This document shows, one piece after another, positions 1-64,000 of a stretch of 64,000 bases of DNA. Position numbers and translations under genes: made by a program. The notes below the pieces were generated by a model. It was not told where the DNA came from, did not search any database, and saw nothing but the letters and a program-made list of their open reading frames with translations. The stretch's first letter is position 1. Every line of letters starts with the position of its first letter. Origin of the DNA: Sphingomonas parva (ex Maeng et al. 2020) (GTDB lineage Bacteria; Pseudomonadota; Alphaproteobacteria; Sphingomonadales; Sphingomonadaceae); assembly GCF_004564275.1 (NCBI RefSeq), contig NZ_SPDV01000016.1, forward strand, positions 1 through 64,000, read 5' to 3'.

Positions 1-2
1 CA

Positions 3-260
3 GGCGGCAAGCAGCGGCTGGGCAGCATCTCGAAGATGGGAGAGCGCACCATCCGCCGATTGCTCATTATCGGCGGCAGCTCAATGGTCCGGAGAGCATG
101 TCGCCACGGTGCGCCAGCAGGCTCGTGGCTGGAGCGAATGCTTGCGCGCAAACCACGCATGCTCGTCACGGTCGCGCTCGCCAACAAGATGGCGCGCATG
201 GCCTGGGCGCTGCTGACGAAAAAGGAGGACTACAGAGCTCCGGCGGCAGTCGCGGCGTAA
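3..260 (+). CDS. IS110-family transposase, C-terminal part (5' end beyond window)
   Basis: An open frame enters from the left edge and ends at a TAA at 258-260. It reads GGKQRLGSISKMGERTIRRL followed by an I-I-G-G segment and a C-terminal LANKMARMAWALL motif. This is the ending typical of IS110/IS116/IS902 transposases (transposase_20 region), which use a DEDD nuclease fold plus a C-terminal serine. The catalytic N-terminal half lies outside the window, so intactness cannot be judged. IS110 elements have no long terminal inverted repeats, and the right end of the element cannot be placed precisely. Confidence 0.85.
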   Translation, partial: GGKQRLGSISKMGERTIRRLLIIGGSSMVRRACRHGAPAGSWLERMLARKPRMLVTVALANKMARMAWALLTKKEDYRAPAAVAA

Positions 261-603
261 AGTCGCGGCGGCAGCCAGAGGCGTCGGGGACGTAGGCGGA
301 TCGAAGGAGGGTATGGCACAACGGTCGATGAGACGGGGCTGGAAGAACCAGTGAAAGTCAGAGCGCCACCCAAGCGCGCAAAGCTGAAATGGATCCGGTC
401 CGCGAACTCCCATACTGGCCCGCAGCTATGGCGCTGCTCATCGAGGCCGGACAGATGACAGCAACCGACTACGTGCCAACGTTACCCCGATTTACCGCTT
501 GCATCCGAAGGGGCGTCCACAGATGACCTTCGGCCGTCCGAGCCCGGTTGGTCGTGATCCGACCCGTTGCGGACCTCTCCAGTGGGTTGGTAATCGTCGC
601 GGG
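261..603. other. 343-bp stretch without a convincing gene
   Basis: This interval probably holds the right end of the IS110-type element and flanking debris. A 45-codon frame at 389-526 (+) begins MDPVRELPYWPAAM, faintly like the start of phage-type helix-turn-helix proteins, but it has no good ribosome binding site and no further similarity I can recognise. I regard it as a remnant at most. Confidence 0.4.
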
Positions 604-909
604 ATGGAGCATGTGACGAAGGCTGCGCGGGTGCACGAGCACCTGCTCTCGCTGTGGGAGATACTCCGCCGAGAGCAGGAACATTCTCTCGCCCGCCTAA
701 TCGAAGGGGCCCTTGCCGAGATAGCCGACGAGGACTTGGTTCTCTCTGCTCGTGTTGAGCAAGCCGGGGTGGTCTGGCGGTCGCTATTGAGATCTGCGCG
801 GGGCGGGCTAGCCGACTTCGGAATCTGGCGGGACGATGAGGAGGAGCGGCTTCGGCTCAACGGCGAGTTCCAGCGGCATATCGCTGCCCTCGAGTCCCTG
901 CTGAACTAA
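604..909 (+). CDS. Uncharacterised small helical protein
   Basis: A protein of about 101 residues starting MEHVTKAARVHEHLLSLWEI. It is rich in charged residues (EEERLRLNGEFQRHIAALESLL near the end, quoted only in part here) and predicted mostly alpha-helical with amphipathic C-terminal helices. It has no signal peptide or membrane segment, and I do not recognise the family. The start is uncertain: the frame stays open upstream to an ATG at 499, but composition and the break after the GNRRG region favour 604. The next gene is co-oriented 150 bp downstream. Confidence 0.5.
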   Translation: MEHVTKAARVHEHLLSLWEILRREQEHSLARLIEGALAEIADEDLVLSARVEQAGVVWRSLLRSARGGLADFGIWRDDEEERLRLNGEFQRHIAALESLLN

Positions 910-1058
910 CGTCCGACTTCCACCCCGAGCCGTCATCCGAACGTCGGCCAAGCCTCAGTCGGCCTATCTGGCGAGAAGCGGACGTTCCCGCCCTGCGGGC
1001 GCCAGCTTCCGAGTCCGACCCATTGCTGCCGTCCAAGCGAGGCGGCACAGTCCGGGGC

Positions 1059-1865
1059 ATGAGCGACGACGTCGAGCCTGTGACTAAGATCAAACGCAGG
1101 ATTCCTCGGGGCATCTGGTTCGACGATGCTGCCGAGGCGCTCGTGACGGAGCGTGAGCTGGTTGCGCTGCTGCAATCCCGCAACGGGCATCTGACCGTTC
1201 TGACGACTTGGAACGGGGAAGCCTTGCGGTTCAGGAACGTGGAAGAGGCACCGTGGCTTGACCCGGAGACAGCCGAGTGGGCGCTCTTCGCGGCGCTCGA
1301 TGGCATCCCGCTCCTGGCAGACGACCGCTACTCCTTCTACTCGACTGAGATCGTCCTGATTGAAGATGGCGCGAGCGGAGCCGTCCTCTTCACGCGCCGC
1401 AGCGCGACCAATGAATTTGAATACGACTCCGCTGCCGTCCCCCAAGGAGCATTGTTCGTCGCTGCTGACGAACCGCTGCTGATCTACCCATCGCTCCGCG
1501 CCGCAGAGCGCGCTTTGGAAGCCATCGACGTCGAGAACGGTGTCTACCCTGCTGCCTACGGACCGAATGGAGAGCCATACGGCATCGGAACCGATGGCCA
1601 ACGGGTGGTCATCGAACGGACCGGCCAGTCTGACAAACCCGATGAACTGAAAGCGCTCCTGCTGCGGTATCTGCACGCGAACGGCAGCGCGCCTTCCGAG
1701 ACGACCTCGCTTGGCGCGCTCACCACGGAGGTGTGGCGCATCGAAAGCGCGTTCTGGCGGGAACATGACCCGTATCGAGAGCGGCCCGGCTCCCGGATAC
1801 CTTCGTGGGGCCGTATGGCCATCGTCGCCGGCTTCGCCGTGTTTCTCTACCTCGTGTTCCTCTGA
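1059..1865 (+). CDS. Uncharacterised tail-anchored protein
   Basis: About 268 residues from the ATG at 1059 (MSDDVEPVTKIKRRIPRGIW). The body is soluble-looking and acidic. The last ~18 residues (GRMAIVAGFAVFLYLVFL) form one hydrophobic helix that ends the protein, so it is probably tail-anchored in the inner membrane with the bulk in the cytoplasm. There is no N-terminal signal peptide and I recognise no catalytic motif. The frame is open upstream to a TTG at 1023, but no Shine-Dalgarno sequence supports that start. Repeat-bearing gaps flank the gene, so it is probably transcribed alone. Confidence 0.6.
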   Translation: MSDDVEPVTKIKRRIPRGIWFDDAAEALVTERELVALLQSRNGHLTVLTTWNGEALRFRNVEEAPWLDPETAEWALFAALDGIPLLADDRYSFYSTEIVLIEDGASGAVLFTRRSATNEFEYDSAAVPQGALFVAADEPLLIYPSLRAAERALEAIDVENGVYPAAYGPNGEPYGIGTDGQRVVIERTGQSDKPDELKALLLRYLHANGSAPSETTSLGALTTEVWRIESAFWREHDPYRERPGSRIPSWGRMAIVAGFAVFLYLVFL

Positions 1866-2136
1866 GGGCGGGAAGGTCGCCTTTCCAGCCACTGCGGCCG
1901 TTCCGCTCGAGGAGGAGCTCGTGGCCGGTCGGTGGCCTGGAAGCGGACCTTCGCACTCAGCCGGCGGCTACTTCCGCTACCGACCCGTTTCAGCCGATCG
2001 GCTCGAGCTGAGCCCTATGACGGGTTCGTGGGAGGAAAGCCGACCTTCGGCAGCGCCGGCGCCGTTTGTCGTGCTTCGACCATTGTCGCCCTTCCAGCCC
2101 CCCGATACGGTTCAGGTCAGCGCGGGAGGAAGCGGT

Positions 2137-2421
2137 ATGAAGCTTATCGAGTTGGTTGAACAGGCAGCCGGATGGGAAGACGACGACACGACGATCTATG
2201 TCTCCAAGCCGTGGACTATCGACGCTGAAGCTACGTTGGTTTGCCCCGCACCAGACGAAACTTCCCCGATCGAGCGCGATGGCCGGGTTTACCACTACTT
2301 CTTGGAAACGTTCATCGCTCGGGAGTTTCAAAAGGATTATGCCGCGTCCGTGGAGGGGCGCGATGCATCGACGCTACAGGTCTGCGAGTGGCTGATCAGC
2401 TATGCGGAGAACGATGCGTGA
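2137..2421 (+). CDS. Uncharacterised 94-residue acidic protein
   Basis: The start at 2137 is fixed by a strong ribosome binding site (GGGAGGA about 7 bases upstream). The same frame is open far upstream, but that part is low-complexity repeat DNA and is not coding. The product begins MKLIELVEQAAGWEDDDTTI and has the look of small cytosolic proteins of the type found in immunity or accessory loci: acidic, with YHYFLETFIAREF in the middle. There is no signal peptide, and family and role are unknown. Confidence 0.65.
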   Translation: MKLIELVEQAAGWEDDDTTIYVSKPWTIDAEATLVCPAPDETSPIERDGRVYHYFLETFIAREFQKDYAASVEGRDASTLQVCEWLISYAENDA

Positions 2422-2520
2422 GGAAGGGCCGGTTTCCAGCCCAATGCGACATTGCGCGGTCGCTCCGTTGCCGCAGCCGGGAAGGACCGGCAAGGGTGGA
2501 AACCAGACCCACCGGTGAGA

Positions 2521-2970
2521 TCAGAGTGGTCTTGGACAACGCTCCATGGCCCACTCGGAAGGGCGGAGATACACGGTTCGGCCGGTCCGCCGATTGGCTA
2601 CGACGGTCCCCGAGTAGCTCCGCGTGCAAAGCAGAGTAGCCACTACATCCTGTGCCTCGCTCGCTTTCCAACCTGCTTCATCAAGAGCCTTGGCTGCCAG
2701 TTTTCCTTCCAACACACTTCGAGGGGCGATGCTGTCCAGCATTGGCCGCACCGCCTCAGGAGGGACGGTGAACGTCAGTTTCTGCTCGTTTGTGTCAAGA
2801 TCATGGGTGTCGTGGAGGTCGCGCGCGTTCTTCGGGACGAATGGGGGCAGCCAGCCCCTCTCGACTGCTCCTGCGCGATTTGCTTCCGCCCAGGTGGCGT
2901 AGCGTTCCTCTTTCTGGTCGCTGCACGCAAAGAGCGACGTAACGACACTGACAGCTACGAGCTTCCTCAT
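2521..2970 (-). CDS. Putative lipoprotein, function unknown
   Basis: A 149-residue product beginning MRKLVAVSVVTSLFACSDQK. The hydrophobic stretch followed by LFAC fits a lipoprotein signal peptide with the lipid-bearing cysteine at residue 16. The mature part carries a helical region (VLEGKLAAKALDEAGWKASE) and one further cysteine in LLCTRSY. It is encoded alone, convergent with the gene ending at 2421. A much longer frame extends upstream on the same strand, but the lipoprotein signal marks the real start. I do not recognise the family. Confidence 0.65.
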   Translation of the reverse strand: MRKLVAVSVVTSLFACSDQKEERYATWAEANRAGAVERGWLPPFVPKNARDLHDTHDLDTNEQKLTFTVPPEAVRPMLDSIAPRSVLEGKLAAKALDEAGWKASEAQDVVATLLCTRSYSGTVVANRRTGRTVYLRPSEWAMERCPRPL

Positions 2971-3299
2971 CCGACGAGCCTCGCCGAAAAGCTGAAGGGC
3001 GGCAATGGGTCGATTCACGTCGTCAGCCGCACGCGAATCCCTTGACGCTGAGCGTCCAGTCCGCCCTTGTGAAGCGGACCTTGGCGATCGTCGGCCGGAA
3101 CGTCCGCTCAACCGGACAGCTGCGGACGATGGCGGAGCAGGCCTCGCACGTCGGCAATCCCAGGCGAACCCGACCATGCTCATGTCCCGCCCCACCGTCC
3201 GCTTCCGAGCAAGCCACCGGGCTCCGGGAAAATCGTGAAGTGGCGCTATGCCGACGGGCTGCTTAGGCGGACGCTGGTGCGGACGCCCAGGCCCGATCG

Positions 3300-3620
3300 T
3301 CAGCGGCCGTGATCGGCGCGGTCCGGATCGAACGCATCGTCCTCGCTGTAGCCCTGTCCGGTCGCGCGGAGGCAGTCGAAAATGAACCACGCGCATTCCG
3401 GGAGGAAGACCTTGTGCGCCGCGAACCAGTTGATCGTGTCGCCCACGGTGCACCAGATGACGAACAGCATCCCGCACAGGCCGAAGCTCCAGAGATGGAT
3501 GGTGAACGGCTTGGCGAAGCCGCCGTGCCAGTTGGCGAACATCAGGAAGAGGAGGCGACTGACCAGGCCGGTCGCCGTGAGGGCGATCGCTAGCTCCACC
3601 AAGACCCCTACGCTGTGCAC
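3300..3620 (-). CDS. Small multi-pass membrane protein, unknown
   Basis: About 106 residues. I chose the GTG at 3620 because GGAGGA lies six bases before it; an alternative GTG at 3638 has no such site. The protein contains about three hydrophobic helices (VELAIALTATGLVSRLLFLMF, WSFGLCGMLFVIWC, and a shorter one near AWFIFDCLRA), with a conserved-looking THIHLW-like centre (FTIHLWSFG). The C-terminus is acidic (SEDDAFDPDRADHGR). It is probably an inner-membrane protein with no assignable function. Confidence 0.6.
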   Translation of the reverse strand: MHSVGVLVELAIALTATGLVSRLLFLMFANWHGGFAKPFTIHLWSFGLCGMLFVIWCTVGDTINWFAAHKVFLPECAWFIFDCLRATGQGYSEDDAFDPDRADHGR

Positions 3621-3935
3621 CGCCGGTCCTCCCGTCACGCCCGGACAAGTCTAGCATAATATCGGCGTGGAGTAACGACCCACTATCGCCGCCGCCTGCC
3701 ACCCCGGCGCCCTCCGTCGACGTCCCTCCGCCCCCAAGATTGGTAGCGATTTCGGGCGGTTGCACCTGTCACGGTAACTCAGGTTACGCGGCCAGTTTAC
3801 CTGATTCAGTAATTTCGCACGCCGGCCCCGCGTCCGCACCCGGCCGGGAGGGCCCGAGAGTCCGCTTCCGGGAAACTCACCGGTACGGTTGAAGGTCCGG
3901 AAATGGCGCATACCGGAAGCGCTTCACCGGCAGGC
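3621..3935. other. Intergenic region of about 315 bp
   Basis: No frame here has gene-like composition. It contains a GTCCGCTTCCGG copy of the local intergenic repeat near 3862. I saw no terminator hairpin or promoter that I would defend. Confidence 0.4.
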
Positions 3936-5426
3936 TCAATGAGGGACGATCCCCATCTCGACGCCGGTTTTGTCGTGCAGCGCGAAGCGGTCGACGAGGT
4001 CGGCGCTGGCCTTGTTGTAGCCCTCGATCTCGACCTCGGCGCCGCCGCGCCGCAGCCTGGCGACGATCTTGTCGAGGGCCGCGACCGCCGAGATGTCCCA
4101 GAAATGCGCGGCCGAGACGTCGATGCGGATTCGCTCCGCCGGCTCGTCGCCGGTGAAGGCACGGGTGAAACGGTCCACCGAGGCGAAGAAGATCTCGCCG
4201 CTCACCCGGTAGTTTGCCACGCGCCCTTCGTCGAAGACGTCCCGCTCGACCGAGAACATGCGCTGCACCTTGCCCGCGAAGAAGATGCCGGAGAGCAGGA
4301 CTCCGGAGAGCACCCCGAGCGAGAGGTCGTGGGTCGCCACCACGACGACGACGGTGGTCACCATCACCACCGAGGAGGTCGGCGGGTGCCGGCGCAGGTT
4401 GGCAATCGAGTTCCAGCTGAACGTGCCGATCGAGACCATGATCATCACCGCGACAAGCGCCGGCATCGGAATCCGCCCGACCCATGGTCCGAGCACGGCG
4501 AGCAGGAACAGAAGGAAGGCGCCGGCCGTGAAGGTCGAGAGCCGCCCGCGGCCGCCGGAGGTGACGTTGATCACCGATTGACCGATCATCGCACAGCCGC
4601 CCATGCCGCCGAACAGGGCCGCGACGATGTTGGCGCTTCCCTGCCCGGCGCATTCGCGCTTCTTGTCGCTGTCCGTCTCGGTCATGTCATCGACGATCTG
4701 CGCGGTGAGCAGGGACTCGAGCAGCCCGACCGCGGCCATCGTGACCGAATAGGGCAGAATGATCCGCAGCGTTTCCCAAGTCATCGGTACATCGGGAAAC
4801 GCGAGGCTCGGCAGGCCTTCGGGAAGGCGGCCCATGTCGCCAACCGTATTCACCGGCAGGTCGAGGCCGATGCTCAGCGCGCTGAGCAGGAGGATCGCGA
4901 CCAGAGGCGACGGAATCGCTTTGGTAAGGCGTGGAAAGAGGTAGATGATCGCGAGCCCGGCGGCGACCATCGCGTAGGTCTGCCAGCCGACATGGGTGAG
5001 CTGTGGCAGCTGCGCCATGAAGATCAGGATGGCGAGGGCATTCACGAAGCCGGTGATCACCGATCGCGAGACGAACTGCATCAGCAAGTCGAGCCGGAGC
5101 AGGCCGGCGACGATCTGGATCAGGCCCATCAAGATGGTGGCAGCGAAGAGATAGGCGACGCCATGCTCGCGAACCAGCGGCACGACGAGCACGGCGACTG
5201 CCGCCGTCGCCGCCGAGATCATGCCTGGCCGCCCGCCGGTGAAGGCGATCACGATGGCAATGGCGACGGAGGCGTAGAGGCCGACGCGCGGATCGACGCC
5301 GGCAATGATCGAGAAGCCGATCGCTTCGGGAATGAGCGCGAGCGCGACGACGATGCCGGCGAGAATGTCACGGCGCGCGCCGACGGCATCGTTGAACCAG
5401 CGCGAGCGGGTAAGTAAGTCTTTCAT
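3936..5426 (-). CDS. SulP/SLC26-family anion transporter with STAS domain
   Basis: A 496-residue inner-membrane transporter. The N-terminal two-thirds shows the SulP hallmarks: [20 protein letters not shown] at residues ~20-40, [29 protein letters not shown], and many hydrophobic helices. The C-terminal ~100 residues form a short STAS domain ([33 protein letters not shown]). The family moves sulfate, bicarbonate or other anions, usually with H+ or Na+; the substrate here cannot be read from sequence. The ATG at 5426 precedes the conserved start [20 protein letters not shown], and the open frame upstream of it is GC-rich noise. It is transcribed alone. Confidence 0.92.
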
Positions 5427-6062
5427 CGGAAGATCCGCATCAGGGCAGGGCCGCGCCGGGGCAGGCGATCGGGACCAGGCGTGATGTTGTCCGGCGGGTC
5501 GGCGGCCGGAATAGCCACCCGGAATCTCACCGGGTCCTTGCGAGTTGCGGGCTGGTAGCCGGCGGAGTGAGCAGAACGCAAGGGCCACCGTCGTGTCAGC
5601 GGCTCGCCGGAACGTCGCTTCTCGGGAAGGTCGCGAGGGGTTCCAGCGCGGCGAACCGGCGCATCGCGCACTCCGCCGCTGCTTGAGCAACGCCCCACCC
5701 CCGCCGTCGCACGCCCTGTTCACGGCCGGGATCAGCCTCTGTTTCGGGCCTGATCCGCCACGCTCCGAAGCTCTCAAGGCCTGCGCCCGAAGGCCGCCGG
5801 CGGTCGCGCGACTCGCCTGCCGGCAGAGCGGATGCGGCCTCCACCCTGCCCCCGCCCCCCCCCTTTCGGCACCGGCGCCACGAGCCCGACTCCTGTAGAT
5901 TCCCTGTTTTGGCAGGCGAACCGGCTCTGCGATGATCGCAATTTGACACTTGCGAAAATCACTACATCATGCTAGAACAGATAAAGAACATTCGAACAGG
6001 GCCGATCAGCGGCGAACGCGCCTGACGCGGCCACGGCAGCAATTTTTCCAGGAAACGCGAAC
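5427..6062. other. 636-bp intergenic region holding the divergent promoters
   Basis: No believable gene is present; the long frames here are composition artefacts with poly-Gly/Arg/Pro translations. The right part holds a promoter-like TTGACA at 5943-5948 and, just downstream, the LexA box listed separately. The left part should contain the promoter of the SulP gene but shows nothing distinctive. Confidence 0.5.
5975..5989 (+). promoter_or_regulatory. Candidate LexA (SOS) box, GAAC-N7-GAAC
   Basis: The sequence reads GAAC AGATAAA GAAC, the exact alphaproteobacterial LexA consensus (GTTC-N7-GTTC on the other strand). A further GAAC follows at 5994. It lies about 25 bases after a TTGACA hexamer and about 75 bases before the DUF5681-type gene, where bound LexA could block that transcript. 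A chance match is possible for an 8-base motif in 64 kb, but the promoter-proximal position makes it worth noting. Confidence 0.55.
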
Positions 6063-6614
6063 ATGCCCGACACGATCGACGCACCGGAAGAGGCCCCGCG
6101 CGGCCGTTTCGCGCCCGGGCAGAGCGGCAATCCGCGCGGGCGCCCTGCCGGCTCGCGCAACAAGGCCTCGATCGCAGTCGAGAAGTTGCTCGACGGCGAG
6201 GCCGAGGCGATCACCCGCAAGGCGATCGAGCTCGCCCTCGAGGGCGACCGCGCCGCGCTGCGCCTCTGCCTCGAGCGGATCGTGCCGCGGCGCCGCGACG
6301 TCCGGGTCACCTTCCCGCTGCCGCCGATCGAGACCGCCGAGGATGCCGAAAAGGCCGGCGCCGCCCTGCTCGCCGCCGTCGCCGCCGGCCAGGTCCCGGT
6401 CGGCGAGGCCGGCGCGATCATGGCGCTGATCGTCGCCCAGAAGGGGCTGATCGAGGCCGGCGAGCACGAGCGCCGCCTGACCCGGCTGGAGGAGAAGTTC
6501 GGGCGCCGCCGCCGGCCGGGCGGACCGGCGATCGAGCCCCGTCACCCGACGCAGAGCAAATGGGAGAAGACACATGGCGGACACGAAATTGGAAATGTCG
6601 ATCGTCGACGATGA
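6063..6614 (+). CDS. DUF5681 domain-containing protein
   Basis: A 183-residue protein with an N-terminal DUF5681 motif, FAPGQSGNPRGRPAGSRNK at about residues 18-36, a basic module common in phage- and island-associated proteins that is thought to bind nucleic acid. A C-terminal helical module follows: PPIETAEDAEKAGAALLAAV, then IMALIVAQKGLIEAGEHERR. The same module recurs in the next gene, which overlaps this one by 41 bp. The start is the ATG before MPDTIDAPEEAPRGRF. A LexA box upstream suggests DNA-damage control. The biological role is unknown. Confidence 0.75.
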   Translation: MPDTIDAPEEAPRGRFAPGQSGNPRGRPAGSRNKASIAVEKLLDGEAEAITRKAIELALEGDRAALRLCLERIVPRRRDVRVTFPLPPIETAEDAEKAGAALLAAVAAGQVPVGEAGAIMALIVAQKGLIEAGEHERRLTRLEEKFGRRRRPGGPAIEPRHPTQSKWEKTHGGHEIGNVDRRR

Positions 6615-7014
6615 GCCCTCGCAGGGTTCGTCGCCCGGCGGGGCGGCAGCGCCGCGCTGGCACGTCGTCGTCCAGCAGCCCGGCCAGACCAGGGCCGAGG
6701 CGTTCGCAACCTATGGCCGCGATCGGATCGGCGACAACGATGCCGTCATCCTCGGCTTCGCCGATCCGGCCGCCGGCCGAGCGGAGGACGCGCCGCCTTG
6801 CCGCCTGCGCTTCCACCTGCCGCCGATCGAGACTGCGCAGGATTCCGAGCGCGGCGGCGCCGCGCTGCTCGCCGCGCTCGGCGAGAGCAGGATTTCGGTC
6901 GACGACGCGCTGACCATCATGGCGCTGCTCGTCGGCCAGTCCGAGCTGATCCAGGCGGGGGAGAACGAGCGCCGGATCGAGAGCCTCGGGGCGCAGCTTC
7001 GCCGCGGCAGATGA
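6574..7014 (+). CDS. Uncharacterised protein sharing the C-terminal module of its neighbour
   Basis: 146 residues; start MADTKLEMSIVDDEP preceded by GGGAGAAG. The middle (RWHVVVQQPGQTRAEAFATY) matches the only module of the broken gene at 7081. The C-terminus (PPIETAQDSERGGAALLAAL, IMALLVGQSELIQAGENERR) is clearly homologous to the C-terminus of the DUF5681 protein. The gene overlaps the upstream gene by 41 bp in another frame, so the two are translationally linked. It is soluble, with no signal peptide and no assignable function. Confidence 0.7.
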   Translation: MADTKLEMSIVDDEPSQGSSPGGAAAPRWHVVVQQPGQTRAEAFATYGRDRIGDNDAVILGFADPAAGRAEDAPPCRLRFHLPPIETAQDSERGGAALLAALGESRISVDDALTIMALLVGQSELIQAGENERRIESLGAQLRRGR

Positions 7015-7080
7015 TCCGACCGTCCCGATCGGCGCCCGGGGCGACATCGATCGCGCGCCGTATGCGAGAGGAGAAGAATC

Positions 7081-7311
7081 ATGAGCAGGAAGGAAAGCCG
7101 GACCGAAGCGCTCGAGGCCGAGGCCGATCCGGCGGAGCAGGCCAGGCCGGTGCAATTCCACTTCGTCAACCTGCGTCCGGGCGAGACGGTGCGCGACGCC
7201 TAGGTCCGCTACGGAGAACACCGGATCAAGCCCGGAGATCAACGCATCTGCTGGAAGTATCTCTCGTCCAGCGGCGCTGTGTTCGATCCCGACCTGCTCC
7301 CGCAGGGCTGA
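7081..7311 (+). pseudogene. Third member of the tandem set, interrupted by an in-frame TAG
   Basis: A good ribosome binding site (GAGAGGAG) precedes ATG 7081. The frame runs 40 codons to TAG at 7201-7203 and then continues coherently for 35 more codons to TGA at 7309-7311. The parts on either side of the stop (QFHFVNLRPGETVRDA, then VRYGEHRIKPGDQRI) align across the stop with the neighbouring protein (VVVQQPGQTRAEAFATYGRD). The TAG thus replaces one sense codon. This is either a recent nonsense mutation or a suppressed/read-through site; a pseudogene is the simpler view. Confidence 0.65.
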
Positions 7312-7476
7312 GGCAAATGCCTGCCCCCGAGCCTTCGATCCATGCCGCGCTCGGCCATGCAACGTCGCGGAGAAGGGCAAGAATCGCCACGCCCCCGGCA
7401 AGGCAGGCGCCGCGCCCCGGCCCGGTAAGCGACAGATGAGCGATCGTCTCCCCGCATCTCGCTCGGGCTTGCGCCG

Positions 7477-7501
7477 CCGTAACGTGACAGATCGGTTACG
7501 G
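7477..7501. promoter_or_regulatory. 25-bp inverted repeat upstream of the receiver gene
   Basis: CCGTAAC-N11-GTTACGG, with two perfect 7-base arms, lies about 140 bases before the response-regulator start. It is a plausible operator for a dimeric regulator; the identity of the regulator is unknown. Confidence 0.4.
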
Positions 7502-7643
7502 ACCAAACTGTGGCCGCAAGGACGCATCCTCACGGTCAACATTTGGTTTACCACGATAGTCTGCAACCGCTCGGGACCAATCGGGTTAAACCTGTCTGCC
7601 GGGCTGCTTTTTCTTGCACGGCGGCTGTCTGGAGGGCGAGTCG

Positions 7644-8027
7644 ATGGTCCTCAATTGTTGCGTTTACCTGGTCGAGGACGACGAGGCGGTCGCGCGATCG
7701 CTGATGGTCCTCCTCCAGATGAAGGACTTTCGGGTCGATCACTTCGCGTCCGCGGACGCGTTCCTCACCCGGGCCGACCAGCTGCCGCGCGGCTGCATCC
7801 TGCTCGACGTCTGCCTGCCGGGCACCGGCGGCCTCGAAGCCCTGCGGGAGCTGCGCCGGCGCGCCTGCGCCTGGCCGGTGATCATGATGACCGGCCATGC
7901 CGAATTCGACGTGGAGGTCGAGGCCAAGAGCCTCGGCGCCGCCGCGATCCTCGAGAAGCCGTTCGCCCCGGAGCTGCTCTTCCAGGAGGTGGAGAACGTG
8001 CTCGGGCTGGTCGCCGCCGGGGCCTAG
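7644..8027 (+). CDS. Stand-alone response regulator receiver protein
   Basis: A 127-residue CheY/FixJ-like receiver domain with no output domain. The acidic pocket is E11-D12-D13, the phosphoacceptor D55 sits in CILLDVCLPG, the switch threonine is T83 in MMTGHAEF and the conserved lysine is K105 in ILEKPF. The ATG at 7644 follows GGAGGGCGAG; an in-frame GTG/ATG upstream is less likely. It is closest in style to FixJ-type receivers. With no DNA-binding domain it must act on a partner protein or as a phosphate sink. No histidine kinase lies nearby, so its partner is encoded elsewhere. Confidence 0.85.
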   Translation: MVLNCCVYLVEDDEAVARSLMVLLQMKDFRVDHFASADAFLTRADQLPRGCILLDVCLPGTGGLEALRELRRRACAWPVIMMTGHAEFDVEVEAKSLGAAAILEKPFAPELLFQEVENVLGLVAAGA

Positions 8028-8052
8028 CCGCGCCGCCGCGGCGCGGCCGCGC

Positions 8053-8256
8053 TCACCCCGCCGACGGCGTCGGCCGCGCCATGAACGGGCCCTCGACCTC
8101 GCCCGCCGCCGCCGCGGCCTCGTCGTCGTGAACGTCGGCCATCAGCAGCAGCAGGTCCACGCCTTCGGGATAGGCGCATTCGCGCGCCAGCCGCCGGTAA
8201 TGGGCGGCGCGGCGCCGCAACTCCTCCGCGGGAACTCTTCCGGTCTGGTCGGCCAT
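8053..8256 (-). CDS. Small uncharacterised protein
   Basis: About 67 residues (start MADQTGRVPAEELRRRAAHY). The motif LRRRAAHYRRLARECAY is seen in many short sphingomonad and rhizobial proteins of unknown function. The gene is convergent with the receiver gene, 25 bp apart. An upstream GTG at 8304 in the same frame is possible. No ribosome binding site is obvious, so the call rests on the motif. Confidence 0.45.
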   Translation of the reverse strand: MADQTGRVPAEELRRRAAHYRRLARECAYPEGVDLLLLMADVHDDEAAAAAGEVEGPFMARPTPSAG

Positions 8257-8377
8257 AGGGAGGTAGAACGAGAGCCGATCCGGGCCGTTCCTCGCCGTTT
8301 GCACAATCCGGCGGCGCGTTGCGCTGCGGGCACAGGAGCGCAGCCGATTGGGTATAACCTCCCGCGCGCCCGTGACA

Positions 8378-8395
8378 TGCTGGATCGATCCAGCA
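8378..8395. promoter_or_regulatory. Perfect 18-bp palindrome upstream of the nag genes
   Basis: TGCTGGATCGATCCAGCA is fully self-complementary. It lies about 310 bases before the SIS-domain gene in a gene-free stretch. LacI-family operators often look like this, and amino-sugar genes in alphaproteobacteria can be under LacI-type control, but no such regulator gene is in the window. Confidence 0.4.
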
Positions 8396-8469
8396 CCTCT
8401 TGGCGGCGGTCCGTCTCGACCACGAGCTGCTATTTAGCCCTTTGGCCGCTCGAAGTGATCTGGTACTGC

Positions 8470-8485
8470 ATTGGTACTGTCCAAT
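8470..8485. promoter_or_regulatory. Candidate operator ATTGG-N6-CCAAT
   Basis: An inverted repeat ATTGGTACTGTCCAAT follows a direct repeat of TGGTACTG (8461-8468 and 8472-8479). It lies about 220 bases before the amino-sugar genes. The shape is compatible with a GntR-type (NagR-like) operator, which is an inference only. Confidence 0.35.
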
Positions 8486-8701
8486 TTAAGTGCGGAATCG
8501 AGGGGCGGGTTTCGAGTGACGACGCGCGGAGGGACTTTATGCCGGCAGCCGGCGGCGCCGTGAGGCAGGGGCTTCGCGAAACCCGGATTGCGCGCGCGGG
8601 GCTCCAGGGCTGGGCGCATGCGTTCACCGGCCATCGCTCGGCGGGAGCCTCGGCCCGCCTTGGCACAACCACGTGGTGAGCAGCGCCGCGGACCTGAACG
8701 G

Positions 8702-9739
8702 ATGACCATGAACGCGACCGCCAGCCAAAGCCTGATGTTCGCCGAAGCCGCCGCCGCTCCGCAGGTGGTGGCGCGGCAGCTCGAGAGCCGCGACCAGCGG
8801 CGCAGGATCGGCGAGCGGCTCCGCCGCACGCCGCCGACCCTGGTCGTCACCTGCGCCCGGGGAAGCTCCGATCATGCGGCGACCTTCGCCAAATATCTGA
8901 TCGAGACGCGGACCGGCGTTCCCACCGCCTCCGCCGCGCCTTCCACCACCTCGGTCTACGAAGCGCGGCCGCGCCTCGAGGGGGCGCTGTGCATCGCCAT
9001 CTCGCAATCGGGCAAAAGCCCCGACCTGCTCGCCTCGGTCGAGGCGGCGCGCGAGGCCGGCGCCTTCGTGATCGTCCTGGTCAACGACACCGGCTCGCCG
9101 CTCGCCGCACTGGCCGACGAGGTGGTGCCGCTCTGCGCCGGGCCCGAGCGCAGCGTCGCGGCGACCAAATCGTACATCGCGTCGCTGGCCGCGATCACCG
9201 GCCTGGTCGCCGATTGGGCCGAGGACGAGGCGCTGGCCGGCGCGATCGACGACGCTCCGCGCCTCCTCGAGCGGGCCTGGGACCTCGACTGGAGCCCCGT
9301 GGTCGACCTGCTGCGCGACCGGACGAGCCTCTACACGATCGGGCGCGGCGTCGCGCTCGGCGTCGCCCAGGAAGCGGCGCTCAAGCTCAAGGAGACCTGC
9401 GGCCTGCACGCGGAGGCGTTCAGCGCCGCCGAAGTCCGCCACGGCCCGATGGCGATCGTCGGCGCCGACTTTCCGATCCTCGTGTTCCGCCAGCGCGACA
9501 GGACCGCCCAGGGCGTCCTGGCCCTCGTCGAGGAGCTGGCCTCGCGCGGCGCCCGGGTCGCGGTTCCCGGCGACGCGCCGGGCGGCGCGATCGCTCTGCC
9601 CTGCCTCGAGTCCCATCCCGCGCTCCAGCCGATCCTGCAGATCCAGAGCTTCTATCGCGCCGCCAACGCCCTCTCGCTCGCCCGCGGCTTCGATCCGGAC
9701 CGGCCGCCCCACCTCTCGAAGGTGACGGAGACCCTGTGA
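8702..9739 (+). CDS. SIS-domain glucosamine-6-phosphate deaminase (NagB-II type)
   Basis: 345 residues with two SIS sugar-phosphate isomerase domains, related to the isomerase half of GlmS. Visible motifs are CARGSSDHAATFAKY (domain 1 phosphate-binding loop), ISQSGKSPDLLASVEAAREA, ATKSYIASLAAI, and in domain 2 YTIGRGVALGVAQEAALKLK with ETCGLHAEAFSAAEVRHGP. It lacks the glutaminase domain of GlmS. NagB-II enzymes convert glucosamine-6-P to fructose-6-P and ammonia in the cytoplasm. The stop codon overlaps the nagA start by one base (TGATG), so the two form one operon. The start is ATG 8702 or 8708. Confidence 0.9.
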   Translation: MTMNATASQSLMFAEAAAAPQVVARQLESRDQRRRIGERLRRTPPTLVVTCARGSSDHAATFAKYLIETRTGVPTASAAPSTTSVYEARPRLEGALCIAISQSGKSPDLLASVEAAREAGAFVIVLVNDTGSPLAALADEVVPLCAGPERSVAATKSYIASLAAITGLVADWAEDEALAGAIDDAPRLLERAWDLDWSPVVDLLRDRTSLYTIGRGVALGVAQEAALKLKETCGLHAEAFSAAEVRHGPMAIVGADFPILVFRQRDRTAQGVLALVEELASRGARVAVPGDAPGGAIALPCLESHPALQPILQIQSFYRAANALSLARGFDPDRPPHLSKVTETL

Positions 9740-10902
9740 TGCGGATGGCGCTGACCAACGGCCGGGTCCTGCTCGACGAGGGCTTCCGCCGCGACGTCGC
9801 GGTGCTGGTCGAGGGCGGCCGCGTCGCCGCGCTGCCGGCCGAGGCCGATCTGCCCGCGGGCATCGCGCGGCGCGATCTCGGCGGCGCGATGCTGCTGCCC
9901 GGCTTCATCGACACCCAGGTGAACGGCGGCGGCGGCGTGCTCTTCAACGACGTGCCGACCGCCGAAGGGGTGGCCGCGATCGGCCGCGCCCACCGCCGCT
10001 TCGGTACCATTGGGTTCATGCCGACGCTGATCAGCGACGACATCGAGAAGGTGGCGCTGGCCATCGCCGCCGTCGACCAGGCGATCGCCGACGGCGTCCC
10101 GGGCGTGCTCGGGATCCACATCGAGGGGCCGTTCCTCAACGTCGACCGCAAGGGCATCCACGCCGAGGACCGTATCCGGCGCGCCGATGCCGGCGATCTC
10201 GCCGTGCTCACGCAAGCCGGCCGCGGCCGGCGGATGGTGACGGTCGCGCCGGAGAAGGTGGATCCGGACCAGTTGCAAACCCTGGTCGAGGCCGGCCTTC
10301 TGGTCTGCGCCGGCCACACCGATGCGACCTACGCCGTCACCCGGCGCGCGCTCGACCAGGGGCTGCGCGGCTTCACCCACCTGTTCAACGCGATGTCGCA
10401 GCTCGGCAGCCGCGAGCCGGGCGTCGTCGGCGCCGCTCTCTCCGACGAGGCGAGCTGGTGCGGGATCATCGTCGACGGCGCGCACGTCGCGCCGGTCGTG
10501 CTGCGCCTGGCGCTGCGCTGCAGCCGGCCCGAGCGGTTCATGCTCGTCACCGACGCGATGCCGACGGTCGGCGCGGCGAGCAAGTCGTTCGTCCTGCAGG
10601 GCAAGACGATCGAGGTTCGCGGCGGCGTCTGCGTCGACGACGCGGGCACCCTCGCCGGCTCGGACCTCGACATGGCGACGGCGGTCAGGAACGCGGTGTC
10701 GATGCTCGGCCTCGACCTCGCCCAGGCGGCGCGAATGGCCAGCCTGCATCCCGCCGAGTTCCTCGGCCTGGGACACGAGCTCGGCCGCATCGCGCCCGGC
10801 TATCGCGCCAGCTTCGTCCTCGCCGATGACGGGATCAACGTCCTCGACAGCTGGATCGACGGGGTCTCCGCCAAGGAGGAACCGGCGCGCGCCACCGGAT
10901 GA
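9739..10902 (+). CDS. nagA: N-acetylglucosamine-6-phosphate deacetylase
   Basis: 387 residues of the amidohydrolase fold. The protein removes the acetyl group from GlcNAc-6-P, giving glucosamine-6-P for the upstream deaminase. Motifs: PGFIDTQVNGGGG (54-66), HIEGPF with the metal-binding E129, GHTDA with H193, THLFNAM with H214, and the catalytic aspartate D272 in LVTDAMP. The length is normal for the family and there is no signal peptide. It is translationally coupled to the preceding gene. A candidate Tn7-like transposon end begins only ten bases after its stop codon, so any genes that once followed in the operon may have been displaced. Confidence 0.93.
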   Translation: MRMALTNGRVLLDEGFRRDVAVLVEGGRVAALPAEADLPAGIARRDLGGAMLLPGFIDTQVNGGGGVLFNDVPTAEGVAAIGRAHRRFGTIGFMPTLISDDIEKVALAIAAVDQAIADGVPGVLGIHIEGPFLNVDRKGIHAEDRIRRADAGDLAVLTQAGRGRRMVTVAPEKVDPDQLQTLVEAGLLVCAGHTDATYAVTRRALDQGLRGFTHLFNAMSQLGSREPGVVGAALSDEASWCGIIVDGAHVAPVVLRLALRCSRPERFMLVTDAMPTVGAASKSFVLQGKTIEVRGGVCVDDAGTLAGSDLDMATAVRNAVSMLGLDLAQAARMASLHPAEFLGLGHELGRIAPGYRASFVLADDGINVLDSWIDGVSAKEEPARATG

Positions 10903-10911
10903 CGCGCGCGG

Positions 10912-11067
10912 TGGATGGCCGGAATAGAGTCCTTTCAACTCTGCGCTAATTCTCCTTCGTAAGACCGCTACCGTCCGGACCCTGGGAAAGAAATTAATCC
11001 TTTCAGTTTCGCATTCAGCGGCCTTCAAGGGCGTCCCTATGGTCAAATAAAGTCCTTTCAGTCTCGG
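10912..11067. repeat. Candidate Tn7-like transposon end with three TnsB-site-like repeats
   Basis: Three direct copies of a ~20-base element occur at about 10923, 10991 and 11045: AATAGAGTCCTTTCA, ATTAATCCTTTCAGTTTCG and AAATAAAGTCCTTTCAGTCTCG. The AATAAAGTC core is the same as in the TnsB-binding sites of Tn7 (known from that element). In the outermost copy AATA starts 11 bases after a TG at 10912, the same spacing as in the Tn7 end, though TGG stands in place of the usual TGT. The end lies 10 bp beyond nagA, and the innermost repeat overlaps the stop of tnsD. The opposite end was not found. Confidence 0.55.
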
Positions 11068-12830
11068 TCGGACTCGCTCCGTGCGCGCCGGCCAGGCGAT
11101 CCATCTCGACCTAAAACTTCGTTCAGAACGGCACGAGCAAGCTCCAACCTGTCCGTTCGACGTCCTACCAGGCGAAGAAGTTTCGTTGGGGTCGGTGCAT
11201 GCCCTCGCTCCATCTCCGCCGCAATCGCGGCCCGCATTTTACGCCGTAACGCATGGTCAGGTATCTCGACGACATTGGCTAGCGCAGCCTTGGTCTTAGG
11301 CAATCGGCTCAACGGCCTTTGAAGCAAATAGCCGCGAGGAATCGCGTGCGCCAGAGCATTAACCGTCACGCGCGCCGGAGGAGGCAACTGCCTGATTCGA
11401 TCCGCCTCGGCATGCACATTTTTAGCAAGCTCATCGTCAACTTGTGTCCAGTCCGTCTTTGAAAAGCGCCGATCTGCCGCTACCGGAATATAGTACTTTT
11501 TCGGCGGCTGCCGATCTTTCCGCACCTTCTTCCGTCCCGACTTCGCTCCCCCCTGCGTACAGGGGGATTCGGAGCGTAGCGACCATGGCACATCAATGCC
11601 ATGGGTCCGAGCAATGACTGCAACGGACGGCCCTGAGACCCCCAACTTGGATGCTATTGCTTTACAAGTTTCTCCAGCGGCGACCGAGGTTTCGAGGGTG
11701 GGGATTGCGGACGGGCCGAACGACCTCAGGCGAGGAGGATGCAACGTTCCGTCGTCATCCACACGACGGGTGTGAACATAGCCGCAGGAGCACTCGAACT
11801 CTCCGACATAAGCTCCCCTGTTCCGCCGAACCGTGATCTTCGTCACGGGCTTCTCGACCGCGTGCGCGATGAGCGGATTCGGACAGCCCCACGGTCCATC
11901 TCCGAAAGGCGTCGATGAAATTTGGGACTTTGGCAGGGGACTTACAAAAGAGAATACGATCGCTTGGTAGAACGGAGATTCCGACACGAGGCGACACCTC
12001 CAGGATCTCTCATGGGACTGCCCGGAAGATAGTTGCGGCCAGATCTCCAATACGGAACCGAAGTGTCGTACGATCGCGTCGCTTAACTGCGCCCGGGCTA
12101 CCTGGCCTTTCTTTCGAGACTTGAACCCAGAAGCGATCACTAGCTGACGCAGGGTTGTACCATCTGTCAAAAGTGGAACTCGCCAGCTATCGAGCATCGC
12201 GTGCCCAACCAAGGCGATGCGGTTCAATTTGTCCATGTCGTCGCCTACTACTTGCGCAGAGAATGGACTAGAGGACGGACAATTCGCGGAATTGGCACTC
12301 ACATAGTTCCTGACATTGCGCGAGACATCGACACTGCTATCTACCAGCAGCGATCCATGGCTCGGGCAGACGAGGCTCGTGTCCAACTGGTGCCGCCTCA
12401 TCCAGTACGGCTCACCAAACTGTTGAAGCGCATCATCATTGCAGTCAGGGCAATAGCGCAACCTAGCGCGGGTCGCAGAACCGGTAGCCGCGCCAACCTT
12501 CTGCGAGAATAATGACGAAGCACCCGACATCAATTCAAGCAGCTCTTCGAGGTAGGCCGGTGAGCGAAATGCTGTGTAAAATGGCAAAATCGTGTTTTCC
12601 AACGCGACACGCCGGACGGTGATCTCCCTGCCTTTAGGGATTCGTTGAACGAAAGCATCCAGTCTCGTGGGAAGAAAGTAAGATGGCTTGGCTCCCTTAG
12701 TGCCAAACAGCACGTCAAGTGCCGCAGTTTGAGCAACGCCGGTATGTCGAATATAGCGTGCGATAACGCTATACAGGAGTTCGTCAGGATATATTTCTGG
12801 AAAGTACGATACCTCCTGAATTGACGACAC
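11058..12830 (-). CDS. tnsD: TnsD/TniQ-family transposition targeting protein (orphan)
   Basis: 590 residues. The N-terminus carries the TniQ signature (FPEIYPDELLYSVIARYIRH at 10-29; LFGTKG; YFLPTRLDAF). A zinc finger follows with C127, C130, C155 and H158 in RYCPDC and PYWMRRHQLDTSLVCPSHG. The long C-terminal part contains a second Cys cluster (GEFECSCGYVH) and helix-turn-helix-like stretches (CKAIASKLGVSGPSVAVIA), as in TnsD proteins that bind a chromosomal attachment site. No tnsA, tnsB or tnsC is in the window, so this gene is a remnant or works with genes elsewhere. It is transcribed towards the candidate element end beyond nagA. Its GC content looks lower than that of its neighbours, as expected for transferred DNA. 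Confidence 0.82.
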   Translation of the reverse strand: MSSIQEVSYFPEIYPDELLYSVIARYIRHTGVAQTAALDVLFGTKGAKPSYFLPTRLDAFVQRIPKGREITVRRVALENTILPFYTAFRSPAYLEELLELMSGASSLFSQKVGAATGSATRARLRYCPDCNDDALQQFGEPYWMRRHQLDTSLVCPSHGSLLVDSSVDVSRNVRNYVSANSANCPSSSPFSAQVVGDDMDKLNRIALVGHAMLDSWRVPLLTDGTTLRQLVIASGFKSRKKGQVARAQLSDAIVRHFGSVLEIWPQLSSGQSHERSWRCRLVSESPFYQAIVFSFVSPLPKSQISSTPFGDGPWGCPNPLIAHAVEKPVTKITVRRNRGAYVGEFECSCGYVHTRRVDDDGTLHPPRLRSFGPSAIPTLETSVAAGETCKAIASKLGVSGPSVAVIARTHGIDVPWSLRSESPCTQGGAKSGRKKVRKDRQPPKKYYIPVAADRRFSKTDWTQVDDELAKNVHAEADRIRQLPPPARVTVNALAHAIPRGYLLQRPLSRLPKTKAALANVVEIPDHALRRKMRAAIAAEMERGHAPTPTKLLRLVGRRTDRLELARAVLNEVLGRDGSPGRRARSESDRD

Positions 12831-13309
12831 CGGCTATATTCCTCTAATCTCAGTCCCAGCCTTGGGATCTCCATTCTCAAGCCCTAAGCAGTCAAGGCAT
12901 CGCCGCCCACGTTTGATGCCAGGTGCTGGAAGACTCAAACTCGTGCCAGGGTCCGCATCGCACCATTCGTCAGCCGCTGGCTTCAACGTTCCTAGAGGCG
13001 GATGAGATTTATGCCTGCCGGTTCGAACACACCTTTGCGTTGGTCGGGAGGAGGCCTGTGCGGTGTACGACCCATGCATATGTCCGGGGTGGCGAAAATT
13101 TTTGTGGAAGCCAAGATGCCGAAATTACCTAGATCCTCCTTTCCGGCCACCCCAGTGCCTGAGGCCGGCTTCGGCGCTGTTTTCGGGAGGAACTTTGCAC
13201 CGCAGGAATGAAGCCACTACGACGTACTCCGCAGGACGATTCTGGAAGATTCGGTGGCGGCTCAGGATCAGTTTCGTGCGATTGAGGAACTTCCTCTCGC
13301 TGTCGGAGA
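12831..13309. other. 479-bp region upstream of tnsD, no convincing gene
   Basis: A minus-strand frame at 12834-13079 (81 codons, ending DPKAGTEIRGI) stops just before tnsD. It could be the tail of a lost upstream transposition gene, but no family feature supports that. The right half has stop-rich frames and short A/T-rich stretches (AAAATTTTTGTGG near 13097) and should contain the promoter of the MerR gene. Confidence 0.4.
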
Positions 13310-13729
13310 ATGCAATTGAGGATAGGCGAGCTCGGCGCTGCGACAGACACCAAGGTGGAAACCATCCGCTATTACGAGCGAGTGGGACTCCTGCCCCGCG
13401 CCTCGAGAACCGCCGGCAATTACCGGGCCTACGACAGCGGCCACCTTCAACAACTCATGTTTATCCGACGAGCCCGCGAACTTGGGTTCGAGGTGCACCA
13501 GATAAGGGAGCTCCTGACTCTGTCCGACACGAAGCAATGTTCGGGTACGGCTTTCGCGGAAATCGTCGAGCAGAACCTGGTCGTCGTCAACCGGAAGGTG
13601 CGAGAGTTGCATGCCCTGGCGCGCGAGCTCGATCGCTTGCTCTCGGAGTGCCAGCGAGGAGCCAATCCGAAGTTCGGTTTTGCTGAAGCGTTGTCAGACG
13701 TTTCAGCCACCGACCCGGGCATAACCTAG
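13310..13729 (+). CDS. MerR-family transcriptional regulator
   Basis: 139 residues. The N-terminal winged helix is typical of MerR (LRIGELGAATDTKVETIRYY, ERVGLLP, RELGFEVHQIRELL), followed by the dimerising helix. Cysteines at 77 and 114 correspond to two of the metal-ligand positions of ZntR/CadR/PbrR proteins, but the third C-terminal cysteine is absent, so metal specificity is unclear. No efflux gene is adjacent; the target is unknown. The ATG at 13310 follows GGAGA closely. It sits on the boundary between the Tn7-like remnant and the uncharacterised island. Confidence 0.8.
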   Translation: MQLRIGELGAATDTKVETIRYYERVGLLPRASRTAGNYRAYDSGHLQQLMFIRRARELGFEVHQIRELLTLSDTKQCSGTAFAEIVEQNLVVVNRKVRELHALARELDRLLSECQRGANPKFGFAEALSDVSATDPGIT

Positions 13730-13855
13730 CGAAGCGGCGCCGGAATGCCAACCTTGGTCCGCCGGCAGGCAAGGCAACCAGCGTGATCAGGGTTGTCCGA
13801 CGCCTTCCCCCTGGGCACGCGCTAGGCACTTAAGCTATATCGGTGAGACCAAGCC

Positions 13856-15484
13856 ATGCGCTTCAAAAACCTCGACAGATATCGCACCGGCGGCGCTGCC
13901 AATCAGATGCACCTGAGCCTTCCCGTGCCCAAGACCCCCGATGGCAGAGTCTATCGCTTCTCCCCGAACGAGAACGCCCACCCACGTCACTTCGTGCTCG
14001 GCGATCCGGAGCGGCCTGAGGATATCAGCGACGACAAGCGCGCTCGCATGAAGCTGGAGCCGGGTTCGTCTCAGACGGTCTGCCCGTATAGCGGCGTCAT
14101 CGCCGACGACGACGAGTTCATCCACCCTGACGATCGCGAGGCAGCGATCGCGATGGTCAAAGATGCCGCCGTTCGTGAAGTTGAGGACGCCCTCACAAGC
14201 ATGTTCGAGGGACTGAACCGACGGACGCCGCGCAAAAGCTTGGTGAGCATCGAGGCCAAAGTCAGGAACAACCCTCGCCCGCGGCTGCGCTTCTATCGCG
14301 ACGATCTCCTTCGGGAGCTGATCTGTGATCATTGCGGTCGGGATTACGGTGTCTATGCCATTGGCCTCTTCTGCCCCGACTGCGGCGCGCCGAACCTGCG
14401 CCTCCACTTCGCGCGTGAGGTCGAACTGGTCGACGCGCAGGTCCAGCTCGCCGACGGCCTCGAGCCTGACCTCCAGGAGCTCGCATACCGGTTGCTGGGA
14501 AATGCCCATGAGGACGTGCTGACCGCATTCGAGGCGACGCTGAAGACGGTCTACCTCTTCGGGCGTGAAGCTGCTTTTCCCGGCGACCCGGTCGCCAATA
14601 TCGGAAACGCTTTCCAGAATGTGGAACGAGGACAGAAGCAGTTCGCGGAACTCGGTTTCAATCCCTTCGATGTCCTCGAGGACGAGGAACTCGCGGCTCT
14701 GAAGCTGAACATTCAGAAGCGCCACGTCATCGGTCACAACCTCGGCGTAATCGATGCTAAATTTGCCGACCTATCGGGAGAGGCCGGCATCGGCGAGACG
14801 GTGCACCTGGTCGGCGAGGACACTCGCGCATTTGCCATCATCGCCCAGAAGGTGGTCGACGGCATCGACGGCTGGTTGGGCGGGGTCGCCATCCCACCCC
14901 GCGTGCGAGAGGCGCCACCACCGGGCGAGGAAACAGAAGTGACGAAAACGCCGGCGGCCGATCTGCGCCTGAGCGAGCTGGGCTACCGCCTCGGAGCGTG
15001 GCTTGCCGGTGCTTCGGAGAGGGGGCTCAACGGCCGCATCAATGCTGATGCCGTCCTGAGTGCCTTCAGCGACGTTCCGATACGCGATCTTCAAGACGCG
15101 GTGGCCGAGCTGGAGATGGACGGCTACATCTCGGCAACGACGGTCTCTGGCAGATCGCTCCCGCTGATGGGCTACCGGCTGGAGCTGTTCTCGACCTTCG
15201 ACCCGCTGACGCGCAAGACGGACCCGACACTCGACGCGGCGATACTTGCCGCTCTCGCCCTGGACTTCGACGGCAACGTCAACGTAGCGGAGCTGCACGC
15301 GAAGTCCGGCTGGGACCACCGCCAGTTCAACCCGGCTCTCGGCGTTCTGGTCAGCCGCCTCGACGAGCGGCGGGTTAGTAAGACTCACGACGCCGAATAC
15401 CCGACGAGGATGTTCATCCTAGGCCCGCAAGAAAGAGTCGAGCTGAAGCGATTCAAGGAACGCCATCCGCCAAGCACGAGATGA
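13856..15484 (+). CDS. HEPN-motif, zinc-ribbon protein of unknown function
   Basis: 542 residues. A four-cysteine zinc ribbon spans C157-x2-C160 to C173-x2-C176 (ICDHCGRDYG ... LFCPDCGAPN). A helical segment contains KRHVIGHNLG, which has the R-x4-H spacing (R289, H294) of HEPN RNases. The C-terminal ~200 residues look like a winged-helix region (LSAFSDVPIRDLQDAVAELEMDGYI). HEPN proteins are frequent RNA-cutting effectors in bacterial defence and toxin systems; here that role is inferred from one motif. A Cas2-fold gene follows 58 bp downstream on the same strand. I do not recognise the whole-protein family. Confidence 0.6.
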   Translation: MRFKNLDRYRTGGAANQMHLSLPVPKTPDGRVYRFSPNENAHPRHFVLGDPERPEDISDDKRARMKLEPGSSQTVCPYSGVIADDDEFIHPDDREAAIAMVKDAAVREVEDALTSMFEGLNRRTPRKSLVSIEAKVRNNPRPRLRFYRDDLLRELICDHCGRDYGVYAIGLFCPDCGAPNLRLHFAREVELVDAQVQLADGLEPDLQELAYRLLGNAHEDVLTAFEATLKTVYLFGREAAFPGDPVANIGNAFQNVERGQKQFAELGFNPFDVLEDEELAALKLNIQKRHVIGHNLGVIDAKFADLSGEAGIGETVHLVGEDTRAFAIIAQKVVDGIDGWLGGVAIPPRVREAPPPGEETEVTKTPAADLRLSELGYRLGAWLAGASERGLNGRINADAVLSAFSDVPIRDLQDAVAELEMDGYISATTVSGRSLPLMGYRLELFSTFDPLTRKTDPTLDAAILAALALDFDGNVNVAELHAKSGWDHRQFNPALGVLVSRLDERRVSKTHDAEYPTRMFILGPQERVELKRFKERHPPSTR

Positions 15485-15542
15485 TCCCTAGACGTCCTTA
15501 GGCGCGAAGTTCATCGAGATTCTCGGAACTGAGGAGTCACCA

Positions 15543-15821
15543 ATGGCCGTGTTCTTAATCACGTACGACTTGGTCGCAGAGAAGAGCGGCCATGATTACG
15601 AGCCTCTATGGGAAGAGCTCGGCAGGGTCGACGCGGTCAAGAGCCAGCTGTCCGCGTGGCTCCTCGCCGCGAACAACACGCAGAAGGAGGTCCTGGATCA
15701 CTTTCGAACATTCGTCGACGACGATGATCGGCTCATGGTGATCCAGGTCTCGAAGAAACCTAGTTTCAGCAAAGCGCTCAAAGGCACAAACGCCTTCCTT
15801 GATGAGCACTTCGGGAACTAA
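15543..15821 (+). CDS. Cas2-like ferredoxin-fold protein (SinR/VapD-type)
   Basis: 92 residues: MAVFLITYDLVAEKSGHDYE at the start, and a late strand DRLMVIQVSKKPSF. The pattern of YDL after strand 1, a central helix, and a DRLMVI strand matches the small Cas2/VapD/SinR-like superfamily, whose members include metal-dependent nucleases and structural subunits. It is not part of a CRISPR locus: no cas1 or repeat array is visible. A GGAG sits seven bases before the ATG. It follows the HEPN-motif gene on the same strand and may be co-transcribed with it. Confidence 0.65.
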   Translation: MAVFLITYDLVAEKSGHDYEPLWEELGRVDAVKSQLSAWLLAANNTQKEVLDHFRTFVDDDDRLMVIQVSKKPSFSKALKGTNAFLDEHFGN

Positions 15822-15844
15822 GCTTCGACATAGCGCCCGAAGCT
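15821..15844. terminator. Possible bidirectional hairpin between convergent genes
   Basis: AGCTTCG-N10-CGAAGCT forms a 7-bp stem between the Cas2-like gene and the convergent minus-strand gene. It has no U-run, so a terminator role is only suggested by position. Confidence 0.3.
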
Positions 15845-15888
15845 GTCTCGGACGCGATATTCACTCGCCCGTCCAGTCCAGAGGTCAT

Positions 15889-17319
15889 TCAGGGAGCGAA
15901 GGGATCGTCGGGTACGCCTAGATCGACCGCGATGAAGCGACGCGCCAGGCGACGCATCACATCTGCAGCATTCTCGAGCCTTCGCAGCTCAGCAGCCTCA
16001 TCGGGGTCGGAAACCCGGTCCAGACTGGCATGGGCGACCGCCACCCGGCACGCGGCATAGATGTACTTCTCCGGGGAATCGGCACCGCAGGCAGCGAGGA
16101 ATGTCGGTATTGAGTGCTGGTCACGAGGGTCGTCGAGCACGGCACTCAAATTGTCTGCGATCCACTTCGTACCGGCTTTCCAACCGACGTGCCGCAGTTC
16201 GATGATTTTGTAGTAATTGAGGACGGCGTAGCTCACGAGGAAATTCTGCTCGGCGTTCCTCGCCTCGCGGTAAAGGGCGAGCGCTCTCCGTACCTCCTCG
16301 GAAGCCGGCATCGACCTCGCAAAGGCCCATTGGTGAGTCGAGGTGAAGGCCAGGTTCCGGCGCGCTAAGGGGAGCGGAACGGGACTACCTGCCCAACCGC
16401 CCTCCACGACGGCGAATTGGTCATCGCACCATGAGAGCATGCTCAGAAAGCGGTTGATGACGGTCTGCGCCTGTTCAATGCTAAGCCGGTTAGAGTTCAG
16501 GTCGATGCTGATCGATTGCACGAACTCGTTGGTCTTCGGCATCAGCACGAGCCGGTATTGGTCGAAAGCGACGAGTTCCTCGTGTCGCGGCCAGGTCAAT
16601 TGGTTGTCGACCCCGATGTTGAGGAACGTCGAGGACGGGGTGACGCCTAGGCGCTCCAGCCGCGTTCGTTCAGCCTCCTCAGCATCGTACTCGGAAGCAT
16701 CCTTAGGCACAGGCTGCGGGTGGCGGCGATCTCTGGCGACGCGAGCCGCCAGCAAGTCGAAGAAGCGCCGGCTGAGAGCGATTTCTCGCGAGACCGAAGC
16801 ATAGCGCGCAGCGGCATCAAAATCGATGTCGGCCCCTGGCTGCAGCAGGGTGACAGCCTCCTGCGGAACATAAGCCGCGCACTTCCGCGTTCCGCCGCTG
16901 TCATACGCGATTCTTGCCCAGCCACGGCTGTTGATAGCGATCGGAGCCAACGAAAGGTGCACGGCTACGACGCTCCCCCTTACTTCCGGATCTCCGATGA
17001 TTCGGGTTAGGGCGGTGATGAATTCGCCGGCTCCCGCGAACGCGGTCTCGACCCCTCCGACCGGTCCATGACGCTGGAGGATCGCGCAAGCATGCCCTGC
17101 CCACTCCGGAATCAGAGGCGTCAGACCCAAGACCGCGAATGCGATCTCCTGGTCAGTAAGAGGCCGCCCTCGGTTTTGGCGGCCTCGAGGCAGCCGAGCG
17201 TAGCTACGAAGTGACGCGAAACGCCTCTGGAGGTCATCGAGCCCGTAGGGGCCGACGTCCGCATCACGGCAGAACTCAGCAAGGACGCTCTCAAGATGCT
17301 TGGCGAGCACACGCGTCAA
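15889..17319 (-). CDS. Uncharacterised protein with C-terminal HEPN-type motif
   Basis: About 476 residues, cytoplasmic and with no membrane segments. The central part carries YREARNAEQNFLVSYAVLNY (residues ~330-350). The C-terminal region contains YIYAACRVAVAHASLD, an R425-x4-H430 arrangement that fits the HEPN RNase motif; the layout reminds me of MauJ-like/Apea-type HEPN proteins. The start is uncertain: TTG at 17319, or GTG at 17310 with GGGGCGGG in front. Either way it overlaps the end of the upstream gene, so the three minus-strand genes 19163-15889 form one operon. Function is unknown; RNA cleavage is inferred. Confidence 0.6.
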   Translation of the reverse strand: MTRVLAKHLESVLAEFCRDADVGPYGLDDLQRRFASLRSYARLPRGRQNRGRPLTDQEIAFAVLGLTPLIPEWAGHACAILQRHGPVGGVETAFAGAGEFITALTRIIGDPEVRGSVVAVHLSLAPIAINSRGWARIAYDSGGTRKCAAYVPQEAVTLLQPGADIDFDAAARYASVSREIALSRRFFDLLAARVARDRRHPQPVPKDASEYDAEEAERTRLERLGVTPSSTFLNIGVDNQLTWPRHEELVAFDQYRLVLMPKTNEFVQSISIDLNSNRLSIEQAQTVINRFLSMLSWCDDQFAVVEGGWAGSPVPLPLARRNLAFTSTHQWAFARSMPASEEVRRALALYREARNAEQNFLVSYAVLNYYKIIELRHVGWKAGTKWIADNLSAVLDDPRDQHSIPTFLAACGADSPEKYIYAACRVAVAHASLDRVSDPDEAAELRRLENAADVMRRLARRFIAVDLGVPDDPFAP

Positions 17320-18061
17320 CCCGCCCCAAATCGCAGGTCTCCAGCCCGCCTGCCCTCAGCCGCTCGAGGAGATCGTTCATGCGCAGCATGATCAATGCCA
17401 CTTCCATCTTGTGAACGATCGTCATCTTCGCGATCTGTGGACTGCCTGCACGGTAGCTATCGACAATTTCGCTGCGCCGGCGCGCGAACCGCACAAATTC
17501 GGCAGCGACAGCATTCCCGGCCTCCGCCTCAATCACGTTGCGACGGAACCGAGCCGGATCGTAGGTGGCGCAGAGGTCCGGCAGGAATAGTAGCTTCGGA
17601 GCGCCATTCAATTGCGGCGTGACGTCGAGCAGCTCGCCCCCAGGCGTGGACCAGATTCCATGATGCTCCGCCTCGTAATAAGCACCGCGCAGGTGCCAGA
17701 TGGCCCAGCCATGCACGATGGAGCCACCACTGCGCTCGACTTCCCGTGCTACGTTGTCGAAGCAGGATCCGAGCACTGCGCCCGTCCCCGGCACCGACGG
17801 AACGAAGCACGGCGCTTCGTCGGAAATGGTTCCGCAGAAGGCCAAGAGTTCTGGAGTGAGTTCACGCGGCACCGTATCGAGCTGCAAGAGGATCGTCCTT
17901 CTACCCACGTCGTCGCATGCGACGGCAGCGTTAGCGCCACGCCAGAGGCTGCCGTACTCATTCTTATCAGATCGAACCTGACGCTGCAGCGTCCGTATTG
18001 CCTGCGACTCCATCCTCGACCGCTTGATGTCGCGGGAAAAGGGCCATCCTTCGTCCGTCAT
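17291..18061 (-). CDS. Uncharacterised protein with a possible Cys-His-Asp triad
   Basis: Up to 256 residues from ATG 18061; an internal ATG at 18013 would shorten it by 16. The central block SCFDNVAREVERSGGSIVHG ... YYEAEHHGIWSTPGGELLDV suggests a papain/transglutaminase-like core with C100, H133 or H134, and D146 in the usual order. This assignment is an inference from spacing and from the recurrent H-x-W-x-G-x-L-D-V-T-P pattern I associate with such proteins. The start overlaps the nuclease gene by 95 bp (47 with the later ATG), and the end overlaps the HEPN-motif gene. Operon partners suggest a joint role. Confidence 0.6.
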   Translation of the reverse strand: MTDEGWPFSRDIKRSRMESQAIRTLQRQVRSDKNEYGSLWRGANAAVACDDVGRRTILLQLDTVPRELTPELLAFCGTISDEAPCFVPSVPGTGAVLGSCFDNVAREVERSGGSIVHGWAIWHLRGAYYEAEHHGIWSTPGGELLDVTPQLNGAPKLLFLPDLCATYDPARFRRNVIEAEAGNAVAAEFVRFARRRSEIVDSYRAGSPQIAKMTIVHKMEVALIMLRMNDLLERLRAGGLETCDLGRVDACARQAS

Positions 18062-19163
18062 CGTCTCGACAGGAGCGTCCCCAACTACTCATGGCGAATA
18101 GGTGGACGAGCTTGAATTCTGCGAACGGACCATTGCCCTCCGGGACGAACGGCTGGACGTAGATGTGCGGACCGTCGAAATAATCATCCCCGTCTTCATC
18201 GATGTCGATGATTGATTCGTAGGGCAGCACCAGCATCAGCTCGTACCAAGCCCGGTTCCCCTCTGGCAGACTGCTCCACTGGTCAAAGGCTTCAGCTCGC
18301 GCCGCGTCAGTCTCAGGCCGCTCCGGGTCAGGCAAGGGGTCATCATGCGGCGGAGCGTCATTCATCCTTTCCGCGTAGTCCCAGTGCTCACCATCATCGT
18401 CGATGAAAGCAAAGTGCCGGCGGAAGAGGAGCTCAACGCCAAAGGCACCACATTTTCCAAACCTGTATACTGCCCATCGGCCGCGGACGCGGCGGGGCTG
18501 CTCTGTCCTGTCGAGGAACGGGTAGCGGTCGTCGCTCGCGTCCCGGACCATCACGGACGTGTGCGGCTGGAGGAGACGCTTCGCCTTCCGCTTCATGGCA
18601 AGCCGGCTGCGTACCTCGGTCTTGATAGATCGGCGGCGCGTCTGGAGGGAGACACCGAAATAGGCGAACAGCAGATGGTCGTTCTTAGGCTGGTAAAGCT
18701 GGTCTTCAATTTCGCCTTTCCCCCAAAGCTTCGCTTCCTGGAAACCAAGGTCCCGCGCCCGTGCGTAGAAGCGGTCTCTCGCCTCGATCGAAAAATCGCA
18801 TGCGGCCGCGAATATGAGGCCGTAGAGCCGGGCTTCACGAGCGCTGGGCAGCCCTTCCAGGTAACCCTCGATCTTCTTCGGCCCGATCGCCTTCTCCCGC
18901 TTGCATTGTATGAGCCACTGGCGCTCTTCCACGGCGCCACCAGACAACGCACCCTCGAGGCTCTCCAATTCAACTGCTTCGGCGCCGTAGACGAGCTCCG
19001 TCGCACGCGCATCGAACCCCTCGTCGCTTCCGGTTCTTCCAGTCGCCTCGAGGTCCCGCCAGGAGCGAAAGTCGTAGAGGAGCTGCCTGACCAGATCCTC
19101 AAAGCGGTGAGGCTCAAGGTCCTCAAGGTGAAGCGGACCGAGCGTGCGAGTAACAGGGGCCAT
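17967..19163 (-). CDS. Mrr-like PD-(D/E)XK nuclease
   Basis: 398 residues. The first ~190 residues form a restriction-endonuclease-like domain: LEDLEPHRFEDLVRQLLYDF (E22), then GRTGSDEGFDARA (D47, D51) and the strand WLIQCKREKA with Q86-x-K88. This is the usual catalytic pattern of Mrr-type nucleases, which cut modified or foreign DNA. A large C-terminal region (acidic, IIDIDEDGDDYFDG) is unassigned and could be a sensor. It is the first gene of a three-gene minus-strand operon with overlapping neighbours. A methyltransferase is absent, so a classical restriction-modification pair is unlikely. Confidence 0.72.
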   Translation of the reverse strand: MAPVTRTLGPLHLEDLEPHRFEDLVRQLLYDFRSWRDLEATGRTGSDEGFDARATELVYGAEAVELESLEGALSGGAVEERQWLIQCKREKAIGPKKIEGYLEGLPSAREARLYGLIFAAACDFSIEARDRFYARARDLGFQEAKLWGKGEIEDQLYQPKNDHLLFAYFGVSLQTRRRSIKTEVRSRLAMKRKAKRLLQPHTSVMVRDASDDRYPFLDRTEQPRRVRGRWAVYRFGKCGAFGVELLFRRHFAFIDDDGEHWDYAERMNDAPPHDDPLPDPERPETDAARAEAFDQWSSLPEGNRAWYELMLVLPYESIIDIDEDGDDYFDGPHIYVQPFVPEGNGPFAEFKLVHLFAMSSWGRSCRDDDGRRMALFPRHQAVEDGVAGNTDAAASGSI

Positions 19164-19254
19164 GGCTCTCTACCGTCCTGATAGTCATTTGAATGGTGAG
19201 CCGGCACCCAAGGCCCGACCTTTGAAGCGCCTCACGCTTCCGGGCGAGTGCCCG

Positions 19255-19695
19255 CTAAGTCTGCTTGCGAGAGGAACCCGTTTCCCCAGCATGATTCCAA
19301 TCGGCGATCAGCTCGATCACTTCACAGCGGGAGGCTTTCCCTCCGGCGCACGATTTTGCAACCTTATTCAGTTCGTCTCGAAGCAGCTCCAGCTGCGCGA
19401 TCCGCTCCTCGATATCGACAAGATGCCGTCGGGCGATAGCTCCGGCCTCGCCGCAGTCGCGATCTGGCTGGTCGGCCAGTTCCATTAGTGAGCGGATCTC
19501 ATCCGTGGAAAAGCCGAGAGCCCGACCGTGACGGATAAACGTCAGCCGTTTGAGGTCGCTTTCCCGATATGTCCGCCGGCCCGAGGCCGTACGCGCAGCA
19601 GCCGGCATCAGGCCGATATCCTCGTAGAAGCGGATCGTGTTGACCTTGGTGCCGGTCCGCCGTGCCAGGTCGCCGATCATCAGCACGTTCGCCAT
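19255..19695 (-). CDS. MerR-family heavy-metal regulator (ZntR/CadR-like)
   Basis: 146 residues. The helix-turn-helix is MIGDLARRTGTKVNTIRFYE and the dimerisation helix contains RRHLVDIEERIAQL. Cysteines C81, C116 and C124 occupy the positions of the metal ligands in ZntR/CadR/MerR-type sensors for divalent metals. It is divergent from a CDF cation transporter, and two CTCCAG/CTGGAG dyads lie between the genes. On this basis it should activate the transporter in response to Zn, Cd, Co or a related ion; the exact metal cannot be read. Confidence 0.85.
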   Translation of the reverse strand: MANVLMIGDLARRTGTKVNTIRFYEDIGLMPAAARTASGRRTYRESDLKRLTFIRHGRALGFSTDEIRSLMELADQPDRDCGEAGAIARRHLVDIEERIAQLELLRDELNKVAKSCAGGKASRCEVIELIADWNHAGETGSSRKQT

Positions 19696-19703
19696 GAACC
19701 ATC

Positions 19704-19718
19704 CTCCAGTCGCTGGAG
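19704..19718. promoter_or_regulatory. MerR-type dyad next to the regulator start
   Basis: CTCCAG-TCG-CTGGAG lies nine bases before the merR-type start codon, so a regulator bound here would cover its own translation start or promoter. It shares its arms with the stronger dyad at 19777. Confidence 0.5.
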
Positions 19719-19776
19719 ATAGAGACGCGCGGTTCGGATGGAAACAGCTTGTGCCCCTCGCCCCCTGGGGCTTGAT

Positions 19777-19793
19777 CCTCCAGTGACTGGAGG
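19777..19793 (+). promoter_or_regulatory. MerR-family operator before the CDF transporter
   Basis: CCTCCAGTGACTGGAGG is a perfect 8+1+8 palindrome, directly preceded by TTGATC (19772-19777) as a -35 element, with the transporter ATG 16 bases downstream. This is the arrangement of MerR-controlled promoters, where the dyad occupies a long -35/-10 spacer. Confidence 0.65.
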
Positions 19794-19808
19794 TTGTACG
19801 AGCAGCGC

Positions 19809-20444
19809 ATGTCAGAGAGCGAATCGGGCTGCTGCAGCTGCACAGGTGACGTCGGCCGTGCCGGGAACGACGCCGCTTACCGGCGCGCTCTCTGGTGGGT
19901 CGTGATCCTAAACGTCGGCTTCGGCCTCTGCGAGATCATTGGCGGCTTCCTCGCCAACAGCCAGGCGCTGAAGGCGGACGCTCTCGACTTTCTCGGTGAC
20001 GGGTCGATCACCTTTGTGGGGCTCCTCGCGCTCGGATGGGCGCCCGGCACCCGTGCCAGAGTGGCTCTTACCCAAGGGCTATTCCTCGGCGCCCTCGGCG
20101 TATGGGTACTGGGAATGGCCTTTTGGCGGGCACTCAAGGCTGTGCCGCCCGAAGCCGAGCTGATGGGTGCTATTGGCGTAGTTGCTTTGGCAGTCAACGT
20201 GACCGCCGCGCTGATCCTAGCTCGCTTCAGAGAGGGCGGCGACGCCCAGGCGAGAGCGATTTGGCTGTTCTCGCGTAACGACGCTCTCGCCAACGTCGCA
20301 GTGGTCGCCGCCGCTGCCCTGGTGTTCGCCTTCGGCAGCGCTTGGCCGGATCTCATCGTCGCGGCAGCGATCGCACTGCTCTTCCTCCATTCGTCCTGGG
20401 AAATCACCCGTGATGCGAAACGCGAGCTTGGGGGACGCCGGTGA
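19809..20444 (+). CDS. Cation diffusion facilitator (CDF) metal transporter
   Basis: 211 residues with about six transmembrane helices. The N-terminus MSESESGCCSCTGDV is cysteine-rich and may capture metal. Helix 2 holds ADALDFLGDGSITFVG and helix 5 holds SRNDALANVAVVAAA, the paired D-x3-D-type metal sites of CDF exporters. It exports divalent metal from the cytoplasm in exchange for protons. It lacks the C-terminal cytoplasmic domain of CzcD, as do other short members. Its start follows the MerR operator and is chosen at ATG 19809. The methyltransferase-like gene follows 23 bp downstream. Confidence 0.88.
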   Translation: MSESESGCCSCTGDVGRAGNDAAYRRALWWVVILNVGFGLCEIIGGFLANSQALKADALDFLGDGSITFVGLLALGWAPGTRARVALTQGLFLGALGVWVLGMAFWRALKAVPPEAELMGAIGVVALAVNVTAALILARFREGGDAQARAIWLFSRNDALANVAVVAAAALVFAFGSAWPDLIVAAAIALLFLHSSWEITRDAKRELGGRR

Positions 20445-20467
20445 CATGCTGAAGAAGGGAAAAGTGA

Positions 20468-21055
20468 ATGGCGCCCGCGTTGCTCGCATTCTTCACGATC
20501 TTTTTCGTGACGGCCCTCGTGCTGCCCACGTGGCGGATCTGGAAGCGTGATCGGGTGAATGCGCTCGTTCTGCCGTACGACGACACCGCACAAGGACTGG
20601 TGGCGAAGTGGTTTCGAGCCACCCTATTCGCGATCTTCGCCGTCCTTCTGGCACTCTGCCTCGGTCTATCGTCCGACGCGCTTGGACGCTTGGCATGGCT
20701 TGAGGCAGCGCTCATCCGCACCGCCGGCGGGGCTCTGCTCGTGTTGTCGCTCCTCTGGGTCGTCGTGGCGCAGGCGCAAATGGGCGCCTCGTGGCGGATC
20801 GGCATCGACGCTGGTTTACAGCCCTCGCTCGTCAGCCGAGGTGTCTTCGGGCGGAGCCGTAACCCCATATTTCTCGGAATGCGGGGTGGTCTGCTGGGGC
20901 TGTTCCTGACGCTCCCCAACGCGGTGACGATGGCGATTTTTCTTCTTGGAGAGATGCTGATGCAAGTGCAGGTGCGGCTCGAAGAAGCTCATCTCGCTGC
21001 AACTTTGGGGCAGGATTACGCCTCGTACCGACGCTCCGTAAGAAGGTGGCTCTGA
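20468..21055 (+). CDS. Isoprenylcysteine carboxyl methyltransferase-like membrane protein
   Basis: 195 residues with about five hydrophobic helices. The C-terminal block AQMGASWRIGIDAG ... GVFGRSRNPIFLGM ... EEAHLAATLGQDYASYRRSV matches the ICMT/PEMT-like family, in which an integral membrane enzyme uses S-adenosylmethionine. Bacterial members rarely have a known substrate, and some sit in metal-efflux loci, as here between a CDF transporter and the czc genes. It is likely in one operon with them. The start is ATG 20468, after a GAAGGGAAAAG-type ribosome binding site. Confidence 0.82.
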   Translation: MAPALLAFFTIFFVTALVLPTWRIWKRDRVNALVLPYDDTAQGLVAKWFRATLFAIFAVLLALCLGLSSDALGRLAWLEAALIRTAGGALLVLSLLWVVVAQAQMGASWRIGIDAGLQPSLVSRGVFGRSRNPIFLGMRGGLLGLFLTLPNAVTMAIFLLGEMLMQVQVRLEEAHLAATLGQDYASYRRSVRRWL

Positions 21056-21099
21056 TGGTTGTCTCGCATCGAGCCAGAACTCCGCCTATATTGGAGGGG

Positions 21100-21468
21100 A
21101 TGGTCCTGTTGAAGCTCTGGAAGGCGATGGTTCGTGCCACGGCAGCGTTGCTGCTGATGGCGGCAATCGTCACGCCTGCGCTCGCGGAGATCGGCTGCGC
21201 GGAAGAGAGCGTCACTCACCTCTCGGAGGCTCTGAACGCCGGCGAGCATGCTGCCGAGGTCACGGCGGCAGGACAGTCGGGCGATCAGGACAACCAGGGC
21301 ATGGCTGTCGGCCATTGCGCCTTCAGCCACGGCCATTGTGCCGGCCTGCCTTCGGTCAGCAACGCGACGGCTCCCTCGCCACGTGTGGCGGCAGCCTATG
21401 GCCTGCTGCGGACGAGCGCGCTCGCGCCGGCCTCCCTCGACACCCCAGAGCGCCCGCCGAACGCCTGA
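21100..21468 (+). CDS. Small exported protein preceding czcC
   Basis: About 122 residues. The signal peptide MVLLKLWKAMVRATAALLLM...TPALA precedes a mature region with GHCAFSHGHCAGL, a Cys/His cluster suitable for metal binding. An alternative ATG at 21127 would give a shorter but still valid signal. Short periplasmic proteins of this kind often precede czcCBA in sphingomonads; their role is unproven. It is transcribed with the efflux genes, 56 bp before czcC. Confidence 0.65.
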   Translation: MVLLKLWKAMVRATAALLLMAAIVTPALAEIGCAEESVTHLSEALNAGEHAAEVTAAGQSGDQDNQGMAVGHCAFSHGHCAGLPSVSNATAPSPRVAAAYGLLRTSALAPASLDTPERPPNA

Positions 21469-21524
21469 GATCCAGCCGCTCCCGCCCGACGGGACAGGTT
21501 CAATCCGGATCTTCAGGAACGACA

Positions 21525-22754
21525 ATGACACGCACCCGATCGCGGGCACGCACCCTGTGCAGCAGCGCAGCCATCACACTGGCCGCACTGGCGAGCAGCG
21601 GCGTGATGGCCCGGGCCCTCACGCTCCCCGAGGCACTGGCACGCGCCGAGGAGAATTCGCAGCTGCTGCGGGCGTCGCAGGCCTCCGTCACCGCGGCTGA
21701 AGCACGGGCTCGCCAGGCCGGCGTCTCGCCCAACCCTGAGCTCGAGGTCGAGGTCGAGAATGTTCTTGGCACCGGCCCGTACAGCGGCTTTGGCGGCACC
21801 GAGCTGACGGTGGCCGTCGGACAGCGCTTCGAGCGCGGCGGCAAGCGGAACGCCCGGCGGATGCTGGCGAGGGCGGAAGTCGATCTCGCGACCGCGACCC
21901 TGGCGCGCACGCGCGCCGACCTGATCCGCGACGTGCGCACGGCGTTCGTCGACGCAGTCTCCACAGAGGAACGGCTCGCGCTTTCGCGGGAGACGGTCGC
22001 CCGCGCGGAGGAGCTTGCCCGCACCGCCCGCCTGATGGTCGAGACCGGCCGCGATCCGCCGCTCAGGCAGCTTCGCGCGGAAGCGGCGCTCGCCGAAGCC
22101 CGCGCGGCGGCCGAACAGGCCGGTGCCGAAGCCGGACAGGCCGAGCGCTCGCTCGCCGCCTTGACCGGCATCGTCGACGAGGATCTCGATCTCGAAGGCC
22201 CGGTCGCGGAAGGCTTCGTCCTCAATGCAGCGCGGGACGGCGAGCCGATCGCGATCCGCATCGCCGAAGCGGAGCGCCGCGTCGCCGAAGCCCGGATCGA
22301 TGTCGAGCGCAGCACCGGCGTCGCCGACATCACCGCGCGCGCCGGCCTGCGGGGGCACAAGGAAAGCAACGACGTCGCGCTGGTGGGCGGCATCTCCCTC
22401 CCGCTGGCGATCCGCGATCGCAACCGCGGCGGCGTCGAAGCCGCTCGCGCCGAACTCCTCGCAGCCGAAGCCCGTGCCGCGCAGGCGCGGCTGGACTCGG
22501 TTCGCGAAGCCCGCGATGCGCAGGCGCTTCTAAGCGCCGCCGAGGCTCGCATGAGGGCGCTCGAAGGCGCCGGGCTCAAGCAGGCCGAGGAGGCGGTGCG
22601 CGTCGCGCGCATCGGCTACGGCGCCGGCAAATTCTCGCTCCTCGACGTCCTCGACGCCGAAGCGGCGCTCAACACCGCCCGCACCTCGATCATCGAAGCA
22701 CGCCGTGACCGCGCGCGCGCCCTTGCGGCGCTCGAGCGCGCGCAGGCTCAATAA
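21525..22754 (+). CDS. czcC: Outer-membrane factor of the Czc efflux pump
   Basis: 409 residues of the TolC-like OEP family: signal sequence ending near VMARA, then two repeats of coiled-coil helices (LTLPEALARAEENSQLLRAS; AEARARQAGVSPNPELEVEV; VRVARIGYGAGKFSLLDVLD). It forms the outer-membrane exit duct for the CzcCBA complex that expels Zn2+, Co2+ and Cd2+. The start is ATG 21525; the longer in-frame extension overlaps the preceding gene. CzcB begins 11 bp after its stop. Confidence 0.9.
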   Translation: MTRTRSRARTLCSSAAITLAALASSGVMARALTLPEALARAEENSQLLRASQASVTAAEARARQAGVSPNPELEVEVENVLGTGPYSGFGGTELTVAVGQRFERGGKRNARRMLARAEVDLATATLARTRADLIRDVRTAFVDAVSTEERLALSRETVARAEELARTARLMVETGRDPPLRQLRAEAALAEARAAAEQAGAEAGQAERSLAALTGIVDEDLDLEGPVAEGFVLNAARDGEPIAIRIAEAERRVAEARIDVERSTGVADITARAGLRGHKESNDVALVGGISLPLAIRDRNRGGVEAARAELLAAEARAAQARLDSVREARDAQALLSAAEARMRALEGAGLKQAEEAVRVARIGYGAGKFSLLDVLDAEAALNTARTSIIEARRDRARALAALERAQAQ

Positions 22755-22765
22755 GGACAGGTCCC

Positions 22766-23947
22766 ATGGACAAGAGGACACTCACCACCATCGCAGGCGT
22801 CGGCCTGGTCGCGGCGGCAGCAGGCGTCGGCGCCGGCTCGCTCATCTGGCGCGACGCTCCCGCAGCCGAGCATCATGAGGAAGGCGAGCACGCCGAAGGC
22901 GAGACGGCCGAAGGCGAGCACAAGGAGGGCGAGGCCGAAGCAGGCGGCGAAGGATTCGTCGCACTCCCTCCCGCCACGGCGGCCTCGGCCGGCGTCGAGG
23001 TGACCACCGTCGCACGCGGCGGCGGAGCCGAGCTCCTGATCCCGGGCCGGGCGGCATTCGCTCCCAATGCCGAGGCCGCTGTCGGCGCCCCTCTTCAGGG
23101 CGTCGTGGAAACGGTGCACGTCGCGGCCGGCACGCGCGTTGGCGCCGGCGCTCCGCTCGTCACGATCCGGAGCGCAGAAGGCGCGTCGCTCCGTGCTTCG
23201 GCGGACGCGGCGAGCGCCGACGTCGCTGCGGCACAGGCGGCGTACAGGCGCGAGAGCCGCCTCTACCAGGCGAGGGTGACGGCGCGGCAGGATCTCGAGG
23301 CCGCGCGCGCCACCGCCTTGAAGGCGGAGGCGAGCCTCAGGGCAGCTCGGGCGCAGATCGCAGCCGTCGGATCGCCGGGATCGGCGGGACGGATCACCGT
23401 CCGCTCGCCGATGGCCGGCACGATCACCTCCGTCGGGGCCGCGCCGGGTTCGGTCCTCGCGCAAGGCGCGACCGTCGCGCAGGTCGCGGACCAGAACCGC
23501 GTCGAGCTCATCTTCGAGGCTCCGGCCGGCGCCTCGCGCGCGATCCGCGTCGGCAGCCCGATCTTCGCGACGATGGCGGGCGGCGAAGAGGTCCGGGCCG
23601 TGGTGACGGCGATCTCGCCGAACGCCGCCACGGCAGGCGCGCAGGTGCGCGCCCGGCCGGTCGGTTTCGTGCCGCCTGCGGGGACCCCAGTGTCGGGCCG
23701 CGTTCTGACCGGCGCGGCGAACACGCTCGTGGTGCCGTCCGACGCCATCCAGAATGTCGAGGGCCGGTCCGTCGTCTTCGTCGTGGACGGCGCACGCTTC
23801 CGCGCGACCCCGGTCGTCGCCGGCCGCGCCGCGGCCGGACGAACCGAGATCCTGAAGGGTCTGACCGGCAACGAACGCATCGCAGGCCGCGGCGCCTTCC
23901 TCCTCAAGGCCGAGCTCTCCAAGGGCGAAGCGGAGCACGAGCATTAA
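22766..23947 (+). CDS. czcB: Periplasmic adaptor (membrane fusion protein) of the Czc pump
   Basis: 393 residues. An N-terminal anchor (TIAGVGLVAAAAGVGAGSLI) is followed by an acidic, histidine-containing linker (residues ~35-65, EHHEEGEHAEGETAEGEH), a possible metal-collecting segment. The biotinyl-lipoyl-like and beta-barrel domains of the RND adaptor family follow: APLQGVVETVHVAAGTRVGA and ITVRSPMAGTITSVGAAPGS. It links CzcA to CzcC. It is co-transcribed, and the czcA start follows its stop by one base. Confidence 0.92.
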   Translation: MDKRTLTTIAGVGLVAAAAGVGAGSLIWRDAPAAEHHEEGEHAEGETAEGEHKEGEAEAGGEGFVALPPATAASAGVEVTTVARGGGAELLIPGRAAFAPNAEAAVGAPLQGVVETVHVAAGTRVGAGAPLVTIRSAEGASLRASADAASADVAAAQAAYRRESRLYQARVTARQDLEAARATALKAEASLRAARAQIAAVGSPGSAGRITVRSPMAGTITSVGAAPGSVLAQGATVAQVADQNRVELIFEAPAGASRAIRVGSPIFATMAGGEEVRAVVTAISPNAATAGAQVRARPVGFVPPAGTPVSGRVLTGAANTLVVPSDAIQNVEGRSVVFVVDGARFRATPVVAGRAAAGRTEILKGLTGNERIAGRGAFLLKAELSKGEAEHEH

Positions 23948-23948
23948 G

Positions 23949-26900
23949 ATGCTGGGACGTCTCGTCGACCTTTCGGTCCGCTACCGCTTCGCGGTCGCCG
24001 CGTTCGCCCTCGTCCTGCTGATCTACGGCGGCCGAGAACTCCTCCGGCTGCCGATCGACGCCGTGCCGGACATCACCAACAAGCAGGTCGTCGTCACGAC
24101 GATCGCGCCGGCGCTGGGGCCGGAGGAGGTCGAGAGCCAAGTCACCTTCCCGCTCGAGACGGCGCTCGCCGGCATACCGGGCCTCGAGGGAACGCGGTCG
24201 CTCTCGCGCCACGGCATCTCGCAGATCACCGCGGTGTTCGAGGATGACACCGACATCTACTTTGCGCGCAATCTCGTCAATGAGCGCCTCCGCTCGGCGC
24301 AGGCGAGCCTGCCGGAAGGCGTCGACTTCACGATGGGTCCGCTCGCCACCGGCCTTGGCGAAGTTTTCATCTGGACCGTCGAGTTTGAACGACGCGCGTC
24401 TCAGGGGCCCTATGTGACGCCGGAAGGCGAGCGCCTCACCAACGAGATCGAGCGCGCAACCTATTTGCGCACGGTGCAGGACTGGATCATCGCCCCGCAG
24501 CTGAAGAACGTGCCGGGTGTCGCCGCGATCGACGTGCAGGGCGGTTATGTGAAGGAATATGCGGTCCGACCCGACGCGGGGCGCCTGGCGTCCTACGGCA
24601 TCGGGCTGCGCCAGCTGGTCGATGCCTTGGAGCATGCGAACCAGGTCGCCGGCGCAGGCTATGTCACGCGCGGCGGCGAAGCCTTCATCGTTCGGGCCGA
24701 TGCGCGCGTGCGGACGATCGAGGAACTCGCCCAGACGCCGGTGGGACGCCGGGGCGGACTCGTCATCCGGGTCTCCGACATCGCGACGGTCGGGGTCGGG
24801 CAAGCGCCTCGCCTGGGCGCGGCGAGCGAGAACGGGCGGGAGGTGGTGATCGGCACCGCGCTGATGCTGGCCGGCGAGAACAGCCGGACGGTGGCGGCGC
24901 GGGTCGGCGACAAGCTACGGGAGATCAACCGCAGTCTGCCTGCCGGGATCGTCGCGAACCCGGTCCTCGACCGCACGAAGCTGGTCGACTCCACGATCCG
25001 CACCGTGGAGCACAACCTCGCCTTCGGTGCGCTGCTCGTCGTCGCGGTTCTGTTCTTCATGCTCGGCAACGTCCGCGCCGCGATCATCACCGCCGCAGTG
25101 ATCCCGCTGTCCTTCCTGTCCGCGGCGATCGCGATGCGAAGGTTCGGAATCAGCGGCAATCTGATGAGCCTCGGCGCGCTCGATTTCGGCCTGATCGTCG
25201 ACGGCGCCGTGGTGGTGATCGAGAACACGCTGCGGCGGCTCGGGACGCTACGCGGCAATCTCGGCCGATCCCTGACCCTGCGGGAAAGGCTCGGCGCCGC
25301 GGCCCAGGCCACACGCGAGATGGCACGGCCAGCGGCCTATGGGCAGGCGATCATCCTGCTCGTCTTCGCGCCGCTGCTCGCGTTCGAAGGCGTCGAAGGC
25401 AAGATGTTCGCGCCGATGGCGAGCACCGTCATGTTCGCTCTCGCCGGGGCGTTCATCCTGTCGCTGACCTTCGTCCCCGCGATGGCGGCCCTGTTCCTGA
25501 AGGAGCCCGAGTATCCGGAGGAGGAGACGAAGCTCTCGGCCGCAGCGAAGCTGCGCTTCGAGCCGTGGCTTCGGAGAGCGGTCGCGGCGCCCAAGGCGGT
25601 TGCGGCCGCCGCCGGCATCGCCCTCCTCATCGGCGTGGTCGCTTTCTCCACGCTCGGGCGCGAGTTCATTCCGCAGCTCGACGAGCACGACATGCTCGTG
25701 CAGGCGATCCGCGTGCCCTCCACGTCGCTCGAGCAGGCGCAGCAGATGCAGTTCCGGGTGGAAAGGACGCTCTCGGCCATGCCCGAGGTGGCGCTGGTCT
25801 TCACGCGCACCGGCACGGCCGAGCTCGCCTCCGATCCGATGCCGCCGAACGTGTCCGACACCTTCGTCATGCTGAAGCCGCGCAAGGGATGGCCGAACCC
25901 GCGCCTGCCCAAGGCGGACTTGGTCGCGCGGATGGAGAAGGAGCTCGGCAAGCTTCTCGGCAACAATTACGAGTTCACCCAGCCGATCCAGATGCGGTTC
26001 AACGAGCTGATCGCGGGGGTGCGAGCGGATGTCGCGGTGAAGATCTTCGGCGACGACTTCGAGGCCATGACCACGCAGGCCAACCAGATCGCCAAGGTGC
26101 TCGGCAGCATCGAAGGCGCCGCCGACGTGCGGGTGGAACAGGTCAGCGGCCAGCCGACGATCACGGCGACGGTCGATCGGACCGCGGCGGCCGCGCTCGG
26201 AGTCCATGCCAGCGATGCCGCCGACGTGCTCTCGATCGCGATGGGTGGGCGCGAGGCCGGCCAGGTACTCGAGGGGGACCGCCGGTTCGACGTTGTCGTC
26301 CGCCTCGACGAGGCGACGCGCGGCGACCCTGCGGTGATGAACCAGCTGCCGGTGATCCCAGAGGAAGCGGAGATGGGCTTCACCGCCCCGGTGCCGCTGT
26401 CGACGATCGCCCGGTTCGACACCGCCGAAGGACCGAACCAGATCAGCCGCGAGAATGGCAAGAGGCGGATCACCGTCCAGGCCAATGTGCGCGGACGCGA
26501 TCTCGGTTCGTTTGTCGATGAAGCGCGCAGCCGTGTCGCTTCGGATGTGAAAGTCCAACCCGGCTATTGGCTCGAATGGGGCGGCACATTCGAGAATCTG
26601 GAACGGGCAAGCCAGCGGCTGATGCTGATCATCCCGATGGTCGCGCTGCTGATCGGCATCCTGCTGTTCCTCGGCCTGGGCTCGGTCTGGCAGGCGCTGC
26701 TCGTGTTCGCCTGCGTCCCACTGGCACTGGTCGGCGGTGCGCTGGCGCTGCTGCTGCGCGGCATGCCGTTCTCGATCTCGGCATCGGTCGGCTTCATCGC
26801 GGTGTCAGGCGTCGCGACGCTCAATGGCCTGGTGCTGATGCAGGCGCTGAAGGAACGGCTCGGCGAGATCGGCGACCGTCAGGAGGCCATCGTCCAGGCC

Positions 26901-27149
26901 ACCGTGGGACGGCTTCGCGCGGTGCTCACGACCGCGCTGGTCGCCATTCTCGGCTTCGTGCCGATGGCGGTGGCGAGCGGCGCCGGCGCCGAGGTCCAGA
27001 AGCCTCTGGCGACGGTCGTGATCGGCGGGCTGCTGACCGCGACGGTGCTGACGCTGTTCGTTCTGCCGGCGATGAGCCAGTGGGTGCTGCGTCCCGATCG
27101 GAAGAGCGCCGATCCGGAGCTCGAAACCAGCCCGGTTCCGGCCGAATGA
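23949..27149 (+). CDS. czcA: CzcA-type heavy-metal RND efflux transporter
   Basis: 1066 residues, the normal length of HME-RND pumps, with two blocks of membrane helices separated by large periplasmic loops. The proton-relay motif in helix 4, LDFGLIVDGAVVVIEN, is the DFG-x3-DG-x4-EN signature of the zinc/cobalt/cadmium subgroup. Early motifs include PDITNKQVVVTTIAPALGPE and FPLETALAGIPG. Powered by proton influx, it moves divalent metal through CzcB and CzcC out of the cell. The stop overlaps the ATG of the following small gene (ATGA). Confidence 0.95.
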   Translation: MLGRLVDLSVRYRFAVAAFALVLLIYGGRELLRLPIDAVPDITNKQVVVTTIAPALGPEEVESQVTFPLETALAGIPGLEGTRSLSRHGISQITAVFEDDTDIYFARNLVNERLRSAQASLPEGVDFTMGPLATGLGEVFIWTVEFERRASQGPYVTPEGERLTNEIERATYLRTVQDWIIAPQLKNVPGVAAIDVQGGYVKEYAVRPDAGRLASYGIGLRQLVDALEHANQVAGAGYVTRGGEAFIVRADARVRTIEELAQTPVGRRGGLVIRVSDIATVGVGQAPRLGAASENGREVVIGTALMLAGENSRTVAARVGDKLREINRSLPAGIVANPVLDRTKLVDSTIRTVEHNLAFGALLVVAVLFFMLGNVRAAIITAAVIPLSFLSAAIAMRRFGISGNLMSLGALDFGLIVDGAVVVIENTLRRLGTLRGNLGRSLTLRERLGAAAQATREMARPAAYGQAIILLVFAPLLAFEGVEGKMFAPMASTVMFALAGAFILSLTFVPAMAALFLKEPEYPEEETKLSAAAKLRFEPWLRRAVAAPKAVAAAAGIALLIGVVAFSTLGREFIPQLDEHDMLVQAIRVPSTSLEQAQQMQFRVERTLSAMPEVALVFTRTGTAELASDPMPPNVSDTFVMLKPRKGWPNPRLPKADLVARMEKELGKLLGNNYEFTQPIQMRFNELIAGVRADVAVKIFGDDFEAMTTQANQIAKVLGSIEGAADVRVEQVSGQPTITATVDRTAAAALGVHASDAADVLSIAMGGREAGQVLEGDRRFDVVVRLDEATRGDPAVMNQLPVIPEEAEMGFTAPVPLSTIARFDTAEGPNQISRENGKRRITVQANVRGRDLGSFVDEARSRVASDVKVQPGYWLEWGGTFENLERASQRLMLIIPMVALLIGILLFLGLGSVWQALLVFACVPLALVGGALALLLRGMPFSISASVGFIAVSGVATLNGLVLMQALKERLGEIGDRQEAIVQATVGRLRAVLTTALVAILGFVPMAVASGAGAEVQKPLATVVIGGLLTATVLTLFVLPAMSQWVLRPDRKSADPELETSPVPAE

Positions 27150-27490
27150 GAGGAGCCCAGGCCATAACCGCGGCAGGGCGATACGCCGCTCTCGCGATTT
27201 TCCTAGCGGGGATCGGCTGCTCGAGCGCTTCCGAAGAGACCGAAGCGGCGGCGGTGCTTTGCGCGGCGGAATCGCTTTATCAATCCCGCCTGCCGGAGCG
27301 CACGACCGCCGAGGGCGACCAACTCCGCAGCCGCGCGGCGCGCTTTCGGGAAATGCTGCCAGCCGAGCAGCGGGACAAGGCGACGGTGCGGATAGACGCT
27401 CTGGCGGACCGACGACAGGAAAGCGCTCTGGCGACGCCGAGAGAATGCGACTCCATGCTGACCAGGCAAGCGCCTGGGGAAGGAGCCTGA
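27146..27490 (+). CDS. Small exported protein between czcA and czcD
   Basis: 114 residues. A hydrophobic N-terminus (YAALAIFLAGIGCSS) resembles a lipoprotein signal with cysteine at residue ~25, though the lipobox is imperfect. The mature part is charged and helical and has two further cysteines. It overlaps czcA by four bases and precedes czcD by three, so it is firmly in the operon. The family is unrecognised; it may act as an accessory metal-binding protein. Confidence 0.6.
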   Translation: MRGAQAITAAGRYAALAIFLAGIGCSSASEETEAAAVLCAAESLYQSRLPERTTAEGDQLRSRAARFREMLPAEQRDKATVRIDALADRRQESALATPRECDSMLTRQAPGEGA

Positions 27491-27493
27491 TCG

Positions 27494-28435
27494 TTGGCTC
27501 ACTCCCATGACCATGCGAAGCACGACGGACATGCGCATGGCCCGGGGCACAGCCACGCCCCGGCGGATTTCGGACGCGCGTTCCTGATCGGGACAACGCT
27601 CAACATCGGCTTCGTCATCGTCGAGGCGGGCTTCGGCTTCGCCACCAACTCGATGGCGCTGCTCGCCGACGCGGGGCACAATCTCTCGGACGTGCTGGGG
27701 CTGCTCGTCGCCTGGGCGGCGGCGACGCTGGCGAAGAAGAGCCCGTCGGAGCGCTACACATACGGATGGCGCCGTTCCTCCATCCTCGCGGCGCTGTTCA
27801 ACGCGCTGTTCCTGCTCGTCGCGATCGGCGCGATCGCGTTCGAGGCGGTGCGGCGCTTCTCGCATCCGCAACCGGTCGAAGGCGGCACCGTCATGCTGGT
27901 CGCCGGCATCGGCGTCGTCATCAACACCGTGACGGCCCTGCTCTTCGCCAGCGGCCGAAAGGGCGACATCAACATCCGCGGCGCCTATCTGCACATGGCC
28001 GCCGATGCGGCGGTCTCGGCCGGAGTCGTCGTCGCCGGCCTCGTCATCCTGCAGACCGGCTGGAGCTGGATCGATCCGGTGACCAGCCTCGCCATCGCCG
28101 TCGTGATCCTCATCGGCACCTGGGGCCTGCTGAAAGAATCGGTCGCGCTGTCGATGGATCGGGTGCCGAGCGGGATCGATCCCGAAGCGGTGACCACCTC
28201 GCTCGAGGGCCTGACCGGCGTCGCCCGGGTGCACGATCTCCACATCTGGCCGATGAGCACGACGGAGATCGCGCTCACCTGCCACCTGGTGATGCCCGGC
28301 GGCCGGCCGAAAGACGACTTCCTACGCGGGGCCGCGACCATGCTGCGAGAGCGCTACGGCATCGAGCACACGACCATCCAGATCGAGACGGATCTGGACG
28401 AAGATTGCGAGCAGGCTCCCCAAGGCACGCTATGA
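27494..28435 (+). CDS. czcD: CzcD-type cation diffusion facilitator
   Basis: 313 residues. The N-terminus is histidine-rich (HSHDHAKHDGHAHGPGHSH). Six membrane helices hold the metal site in ADAGHNLSDVLGLLVA (H-x3-D) and HMAADAAVSAG. A cytoplasmic C-terminal domain (VARVHDLHIWPMSTTEIALT) binds additional metal. It exports Zn/Co/Cd from cytoplasm to periplasm, feeding the CzcCBA pump. The start is a TTG, fixed by AAGGAG eight bases ahead and by MAHSHDH; TTG starts usually lower expression. Confidence 0.93.
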   Translation: MAHSHDHAKHDGHAHGPGHSHAPADFGRAFLIGTTLNIGFVIVEAGFGFATNSMALLADAGHNLSDVLGLLVAWAAATLAKKSPSERYTYGWRRSSILAALFNALFLLVAIGAIAFEAVRRFSHPQPVEGGTVMLVAGIGVVINTVTALLFASGRKGDINIRGAYLHMAADAAVSAGVVVAGLVILQTGWSWIDPVTSLAIAVVILIGTWGLLKESVALSMDRVPSGIDPEAVTTSLEGLTGVARVHDLHIWPMSTTEIALTCHLVMPGGRPKDDFLRGAATMLRERYGIEHTTIQIETDLDEDCEQAPQGTL

Positions 28436-28475
28436 GGAGGATCAAGATGCCGAGCCCTGGAGAGAGGCTGCCGTG

Positions 28476-28910
28476 ATGCGCTACCTCGGAGACCGTCCGC
28501 GCCTTGTGCTCGCCGCCATGGCGCTCGTGCTCGCCGCGATCCTGGCGACGCTGCTCCTGATGGACCGCGGCATGCGCGAACGGGCAGTCGATATGTTCGG
28601 CTACGGCGGCGAGCATAGCGACGAAAGCTACGGCGGCCGCGACCTCTTCCACACCGGCGTGCCGATCAGGAGCGAGCTCGCCGGCGAGACCTACGCAGCC
28701 TACGACGCTCGGCGAGACGCTAGCTCCCCACAGGGGGCCTTCCGAGGCTTTCCCTGCCTCGGGACGTGCGACGTATACGCGGCGGGCTACAACTGGGCTG
28801 CACGCCAGCGCTTGAACGAACCTCTGCAATGCCGTGGTCCGAGCTGGCCGTTCGTCGAGGGATGCGCAGCGTACGTGCTAGCGGCCGCCCCCACCGGCGC
28901 TGGGCTCTAG
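28476..28910 (+). CDS. Single-pass membrane protein, unknown
   Basis: 144 residues. An N-terminal helix (LVLAAMALVLAAILATLLLM) anchors a periplasmic domain with four cysteines (FPCLGTCDVY and CRGPSWPFVEGC) that could form disulfides. It follows czcD by 40 bp with a GAGAGG ribosome site, so it is probably the last gene of the czc operon. No family was recognised. Confidence 0.55.
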   Translation: MRYLGDRPRLVLAAMALVLAAILATLLLMDRGMRERAVDMFGYGGEHSDESYGGRDLFHTGVPIRSELAGETYAAYDARRDASSPQGAFRGFPCLGTCDVYAAGYNWAARQRLNEPLQCRGPSWPFVEGCAAYVLAAAPTGAGL

Positions 28911-28948
28911 CCGGGCAACGTATCCTTACGAACTAGAACATCAAAGCA

Positions 28949-29209
28949 ATGCGTACCCCCTCGCTCCTCCTCATCCTTACTGCTCTGACCAGCTGCGCGG
29001 CGACCAGCTCTCGCCAGCTGGATATTCGATCACAAGGCCAATCGCTGAGGGCTCGTCTTCTTGCGGCGGGGAGCCGCCCTTTACCGCGTGGCGGTAGCGA
29101 GGCTCGCGACCGGCAGATCTGTGCTATGAGTAGGCTATCGTCGGGACGATTTTCAGGCCTCAATTTCACCCTCGCCTCTCCGCCTGCAGTGCTGCTTCGG
29201 CTGCAGTGA
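28949..29209 (+). CDS. Possible lipoprotein fragment
   Basis: 86 codons. MRTPSLLLILTALTSCAATS is a good lipoprotein signal (lipobox LTSC), but the rest lacks gene-like features. The region beyond it is degraded, so this may be the 5' remnant of a larger gene. Low confidence. Confidence 0.35.
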   Translation: MRTPSLLLILTALTSCAATSSRQLDIRSQGQSLRARLLAAGSRPLPRGGSEARDRQICAMSRLSSGRFSGLNFTLASPPAVLLRLQ

Positions 29210-29402
29210 GGCTCTCGAGCGCTGACGCTGAGTCGGTTTGAGCATCTTCCTTGGTGACGGCGGCGTCGGCAACTTTCGTATGGGCGATCCATCCCTCTGA
29301 CCACTGGTAAGCTTGAACGAACCGGCTGGATGCCGCCGGCTCGCTGCGACATCACCGAGCGGCCGGCCTTGCTCTCCGCCTCAGCGCGGGCAAAAAAGAA
29401 CT

Positions 29403-30831
29403 ATGCGAATTTTACACACAAGCGACTGGCACCTCGGAAGACACTTTCACGGGATGCCCCTTGATGAAGACCACGACACCGTTCTCGCGCAGGTTGAGCG
29501 CCCCGGAAGAGCCGGCGACGACGCTCGAGGACGCGATTGCAGATATCGATGAGGCGCTTCAAGCATTAGGCGCCCCGAAGGACATCGCTTTGCTCGAGCA
29601 GAATGTTCAGAACGCCAAGACACAGCTGGATGCGGCATCAGCCGCGTCATCGAAGGCTGACGGCAGGCTGCAGGAGGCAAGGACCGATGAAGCGGTCGCC
29701 CGCCGCTCCTATGAGGACCACATCGCCGATGTGCCCGAGCGATACCGAGACGAGTCCGTCCTCCAGCAAGCCCAAGGCGAGATCGAAAAATCCATTGCTG
29801 GCCGAAAGAAGGCGGTCGCAGAGGCAGAGAACGCCCTACGAAAGGCGGGCGAAGCAAAGGCTAAGGCTGACGCTGACCTCACTAACGCCACAGCCCGGAG
29901 CAGCGATGCGGTTCGCGAAGCGGCCCGCGCGCGGAAACAGTTCGCGGCCCGCCTGCAAGAAATCGGCATCTCCGATCAGCAGTATCGGACCTTCGTGCAG
30001 CACGTGCCCGAGATCGAGGCCCTAACGTCCGTCGTAGACGAGCATGAAGTAGCATTGCGGACCGCTGCGGGTGCAGCCGCGCAAGCCTCAGCGGCCATCA
30101 AGAACACGCAGCGACCCGACCTCGCCATCTTGACGGGCACCCGGGACGCGGCACGCCAGGCAGCGGACGCCTCAAAGCACGAACATGCGGCGGCTCGTGC
30201 CATGTACGACGGACTTGTCGCCCTTCGAACGGAGCTATCGGAGGAACTAACCCGTCTCCGCCGGCTCGAGGAGGAAACCGGCCCCCTGCGCGCGCGGGCG
30301 GACGCGTTCTCCGGGCAAAACGAGATGAACACTGCGCTCGAGAGCTTCGCGATCGGTGCCATGTTCGATCAGGTGCTGGAGGCAGCGAACCTTCGCCTGG
30401 AGCCGATGACATCAGGTCGCTACCGACTCGAGAGGGACGTCGAGGCCGGCGGCGGACGAACTAAGCGAGGCCTCGACATCCGGGTTCATGATATCGAGAC
30501 GGGGCGCCCGCGGGATCTCAGCACCCTCTCAGGGGGCGAGACCTTCATCGCGGCCCTGTCGCTCGCCCTCGGCCTCTCCGATATCGTCGAGGCCAGTCAT
30601 GGTGCGATCCGTCTTGACACCATTTTCATCGACGAGGGCTTCGGAAGCCTGGACACCGAGAATGACAGCGGCACCTTGGACCGCGTGCTTCAGGTTCTAC
30701 AAGATATCGTCGGTGCGAACCGAGCCGTCGGGCTCATATCGCACGTGCCGCTCGTTCAACAGGCGGTGCCGAACGGCTTTACGGTGCTCAAAGGCGTGGG
30801 AGGGAGTTCGATCGAAAAGCGTGCTGCCTGA
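29403..30831 (+). pseudogene. sbcC: Internally deleted sbcD-sbcC pair (nuclease remnant)
   Basis: The first ~28 codons from ATG 29403 are the start of SbcD (MRILHTSDWHLGRHFHGMPL). Near 29490 the sequence jumps into the second half of SbcC: a coiled coil, then the ABC signature LSGGETFIAALSLALGLSD and Walker B DTIFIDEGFGSLD near the end. The SbcD phosphoesterase core and the SbcC Walker A half, well over a kilobase in intact genes, are missing, and the two parts lie in different frames. A 456-codon frame starting at 29461 covers the SbcC part, but the product cannot be an active SbcCD nuclease. Confidence 0.85.
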
Positions 30832-30971
30832 CGTACGACCGAGGCTGGCCGTGAGCAGACTGGCGGCTTCGGCCGGATCCGCGCAATGCGGAATTTACGA
30901 CGGAACGGAGTGATTTCCGGCAACGGTCTCCAGTCATCAGCGGCAGACCCAAGGTGGTCCTCTGATTGGGC

Positions 30972-32198
30972 TCATCCTCCGACTCGTGGGCCGGCACACG
31001 AACATTCTGAGCCGCTATAGAGCAATTGGACTATGCTGGAGGCCGTCAGGCTCAGCCGGCGAAGCACATTGGCCAAGTGCCGCTGCTTGATCGGATGTTG
31101 ATATAGTTCCGGCTCTTCGATCCCCAAGATCAGAGTAGGCGCATCGGGTGGAGCGGCCTGCTCATTGCCGTCACCTCCAGCCTCCCCTAGCTCGCCGACA
31201 GTTGTCGACGTGCGAGCGAGGTGCTGCAACAGAGTGAAGACGAATGCCCGCTGTAATCCGTGCCCTTGCCGGTCCACAGGACCGCCAAACCCATCGTCGC
31301 TGAGCGAGACATCTGCGACCGGTAAGGGGACGGGGAACTCCCCGACGGCCCTCCAACTGAGTCCAACTGCAGCCTCCTGATAGAGATTCTGTAAATCACC
31401 TGTCAGCCGCCCAGCCAGCAAACCAAGCTCCGGCATATTCTCCGGAGCAACAAGCTCTTGGTACCTTGTCGTCATTTCGTTTTTGAATTCGAGGATGTCC
31501 TGCCGTTGGAGAATGGAACTGCGAACAACGAGCTCCAAGAGCCGACCTATTGCGCTTGACTTAGCGTCGGCAGCGTCGGCCGCTGCCTCACGCACGGCTG
31601 GCACAAATACAAACGTCGTGAACTTTTGGAGAGCCCCTCGGCTAGCGTTTTGAAAGCCAAAGAACTGCCCGTCATCAAGGTGTAGCGTAAGCTGGTCGAG
31701 ATGGTCTCCCTCCCAGGCTAGCAGGGCAGCGTCCACAGCTGCAGCGCTCGAGGCCGCTGGAAGCCCTGCGTAGTCGGGATTGTTCGCTCTAAGGTCTCGA
31801 TAAGCATCTCGTTTCAAGCCTGCGGCAGTTTGCGAGCGGATGGGAATGAAGTCAGCATTTTGTAGAACGGCGCCATGATACCGGCCACTCAACGGCGTGG
31901 CGTCAAAGATCCTGGTCACCACGAGCTCGCCGTCTCTAACTCGGCTTTCGAATGCTTCGATCTCGGCTTGCGTCAAATGCCCAAAGGTTAGTTCGATCTC
32001 GATCGCCTGACTCTGGTCGCGTCCAAAAAAGTCGTCGGCGTCCAAGGATTTTGCGGTAGAATAGAAGCGCTCGATCGCTTTAAGAATGCTGGATTTGCCT
32101 GCCCCGTTGGCCCCGACGAGGGCCATGTGCGGCCCCATTGCCACCGAGACATTCTTGAGTGATCGAAAGTTCTTCACTCGCACATGGACAAGCTGCAT
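30972..32198 (-). pseudogene. Truncated OLD-family AAA ATPase
   Basis: From ATG 32198 (GGGGGGATC ahead): MQLVHVRVKNFRSLKNVSVA, Walker A GANGAGKSS at 29-37, and Walker B LILGIEEPELYQHP near the end. In intact OLD nucleases a TTHSP segment and a C-terminal TOPRIM nuclease domain follow. Here the frame turns into unrelated sequence (RRLSLTASSIVQLLYSGSEC) and stops, so the nuclease half is lost. It faces the sbcC remnant tail to tail, and the 140 bp between them is unrecognisable. OLD/Gabija-like proteins act in phage defence; this copy is probably dead. Confidence 0.75.
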
Positions 32199-32232
32199 AC
32201 GCGTAAGATCCCCCCCAACGTGGAGTTTGCCA

Positions 32233-32514
32233 ATGAATGATGCAATCATCAAGGCGATTGAGGATCGACGGCTGCTTACCTTTCGATACAAAGGTGTTGA
32301 GCGAACTGTCGAGCCGCACACGTATGGCTGCTCCCACAAAGGAGCCAACGGCCTATGCGCTTGGCAGCTGAGCGGAGGCAGTGCCTCGGGATATCGCCTC
32401 TTTCTAGAGCCCGAAATGGGGGATATCCAGGCGTCTGACCACCTGTTCGACGGGCCTCGTCCCGGCTATCACGCTGGTGACGACAGATTTATGACCATCT
32501 ACGCAGAACTATAA
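32233..32514 (+). CDS. Short WYL-domain-like protein
   Basis: 93 residues: AIEDRRLLTFRYKGVERTVE then EPHTYGCSHKGANGLCAWQL. This is the beta-barrel WYL fold in miniature (ligand or nucleic-acid sensing), without the usual helix-turn-helix. It is divergent from the OLD-like gene, starts 34 bp apart, and overlaps its likely promoter. It might have regulated that gene. Confidence 0.6.
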   Translation: MNDAIIKAIEDRRLLTFRYKGVERTVEPHTYGCSHKGANGLCAWQLSGGSASGYRLFLEPEMGDIQASDHLFDGPRPGYHAGDDRFMTIYAEL

Positions 32515-32618
32515 CTGATGATCGCGAGGGGTCTGCCTTTGGTGAGGCCCGAATCCCGGCACACGTAGGTATGCCCGCGAAGTGTCGTCCTTGCTTCCGA
32601 CATCCGAGGAAGCAACGG

Positions 32619-33809
32619 TCAGAGAGGTCTAGTCGGAGACAGCTCCTCCTGCTCGTGGACGAGATGCTCGAGCGCGATCAGGTCCCAAAGCGTCGTAATC
32701 GCGCTGTCCGTACATTGACCCCGCCGGATGCCTGGCTGGCGCTCGGCGACAGATCCAAGGTCGCGCAAGAGCTGCGGGTCCATCAAGTGGGGTCGCAGCC
32801 GGATGCCGCACGTTGCCAAGGCGAGCTCCAGATGTCGGAAGATTCGGACGCCGCCCGCATCCATGTCGCCCCAGTGAAATATGGGCACATCTGCCAGTGA
32901 GGCAATTCGAACTATGGCGGCCAGCGCGGCCCGCGAGGGGAACCCACCAGTATAAAGGACTAGGCCGCCATCGGACGAGGAGATCTCGCGGACATGTCGG
33001 ACGAAGGAAGCGTAGTTTTCCACCGTAAGCACGTAGGTCGCCGGTCCGGACAGGCCGACGCGGCTACCCTCCTCGGGAGGCAGGCCCACGAATGGCAGGG
33101 CCGGCAGGCTCTCCCCGTCCAGCACGATCGGACCCGCGAGAAGAAGTGGCTGGGCGAGCCGGACGATCCCAGCCGACGCCAGCCGCTCTGCAGGACGAAG
33201 CTTGAGGCCATCATCAAGCTGTGGGAACAGCGTCATCATGATGTGGACCACGGCGGGAAGCTGGCGCTCGAGCGCCTTGCTGTCTCGAGCCGTCCGCCTG
33301 GAGAAAGTGCGGTAATCCACCTCGGAGACATCCACCTCAAGGGAGCGGGCGCCTGCGGCAGCGGCGAGATCGAGCACCTGGCCGAGGCTGACGTCGTCCA
33401 ATGGGGCGATACCGTATCGAGAAACGCCGCGCTCCCAGGCAGCGCCGACCTCGTCTATAACTTCGTGGGCGCCAGCAAGGAGGTCGGAACGTTGCCGAAC
33501 GCGAGACAGAGCCTTCGCCACGGCGATGCGCGAAGGATCCCTTCCCAGGCGCCGGTATAGCACCTCCGGCTGAAGCAACGACACACCGGTCGCTGTCCAC
33601 TCACCCGCGACCCGCCGCCGAACGACCTTGATGCCCCCCTCGCGCTCCAGCTCCGCCAGCTCGCCAAAGAACGCATCCTGCGTCTCGATGTTGGGAAAAG
33701 CCTCCAATTCGATCCGCGCGGTGAGGCGCGTGGCCGAGGGGTTGGCCTCGTGTCGCCTGATCAATTCCGACAGCAAGGCATCGGTCTGGAAGAAGCCCTT
33801 ACGACTCAC
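32619..33809 (-). CDS. jetD: Wadjet anti-plasmid system nuclease subunit JetD
   Basis: 396 residues. The N-terminal DUF3322-type half is followed by a C-terminal TOPRIM-like DUF2220 domain (VLTVENYASFVRHV with E, and PIFHWGDMDAGGVRIFRHLE, the D-x-D motif). In Wadjet this subunit cuts circular DNA that the SMC-like motor has extruded. It is the last gene of the operon; its ATG overlaps the jetC stop by four bases. The length is normal for the family. Confidence 0.9.
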   Translation of the reverse strand: MSRKGFFQTDALLSELIRRHEANPSATRLTARIELEAFPNIETQDAFFGELAELEREGGIKVVRRRVAGEWTATGVSLLQPEVLYRRLGRDPSRIAVAKALSRVRQRSDLLAGAHEVIDEVGAAWERGVSRYGIAPLDDVSLGQVLDLAAAAGARSLEVDVSEVDYRTFSRRTARDSKALERQLPAVVHIMMTLFPQLDDGLKLRPAERLASAGIVRLAQPLLLAGPIVLDGESLPALPFVGLPPEEGSRVGLSGPATYVLTVENYASFVRHVREISSSDGGLVLYTGGFPSRAALAAIVRIASLADVPIFHWGDMDAGGVRIFRHLELALATCGIRLRPHLMDPQLLRDLGSVAERQPGIRRGQCTDSAITTLWDLIALEHLVHEQEELSPTRPL

Positions 33810-36800
33810 TCCGCTGCTCGCGCTCCCGGCAGCTGCAGCGCCAGCTCATCGTCACTGAGATGCTGCGGATTGGCGGCACGCATCTCCGCGCGTGCATGCG
33901 GCTTGATCCGCACGGACTCCGCAAACGCGTCGTCGCCGCTCCTGAAGACGTCGACTATGGTGTCCAGGTTCTCGTAGACGATCGCCCTCTTCTCGGTCGG
34001 CGCAGCGATCGCGACCTGGAGCCCGATCGAACGGTAGAATTCCAGGAGCGAACGCTGGTTGGGGCCGTCGAGCTTACTGAAGGCCTCATCGAAGACGGCG
34101 AGGCCCAGCCCCAGTTCCCGCGGGTCAGACATGCCGCGGATGCCATGATAGATGCTCGCGAGCGCCGCTCCGATGACAACATAGAAGGGAACCTGTCGCT
34201 CGGCGCCACTGGCAACGCCGCGCCGCTTCTCGAAGCTGTAGGACCGGCCAGTCGTAAGGTCGCGTGTCCGAAGGTCGAAACTGAAGTAATTTCGGTAATC
34301 CTGGAAAATTGTGAAATCGAGTTGGTCATCGCCCAAGAGCATCTCAACCTGCTTCAGGGCCCGAGCATGGCGTTCATCCCGGACCTCTGCGCGGCCGAAC
34401 AGGGCGTCGAGGGCGCTCTCGTCATCCTCGCAGTCGCGCGCGAGGCGGTGCAAGTCCTCGAACTCGGGCCTGACGTGGGCGTGAAGGTGGTAGGTTTCAT
34501 TATGGAGAGGGCGCGACCGTAGCGCCTGCCTCAGCATCTCCACCTCGCCCTCGAGCGATCGAAAACGGTTGTTCAGCTCGTGGACGAACGCGGTGCGGAA
34601 GAGGCGGGTGACGCGGTCCGTGGCCTCATCCGCCTGCCGACGGTACTGGACAAGCTCATTGCCCTCCAACGCCTGAATGCCGTCCTCGACCCAGGGCCGT
34701 ACATCCGCGACGATCCTCAGCTCCGGCGATCCGAGGGGGGCGTCGCCGAAGTCAATCTTGTAGTGGCCAAGAGCCGAACGGATGTCCCGATCAAGCTCCC
34801 GATGCGCCTCACGGGCCGCAAGCGCCTCCCGTGCCATCTCATTCACGATCCGCGCCGGGGCCCGGGGTCGTAACGTTCGGTAGCGCTCTGCAAACGAAGC
34901 AAGCCTTGCACGGCTGGAGACCTCCTTGCGGAACAGTCTCCTGCGAGTAGCAAAGCAGAGCCGGGAGCCGACCTGGCCTTCACCGGCGCCGAGCTTCAGC
35001 TCCGTTTCCCCGCGTGCGTTGCGAAGCGAACCCCGCCTGTCGATCAGCTCCTCGCGATCCTTCTCAAGGCTCGTGATCATCGCCAACGCGCGACGTTCCG
35101 CATCCAGCAGCGCGGGATCGATCATTGCAGCGATGCGGGCAAGGCTCGCCCCCGCCTCCCGCCGCCGCTCTTCGAACCCATCGATCTCGCCGGCAAGGTG
35201 CTCGAGCCGATCACTCGCGGCCGGCTCGATCGCGAGATCCGACAAGCGCTTCAGCACATCCTCATAAAAGGAGACGTTCCTCTCATGGTTGGCGAGAAGA
35301 CTCTGGAGTTCCTCAACCCGCCGATCGAGCTCGGCTTGCATGAGCGGAGCGGCGGCACGGCCGATCTTCAACCCTTGGGGGCGGCGCATCTCCGTGATCA
35401 GCCCGTCATAATAGGCGCCATCGACCATCACGGCCCGGCCGCCGCCGAGGAGAGTTTCCTGATCGTCCGCCAGAACGACGTTGCCGAGACGAAAGACGAT
35501 GAAGGCCATCGCCAGACTGTCGTCGCTGCCCAGCGTGGCCGCGAGGGTCCCCGGACGCGCTTCACGCGCGTGACCATCCAGCCGACGCGTGTTCGCGACT
35601 CGGCAGCTGCCATAGGAGTCTCGCCCCCGCCTCAGGATCTCGACCGCCCGCGACGCATGCTCGGGGTCGACGATGATCGCCTCCCGATCCCGGCCCAGCA
35701 GCGCTTCGGCAGCGTTCCGCCAGCGCTCGTCGAGGACTTCTGACACCTCGCAAAGGGCGCGCGGCCGCATCCCTTCGCCGCGCAACGCATCCATCAGCCT
35801 GATCGTGGAGTCCTCGAGCGACACCCGGCCCGAGCGCGCCTGGTTCCGCCGCTCCACCGCTGCGGCGAGATCCTCCCGAACCTTCCCCATCCAGCCGATC
35901 GCATCGTTTCGGCGCTCGGTGACCTTCTGCAGGCGAGACACGGCTGCCGTGCGCACCGCAGCGATCAACTTCTCCATCGCGACCGGATCACGAGGCCAGT
36001 CGGGCGGCCCCTCCTTCTCGCTCGCGGCCTGAATCTCCTCGAGTCCGCGGATGAGTTCACCAGGCGCAATCGGCAGGAGTCGCTCCCGAAACGCGAGCAG
36101 CTGCGCGCCTCGTGCGACCTGCAAATACCGCGCCTGCAGCCGGGCCATGGCGGCCGCCCGGTCACGCTCAATCTCACGGATCTGGAGCTCAACGACCGCA
36201 CGGCGACCCGCCGCGTTCTCTGCGGCCAGCTGCGCTCTCACGCCCTCCAATATCTCCCGCTGGCTCGCGATCTCACCATCGGCTCGCCCGATTTCATCGA
36301 TCGTGAGCTGCAAGAGCCGTTGCCGCTCTCGAAGCTCGGCGGCATATTTGACCAAGGCCCCACCAGCCTCGATAAGAGAGGCCAGCTGCTCGACCCCCCT
36401 CGCGACATCTTCCTCCTCCTGCTTCGCGACAAACCGATCCACCAGGGACTTGAGCGAGCGCAGCGCCTCGAGCCGCCTCTCCAATTCGTGGATGGTCTTC
36501 TGAATCTCCCGATAGCGCTGGATGGACTCACGCAGCTCCCCGATGTCGATCGGGTTCGCCGCGAGCAGGTACGACTTGACGAACTGCTCGAGCGAGCTCT
36601 TATCGACGAACGAGAGGGCGAGCACGAATGCTCGTGCGAACCGCTCCGGCTCCGGGGTCCGTCGGCCGGTAAACAGGATCCGCATGTACTCCCGGATGTA
36701 ATTGCGGGCCACGTCATGCGTCATGAGCGACTGGCCCGCGGCCGCGCACGCGGAGACTAGTCGCTGCCGGACCACCGTCCAGGATCCTGACCGCGGGCGC

Positions 36801-37240
36801 GATGCGCCCGGCTCCTCGAGCAGCATCTCACTGTCCAGGCTGATACCGGGAGCGACATATCGACCGATGACCTCGGCGCCATGAGCCTGCGACGCCTCGA
36901 TGCACAACCCGATGCTCACCGGCGGCCGGCCCCCCTCCCTGTCCTCGAACACCAAGGCGATGTGGGTCCACGATTCTGGGCGCTTGAAGCTCTCCTCGTT
37001 GAGCTGGCCAAGAGCATAAGCGGCAAGGGTCCGTTCCGAGCGCCCGCCTCCCTCTCCAGCCGATCTGTTGAACCGGTAATAATGGCTCGATCCGCCGGTC
37101 ATCACGGCTTGGATGAGATCGATCAGCGTCGATTTGCCGGAACGGTTCTGTCCCAGGATCGCGGCATCACCCCACAGGTCGAGGTCGGCCCGGTGGAAGA
37201 GGTGCCACTGGATCAGGACGATGCGGCGAAGCTCCATCAA
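33806..37240 (-). CDS. jetC: Wadjet SMC-like ATPase JetC
   Basis: 1144 residues, MukB/SMC-like. Walker A is GQNRSGKST (30-38), long coiled coils span roughly residues 230-850, the signature region is SGAERQVPFYVVIGAALASI, and Walker B is GLAVFDEAFSKLD near residue 1070. It is the motor that recognises and extrudes plasmid DNA together with JetA and JetB. Its start overlaps jetB by four bases and its end overlaps jetD by four. Nothing suggests inactivation. Confidence 0.9.
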   Translation of the reverse strand: MMELRRIVLIQWHLFHRADLDLWGDAAILGQNRSGKSTLIDLIQAVMTGGSSHYYRFNRSAGEGGGRSERTLAAYALGQLNEESFKRPESWTHIALVFEDREGGRPPVSIGLCIEASQAHGAEVIGRYVAPGISLDSEMLLEEPGASRPRSGSWTVVRQRLVSACAAAGQSLMTHDVARNYIREYMRILFTGRRTPEPERFARAFVLALSFVDKSSLEQFVKSYLLAANPIDIGELRESIQRYREIQKTIHELERRLEALRSLKSLVDRFVAKQEEEDVARGVEQLASLIEAGGALVKYAAELRERQRLLQLTIDEIGRADGEIASQREILEGVRAQLAAENAAGRRAVVELQIREIERDRAAAMARLQARYLQVARGAQLLAFRERLLPIAPGELIRGLEEIQAASEKEGPPDWPRDPVAMEKLIAAVRTAAVSRLQKVTERRNDAIGWMGKVREDLAAAVERRNQARSGRVSLEDSTIRLMDALRGEGMRPRALCEVSEVLDERWRNAAEALLGRDREAIIVDPEHASRAVEILRRGRDSYGSCRVANTRRLDGHAREARPGTLAATLGSDDSLAMAFIVFRLGNVVLADDQETLLGGGRAVMVDGAYYDGLITEMRRPQGLKIGRAAAPLMQAELDRRVEELQSLLANHERNVSFYEDVLKRLSDLAIEPAASDRLEHLAGEIDGFEERRREAGASLARIAAMIDPALLDAERRALAMITSLEKDREELIDRRGSLRNARGETELKLGAGEGQVGSRLCFATRRRLFRKEVSSRARLASFAERYRTLRPRAPARIVNEMAREALAAREAHRELDRDIRSALGHYKIDFGDAPLGSPELRIVADVRPWVEDGIQALEGNELVQYRRQADEATDRVTRLFRTAFVHELNNRFRSLEGEVEMLRQALRSRPLHNETYHLHAHVRPEFEDLHRLARDCEDDESALDALFGRAEVRDERHARALKQVEMLLGDDQLDFTIFQDYRNYFSFDLRTRDLTTGRSYSFEKRRGVASGAERQVPFYVVIGAALASIYHGIRGMSDPRELGLGLAVFDEAFSKLDGPNQRSLLEFYRSIGLQVAIAAPTEKRAIVYENLDTIVDVFRSGDDAFAESVRIKPHARAEMRAANPQHLSDDELALQLPGARAAE

Positions 37241-37881
37241 AGCGCTTCACCCTTCTCGTCGCCTGCAGCCTCCGTGACCTCCACGGGCCTGGCGAGAATC
37301 TGGTCGAGGGACGCCACAAAGTCGTCGCCTGCCACGGTGGTGATGAGCGCCCTGACCGTCAGCTCCATGTCTTGCGCCTCGACATCGATCGGACCCAGGC
37401 GAACGATCGATCGACGCTCCAAGACCTCGATCACCTCACGAAAGGCGGCGACGCTGAGAGCTGCTCGTCGCGTGCCCGCGACAATATCCTGATACGCCAG
37501 ATAGGCTTCGTTGAGCGTGGTCGGTGCGCTGCCATACGCATAGATCTCCCCGTCCTGGAGAGCTTCCTCCCAGATGCGCCGCATCACCAGCAACACGATC
37601 GTCTCGTCGATGCGGAGACGTTGGAACCCGATGCGCTCGACGTCCGGCAAAATCCCCGCCCACCCTTCCGTCTCGCGGACCACCAGCCGGTAGCCCGCGA
37701 CATCGACGTAGTCGGCGACGAGCGTCGCAAGATGAGAGCGGTGCAGCGTCTCAAGCATGGACGCGCCGCCCCTGTCCTCCGCATGCACGAACTGATGCCG
37801 GACCAGATAGGAGATCAGCTGGGTGACGCGCTGAAGATCCCGCGGATCACGCTCTTCCAGTCGCTCGAATTCAAGCAGCAC
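37237..37881 (-). CDS. jetB: Wadjet MukE-like subunit JetB
   Basis: 214 residues of the DUF4194 type. The start is the GTG at 37881, fixed by GGAGG six bases before it; the open frame above it overlaps jetA and has no such site. The product begins with LLEFERLEERDPRDLQRVTQ and holds DYVDVAGYRLVVRETEGWAG and IDETIVLLVMRRIWEEAL, the winged-helix kite-like subunit that bridges JetA and JetC. It overlaps jetA by 11 bp, so the two are translationally coupled. Confidence 0.85.
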   Translation of the reverse strand: MLLEFERLEERDPRDLQRVTQLISYLVRHQFVHAEDRGGASMLETLHRSHLATLVADYVDVAGYRLVVRETEGWAGILPDVERIGFQRLRIDETIVLLVMRRIWEEALQDGEIYAYGSAPTTLNEAYLAYQDIVAGTRRAALSVAAFREVIEVLERRSIVRLGPIDVEAQDMELTVRALITTVAGDDFVASLDQILARPVEVTEAAGDEKGEAL

Positions 37882-39370
37882 GCCGGACCTCCAATGTGAC
37901 CGAATCGCCAAGGCGCCTGACAATGAAGTTAGGGCAGACGAGCCAGTCATTGTCGACCGGCGTGCCGGCGGCCGGCAGGAACTCAAAGCCGAGGGCAAGC
38001 TGCTCCGGGATCGCGTCAGCCCCAACGGCGAGGCGGAGCGCTTCAAAGGCGAGGAAATCATCGACCGTGTCGATCCACATTCCCGCCGCCGCCGCCTCCC
38101 CGAACGGCGGCACCCGCCGCTCCAGAAACCTCGCGATCTGCGCCGGCGAAACCGTCAGGCGATCGAGATAGTCCCGTTCCAGCTGGCGACGCAGCGCCCG
38201 AAGCGGATCGGGCGGAGGCAGAACCATATCCTCGCCGATGATTTGAGTTCGCACACCCCTGGGCCGCGCAAGGAGCGCCGGCGACAGCACCACCTGTCGC
38301 GGCTCGATCGGCGACGCGATCTCCCGCCTGGCATAAGGCGCCCCAGCAAACAGACGGTCGAGATGAAGGATGATCGCCTCGCTGCGCTGCAGGAACCCGC
38401 CACGACGCCCAGCGTAGCGCACGACGTTGCGCAGCTTCGTCTCAAGCCGTGACCGGTGTTGTTGAATGCGCCTGAAAGCGTCCTCGATCCTGTCGAAGAC
38501 GCGACGGATACGGACGAGATCATCAATCACAAGGTCCCGGGCAGACCGCAGGTCAGCGGCCAGCTTTGCCTCGTGATACGCAGCCGCAAGCGCAGCCAAA
38601 TCCAACTCTGCCTCTTCGAGCGCATCCAACGAAGCCAGAATCCGGTGCCGAAAGCGATAAGGATGGGACGTGCTCGCGATCGCGGAATAGTCGCGAAGCA
38701 GCACGCGCTCGATAAAATCCTCGAAATAGTGCCGCAGCCGCTCTCCCATGGTCTCCGAAGCGAGCAGCTGCCGGTCGATCTCCCTCAGCGCCGAGAGCAC
38801 ACTACGCAGATAGCGCCCGAATGCCGCGGCATCGCGAGCCGCCTTGTTGAGTCCCAGCGCGTTTTCCGAGGGGAGTGTGCGGACTCCGTCGAGGGCGTTT
38901 CGCACCTCCACGATCAGGCCGCCCAGCTGCTCGGACATGCCTTCCTTCATCGAGCAAAGGAACTCGGCCAGCCGCATCGCTCCCGAGGTCATGTCCACCG
39001 TGACCTTCAGCCCGTAGCGAGTCTGCTCCAGCCAGCCTGTAACGACCAGCCGCTTGTAAATGTGGCGAGCGCGGCCGATCAGCGTCCCGGTGGCGTCATC
39101 ATCGGCACCGCCAACCCGGCGGCGCCTAACGCGCCGGCCGCTGCGCGGTACCAGGCGGTGCAGCTCCACCGGCGCTTCATCCTCCCGCCAAAGCTCAGGG
39201 GCTGCGGCAAGCGAGTTGTAGATCAACGTCACGACCTCGGCTTCAGATGGGAAGAGGAGGTCCGAACGGTAGAACTCAGAATAGATCGCCTCGATCATGC
39301 TCTCGTAAAGCTGCCGGTTGCCACCCGCGAGCGGGGTGAAGATCTCCGAGCTGAGCTGGCCGAAGAGCAT
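37871..39370 (-). CDS. jetA: Wadjet MukF-like subunit JetA
   Basis: 499 residues, the first gene of the system. The N-terminus MLFGQLSSEIFTPLAGGNRQ and the middle YKRLVVTGWLEQTRYGLKVT match the kleisin-like JetA family; it appears closer to the DUF5716-like variants than to DUF3375, which would make this a type II-like Wadjet (my judgement, not a search). It contains long helices, as expected for a kleisin. The region upstream has no obvious ribosome binding site. Confidence 0.82.
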   Translation of the reverse strand: MLFGQLSSEIFTPLAGGNRQLYESMIEAIYSEFYRSDLLFPSEAEVVTLIYNSLAAAPELWREDEAPVELHRLVPRSGRRVRRRRVGGADDDATGTLIGRARHIYKRLVVTGWLEQTRYGLKVTVDMTSGAMRLAEFLCSMKEGMSEQLGGLIVEVRNALDGVRTLPSENALGLNKAARDAAAFGRYLRSVLSALREIDRQLLASETMGERLRHYFEDFIERVLLRDYSAIASTSHPYRFRHRILASLDALEEAELDLAALAAAYHEAKLAADLRSARDLVIDDLVRIRRVFDRIEDAFRRIQQHRSRLETKLRNVVRYAGRRGGFLQRSEAIILHLDRLFAGAPYARREIASPIEPRQVVLSPALLARPRGVRTQIIGEDMVLPPPDPLRALRRQLERDYLDRLTVSPAQIARFLERRVPPFGEAAAAGMWIDTVDDFLAFEALRLAVGADAIPEQLALGFEFLPAAGTPVDNDWLVCPNFIVRRLGDSVTLEVRRAA

Positions 39371-39926
39371 CAGATGGTGAGTGCAAATGACACAGAAGGG
39401 CGATCCCGGCTGCCTGCCGAATCGTCAATCGATGAGAGGATCCCTGACTTGGAAACGCTGTCTACCACCACGCGCCGACTCCCATCCTGAAATAGGACCA
39501 GCGCCGACCCGTCCGTCAAGCGCCGTATTTTGGGTTAGGTTCGACGTCCACATGTTCCAGAAGGTCAACGGCGGCCGGAGCGTCAGCAAACGATGCCTTA
39601 TCAGCACGAACATCGACGGAGTCAGATGGACGGCCCGCACCGGAATTTGCGGCCGGAGCGGCTCTTCAATTTAGTCACGCAATCGTCTCACCCCCTCTGA
39701 TCGTAGGACCGGATCGGGAAGCGTAGATCATCGCCTAAACGGCAAGAGATGGCGCACTCCGGCCAGACTGCTTTCGGCCGAGCTGTCCGATCGCGGACCT
39801 TCCACTCTGGAGGCTGGGGCCTCGGGAAGCAGACGTGAAAGCCTAGGGTGCGGCAGCGCGCGTAGGCTCGCACGGTCTTTTCGATTATCATGGAAATGTT
39901 CGTTGACACACAAGCAGCAGACTCTT
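39371..39926. other. About 550 bp without a gene between Wadjet and ars
   Basis: Both strands lack gene-like frames. The segment should carry the jetA promoter (leftward) and the start of the ars promoter (rightward), and may be the junction of two insertions. I found no repeats or terminator in it. Confidence 0.4.
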
Positions 39927-39946
39927 ATTTCCATACACATCGAAAT
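39927..39946 (+). promoter_or_regulatory. Candidate ArsR operator, ATTTC-N10-GAAAT
   Basis: A 5-10-5 dyad sits 12 bases before the chosen arsR start. A dyad of identical geometry occurs before the second arsR gene, supporting an operator role. Confidence 0.5.
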
Positions 39947-39958
39947 GAGGAGCTTACC

Positions 39959-40291
39959 TTGCAGTCTGCCACCGCCGTCAGCGCTCTCGGCGCTCTTGCC
40001 AACGAGCACCGGCTCGCCGTGTTTCGACTGCTCGTGCAAGCAGGAGAAGACGGGCTTGCCGCCGGAGCGATCGCGACTGCCCTCGCGGTGCCGAACTCGT
40101 CGCTCTCCTTCCACCTAGCCCACCTGACCCAGGCCGGGCTGGTGAAGCAGGAGCGCCGGGGACGATCGCTCATCTACTCGGCCAATTACGCCGCGATGAA
40201 CGGCCTCGTCGCCTACCTCATGGAGAATTGCTGCGCGGCGTCCGGCTGCGGGCCCCGTCCAACCGCCGGCGACGCGCCGGCCGAACAATGA
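39959..40291 (+). CDS. arsR: ArsR-family arsenic-responsive repressor, copy 1
   Basis: 110 residues. The start is TTG at 39959 with GAGGAG six bases before it; an upstream ATG at 39890 would run through the operator. The winged helix is LGALANEHRLAVFRLL, SSLSFHLAHLTQAGLVK and RRGRSLIYS. The C-terminal NCCAASGCG cluster gives three cysteines suited to binding As(III). It is a repressor released by arsenite. The stop overlaps an ATG of the next frame. Confidence 0.88.
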   Translation: MQSATAVSALGALANEHRLAVFRLLVQAGEDGLAAGAIATALAVPNSSLSFHLAHLTQAGLVKQERRGRSLIYSANYAAMNGLVAYLMENCCAASGCGPRPTAGDAPAEQ

Positions 40292-40302
40292 AGGAGCTGA
40301 AC

Positions 40303-40782
40303 ATGAAGAGGCTGCACGTGCATGTCGGCGTCAACGACCTCGATCGGTCGATCGCTTTCTATTCGACGCTGTTCGCCGCCGCGCCGGCAGTGGTGAAGCC
40401 GGACTACGCCAAGTGGATGCTCGACGATCCCCGGGTGAACTTCGCGATCTCGAGCGGCGATCACGTGGCGAAGGGCATCGAGCACCTCGGCATCCAGGCA
40501 GAGAGCGAGGCCGAGCTCGCCCAGGTCTACGGGCAGCTCAAGGCAGCCGACCGCCCGGTCCTCGAGGAGGGCGCCACCACCTGCTGTTATGCGAAGTCCG
40601 AGAAGAGCTGGATCGCCGATCCCGACGGCATCGTCTGGGAGGCCTTCTTCACCAGCGGCGAGGCCACGGTCTATGGCGACAGCCCCGCGCTGACCGCGAT
40701 CAGCCCGGACGCCGCCGGCGACACTTGCTGCGCGCCGGCCGGCGCGACGGCGCCCGCCTGCAGCACCGGCTGCGCCGCCTGA
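40303..40782 (+). CDS. arsI: ArsI-type C-As lyase / CadI-family dioxygenase
   Basis: 159 residues from ATG 40303 (AAGGAG seven bases before). Vicinal-oxygen-chelate fold: metal ligands H5, H61 and E113, with the substrate-binding cysteine pair C94-C95 in ATTCCYAKSEKSWIADPDGI. ArsI cleaves the carbon-arsenic bond of trivalent organoarsenicals in the cytoplasm. The C-terminal ~45 residues (DTCCAPAGA, ACSTGCAA) add cysteine pairs absent from the minimal enzyme. CadI proteins look alike, but the ars context favours ArsI. Confidence 0.85.
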   Translation: MKRLHVHVGVNDLDRSIAFYSTLFAAAPAVVKPDYAKWMLDDPRVNFAISSGDHVAKGIEHLGIQAESEAELAQVYGQLKAADRPVLEEGATTCCYAKSEKSWIADPDGIVWEAFFTSGEATVYGDSPALTAISPDAAGDTCCAPAGATAPACSTGCAA

Positions 40783-40833
40783 ACCCCACGCAGCGCCGGA
40801 TCGATGCCACTGCCCCGGGTAGCAGAACCTAAA

Positions 40834-40853
40834 ATATCTGCTATTCTCGATAT
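40834..40853 (+). promoter_or_regulatory. Candidate ArsR operator, ATATC-N10-GATAT
   Basis: A dyad of the same 5-10-5 shape as the one at 39927. It directly abuts the start codon of the second arsR gene, so a bound repressor would cover the ribosome site. Confidence 0.5.
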
Positions 40854-41186
40854 ATGGATATCGATTCGGCGCTCGCCGGCCTTGCGGCTCTTTCGCAAAG
40901 GACACGGCTCGAGACGTACCGTTTGCTCGTCAAGCACCAGCCGGACGGACTCCCGGCCGGCGAGATCGCGCGGCTCATGGACGTGCCGCAAAACACGATG
41001 TCGACCCACCTCGCGACCCTCGCCCGCGCCGGCCTGGTCGCGTCCGAACGGCAGAGCCGCTCGATCATTTACCGGGCCGATCTCGATCGCCTCCGCGCGC
41101 TCACCCTGTTCCTCGTCAAGGACTGCTGCGGAGGCGAGGCCGGGCTTTGCGAGAATTTGATTTCCGAACTCGTCCCCTGCTGTTGA
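40854..41186 (+). CDS. arsR: ArsR-family regulator, copy 2
   Basis: 110 residues: LAALSQRTRLETYRLLVKHQ, MSTHLATLARAGLVASERQS. A CC pair in VKDCCGGEAGLCEN and a final VPCC provide thiol ligands of the kind used by ArsR for arsenite. It differs markedly from copy 1 in sequence, so it is not a recent duplicate. It lies 71 bp after arsI and 18 bp before arsC and probably controls the downstream arsC-acr3-arsH set. Confidence 0.85.
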   Translation: MDIDSALAGLAALSQRTRLETYRLLVKHQPDGLPAGEIARLMDVPQNTMSTHLATLARAGLVASERQSRSIIYRADLDRLRALTLFLVKDCCGGEAGLCENLISELVPCC

Positions 41187-41204
41187 CCGACAAGGAGCCC
41201 CCGC

Positions 41205-41636
41205 GTGCAACCGATCGACATCGTCATCTATCACAACCCGGAGTGCGGCACGTCGCGCAACACGCTGGCGATGATCCGCAACGCCGGCATCGAGCCGCAC
41301 GTCGTCGAATATCTGGAGACGCCGCCCAGCCGCGCCATGCTCGAGCAACTGATCGCGCGCGCCGGCATCTCGGCCCGTGACCTGCTGCGGCAGAAGAACG
41401 CGCCTTTCGCGGAGCTCGGCCTCGGCGACGAGAGCCTGACCGACGACCAGCTCGTCGATGCGATGATGGCGCACCCGGTCCTGATTAACAGGCCGCTGGT
41501 CGTCTCGCCGCTCGGCGTGAAGCTCTGCCGGCCGTCGGAAGCGGTGCTCGACATCCTGCCGGCGCCGCAGCAGGGCGCGTTCGCCAAGGAAGATGGCGAG
41601 CAGGTCGTCGGCGCCGACGGCCAGCGGCTCGCCTGA
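41205..41636 (+). CDS. arsC: Arsenate reductase, glutaredoxin-linked
   Basis: 143 residues, the standard length of plasmid R773-type ArsC. The catalytic cysteine is C14 in [26 protein letters not shown] and [20 protein letters not shown] carry the arginines that bind arsenate. It reduces arsenate to arsenite with glutathione/glutaredoxin for export by Acr3. The start is GTG with AAGGAG ahead. It is part of a tight operon (9 bp to acr3). Confidence 0.92.
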
Positions 41637-41645
41637 GGAACGAAC

Positions 41646-42719
41646 ATGAGCACAGCAGCCACGGCAGCCGGCCCGACCAAGCCGGCGATCAGCTTCTTCG
41701 AACGCTATCTCACTCTGTGGGTGGCGCTCTGCATCGCGGTCGGCATCGGCCTTGGCTACGCTCTCCCCGATCTCTTCGCCCTGATCGCCGCGGCCGAGGT
41801 CGCCCGCGTCAACCTGCCGGTGGCAGTCCTCATCTGGTTGATGATCATCCCGATGCTGCTGAAGATCGATTTCGGCGCGCTCGGCTCGGTTCGCCAACAT
41901 TGGAAGGGCGTCGGGGTCACCCTGTTCATCAACTGGGCGGTGAAGCCTTTCTCGATGGCGGCGCTCGGCACCCTGTTCATCGGCTGGCTGTTCGCGCCTT
42001 TGCTCCCGCAGGCAGAGATCCCCTCCTACATCGCCGGCCTGATCATTCTCGCCGCAGCACCTTGCACCGCGATGGTGTTCGTCTGGTCCAACCTCTGCGA
42101 CGGCGAGCCCAATTACACTCTGAGCCAGGTCGCGCTGAACGACATCATCATGGTGTTCGCCTTCGCGCCGATCGTCGGGCTGCTGCTCGGGGTGGCGGCG
42201 ATCACCGTTCCCTGGGACACTTTGCTCCTGTCGGTCGTGCTCTACATCGTCATTCCCGTGGTCATCGCCCAGCTGCTGCGGCGCATGGTGCTCGGCAGCG
42301 GCGGCCAACCGGCGCTGGACCGTCTGCTGAACACGCTGGGGCCGATCTCGCTCGTCTCGCTGCTGACCACTCTGGTGCTCCTGTTCGGCTTTCAGGGCGA
42401 GCAGATCCTCGATCAGCCGCTGGTCATCGCGCTGCTCGCGGTGCCGATCCTCATCCAGGTCTATTTCAACGCCGGCCTTGCTTACTGGCTCAGCCGCCGC
42501 TTCGGCGTCGCCTGGTGCGTCGCCGCGCCGGCCGCGCTGATCGGCGCCTCGAACTTCTTCGAGCTCGCCGTCGCTGCCGCGATCTCGCTGTTCGGGATCA
42601 ACTCAGGCGCGGCGCTCGCCACCGTCGTCGGCGTCCTCGTCGAGGTGCCGGTGATGCTCTCCGTGGTCAGCATGGTGAAGAAGTCGCGGGGCTGGTACGA
42701 GCGGGGTGCCACGGCATGA
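41646..42719 (+). CDS. acr3: Acr3-type arsenite efflux permease
   Basis: 357 residues, ten predicted membrane helices, with the essential cysteine C140 in the [19 protein letters not shown] motif. Acr3 exports As(OH)3 using the proton gradient, here supplied by arsC. Its stop overlaps the arsH start (ATGA). The length and motifs are normal. Confidence 0.93.
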
Positions 42720-43459
42720 GGCTCCGCACGCTCACCGATCCGGACCATCTTCCGGCGCTCGATCCCGCCTACGTCATTCGTCGGCCGGCGCTCGGCCTCG
42801 CGGCCGACGAGCCGCCGCCGCGCTTCCTGCTCCTCTACGGCTCGCTCCGCGAGCGGTCCTACTCGCGTCTGTGCGTCGAGGAAGCGGCGCGGCTGCTGCA
42901 GTTCTTCGGGGCGGAGACACGGATTTTCGATCCTTCCGATCTCCCGCTCCCCGATCAGATCAATGGGGACGATCACCCGGCCGTTCACGAGCTGCGCGAG
43001 CTCTCGACCTGGTCCGAGGGCCACGTCTGGTGCAGCCCCGAGCGGCACGGTCAGATCACCGGCATCATGAAGGCGCAGATCGATCACCTGCCGCTGAGCT
43101 ACGGCGGCGTCCGGCCGACGCAGGGGCGGACCTTGGCGGTGATGCAGGTCTCGGCCGGATCGCAGTCGTTCAACAGCGTCAACACACTTCGCATCCTCGG
43201 CCGCTGGATGCGCATGTTCACGATCCCGAACCAGTCGAGCGTCGCCAAGGCGTTCAACGAGTTCGACGAGGCCGGTCGCATGAAGCCGTCCAGTTACTAT
43301 GACCGCATCGTCGATGTGATGGAGGAGCTGGTGCGCTTCACCGTCCTGCTGCGCCCCCACGCCGACCAACTCGTGGACCGCTATTCGGAGCGCAAAGAGG
43401 CCAAAGCAGCGGTCGATCCGGCGAGCGATCTATCGACCATCGCGACTGCCCGCCGCTAG
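42716..43459 (+). CDS. arsH: ArsH, NADPH-dependent organoarsenical oxidase
   Basis: 247 residues with a flavodoxin-like fold: [15 protein letters not shown] (FMN phosphate loop), [40 protein letters not shown]. ArsH oxidises trivalent organoarsenicals to less toxic forms, complementing ArsI. It is the last gene of the ars operon. Confidence 0.93.
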
Positions 43460-43548
43460 CAAGGACGGTTCGCTCTTAGGACCGGCCGACTCACCGCTGA
43501 GCGTTCAAGAATGGCGCCAAGCTGGCCGGCGGCCTGTTCGCGGCCGTG

Positions 43549-43937
43549 TTATCGATGCTCCGCCAGGGAAGAGATGATCGGGCAGTCCGGACGGTCGTCG
43601 CCATGACATCGTTTAGCGAGATCGACCAGCGTCGCCTTCATTCGCTCCAGCGCCTCAGCCTTGCGTCCGAGATCCTCCGCACGGGCGAGGGCCAACGCCT
43701 TGACGTCCGCGCTGGATCTCCCTCGATCCTCCCAGAGTTCTAATAGGGAACGGATCTCCTCAATCGGAAAACCCAAATCGCGAGCATGAGCAATGAAGCG
43801 CAGCCGGTGCACATCACCGTCCGAATAGTCCCGGTAGCCGCTCTCTCGACGCGCGGCCGCCGGGATCACCCCGATTTTCTCATAGTGGCGAACCATCCGC
43901 TGCGAGACGCCGCTCGCCTCCGATGCCTGGCTGATGT

Positions 43938-43941
<4 letters not shown>
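43549..43941 (-). CDS. cueR: Cu(I)/Ag(I)-responsive MerR regulator CueR
   Basis: 130 residues. N-terminal helix-turn-helix ([20 protein letters not shown]), dimerisation helix, and the C-terminal metal loop with C112 and C120 ([13 protein letters not shown]), the exact spacing of CueR. It activates the adjacent copper ATPase. The gene follows the ATPase and overlaps it by four bases, so it is autoregulated through the same promoter. Confidence 0.92.
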
Positions 43942-46307
<2,366 letters not shown>

Positions 46308-46331
46308 GTTCCAAATCCTCCAACGCTCACC

Positions 46332-46362
46332 CATGTAGGGTTTGACACCGTGTCAGGGTCAA
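46332..46362 (-). promoter_or_regulatory. CueR-type promoter with 19-bp spacer
   Basis: On the minus strand TTGACC (-35) and TACATG (-10) are 19 bases apart, and TGACAC-G-GTGTCA, a perfect 6+1+6 dyad, lies in the spacer. This is the diagnostic layout of MerR-family activated promoters, positioned 25 bases before the copA ATPase start. Confidence 0.8.
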
Positions 46363-46478
46363 TAGGGTGTGTTGAGGTTATTCCTACGCAGCTCACCGCC
46401 CTTGCACTTACCGGAAATCCTCAATCGCGCCCCTCTTCCGCGGCCGGGAAGATTGCGCAATCAGGGCTGACGACGCAG

Positions 46479-46838
46479 ATGGGCCCAATGCTCTACCTCG
46501 CCATCAAAGCCGCGCTCTCAGGAGTCATCGTCGCCCTCGTGTCGGAGATCGCCCGGCGAAATCCCGGCGCAGGCGGATTGCTGGCTTCCTTGCCGCTGGT
46601 GTCGGTCCTCGGAATGATCTGGCTCTGGCGAGATACGCACGACTCCGTCCGAATGGCCGCACATGCCGAAGCCACCTTCTGGTACGTGCTCCCATCACTG
46701 CCGATGTTCCTGATCATCCCGTGGATGCTCAGGCGCGGCATTACCTTTAGCATCGCGCTCGCCGTGGGGTGCGCGGTGACAATGGCACTCTATCTGGCAA
46801 TGATCTCGATTGGGCCGCGCTTCGGCCTCAAGCTGTAG
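46479..46838 (+). CDS. DUF3147-like small membrane protein
   Basis: 119 residues with four hydrophobic helices (AIKAALSGVIVALVSEIARR; LLASLPLVSVLGMIWLW; VLPSLPMFLIIPWML; FSIALAVGCAVTMALYL). The GLLASLPLVS segment is typical of the DUF3147 family, which often sits beside metal-transport genes; function unknown. The ATG at 46488 is an alternative start. It is divergent from the copA ATPase and followed by the DedA-like gene. Confidence 0.75.
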   Translation: MGPMLYLAIKAALSGVIVALVSEIARRNPGAGGLLASLPLVSVLGMIWLWRDTHDSVRMAAHAEATFWYVLPSLPMFLIIPWMLRRGITFSIALAVGCAVTMALYLAMISIGPRFGLKL

Positions 46839-46846
46839 CCGGCGCC

Positions 46847-47278
46847 GTGTATTGGTGGCCGCTCCTCTCGCTGTTCGGGATTTCGTTTCTAGCCGCCACG
46901 TTAGTCCCGGCCCAATCGGAACTGGCACTTGGGGCGCTCATTTCCCTCGGGCGATATGACCCTTGGCTCCTCATCCTGACCGCCACCGCCGGCAATGTTC
47001 TCGGCTCGCTGGTGAACTGGGTGCTCGGCAGATTTCTTCACCAATATCGAGGCCGACGCTGGTTTCCCGTTTCAGGTCGCAGCTTGGAGCGCGCAGAGCG
47101 GATCTATCGCCGATGGGGTGTTTGGACGCTCCTGCTCTCATGGGTGCCGATCGTCGGAGATCCATTGACCTTCGTCGCTGGACTCCTACGGACACCGCTC
47201 AAGGTGTTTCTCCCGGTCGTTGCGATCGCAAAGGCCGCACGATACTGTGCCATCGCCGGGGTCGCGCAGCTTTTCTGA
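46847..47278 (+). CDS. YqaA/DedA-like membrane protein
   Basis: 143 residues; start GTG 46847, nine bases after the previous stop. It contains the VTT-type pattern SELALGALISLGRYDPW, ATAGNVLGSLVNWVLGRF and GVWTLLLSWVPIVGDPLTFV. DedA-like proteins recycle lipid carriers or support membrane homeostasis. It probably forms an operon with the preceding gene. Confidence 0.8.
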   Translation: MYWWPLLSLFGISFLAATLVPAQSELALGALISLGRYDPWLLILTATAGNVLGSLVNWVLGRFLHQYRGRRWFPVSGRSLERAERIYRRWGVWTLLLSWVPIVGDPLTFVAGLLRTPLKVFLPVVAIAKAARYCAIAGVAQLF

Positions 47279-47301
47279 CGCCCTCAACAGCTGGAAGAGA
47301 C

Positions 47302-47333
47302 GAGCGCCGAGCATGGATCGCAGCCCGGCGCTC
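47302..47333. terminator. Bidirectional hairpin between convergent genes
   Basis: GAGCGCCG and CGGCGCTC form an 8-bp stem with a 16-base loop between the DedA-like gene and the convergent DUF305 gene. There is no clear U-run, so the role rests on position and stem strength. Confidence 0.4.
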
Positions 47334-47340
47334 TCTCAAA

Positions 47341-48204
47341 TCAGCAGTGGCCCATCGCCCGATGCTCGGGGGCGCACGTCGACGCGGCAGGCGCCTTCTC
47401 GGCTGCTTTCGGCTCGGCCTTCGCAGCAGCCTTGGGCTCTGCCTTCGCTGCCGCACGAGGCGCTTCGGCTTTGGCTTTCGGTGCCGGTGAGGTTTCACGC
47501 GGCTCAGCCTTGGCGGCGGTCTCCGGAGGCGATGCGGTGCCAGCAGCTGCAGTCGTGCCGCCTCCCGCGAGCATACGCTCGAGCTCAGCGATCTCCTTCG
47601 TCTGCTTGTCGGCGGTCTTCCGAGCCACCGCGGCGACCTGCGGATTGCCACCCTGTTCGACGACCATCTGCGACATCTGGACCGCTCCCTTGTGATGCTC
47701 GATCATCTTTCGGAGCCATGTTTCGGACGGGTTTGCACCGGTCGCAGCCATCATAAGATCGTGCATCTTCTTCTCGCCCTCGGCGTACGGGTTCGCCGGC
47801 GAGTTGCCGCTGACGCCGCCTTGCAGCATCCGCTCCAGTTCCTGAATTTCCTTCTGCTGGTCAGCCGACGTCTTCCGCGCCTTTTCTAGAACCGCAGGCT
47901 CGCCTCCTTGCGCGATAAGCACCTCAGACATGGCGATGCCGCCACGGTGGTGCTCGATCATCTTCCGGACGAACGTCTCGGCGGCATTCTGGCCTTGAGC
48001 AGCCATCATGCGCTCGTGCATCTGCATCTCGGCCTGCGCATACGGGTTGTTCGGATCCATCGCCATCGAGTTGTGGTCGGCGCTCTTCTGCTCGTTCGCG
48101 GCAGCGACCCTCTGCTGGTTGTTCTCGGTCCCGGCATCTGCGCCGCAGCCGGCAAGCAGCATCAGCACCGCAGTCGCAGCAGTCATGGTCTTCGTCTTCG
48201 TCAT
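47341..48204 (-). CDS. Tandem DUF305 lipoprotein with C-terminal copper-type motif
   Basis: 287 residues. Lipoprotein signal with LLAGC; two DUF305 copies (FVRKMIEHHRGGIAMSEVLI and WLRKMIEHHKGAVQMSQMVV), Met/His-rich helical bundles that bind copper in CopM-like proteins; then an Ala/Lys/Pro tail rich in AKAEPKAA; and a final CAPEHRAMGHC. The same end motif recurs in two other proteins of this window. It is encoded 45 bp downstream of the ECF sigma gene and presumably in its regulon. Confidence 0.85.
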   Translation of the reverse strand: MTKTKTMTAATAVLMLLAGCGADAGTENNQQRVAAANEQKSADHNSMAMDPNNPYAQAEMQMHERMMAAQGQNAAETFVRKMIEHHRGGIAMSEVLIAQGGEPAVLEKARKTSADQQKEIQELERMLQGGVSGNSPANPYAEGEKKMHDLMMAATGANPSETWLRKMIEHHKGAVQMSQMVVEQGGNPQVAAVARKTADKQTKEIAELERMLAGGGTTAAAGTASPPETAAKAEPRETSPAPKAKAEAPRAAAKAEPKAAAKAEPKAAEKAPAASTCAPEHRAMGHC

Positions 48205-48249
48205 TAGAAATCTCCTTGGCGATGAAATTTTAAAAGGCAGCGTACCCGT

Positions 48250-48825
48250 TCAGGTTCGGGAGGCGCTGCGAAGCTCGTCCAGCTTGCGCCGTGCACGGTA
48301 AAGCCGCGTCTCGACGGCCTTCTCGCTGATGCCGAGCAGATCGGCGGTCTCCGCCTGAGAAAGTCCTTCGATAGCTCGGAGGATGAGCGGCTCCTTGAGC
48401 TTGATGGGCAGGGCCGACACAGCGCGCCAGAGCATGTCCAGTTCCTGCCTGTCAGCCGCCAAGTCGTCCGCTGCGGGCGCATCGTCCGCAACCTCGGCGG
48501 CCGCCGACGACCAAGGCGCAGATGATGAAAACAGCCTACGCACTGCCCGTCGTCTGCCCCAGTCGCGGCACTTATTGATCGCGATCCGAGAGAGCCACGC
48601 GCGAAGGGGCCGCTCGGGATCGTACCGGTCGAGATGCCGGAACGCAGATACGAAGCACTCCTGGACGAGGTCGAGAGCGTCGTCCTCATGACCCACGTGG
48701 CCCCTGATGAGCCTGTAGATCGGGTCGCGATGCCTCCGCATAATCTCGGCGAAGGCGTCCTGCCGCCCCGCCCGAGTGAGGGCGGCCAACTCGCCGTCTG
48801 AGAAGTCCACCAGACCGAAGCTCAC
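48250..48825 (-). CDS. ECF sigma factor (CnrH-like)
   Basis: 191 residues with sigma-70 region 2 (YRLIRGHVGHEDDALDLVQE, FVSAFRHLDRYDPERPLRAW) and region 4 (LPIKLKEPLILRAIEGLSQA, AETADLLGISEKAVETRLYR). It is preceded and overlapped by genes for a periplasmic metal sensor and a small membrane protein, the order found in cnrYXH of nickel/cobalt systems. The linked DUF305 and Csp-type genes suggest copper as the signal here. Confidence 0.88.
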   Translation of the reverse strand: MSFGLVDFSDGELAALTRAGRQDAFAEIMRRHRDPIYRLIRGHVGHEDDALDLVQECFVSAFRHLDRYDPERPLRAWLSRIAINKCRDWGRRRAVRRLFSSSAPWSSAAAEVADDAPAADDLAADRQELDMLWRAVSALPIKLKEPLILRAIEGLSQAETADLLGISEKAVETRLYRARRKLDELRSASRT

Positions 48826-49265
48826 TCTGCGTCGGCAATGAGGGACTCGACCACCACGCGGTCGAACTTCTGTGTCTGCTCCGGCCGCAGAACGGCACGC
48901 ATGGCGAAGATATGGGACAGAGTCTCCTTCTGCAGCTCGCCCATCGCCCGATGAGACCGGTCGATCTCCGCCGTAACCCGGGGGCCGTAACCGTGCTCAG
49001 CTTCGATCGCCTCAGCCAATCGCGCGTTGTCAGCCTTGAGCTCGAGCTCCAGAGCCTTCCGCCGTGCCGCAAAGCGGGCCTCCAGCTCCTCAATTTGCGC
49101 AAGCTGTCGCTCATCGAGTCCCAGCTCCCGATGCAGAAGTTTGTGCACCTGATCCGGAGCGCGTTCCTGTCCGTCCACGAGCGCTCGGCCCAGGAGCACT
49201 CCAGCGAGAGCAGCTAGGAACGCGATCGCCGCGACGACCAACGTCCGCCGAAGCGAGCTGCTCAT
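48822..49265 (-). CDS. Periplasmic heavy-metal sensor (CnrX-like)
   Basis: 147 residues; an N-terminal membrane anchor (TLVVAAIAFLAALAGVLLG) and a helical periplasmic domain of the CnrX/Spy/CpxP type: HKLLHRELGLDERQLAQIEE, PRVTAEIDRSHRAMGELQKE, MRAVLRPEQTQKFDRV. Histidines and glutamates near the helix turns are candidate ligands. It would relay metal binding to the anti-sigma protein. Four-base overlaps link it to both neighbours. Confidence 0.82.
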   Translation of the reverse strand: MSSSLRRTLVVAAIAFLAALAGVLLGRALVDGQERAPDQVHKLLHRELGLDERQLAQIEELEARFAARRKALELELKADNARLAEAIEAEHGYGPRVTAEIDRSHRAMGELQKETLSHIFAMRAVLRPEQTQKFDRVVVESLIADAE

Positions 49266-49540
49266 CGTCCGACGAGGAGCGTCGAAGGTGCCAGTTCGGA
49301 CGCTCCACCCAACGGGGCGATAGCAGTTCGTGCCTTCGCTTCCCTAGAGGGCAGCGTGCCGGCGCCGATCCCGAAGACCAGGGCCGCCGCCACCAGCGCG
49401 ATGCAGAACGAATTGCCACCGGAGGCGTGCTCGCCCATCTCACCCGAGATACGCACCAACACGGCCGTCTCGAGGTCGACAAGCTTGGCCGGCGTGGGTG
49501 TCTGGGCGAGTCGACGCAATCCATCATCAAAGTCGTACAT
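49262..49540 (-). CDS. Probable anti-sigma factor (CnrY-like)
   Basis: 92 residues from ATG 49540; ATG 49552 or 49579 are alternatives. The N-terminal cytoplasmic segment (FDDGLRRLAQTPTPAKLVDL) is followed by one membrane helix (FCIALVAAALVFGIGAGTL) and a short periplasmic tail. Size, topology and position match CnrY, which holds the ECF sigma factor at the membrane. Sequence similarity is too weak by eye for certainty. Confidence 0.65.
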   Translation of the reverse strand: MYDFDDGLRRLAQTPTPAKLVDLETAVLVRISGEMGEHASGGNSFCIALVAAALVFGIGAGTLPSREAKARTAIAPLGGASELAPSTLLVGR

Positions 49541-49636
49541 GTCCGTCCCCATCCCCGTTGCGAGGGCTTTACGCGCCAAGGGCGCAGAGCCCTCAGATAT
49601 GGGTGAGGGACAGCCAGTTTGGCCAGACGGTTCGGC

Positions 49637-49987
49637 TCAGCCCATCGCGGCCATTCGCTCGCAGCTCTCGGCACAGCGAAGGCAGGCCTCCACGCATTCC
49701 TGCATGTCGCCGAGTTGCTCGCAGCTGGCGGCGCAGGCGCGGCAGATCTCTGCGCATGCCCGGCAGACTGCGGCGTGCTGGGCGGAGTTGCGGGCCATGA
49801 AGTTCAGGGCGGTCTGGCAGATCTCGGCGCAGTCCAACATCAGCCGCATGTGGGCCAGTTCGACGTGCTTGCCGCCCATTTCGAGGCAGTGCGTCGCCGC
49901 CATGTGGAGGCAGGTCAGGTGGCAGTGATGGCAGTCCTTCATGCACTGCTGCATCTCGGGGGACATGTCGTGCTCCATTCCATGCAT
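49637..49987 (-). CDS. Csp-type four-helix-bundle copper storage protein
   Basis: 116 residues from ATG 49987 (GGAGAAG ahead). Sixteen cysteines occur in spaced pairs along helices (MQQCMKDCHHCHLTC; DCAEICQTALNF; CRACAEICRACAASC; CVEACLRCAESC), the DUF326/Csp pattern in which a tube-like bundle holds many Cu(I) ions. No signal peptide is present, so it is cytosolic and Csp3-like. It lies upstream of the sigma-factor module on the same strand. Confidence 0.9.
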   Translation of the reverse strand: MHGMEHDMSPEMQQCMKDCHHCHLTCLHMAATHCLEMGGKHVELAHMRLMLDCAEICQTALNFMARNSAQHAAVCRACAEICRACAASCEQLGDMQECVEACLRCAESCERMAAMG

Positions 49988-50157
49988 GAGTTCTTCTCCG
50001 GTTGCTGCCCCGCGTCGGGAACCCCTACGCACGCGCGCCGGAAATCCTTCGAAGGCCGGTCACATCTTCGACGAGGCGAACCAGCGGGAGGGTCAAGCGA
50101 ATGCGTGAGTGCCAACGTCAGCGCTTGCGTATTAGCCCGACGAAAGGGAAACAGTTC

Positions 50158-50850
50158 ATGCGTAACATCTATCAAGCGCTAGGACGGATGACCGCCGTGT
50201 GGCTGGCGATCGTCCTCCTCGCGATCGCGAGCCCCGCCTTCGCGCACGAAGACCACAACAAGCTTGGCGCGGGCCCAGGCCCCACAGCTGAAGAGCAGGC
50301 GGCCGAGAGCCGCGCGCCGGCGGCCGACATGGCGAACATGCACGAGAATATGGCCGACGCGCACGAAGAGGCGATGGAGCATCATGAAGAGGCCGCCGAC
50401 GCGAACCGAACCTTCGGGCAGCGCCTGGTGAGCTGGCTCGGCCGGCTCCACTCCGTAATCGTCCATTTCCCGATAGCGATGTTCACCGGCGCCCTGCTGG
50501 TGGAGCTTTACGGCCTCTGGCGCAGGAACCGTGAGTTCGAGCGTGCCGCGCAGGTGATGCTGCTCGTAGGCGTCCTTGGTGCGGTCGCCGCCGCCTTCCT
50601 GGGCTGGTTTGCCGGCGGTTTCTATCTCACCGACCGAAACCCAGTCCTGATGGTCCACCGCTGGCTCGGAACCGCTATCGCCGTCTTCGGGTTTGTCCTC
50701 CTCTACATGGCGGGCATGTCACGCCGCGCACCGGAGCGGCCGCGTACCGTCTACTGGGTGCTTCTCGCGCTCATGACAATCGCGATCGCGATCCAGGGCT
50801 TCCTCGGCGGCACCTTCATGCACGGTGGCATCAATCATCTCGCGTTCTGA
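50158..50850 (+). CDS. DUF2231 membrane protein
   Basis: 230 residues. A signal peptide ([14 protein letters not shown]) is followed by a His/Met/Glu-rich periplasmic linker ([20 protein letters not shown]), then four membrane helices of the DUF2231 type ([40 protein letters not shown]). The paired helix histidines suggest heme or metal ligation. It is divergent from the Csp gene and heads a rightward copper operon. Confidence 0.8.
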
Positions 50851-50869
50851 CGACAGGAAGGGAAGAGAC

Positions 50870-51424
50870 ATGGAACAGCAGCACAAGATGGGCATGTCCT
50901 GGGGCCGCTTCGCGGCGATGATCGCGGCCTCGACCGTCATCATGTTCTTCCTCATGTACCAGCTAGTTTACTCGTCCGAGCATCTGATGTTCAGCATCAA
51001 CCGCTTGGTGTCGTCCCTTGTGATGGGGTGCGTCATGACGGCCGTGATGCTGGGGTTCATGTGGTCCATGTACAGCGGCAAGGCGGCGAAGGTGGCCGTT
51101 CTTGCGGGCGCAGTGGTCCTGGGGATCGTTCTCCTCACCGTGAATCGCAGCCAAGCGCTGATCGGCGACGTCGGATTCATGAAGTCGATGATCCCGCATC
51201 ATTCCATCGCCATCAATAACGCCCGGCGCGCGGACATTAGCGATCCGCGTGTGCGCAAGCTCGCCGACGAGATCATCGAGGGCCAAGTGCGGGAGATCGC
51301 GGAGATGAAGCTCCTAATCAACGACATCGGGCGGAACGGCGAGCGGGGAAACCAGCCGTTGCCAGCCCGCGAAGCCGTGGTCACGCCCGACATGCAGCCA
51401 CAGATCCGGAAGGCAGTGGAGTGA
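50870..51424 (+). CDS. DUF305-related membrane protein
   Basis: 184 residues with three to four membrane helices followed by a DUF305 core ([32 protein letters not shown]). The HH pair and methionines resemble the copper-binding bundle of DUF305 proteins. ATG 50870 has AGGAAGGGAAG ahead. It is the second gene of the rightward copper operon. Confidence 0.82.
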
Positions 51425-51482
51425 CCAGCCGCAAGATGGCCGACCGGTCGCTTCCTTGCGCCGCCAGTGCGCCGCCCCCTAT

Positions 51483-51830
51483 ATGGCAGATACGATGATC
51501 CGGCTCCTAGCCTCCTTCCTTGCAGCGCTCGCGCTATTCTTCTCGCCCTTGGCGATGGAGATCGGCGGCGGCGCGGCCATGGCTCACACGACCATGGCCC
51601 AGATGGACGGCGGCTGCGCCTCGACGCACCATTCATCGCCGGACGATCAGAAGTCAGACGTCCAGATGAGCTGCGCTATCGCTTGCGCAGCCATCCCTGC
51701 CGCCCCGGCGGGGCTTGCGGTGCAAACAACCGCCCCACGAACCGTCAACGCCTCTCTGCCGGCCCAAGTGCTGTCTGGAATTTGGCCTGAGGGGGAAACT
51801 CCCCCGCCGCGTATCGCTCCAGAGATCTGA
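51483..51830 (+). CDS. Small exported His/Cys/Met-containing protein
   Basis: About 115 residues. The signal peptide IRLLASFLAALALFF is followed by MAHTTMAQMDGGCASTHHSS and SCAIACAAIP, which could hold copper. The start is ATG 51483 or 51495. It sits in the copper operon. No known family was recognised. Confidence 0.55.
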   Translation: MADTMIRLLASFLAALALFFSPLAMEIGGGAAMAHTTMAQMDGGCASTHHSSPDDQKSDVQMSCAIACAAIPAAPAGLAVQTTAPRTVNASLPAQVLSGIWPEGETPPPRIAPEI

Positions 51831-51868
51831 ACACATCGAATCCGATCAGATTTTCTGGAGTTACGTAC

Positions 51869-52228
51869 ATGAAGCTGTTTTTGACTGCGATCGCGCTTGC
51901 GTTCGCCGCTCCCGCCATGGCGCAGACCGCCACGGCAGATCCCCACGCCGGCCACAACATGGCCGCCCAGCAGACCGCTCCGGCAGCCGACCCCTGCACG
52001 CCTGAGCACGCTGCCATGGGCCACTGCACGCCGAAGGCCGCTGCGGCGCCCGCTGGCGATCACCATGCGGGTCATGACATGAAGGGCTCGATGCCCAGCT
52101 GCGACAAGGGTCCGGACGGCAAGATGGCCTGCTGCGAGAAGATGAAGGCAGAAGGCAAGAAGATGGACTGCTGCGCGAAGATGGGCGGCAAGACCGCCGA
52201 CGCGCAGTCCGGCCACAGCGGCCACTAA
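51869..52228 (+). CDS. Periplasmic copper-binding protein with CxPEHAAMGHC motif
   Basis: 119 residues. Signal peptide MKLFLTAIALAFAAPAMAQ; then DPHAGHNM, CTPEHAAMGHCTPK, DHHAGHDMKG, and the cysteine-rich MACCEKMKAEGKKMDCCAKM. The spacing of Cys, His and Met is typical of soluble copper chaperones or buffers. It lies immediately upstream of the copper oxidase gene and shares its main motif with CopB and the DUF305 lipoprotein. Confidence 0.75.
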   Translation: MKLFLTAIALAFAAPAMAQTATADPHAGHNMAAQQTAPAADPCTPEHAAMGHCTPKAAAAPAGDHHAGHDMKGSMPSCDKGPDGKMACCEKMKAEGKKMDCCAKMGGKTADAQSGHSGH

Positions 52229-52315
52229 GCCAAGGGTTCGGGAGGTGCTGGTCACGGCGCCTCCCGACTTCCTTCCACTGCACTTCGGCTCCGATGGAGC
52301 CGCGAAGGATCATAA

Positions 52316-54106
52316 ATGAACCAGCTTATCGGACGGCGCGCTCTGCTGCAGGTGGGCGCACTCGGCGCCGCCGGCGTCGGCATGTCCAGCCTCTTCCCCG
52401 CCTGGGCAAAGAGCGTCAGCCCCGGCTCTGCGGCCAAGGGCTTTGCAACGCTCACCGGCAACGACATCCGCCTCGTTGTCGCCGGTACCGAGTTCAACGT
52501 CGATGGCCGCGCCGGTCACGCGATCGCCATCAACGGTACCATCCCTGCGCCCCTCATTCGCCTCAAGGAAGGCGAGCGGGTCCGGCTCACCGTCAATAAC
52601 CAGCTCGAGGAAGACACCTCCATCCACTGGCACGGCCTGATCGTGCCGTTCGAGATGGACGGCGTCCCCGGAATCAGCTTCCCTGGTATCAAGGGCAAGT
52701 CGACCTTCACCTACGAATTCCCCCTGAAGCAGGCTGGCACCTACTGGTACCACAGCCACTCCGGTCTCCAGGAGCAGGTCGGCCATTATGGTCCGCTGAT
52801 CATCGACCCGGCGGGGCCGGATCCCATCGCCTCCGACCGAGAGCATGTCATCGTCCTCTCCGACTGGAGCTTCCTCCATCCGCACATGATTTTCACGCGG
52901 ATGAAGCAGGAGGGTGGCTTCTTCAATCGGCAGAAGATGACGCTCGCGGACCGGTTCTCGGGCAAGGCCGATCCGATGACGCAGGAGGAGCGCAACATGT
53001 TCGCTCGCATGCGCATGGATCCGACCGACATCTCCGACGTGACCGAGGCCGCCTACAAGTTCCTGATCAACGGCCACAGCCCCGGCGAGAACTGGACCGG
53101 ACTGTTCCGCGCCGGCGAACGCGTGCGGCTGCGGATCATCAACTCGGCCGCGCAGACGACCTTCAACTTCCGCATCCCGGGCCTGCGGATGACCGTGGTT
53201 GCGACGGATGGAATTGAGCTCCGTCCGGTCGTCGTCGACGAGTTCCAGATCGGCAACGCCGAGACCTACGACGTCATCGTCGAGCCTGAAGACCGCGCCT
53301 ACACGGTGGTCGCCGAGACGATAGACCGTTCGGGCATGGGCATCGCGACCCTGGCACCCCGCGCGGGTCTGCGCGCTGCCATCCCGCCGCTGCGCGAGCG
53401 TCCGACGCTCGGCATGAAGGACATGGGCATGGGCGACATGAGCGGCATGGATCACGGCGCGATGGCCGGTGACTCGTCGGCTCATGCCGGACATGGCGCC
53501 GGCGGCGCCGCGGGCGCACCAGCGGCTGCTCCGATGGACCACTCGAACATGGATATGCGGGACAAGTCCAAAGTGACGTTCCCGGTTGGCGTCGGCGTCG
53601 ACATGATCGCGCCGATGCCGGTCGATCGCGTCGGCGACCCGGGCGTCGGCCTCGATGACGTTGGCCACAAGGTGCTTACCTATCGCGATCTGGTGTCGCT
53701 GAAGCCCCGCACGGACCGGCGCACGCCGACGAGACGCCTCGACATCCACCTTACCGGCAACATGGAACGGTTCATGTGGTCGATGGACGGGGAGCAGCTG
53801 AGCGAAAATCCGGAGCCATATCGGTTCGAGAGGAACGAGCGGGTGCGCCTGAGGCTCATCAACGACACGATGATGACCCATCCAATGCACCTCCACGGGC
53901 ACTTCTTCGAGATCGTGAATGGGCACGGCGAGTATCAGCCGCTCAAGCACACTATCCGGGTGCTGCCAGGCGGTTACGTCGATCTCGACCTGACGGCGGA
54001 TGCCCCGGGCGACTGGGCCTTCCACTGCCATCTTCTCTACCACATGCACGGCGGAATGATGCGGGTCGTCAAGGTCCGGCCGCTCGACGACGGAGACGCC
54101 GCATGA
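52316..54106 (+). CDS. copA: Copper-resistance multicopper oxidase CopA (PcoA type)
   Basis: 596 residues. The twin-arginine-like leader (IGRRALLQVGALGAAGV) indicates folded export. Copper ligands are seen in SIHWHGL, YWYHSHSG, HPMHLHGHFF and WAFHCHLLYHMHGGMMRVVKV. An unusual Met/His-rich insert (MKDMGMGDMSGMDHGAM, residues ~362-420) resembles the Cu(I)-capturing loops of such oxidases. It oxidises Cu(I) to less toxic Cu(II) in the periplasm. It overlaps copB by four bases. Confidence 0.93.
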   Translation: MNQLIGRRALLQVGALGAAGVGMSSLFPAWAKSVSPGSAAKGFATLTGNDIRLVVAGTEFNVDGRAGHAIAINGTIPAPLIRLKEGERVRLTVNNQLEEDTSIHWHGLIVPFEMDGVPGISFPGIKGKSTFTYEFPLKQAGTYWYHSHSGLQEQVGHYGPLIIDPAGPDPIASDREHVIVLSDWSFLHPHMIFTRMKQEGGFFNRQKMTLADRFSGKADPMTQEERNMFARMRMDPTDISDVTEAAYKFLINGHSPGENWTGLFRAGERVRLRIINSAAQTTFNFRIPGLRMTVVATDGIELRPVVVDEFQIGNAETYDVIVEPEDRAYTVVAETIDRSGMGIATLAPRAGLRAAIPPLRERPTLGMKDMGMGDMSGMDHGAMAGDSSAHAGHGAGGAAGAPAAAPMDHSNMDMRDKSKVTFPVGVGVDMIAPMPVDRVGDPGVGLDDVGHKVLTYRDLVSLKPRTDRRTPTRRLDIHLTGNMERFMWSMDGEQLSENPEPYRFERNERVRLRLINDTMMTHPMHLHGHFFEIVNGHGEYQPLKHTIRVLPGGYVDLDLTADAPGDWAFHCHLLYHMHGGMMRVVKVRPLDDGDAA

Positions 54107-55413
54107 ACCGGCTTCTTTTTCTCCTGCTGACGGGCGCCGCCACGCCGGCGCTGGCTCAGCACCAGGGCCATGACGCCGCTTCCGCTCAGGTGCTGGTGAC
54201 AGCAGCGGCTCAGGCAGCTGCCCCCGCTGCTGACCCGTCCTGTCTGCCAGAGCACGCAGCCATGGGGCACTGCACTCCCAAAGCTGCAGCGCGCGCTACG
54301 GTGGCAACGCCCCAGTCGGCGGCACCCGCGTCCGACCCATCCTGTCCGCCCGAGCACGCGGCTATGGGTCACTGCACGCCCAAGGCGCCTCCCGCACCTG
54401 CTGCTCCGGCGGCGCCAACTCCAGATCCTCATGCTGGACACGCAATGCCCGCACCGCAGCCAGCGCCGGCAGCGGACCCGACCTGCCCGCCTGAACACGC
54501 CGCGATGGGGCATTGCACGCCGAGGACCGCTCCGGCGGCTCCAGCGGCGGCCGATCCGCACGCAGGTCATGCTATGCCGGCAACTCCCGCGGCCGATCCG
54601 GCCTGCCCACCCGAGCACGCGGCGATGGGACATTGCACGCCAAAACCAGGCGCGGCCCCAGAGATTCCCGTCGGCCCGCCGCCGGCCGCAGCGTTGAGCG
54701 GTCCGGAGCATGCTGCCGACCTCGTCTGGAATCCGGCGGATATGGCTGCCTCCAGGCAGGTGCTCCGGGATGAGCATGGCGACATCGAAGTCGGCAGGAT
54801 CCTGATCGACCGGTTCGAGTGGGCGAACCGCAGCGGCAAGGACGGCTACACCTTCGACGGCCAGGCCTGGTGGGGCGGCGACATCGACAAGGTCTGGCTT
54901 AAGGGCGAAGCCGAAGGCACGTTCAACGAAGGCGCTGAAAGCGTCGAGGTTCAGGCCCTCTGGAGCCATGCCATCGACCCGTGGTTCGATCTTCAGCTCG
55001 GGCTCCGCCAGGATTTCACGCGGGGCCCCGATCGCACTTACCTCGTGGCAGGGGTCCAAGGGCTCGCTCCTTACTGGTTCGAGGTGGACGTCTCTGCATT
55101 CCTCTCGAACAAGGGCGACCTCAGCGCACGTGCAGAGGCTGAGTATGACCTCCGCATCACGCAGAGCCTGATCCTCCAGCCCAGGGTCGAGCTCGATCTC
55201 GCCGCTCAGGATGTGCCTGAGCTGGGCATTGGGTCGGGCCTCAGCACGGGTGAGCTTGGCGTTCGCCTTCGCTACGAGATCGAACGTCAGTTCGCCCCCT
55301 ATGTCGGCGTGCAGTATGAACGGGCCTTTGGCGACACGGCGGACTTCCGGCGCGCAGCCGGCGAGAAGGCTGGTGGATGGAGCTTCCTGGTGGGCATTCG
55401 AAGCTGGTTCTGA
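54103..55413 (+). CDS. copB: Copper-resistance outer-membrane protein CopB with repeated N-terminal motif
   Basis: 436 residues. The signal peptide is followed by a long Ala/Pro-rich region with four copies of CxPEHAAMGHCTPK/R and DPHAGHAMP spacers. Then comes the CopB beta-barrel: RILIDRFEWANRSGKDGYTF, QAWWGGDIDKVWLKGEAEG, and a final F after GIRSWF. Ordinary CopB proteins have Met/His-rich N-termini; the cysteine-containing repeats here are distinctive. It is coupled to copA and followed by a strong terminator. Confidence 0.9.
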   Translation: MNRLLFLLLTGAATPALAQHQGHDAASAQVLVTAAAQAAAPAADPSCLPEHAAMGHCTPKAAARATVATPQSAAPASDPSCPPEHAAMGHCTPKAPPAPAAPAAPTPDPHAGHAMPAPQPAPAADPTCPPEHAAMGHCTPRTAPAAPAAADPHAGHAMPATPAADPACPPEHAAMGHCTPKPGAAPEIPVGPPPAAALSGPEHAADLVWNPADMAASRQVLRDEHGDIEVGRILIDRFEWANRSGKDGYTFDGQAWWGGDIDKVWLKGEAEGTFNEGAESVEVQALWSHAIDPWFDLQLGLRQDFTRGPDRTYLVAGVQGLAPYWFEVDVSAFLSNKGDLSARAEAEYDLRITQSLILQPRVELDLAAQDVPELGIGSGLSTGELGVRLRYEIERQFAPYVGVQYERAFGDTADFRRAAGEKAGGWSFLVGIRSWF

Positions 55414-55459
55414 GGAGGGGCAGACGGAGCGCCGCAAAGCGGGAGCTCGATACCGAAGA

Positions 55460-55489
55460 GGGCAGCCAATGATCCTGGCTGCCCTTTTT
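55460..55489 (+). terminator. Rho-independent terminator after copB
   Basis: GGGCAGCCA and TGGCTGCCC form a 9-bp GC-rich stem with a 7-base loop, followed at once by TTTTT. It ends the rightward copper operon. Confidence 0.88.
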
Positions 55490-55651
55490 GCGTTACACGG
55501 CGCGACGGATGGGCAACGTCAGTGCGAAGGGCTAATGGGATCCCACCTTAAGAGGTGAGACGACCCCCCTCAGCGGTGCGATGTTGAAGATTTCACCGCG
55601 CTACGGGAGCCCTCACCAAACCGCTGACGGGCTAAGACATTGCAATTCCTC

Positions 55652-55696
55652 ATGCATTTGAATGTCTGTTTCTATATTGACATGTATATGCATTTG
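55652..55696 (+). promoter_or_regulatory. A/T-rich promoter region with direct repeat ATGCATTTG
   Basis: ATGCATTTG occurs at 55652-55660 and 55688-55696, 36 bases apart, in an A/T-rich stretch that contrasts with the local GC level. It lies 50-90 bases before the TonB receptor gene and could be the binding site of its regulator. Confidence 0.35.
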
Positions 55697-55744
55697 CCGT
55701 CTGTTCCATCCATATTGGAATCAAAACAGACAAAGGGGGACGCA

Positions 55745-58465
55745 ATGCGCCGAGTCGGTTTCACGCTGTTGGGAGCAACCATCCTGGCAAGCGGCGGCGC
55801 TCCTGCCTTCGCACAGACTGCGCCGGAGGCTCTGGAGCCGGAGACGACATCGACGACCAGCGCCGAGGCGCCGAGCACTCCATCCGAGCAGATCGTCGTG
55901 ACCGGATCCCGAATTCGGCGCACAGACATCGTGGGCGTCGGGCCCGCCACCGTAGTGACCGCCGAGAATATCGAGAACACGGGTATCGTGAATATCGAGA
56001 CCGTGCTGCAGCGCCTGCCCGCGAACGCGGGATCCGCCGGCAATCAGACGGCCTCCTATTGGACCGGCAACGGCTGGGGCACCTCCCAGGTCAACCTGCG
56101 CGGGCTCGGTATCAAGCGCACCCTGGTCCTCCTGAACAACCGCCGGCTCGTAGCCGGAGGCACCGGCGCGAACTCCTCGCCCGACCTCAACATGATTCCG
56201 GTTTCGATCATCGAGCGCATCGACGTGCTCAAGGACGGCGCTTCGGCGATCTATGGCGCGGACGCCGTCGCGGGCGTGGTCAACATCATTGCAGACACGA
56301 GTTTCGAAGGCGTGGGCCTCGGAGCGCGTTACGGCATCACCGAACGCGGTGACGGATCCGACTTCACCGCTGATCTCTCCCTGGGTTTTCAGAGCGAGCG
56401 CGGCGGAATCTCGGGAGCGGCGACCTATCAGAAGACCACCGCAATCAACATGGCCTCGCGGGCGCCGTGCTCGTTGGCGGAGACGGTCCCCGGACAACTG
56501 AATTGCGTGAACAGCGCCGCAACTCTCGGTGGCCGGGCGGCCTTGCCCTCAGGCCAGCAGATCAACTTCAGCAACGTCCCGGGCAACAGCAACTTTTTCG
56601 AACCCTACAACGCTGCAAAGCACAATTCGAACTCGAACCCCTTCCTGAATGCGGTCAGTCCGATCGAACGGCTGAGCACGGCCGTCTTCGCGCACTATGA
56701 CGTGACCGACGAGATCACCGTATTCGGCGAGTTTCTGTACACCCTGCGCAAAACCAACCAGATCGCAACGCCGGGTACTCTCAGGAATCTGAGCATATCA
56801 GCCACCAATCCCACCAATCCCACCGGTCAGAACCTGGTACTGGTCCAGCGCCGTGTCGGAGAGGCCGGACCGCGTCAGTTCTTTCAGGAGACCGACACCT
56901 ATCAGGGCAATGTCGGCCTCAGAGGGAAGCTGGCGAATGACTGGGCTTGGGAAGTGGCTGGAAGCTATGGTCGCAACACCGCTGTCGACGGCGCCACCAA
57001 CATCGCGAACCTCGAGCGGGTCGGGAACTCGATCAACCCGAGTCTCTGCAGCCAGGCGCCCGGAGCGGCAGTACCCTGCGGCGACTATCTCGGGGCCGAT
57101 CTGACGCCCCAGGTTCTGGACTACATCCTGTTCACGATGCGCGACCACGGCGGCAACGAACTGGCTGCCGTCACCGCGGATCTGACCGGCGACCTGTTCA
57201 ACCTACCGGCCGGCTCACTCGCCTTTGCGGCGGGTGCGTCGTACCGCAAGGAGAAAGGCTGGCGCGACCCGGACCCTCTGACTGTCGCGGGCGTCGCCAA
57301 TACGAATCAACAGTCTCCGATCTCGGGCTCGGTCACCGCCAAGGAGGCTTATCTCGAGCTCTCGGCGCCTCTGCTGAAGGATCTCCCCCTTGTCAGGTCG
57401 CTCACGCTCGACGCGGCGGCACGCTATTCCGATTATGACCTGTTCGGCGGGGACTGGAACTACAAGCTGTCCGCCGACTGGATGGTGTTCGACGGCCTGC
57501 GGCTGCGCGGCACCTACGGCACCGGCTTCCGCGTGCCCAACGTGCCCGAGCTCTACGGCGGCGTCTCCGAAGGAAACCTGACGACCACGGATCCGTGCAG
57601 CCGCTATCCCCAGAGCGGCAATGCCGTGCTGATCGCCAATTGCCAGGCAGCCGGCGTTCGCCCGACTTACGTGCAGCTCGGCACCACCATCCTGACCACG
57701 GTCGGAGGCAATGAAAATCTCGAGCCAGAAAGCTCGAAGAGCTGGACCGCCGGCGTCGTCTTCCAGCCGCGCCGTCTGGTGCCTGGGCTGACCCTCACTG
57801 CCGACTGGTTCAACATCGACATCAAGGACGCCATTCGCGCGATCCCGGGGTCTACCAAGCTCGCCATCTGCTACAACACGCCGAACCTGGCGCATGAGTT
57901 CTGCGACGATTTCACCCGAAGCCCGTTGACGAATGAAGTCACCTTCCTGTCAGCGCAGCCGATCAACACCGGCCGCGAGCGCATGGAAGGCATCGATTTC
58001 GGGCTGGTCTACAACCGCAAGGTCGGGCCCGTGGGCCTGTCCTTGGATCTGACCGTGAGCCACCTTCGGGAATATGTGATCACGCCCTTCGAGGGCGGTC
58101 AGGACATCATCTTTGACGGCTTCATCGGCGGCGGCAACGGGGGCTATCCGAAGTGGCGCGGCTACGGCGTCGCCTCTGCGGACTTCGGCGTACCGGTGGT
58201 GACCTGGTCCACGCAGTGGATCGGAAAAGCCACTGACTTCAACGCCCAGCCCACGCAGGTCGGATACCGCACCCCGAATGTGTTCTATCACAATCTGCAG
58301 GTGGCGTTCGACGTAACGGAGAACTCGCGCTTCCAACTCGGAGTGGACAACCTCTTCGACCGCAAAGCGCCGTTCATTCGGAGCTTCACCGACGCGAACA
58401 CCGACACGATGACCTACGATCTGATGTACCGGCGCTTCTACGCTGGTTTCAGGTATCGGTTCTGA
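55745..58465 (+). CDS. TonB-dependent outer-membrane receptor
   Basis: 906 residues. Signal peptide to AFAQ; TonB box region SEQIVVTGSRI; plug domain (NIENTGIVNIETVLQRLPAN, QVNLRGLGIKRTLVLLNNRR, IERIDVLKDGASAIYGADAV); 22-stranded barrel ending FYAGFRYRF. The start is ATG 55745, after GGGGGACG. The substrate is unknown; two downstream PepSY proteins and the copper context suggest a metal or metallophore. It is transcribed from its own promoter after a terminator. Confidence 0.9.
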   Translation: MRRVGFTLLGATILASGGAPAFAQTAPEALEPETTSTTSAEAPSTPSEQIVVTGSRIRRTDIVGVGPATVVTAENIENTGIVNIETVLQRLPANAGSAGNQTASYWTGNGWGTSQVNLRGLGIKRTLVLLNNRRLVAGGTGANSSPDLNMIPVSIIERIDVLKDGASAIYGADAVAGVVNIIADTSFEGVGLGARYGITERGDGSDFTADLSLGFQSERGGISGAATYQKTTAINMASRAPCSLAETVPGQLNCVNSAATLGGRAALPSGQQINFSNVPGNSNFFEPYNAAKHNSNSNPFLNAVSPIERLSTAVFAHYDVTDEITVFGEFLYTLRKTNQIATPGTLRNLSISATNPTNPTGQNLVLVQRRVGEAGPRQFFQETDTYQGNVGLRGKLANDWAWEVAGSYGRNTAVDGATNIANLERVGNSINPSLCSQAPGAAVPCGDYLGADLTPQVLDYILFTMRDHGGNELAAVTADLTGDLFNLPAGSLAFAAGASYRKEKGWRDPDPLTVAGVANTNQQSPISGSVTAKEAYLELSAPLLKDLPLVRSLTLDAAARYSDYDLFGGDWNYKLSADWMVFDGLRLRGTYGTGFRVPNVPELYGGVSEGNLTTTDPCSRYPQSGNAVLIANCQAAGVRPTYVQLGTTILTTVGGNENLEPESSKSWTAGVVFQPRRLVPGLTLTADWFNIDIKDAIRAIPGSTKLAICYNTPNLAHEFCDDFTRSPLTNEVTFLSAQPINTGRERMEGIDFGLVYNRKVGPVGLSLDLTVSHLREYVITPFEGGQDIIFDGFIGGGNGGYPKWRGYGVASADFGVPVVTWSTQWIGKATDFNAQPTQVGYRTPNVFYHNLQVAFDVTENSRFQLGVDNLFDRKAPFIRSFTDANTDTMTYDLMYRRFYAGFRYRF

Positions 58466-58477
58466 TCGGAGGCTGAG

Positions 58478-59185
58478 ATGACGGCAATCCGCTGGCCGCT
58501 CCTCGTCAGGAGAACCCACAAGTGGCTGGCGCTATTCGTCGGCATCCAAGTCGTGCTGTGGACGGTGACCGGCTTCTACATGGTCACAGTCCACATCGAC
58601 TACATCCACGGCGATCACCTCGTTCGCCCGGCACCAGGAGGCGCCTTTAGCCCCTCGAACCTGGTGAAACCGACCGAGGTGGTCGCCAGCGTACCGGAAG
58701 CGACGGAGCTTCGGCTTCAGCGCCTCCTTGGAAAGCCTGTCTGGCGCGCAGAGACCAGCAAGATGCCGGTTCTCATTGACGCCCAGACAGGCACCAAGCT
58801 CGCGCCCCTAACTCAGGCCCAAGTCGAGGCGGCTGCGCGGAGCGTCTACACCGGCGATCCGACGATCGTCTCCACGAAGCTGCTGACCGAGGCACCGCTC
58901 GAGATGCAGACCCGCAAGCCGCCCTATTGGCAGGTTGAGTTTGCCGGCTGGAATCGCCCGACCCTCTACATCTCCCCGACTACCGGCGAGCTGATTTCCC
59001 GCCGTCACGCCTTGTGGCGGGTCTTCGACGTCGCCTGGATGCTGCACATCATGGACTATGACGAGCGCAGCAACGTCAACAATCCGCTTCTCCGGGTTGC
59101 GACCTGGAGCGCCGTGGCCATGGCGTTGAGCGGCGCCTGGCTCCTGTTCTGGTCCATTCGCTGGCGGAAGAAGAAGAAGGCATGA
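58478..59185 (+). CDS. PepSY-associated membrane protein, copy 1
   Basis: 235 residues. One N-terminal membrane helix (LALFVGIQVVLWTVTGFYMV), a periplasmic PepSY-like region (YWQVEFAGWNRPTLYISPTT), and a C-terminal helix near WSAVAMALSGAWLLFW. RRTHKWLAL, GFYMVTVHID and WMLHIMDYDE hold histidines that may bind heme or metal. Such proteins follow TonB receptors and are linked to iron or siderophore reduction. GGAGG lies before the start. Confidence 0.82.
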   Translation: MTAIRWPLLVRRTHKWLALFVGIQVVLWTVTGFYMVTVHIDYIHGDHLVRPAPGGAFSPSNLVKPTEVVASVPEATELRLQRLLGKPVWRAETSKMPVLIDAQTGTKLAPLTQAQVEAAARSVYTGDPTIVSTKLLTEAPLEMQTRKPPYWQVEFAGWNRPTLYISPTTGELISRRHALWRVFDVAWMLHIMDYDERSNVNNPLLRVATWSAVAMALSGAWLLFWSIRWRKKKKA

Positions 59186-59925
59186 AAATGGAGTCCCTCG
59201 CGCGCAGGAAGCCCTTCTTCACGCCCCTCCTCTTCCGGAAGATCCACAAGTGGGTCGGCCTCATCCTCGGCCTTCAGTTCGTCCTGTGGACGATCAGCGG
59301 TGCCGTGATGGCCCTCCTCGACATGGAGAAGGTCGGCGGGCACGCTGCGGCGCCGAGTGCCGCAAGCAGCAGCGCCTGGCCTGCGACCTTGGCGCCGCCG
59401 CCGCTGCCAGGCCCGGTCGACGGGCTACTCCTGCGTCGCGTCGTCAATCGTCCGGTCTACGAAGTCACCGATCGCTCCGGCGTTCGCCTGCTCGATGCGC
59501 AGACCGGGCAGCAGGTCACCGTCGACAGGACGCTCGCCGAGCAAGTGGCCCGCTCGGCTTACCACGTCTCGGCGCCGCTGAAGCAGGTCACCCGTCTCGA
59601 GAAGGCGAACCTCGAAGCGCGCGACCACGCCGGACCGATGTGGCGGCTAGATTTCGCGGATGCGGACAACAGCAGCAGCTACGTCTCGGCGGTGACGGCC
59701 CGCCCCCTCGTCACCCGCTCCGACACCTGGCGCACCTGGGACTTCGTGTGGATGCTCCACAACATGGACTATGTGAACCGCAAGAGCTTCAACCATCCGC
59801 TGATTATCTTCGTCGCCTTCGGCACGCTCTGGCTGTCGCTGACCGGCTTCTATCTCCTTTTCAAGAGCTTCCGCCGGCGTGAGTTTCGGTGGGTGCTGGG
59901 GCCTTGGCGGCCAGAGGCGCGCTAG
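59182..59925 (+). CDS. PepSY-associated membrane protein, copy 2
   Basis: 247 residues, paralogous to copy 1: FRKIHKWVGLILGLQFVLWT, YSVSAVTARPLVT-like region (SSYVSAVTARPLVTRSD), WMLHNMDYVNRKSFNHPL, and a C-terminal helix. It overlaps copy 1 by four bases (ATGA) and presumably pairs with it in the inner membrane. The HKW and H-x2-DY histidines are shared by both copies. Confidence 0.82.
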   Translation: MKMESLARRKPFFTPLLFRKIHKWVGLILGLQFVLWTISGAVMALLDMEKVGGHAAAPSAASSSAWPATLAPPPLPGPVDGLLLRRVVNRPVYEVTDRSGVRLLDAQTGQQVTVDRTLAEQVARSAYHVSAPLKQVTRLEKANLEARDHAGPMWRLDFADADNSSSYVSAVTARPLVTRSDTWRTWDFVWMLHNMDYVNRKSFNHPLIIFVAFGTLWLSLTGFYLLFKSFRRREFRWVLGPWRPEAR

Positions 59926-59949
59926 CGCTCGCCGCATTTTTCACCAACT

Positions 59950-59980
59950 CCGCCCGGTCCGTCATCCCCGGGCCGGGCGG
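59950..59980. terminator. Hairpin after the PepSY operon
   Basis: CCGCCCGG and CCGGGCGG make an 8-bp stem with a 15-base loop between convergent genes, 25 bases after the second PepSY gene. There is no long U-run. Confidence 0.4.
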
Positions 59981-60049
59981 AACTGCATTTATCAGGGCCG
60001 CCATCCTAAGCTCTGGTCTCAGCGCCAGTGTCGCAAGGATCCGCTTTGC

Positions 60050-60424
60050 TCAGGCCGCTTCTGACGAGCGATCCTGAAGGCAGCGGATCAAGTTTCCGTC
60101 CGGATCGACCATGTAGAAGATTCGTAGACCCGGCGCCTCCTCATGAGGCGCCCCGATGCGAGGCGTCGCCCAGCAGCTGTCGGAAAGGCCGACGTTGGAG
60201 AAGGAGTTGTAAAGGCCCTCGAGGTCGCCCACCCGGATGCAACAGCTGGCGATGGTCTTGAGGGGATCTACGTCGTGCAGGAAAAATTCCAGCGTGATCG
60301 GTCCACGATGCAGGATCATCCAGCCATCATCCCTGAAACCAGTCTCGAAGCCGAGGGCCGCGTAGAAAGCAGCCGTTCGCTCAAAGTCGGCGCTGGGAAG
60401 ATTGGGTGTCGCCCGGTCCGCCAA
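60050..60424 (-). CDS. VOC-fold bleomycin-resistance-like protein
   Basis: 124 residues from TTG 60424, with GGAGGG five bases ahead; the open frame above lacks any site. Motifs are PNLPSADFERTAAFYAALGF, GPITLEFFLHDVDPLKT and FYMVDPDGNLIRCLQD, the two halves of a glyoxalase/bleomycin-resistance fold that traps the drug as a dimer. True drug binding is unproven, since many such proteins are uncharacterised. Confidence 0.8.
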   Translation of the reverse strand: MADRATPNLPSADFERTAAFYAALGFETGFRDDGWMILHRGPITLEFFLHDVDPLKTIASCCIRVGDLEGLYNSFSNVGLSDSCWATPRIGAPHEEAPGLRIFYMVDPDGNLIRCLQDRSSEAA

Positions 60425-60556
60425 GGTAACCCTCCACTCCTGCCTGCGGCTGCAGCTACTACAAACAGCACCGTGCGAGTAGAGCCGGCAGCGAAGAGGT
60501 GGGATCGCTGAACGGCTTTGCACGACGCCTCCCGAGATCGTCGAAGACGCAAGTTG

Positions 60557-60781
60557 TCACCCGGAGCAGCAGCTGGGCGCGCCAGTCTCCCGAGCTTCTT
60601 GGATCGGCGGGCAAGGCACATCCGCATACGAGCAAAACACGCAGCAGTCGCCCTTCAGCGGACGAAGCACCGCGCCGCAATGCTTGCAGTCGTAAAAGAA
60701 CTGGCACGCGTCCGTCGGCATCGTCTCCGTGGAGACTCCGCCACACTTGGGGCAGGTCAAGGTCGACCTCAGCTGCATCAC
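60557..60781 (-). CDS. GDCCVxC-motif metal-related small protein
   Basis: 74 residues. Two zinc-ribbon-like CxxC pairs (LTCPKCGG; YDCKHCGA), then the diagnostic KGDCCVFCSYAD and a terminal SCCSG. GDCCVxC proteins are found in mercury-resistance loci, where they are thought to bind Hg(II). It overlaps merT by four bases and is expressed with it. Confidence 0.88.
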   Translation of the reverse strand: MMQLRSTLTCPKCGGVSTETMPTDACQFFYDCKHCGAVLRPLKGDCCVFCSYADVPCPPIQEARETGAPSCCSG

Positions 60782-61191
60782 GCGCCTCCGAGGGCACGCA
60801 TCAGCGGTGCCTCGATGAGACCCCAGCAGACCGAGATGGCAACGACGACGGTCGCCAGAGAGAGGAGGATGAAGGTGCTTCTAGCCGGCGGCGCCGTCGT
60901 GCAGGTGGCGTCCCGAGCGCAGGCTTGGCGTTTGCGAAGATAGAGGAACCATCCGGCGGCGACAGCGACAATGGCAGCGATCGTCAGCGGCCAGTGAAAA
61001 GGCACGACCGACGAGAGCCCGGCGGAGCCGACGCCGATTGCGGCAAGGCCGAGCGGCAGGATGCAACAGGCAGCTGCGGAGAACAGAGCCGCAACGCTGG
61101 CCACGGTGCCAAGGGCGGCGACGCCCCGATCCGCACTGATGTTTGTGAGCTGCCCAGGATTGCTCCGGGGCATCGTGTGTTCAGTGCGCAA
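60778..61191 (-). CDS. merT: Mercuric ion transport protein MerT
   Basis: 137 residues with three membrane helices. The first contains the vicinal pair in FSAAACCILPLGLAAIGVG, and a second cysteine pair (RQACARDATCTT) lies in the cytoplasmic loop. MerT imports Hg(II) for reduction, but no merA reductase gene is present here. The start is either TTG 61191 (with GGAGAAG ahead) or ATG 61173. It is driven by the MerR promoter. Confidence 0.85.
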   Translation of the reverse strand: MRTEHTMPRSNPGQLTNISADRGVAALGTVASVAALFSAAACCILPLGLAAIGVGSAGLSSVVPFHWPLTIAAIVAVAAGWFLYLRKRQACARDATCTTAPPARSTFILLSLATVVVAISVCWGLIEAPLMRALGGA

Positions 61192-61219
61192 GCTCTCTTC
61201 TCCAGGCCGATTCGACCGC

Positions 61220-61250
61220 TATATGGATCCTGTAGTAACTACAGGATCAA
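61220..61250 (-). promoter_or_regulatory. MerR-controlled mer promoter/operator
   Basis: On the minus strand TTGATC (-35) and CATATA (-10) are separated by 19 bases. The spacer is spanned by a perfect dyad with 11-base arms (GATCCTGTAGT and its complement) around one central base, at 61226-61248. This is the classical Tn21/Tn501-like mer operator design, and it serves the merT direction. Confidence 0.85.
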
Positions 61251-61261
61251 GCGGAGAATTG

Positions 61262-61669
61262 ATGGGCAGCTTCACCATCGGCCAGCTCTCCCGCAGAACC
61301 GGCGTGAACATCGAGACGATCCGCTACTTCGAGAAGGTGGGCCTCGTCCCGTCGCCGCCGCGCACTGAAGGCGGTCACCGCATCTATGGCAACGATCACC
61401 TGCGTGCCCTTGGCTTCATCCGCCGAGCTCGTGAACTCGGTTTCACTCCAGACGAGGTTCGCGGCATCCTCGCTCTTGGCGGTCCCACTAACGCCTGCTG
61501 CGACGAGGTTCGAGAGATCGCCTCACGGCACCTCGAGACTGTGCGAAGCAAAATGGCGGATCTCGCTCGGCTCGAGACGCTGCTCGCCTCCACGATCGAC
61601 CGCTGCTCTGGGGATCACGTCCCAGGCTGCGCCGTAATCGACATGATCGAACGAGAGCCGAGGGGATGA
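61262..61669 (+). CDS. merR: Mercury-responsive regulator MerR
   Basis: 135 residues. Helix-turn-helix FTIGQLSRRTGVNIETIRYF; Hg(II) ligands C80, C115 and C123 correspond to the three conserved cysteines of MerR (an extra C79 is present). It represses and activates the divergent merT promoter. The start is ATG 61262; the open frame above runs through the operator. Confidence 0.92.
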   Translation: MGSFTIGQLSRRTGVNIETIRYFEKVGLVPSPPRTEGGHRIYGNDHLRALGFIRRARELGFTPDEVRGILALGGPTNACCDEVREIASRHLETVRSKMADLARLETLLASTIDRCSGDHVPGCAVIDMIEREPRG

Positions 61670-61733
61670 CTCGAAGATGCCTCTGAACGCGATATCAACC
61701 TGGATCAACATCCATTTCCCGCTACAGGCGCAT

Positions 61734-63278
61734 CTAGTGCCGTCCAGACTGCGCTGAAGGCATGATCCCTGCGACCAGTTTCTGCAGCGAGCCGGCCAGG
61801 ACTAGAGCTGAGGCAGCTGCGAGGTCGGGAGCGATATACCGATCGGCCTCCCAGTGCGCCGCGATGCCACGAACGGCGGCATGCGCCTCCTCGAGCGGCG
61901 CTGAGCTCTTCAGAGGACGACTGAAGTCCACACCTTGTGCGGCAGCGAAAAGCTCGATGCCCACCACGCCCGCGGCGTTCTCCGCCATATCGAGGACACG
62001 ACGAGCCGCATGAGTGGCCATGGACACATGGTCCTCCTGGTTCGCCGATGTAGGAATCGAGTCGACGCTGGCGGGGTGGGCGAGCTGCTTGTTCTCGGAA
62101 ACGAGAGCGGCGGCCGTCACTTGGGCGATCATGAACCCCGAGTTCACCCCGCTGTCGCGGACCAGGAAAGCAGGGAGGCCGCTCATCTTTGGGTCCACCA
62201 GAAGAGATGTACGACGCTCGGAGATGGAGCCTATCTCCGCCAGCGCAATCGCCAGCTGATCAGCGGCGAAAGCAACAGGTTCGGCGTGGAAGTTCCCGCC
62301 CGAAAGGATGTCTCCGTTGTCGGCGAACACCAGAGGATTATCGCTGACGGCATTCGCCTCGATCTCGAGCAGCCCCGCCGCCGATCCGATGAGATCAAGG
62401 CATGCTCCCATGACCTGCGGCTGGCAACGCAGGGAATACGGATCCTGGACCTTTGCGTCGTCCTCTAGATGGCTCGCACGGATTGCGCTTCCGGCCAGAA
62501 GACGCCTCAGCTGCTCTGCGACGACAATCTGCCCCTTTTGCCCGCGAAGCGCATGGATGCGCGCATCAAACGGCGTGTCGGATCCGCGCATCGCATCGAC
62601 CGACATGGCCCCGGCGACAAGGGCACTCGCGAAGACGTTCTCCGCCGCAAAAAGACCGGCCAATGCGAGGGCTGTGGAGACCTGGGTGCCATTGAGGAGA
62701 GCAAGCCCCTCCTTCGGGCCAAGGACGAGAGGCTGAAGACCGCAAAGCTCGAGCGCCACGGCGGCGGGCATCCGCCTACCCTCGTAGATCGCATCTCCGA
62801 CACCGATGAGCGTCGCCGAAAGGTGCCCCAAGGGTGCCAGATCTCCCGAAGCGCCAACGGAGCCCTTAGCGGGGATGATCGGCGTGATGCGATGGTCGAG
62901 GAGCGCGATCAACGCTTGAACCACCTGGCGTCGGACGCCCGACGCACCGCGCGAAAGCCCGACGATCTTGAGAAAGATGATCAGGCGAACGATGTCGTTC
63001 CGCAGCGGCTCGCCGATGCCGGCCGCGTGGCTCAGCACGAGGTTGAGTTGCAACTGCTCCAGCTGGTCTGGCGCGATCCGCGTGTTGGCGAGCAGCCCGA
63101 AGCCCGTATTGATGCCGTAAGCTGTCCCGCCGCTCTCGATCAGCGCCCTGACGACACGAGCGCTCGCATCGATGCCTGCCCAACGCTCCTCGGACAAGGT
63201 TACCGTCACTGGCTCGGCGAGCACTGCCCGGAGGGTGCGAAGGTCGACCGGCTCATTCGCGAGGTGAACGCTCCTCAC
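61734..63278 (-). CDS. hutH: Histidine ammonia-lyase
   Basis: 514 residues. The Ala-Ser-Gly triad that forms the MIO cofactor is A143-S144-G145 in [25 protein letters not shown] carries the catalytic tyrosine. It converts histidine to urocanate and ammonia, the first step of histidine degradation. The ATG overlaps the hutU stop by four bases, giving the order hutU-hutH in one operon. It starts the non-metal, housekeeping part of the window. Confidence 0.95.
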
Positions 63279-64000
63279 GGGCGCTGCCCCGCCGACGGCA
63301 GATCGAGCCCCTGCTCGCGCGCGCAGCTGATCGCCTCATCGTAGCCGGCATCCGTATGGCGCATCACGCCGGTGGCGGGATCGTTCCAGAGCACCCTTCC
63401 GATCCGGCGGGCAGCATCCTCGGTGCCGTCGCAGACGATCACCATCCCGGAATGCTGGGAAAAGCCCATTCCGACGCCGCCACCATGGTGCAGCGAGACC
63501 CAGGTCGCCCCACTGGCGGTGTTCAGGAGAGCATTGAGTAGCGGCCAGTCAGAGACGGCGTCCGAGCCGTCCTGCATCGCCTCGGTCTCGCGGTTGGGGC
63601 TGGCCACCGATCCTGAGTCGAGATGATCCCGGCCAATGACGATGGGGCCCTTGAGCTCACCAGAGGCGACCATCTCGTTGAACTTCAATCCGATGCGATC
63701 CCTGTCGCCGAGACCGACCCAGCAGATCCGCGCCGGCAACCCTTGGAAGGAAATCCGTTCCCGAGCCTTGTCGAGCCAGTTGTGAAGGTGAGCATCGTCG
63801 GGGAGAAGCTCCTTTACCGCTTGATCGGTGCGATAGATGTCCTCCGGATCGCCCGAGAGAGCGACCCAGCGGAAGGGCCCGACTCCGCGGCAGAACAGCG
63901 GCCGGATGTAGGCAGGCACGAAGCCGGGGAAGGAGAAGGCATCGTCAACCCCCTCCTCCTTCGCCACCTGGCGGATGTTGTTGCCGTAGTCGACGACCGG
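63275..64000 (-). CDS. hutU: Urocanate hydratase, C-terminal part (gene continues beyond window)
   Basis: The minus-strand frame is open to the window edge. It contains [60 protein letters not shown] and [20 protein letters not shown], all conserved in urocanases, which hydrate urocanate using NAD+. About 242 residues are present, less than half of the ~555 expected; the N-terminal part lies outside. It is coupled to hutH. Confidence 0.95.

What the first reader, a model, noticed from the sequence alone, without database searches (positions are those of the whole stretch)
13856..19163. Uncharacterised island of HEPN-motif, Cas2-fold, papain-like and Mrr-like genes
Two converging gene sets (zinc-ribbon/HEPN-motif protein plus Cas2-fold protein; PD-(D/E)XK nuclease, C-H-D candidate, HEPN-motif protein) lie together between a Tn7-like remnant and metal genes. 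DNA- and RNA-cutting domains with overlapping reading frames and no housekeeping role fit a defence system. I cannot match the combination to a named system.
Basis: inference. Interest (0 to 1): 0.75.

Follow-up and report, generated by a model that had tools for sequence, protein, structure and literature searches.

The report
Defence island with HEPN winged-helix gene
This stretch is a patchwork of separately travelling, mostly defence-linked bacterial genes, and its best-supported member is a predicted RNA-cutting protein whose tail domain also turns up on a different type of immune protein, hinting at an interchangeable sensor.

Summary
The reading as one undescribed combined system is not supported: of 168 loci fetched from elsewhere, 2 hold relatives of two of the five genes (both A or its tail module with C), and B, D and E never accompany another member. 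The reading as defence cargo holds: among 132 neighbour proteins of A relatives, 242 PADLOC families matched at E<=1e-10, against 3 among 132 control proteins, and the window also carries a complete Wadjet system. The new point is gene A (13856-15484): zinc ribbon, HEPN domain with R289-H290-xxx-H294 invariant in 38 of 38 relatives, and a C-terminal tandem winged-helix module. The module also sits on TIR proteins and stands alone near SIR2, Gabija-like and AbiE genes. In a related genome a TIR-module protein and a C homologue lie beside the same kind of MerR and Czc genes. I propose that A is a one-gene abortive-infection candidate whose module gates a toxic effector; gating and RNase action are inferred. 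B is an orphan Cas2-like gene, C a MauJ-family protein with RxxxxH, E a Mrr-like nuclease; D keeps Cys and His, but its papain-like fold was not confirmed.

The parts
13856..15484 (+). Gene A, 542 aa: zinc ribbon, HEPN domain, C-terminal tandem winged-helix module; one-gene defence candidate
   Evidence: no Pfam family above cut-off
14324..14383 (+). Zinc ribbon C157xxC160...C173xxC176 of A
   Evidence: Four Cys in 38 of 38 and 8 of 8; PADLOC PDC-M14A over residues 73-178, 37 of 38 members
14396..14878 (+). HEPN domain of A (residues 181-341), with E226xxxK230 and R289-H290-xxx-H294
   Evidence: Helices 181-200, 204-240, 276-294 and 320-341 in the model, motif at the end of 276-294; invariance; YutE (1ylm) third in Foldseek, E 0.22, probability 0.75
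14948..15472 (+). Tandem winged-helix module of A (residues 365-539), shared with TIR proteins and stand-alone proteins
   Evidence: Two helix-helix-hairpin units in the model, SarA/MarR Foldseek matches with probability up to 0.97 but E 0.33, module HMM hits
15543..15821 (+). Gene B, 92 aa, orphan Cas2-like protein
   Evidence: Relative L025 (51%) passes Pfam CRISPR_Cas2, E 2e-5; no CRISPR-like array in 11000-21500
15889..17319 (-). Gene C, 476 aa (likely start GTG 17310), MauJ-family protein with conserved R425-x4-H430
   Evidence: Pfam MauJ E 7e-27; motif in all covering relatives
17291..18061 (-). Gene D, 256 aa, Cys-His protein related to stand-alone and SEC-C-annotated proteins; fold not confirmed
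17967..19163 (-). Gene E, 398 aa, Mrr-like PD-(D/E)xK nuclease with D51, Q86, K88
   Evidence: Pfam Mrr_cat 1.8e-4; alignment A9; relative in a viral contig L029
19255..19695 (-). MerR regulator marking the metal-gene side of the block, matched in G605
   Evidence: 45% to a MerR gene of L152
32619..39370 (-). Wadjet JetABCD in the same window (context)
   Evidence: PADLOC Jet families, E 3.7e-122, 0, 1.9e-74 and 5e-197

Best explanation
The stretch is a cargo block of a defence island, made of genes that move separately, set beside a metal-resistance module. Gene A is its clearest defence gene and probably works alone: the C-terminal tandem winged-helix module perceives an infection-linked cue (invading DNA or a nucleic-acid signal is my guess) and holds the HEPN domain inactive until then; the released HEPN domain cuts RNA at R289/H290/H294 and stops the cell. 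Shown: domain layout, invariance of the motif, re-use of the module on TIR proteins, enrichment of defence genes around A relatives. Inferred: RNase activity, gating, the cue, and the abortive outcome. C, E, B and D are read as separate cargo: C a second HEPN-like candidate, E a Mrr-like nuclease, B an orphan Cas2-like protein, D a Cys-His protein of unknown role.
For: A relatives at 48 genome loci, 29 of 48 with the module. Motif invariance fits three HEPN criteria that I saw as passages of PMC3710099: Rx4-6H, a polar residue after R (N, D or H), and an acidic Ex3[KR] motif; the motif lies at the end of a helix as described there. Module re-use: TIR proteins L017, L084, L152 and L173, and stand-alone proteins near SIR2 (L082), an ATP-binding/UvrD pair (L170) and AbiE genes (L172). 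PADLOC neighbours 242 families against 3. G605 shows TIR-module plus C homologue beside MerR and CzcCBA. Lower GC, 0.591 and 0.616 in 12001-20000 against 0.647 for the window, fits acquired DNA.
Against: No fold match of the A model reached E 1e-3 in PDB or BFVD, and the top PDB row was a CodY model, not HEPN. Ex3[KR] is not kept in the three most distant relatives. 19 of 48 A loci lack the module, so it is not essential to A. Control regions came from 10 genomes that are not matched by species to the A loci; some A loci are near relatives, and many PADLOC models are redundant, so 242 is not 242 independent hits. No activity was measured.
Confidence: 0.6

Rival explanations
1. All five genes form one multi-gene defence system.
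For: Converging sets with overlapping frames E-D-C, and nucleic-acid-cutting domains in one 5.3 kb block. C lies near A in L033 and near a TIR-module protein in L152.
Against: 2 of 168 outside loci hold two members, none holds B, D or E with another; in the 48 A loci B, D and E are 0 of 48 and C-like 1 of 48 (37 of 48 have 5 kb or more on both sides). Order-wide searches agree.
Confidence: 0.05
2. E, D and C form one co-transcribed system, a Mrr-like nuclease with a Cys-His protein and a HEPN-like protein, while A and B are separate.
For: Same strand and overlapping frames.
Against: C, D and E relatives occur at 18, 31 and 4 outside loci and never together, though some of these loci have short flanks and E relatives are few; only G409 in the order set has C and D, on different contigs.
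Confidence: 0.12
3. C works together with the winged-helix module, A in this window and the TIR-module protein in G605, so the pair C plus module-effector is the unit.
For: Both outside loci with two members are module plus C (L033, L152), and the window makes a third. The flank with MerR and Czc-like genes is alike in the window and L152.
Against: The C-like gene of L033 is only 25% identical and about 3 kb from A; C stands without the module in L014, L015, L016 and L160; 47 of 48 A loci lack a C-like gene. A shared insertion site would explain it.
Confidence: 0.1
4. The module is a DNA-binding autoregulator of its own gene, and A is a toxin of a toxin-antitoxin type kept low by repression rather than an infection-gated effector.
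For: Foldseek matches of the module are to MarR/SarA-type regulators; short stand-alone module proteins exist; six A loci share a regulator-like neighbour cluster.
Against: Matches are weak (E 0.33 or more). The module is fused to the effector in 29 of 48 A loci and to TIR domains, which fits allosteric gating better than repression.
Confidence: 0.2

Closest known systems
HEPN superfamily RNases (PMC3710099)
   Same: R289-H290-xxx-H294, E226xxxK230, motif at a helix end; zinc-ribbon and wHTH fusions of other HEPN families are listed there (passages)
   Different: No named HEPN Pfam family hits A; the passages that I saw describe no zinc ribbon-HEPN-tandem winged-helix protein sharing its tail with TIR proteins
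PADLOC candidate PDC-M14
   Same: PDC-M14A profile matches the zinc-ribbon part in 37 of 38 A relatives
   Different: PDC-M14A is a 152-position profile covering residues 73-178 only; neither A nor B hit another PDC-M14 profile, and no paper with PDC-M14 was found
TIR-domain defence proteins (such as Thoeris ThsB)
   Same: TIR_2 proteins carry the same C-terminal module
   Different: Effector is HEPN, not TIR, in the window
Mrr type IV restriction nucleases
   Same: E has Mrr_cat with D51, Q86, K88
   Different: C-terminal part (about 160-398) has no Pfam hit
Cas2
   Same: B family reaches Pfam CRISPR_Cas2 through relatives
   Different: No CRISPR-like array in 11000-21500; Asp9 replaced in 1 of 4

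Membership tests
HEPN superfamily (gene A) | Conserved Rx4-6H motif with polar residue after R | tested here: met
   R289, H290, H294 in 38 of 38 and 8 of 8; criteria from passages of PMC3710099
HEPN superfamily (gene A) | Second acidic residue in Ex3[KR], present in many families | tested here: met
   E226 38 of 38, K230 37 and R 1 of 38; not kept in the three most distant rows of A1
HEPN superfamily (gene A) | All-helical HEPN fold | tested here: inconclusive
   Helical bundle in a model of pLDDT 85.7; YutE third at E 0.22, no match at E<=1e-3
HEPN superfamily (gene A) | Metal-independent RNase activity | not testable with these tools
   Needs biochemistry
HEPN superfamily (gene C) | Conserved Rx4-6H motif with polar residue after R | tested here: inconclusive
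   R425-x4-H430 in all covering relatives, but the residue after R is V in the window; no profile link to A and no PDB relative
PADLOC PDC-M14 | PDC-M14A protein together with its partner | tested here: inconclusive
   PDC-M14A part only; no partner profile hit by A or B
Mrr nucleases (gene E) | Mrr_cat domain with D...QxK | tested here: met
   22.1 bits against cut-off 21; residues in 5 of 5
Cas2 (gene B) | Cas2 domain | tested here: inconclusive
   B none; L025 above and L158 below cut-off; 3exc_X at E 0.071
Cas2 (gene B) | CRISPR array nearby | tested here: not met
   No array-like direct repeats in 11000-21500
Papain/transglutaminase-like (gene D) | Catalytic Cys-His and matching fold | tested here: inconclusive
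   C100 12 of 13, His 13 of 13; Asp replaced in 2 of 6; model pLDDT 71.6 with the other four models at 50 or less; no matching fold in the rows shown

The most novel reading that the evidence does not exclude
The tandem winged-helix tail is a mobile sensor cassette of bacterial immunity: the same module is plugged onto different killers, a HEPN RNase in gene A and a TIR enzyme in its counterparts, and acts in trans as a small protein beside SIR2 or Gabija-like effectors. Genomes swap the killer at one hotspot while keeping the sensor.
Probability: 0.35. Interest if true: 0.75.

Novelty: new variant of a known kind. Interest (0 to 1): 0.5.

Why it matters
If the module is a sensor shared by HEPN and TIR effectors, one cue could be studied with two easily assayed outputs, RNA cleavage and NAD loss, and the module would be a handle for finding further one-gene immune proteins. 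It also shows how a tempting 'new system' can be a hotspot of unrelated cargo.

Tried and rejected
One system of five genes: rejected on co-occurrence. A link between the HEPN-like parts of A and C by profile comparison: none found. PDB sequence relatives: none convincing for A, C, D or E. Papain-like fold of D: no match. Viral contigs: no A, C (single query) or B relatives; E 1, D 1 then 5, C 2 with an alignment. Phages: no match to the A module. Papers: VPA1262 2 listings without use; the MauJ search was swamped by chance words; PDC-M14 0 papers; searches for HEPN with winged helix, TIR and zinc ribbon gave PMC3710099 and others, listings apart from passages of PMC3710099 and PMC11514479. 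In the PADLOC test I used 33 of 48 A loci (13 dropped as near-duplicates, short or truncated, and L076 and L077 not taken; some similar loci such as L063 and L064 stayed) and 33 of 36 control regions; proteins were longest-ORF calls capped at 800 aa, and only the first 25 families are printed.

Full report
Observation. Frames E, D and C overlap. The block has lower GC than the window, 0.591 and 0.616 in 12001-20000 against 0.647.

Gene A. No Pfam family passes its cut-off. PADLOC's PDC-M14A matches residues 73-178 at E 4.7e-9 and 37 of 38 relatives. A scan of genome contigs gave 48 loci. In 38 aligned sequences the four ribbon Cys, E226, N251, F253, Q254, R289, H290, H294 and D300 are invariant and K230 is K in 37 and R in 1. 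In a wider set of 8 the ribbon Cys, R289, H290 and H294 remain, but Ex3[KR] does not in the three most distant rows. The model (pLDDT 85.7, pTM 0.58) shows an N-terminal ribbon part, a helical bundle with the RHVIGH motif at the end of helix 276-294, and two winged-helix units at 366-536. Foldseek gave no PDB match at E<=1e-3; YutE (1ylm), a HEPN protein by PMC3710099 (passages), ranked third at E 0.22, and SarA/MarR-type regulators matched with high probability but poor E. BFVD gave nothing at E<=1e-3. The Rx4-6H motif, the polar residue after R, and Ex3[KR] are the criteria that PMC3710099 gives (passages).

The module. An HMM of residues 365-539 from 24 sequences hits 29 of the 48 A loci. 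It also hits TIR proteins in L017, L084, L152 and L173, and stand-alone proteins: 172 aa beside the TIR gene in L017 and L084, about 255-290 aa in L079-L082, L170 and L171, and shorter frames in L083, L172 and L174. Beside these, annotation names a SIR2 protein (L082), an ATP-binding protein and a UvrD helicase (L170; 'Gabija-like' is my reading), and AbiE genes (L172). On plasmids, six of the 30 listed records (51 matched) with a match to the L152 module are annotated as TIR proteins there. L079-L081, L171 and L174 have no obvious annotated effector directly beside them, which is against a strict effector pairing.

Defence context. Of the 132 neighbours of 33 A loci, members matched 242 PADLOC families at E<=1e-10; the list is headed by SoFic and WYL with 4 members each, PDC-S24 and PDC-S04 with 3, and QatD, RmrA, AbiEii, GajB and capP with 2. 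Of 132 control proteins from 33 regions of 10 genomes, 3 families matched: mad2 in 2 members and two Csa3 models in 1 each. The models are redundant, so the ratio overstates the excess, but the direction is clear. In the window, Wadjet JetABCD (32619-39370) and an OLD/AriA-like ATPase (30972-32348) lie nearby.

No single system. B, D and E were found in 0 of 48 A loci and a C-like gene in 1. Over 168 outside loci, 69 hold A or its module, 8 B, 18 C, 31 D and 4 E; 2 hold two of them, L033 and L152, both module plus C. Some loci are short or fetched twice, so these are not independent counts. In 346 genomes of the order: E 1, C 10, D 12, B 6, own genome included.

The hotspot. In G605, a genome of the same family, a TIR-module protein, a 361-aa protein and a C homologue (57%) lie beside a MerR gene and CzcCBA genes that match those of the window. 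This is one case; I read it as a shared insertion region with a swapped killer.

Other genes. C: Pfam MauJ, R425-x4-H430 kept; a VPA1262-family gene neighbours it in L014. D: Cys and His kept, fold open; one relative lies in a CBASS region. E: Mrr-like, found alone on plasmids and in a viral contig. B: orphan Cas2-like.

Verdict. Real genes in a defence island, not one system; A is a promising one-gene candidate with a shared sensor-like module. Mechanism is inference.

Noticed in passing
window 32619-39370: Complete Wadjet JetABCD set on the minus strand.
   Followed up: partly
window 30972-32348: AAA ATPase matching Old and AriA profiles (E 1.5e-34 and 7.3e-32), directly beside the Wadjet set.
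   Followed up: no
window 11058-12830: TnsD/TniQ gene next to the end of a NagA-like gene at 10902; no other Tn7 gene was recognised in the few neighbours scanned.
   Followed up: partly
L014 2393-5773 and L022 8838-10472: VPA1262-family genes lie beside a C homologue (L014) and near an E homologue (L022): another possible defence family.
   Followed up: no
L028 1734-5435: A D-like gene lies just past a CBASS cyclase operon on an Agrobacterium vitis plasmid.
   Followed up: no
L079-L082, L170, L171: Proteins of about 255-290 aa with the module share an N-terminal stretch of about 90-115 aa of unknown role.
   Followed up: partly
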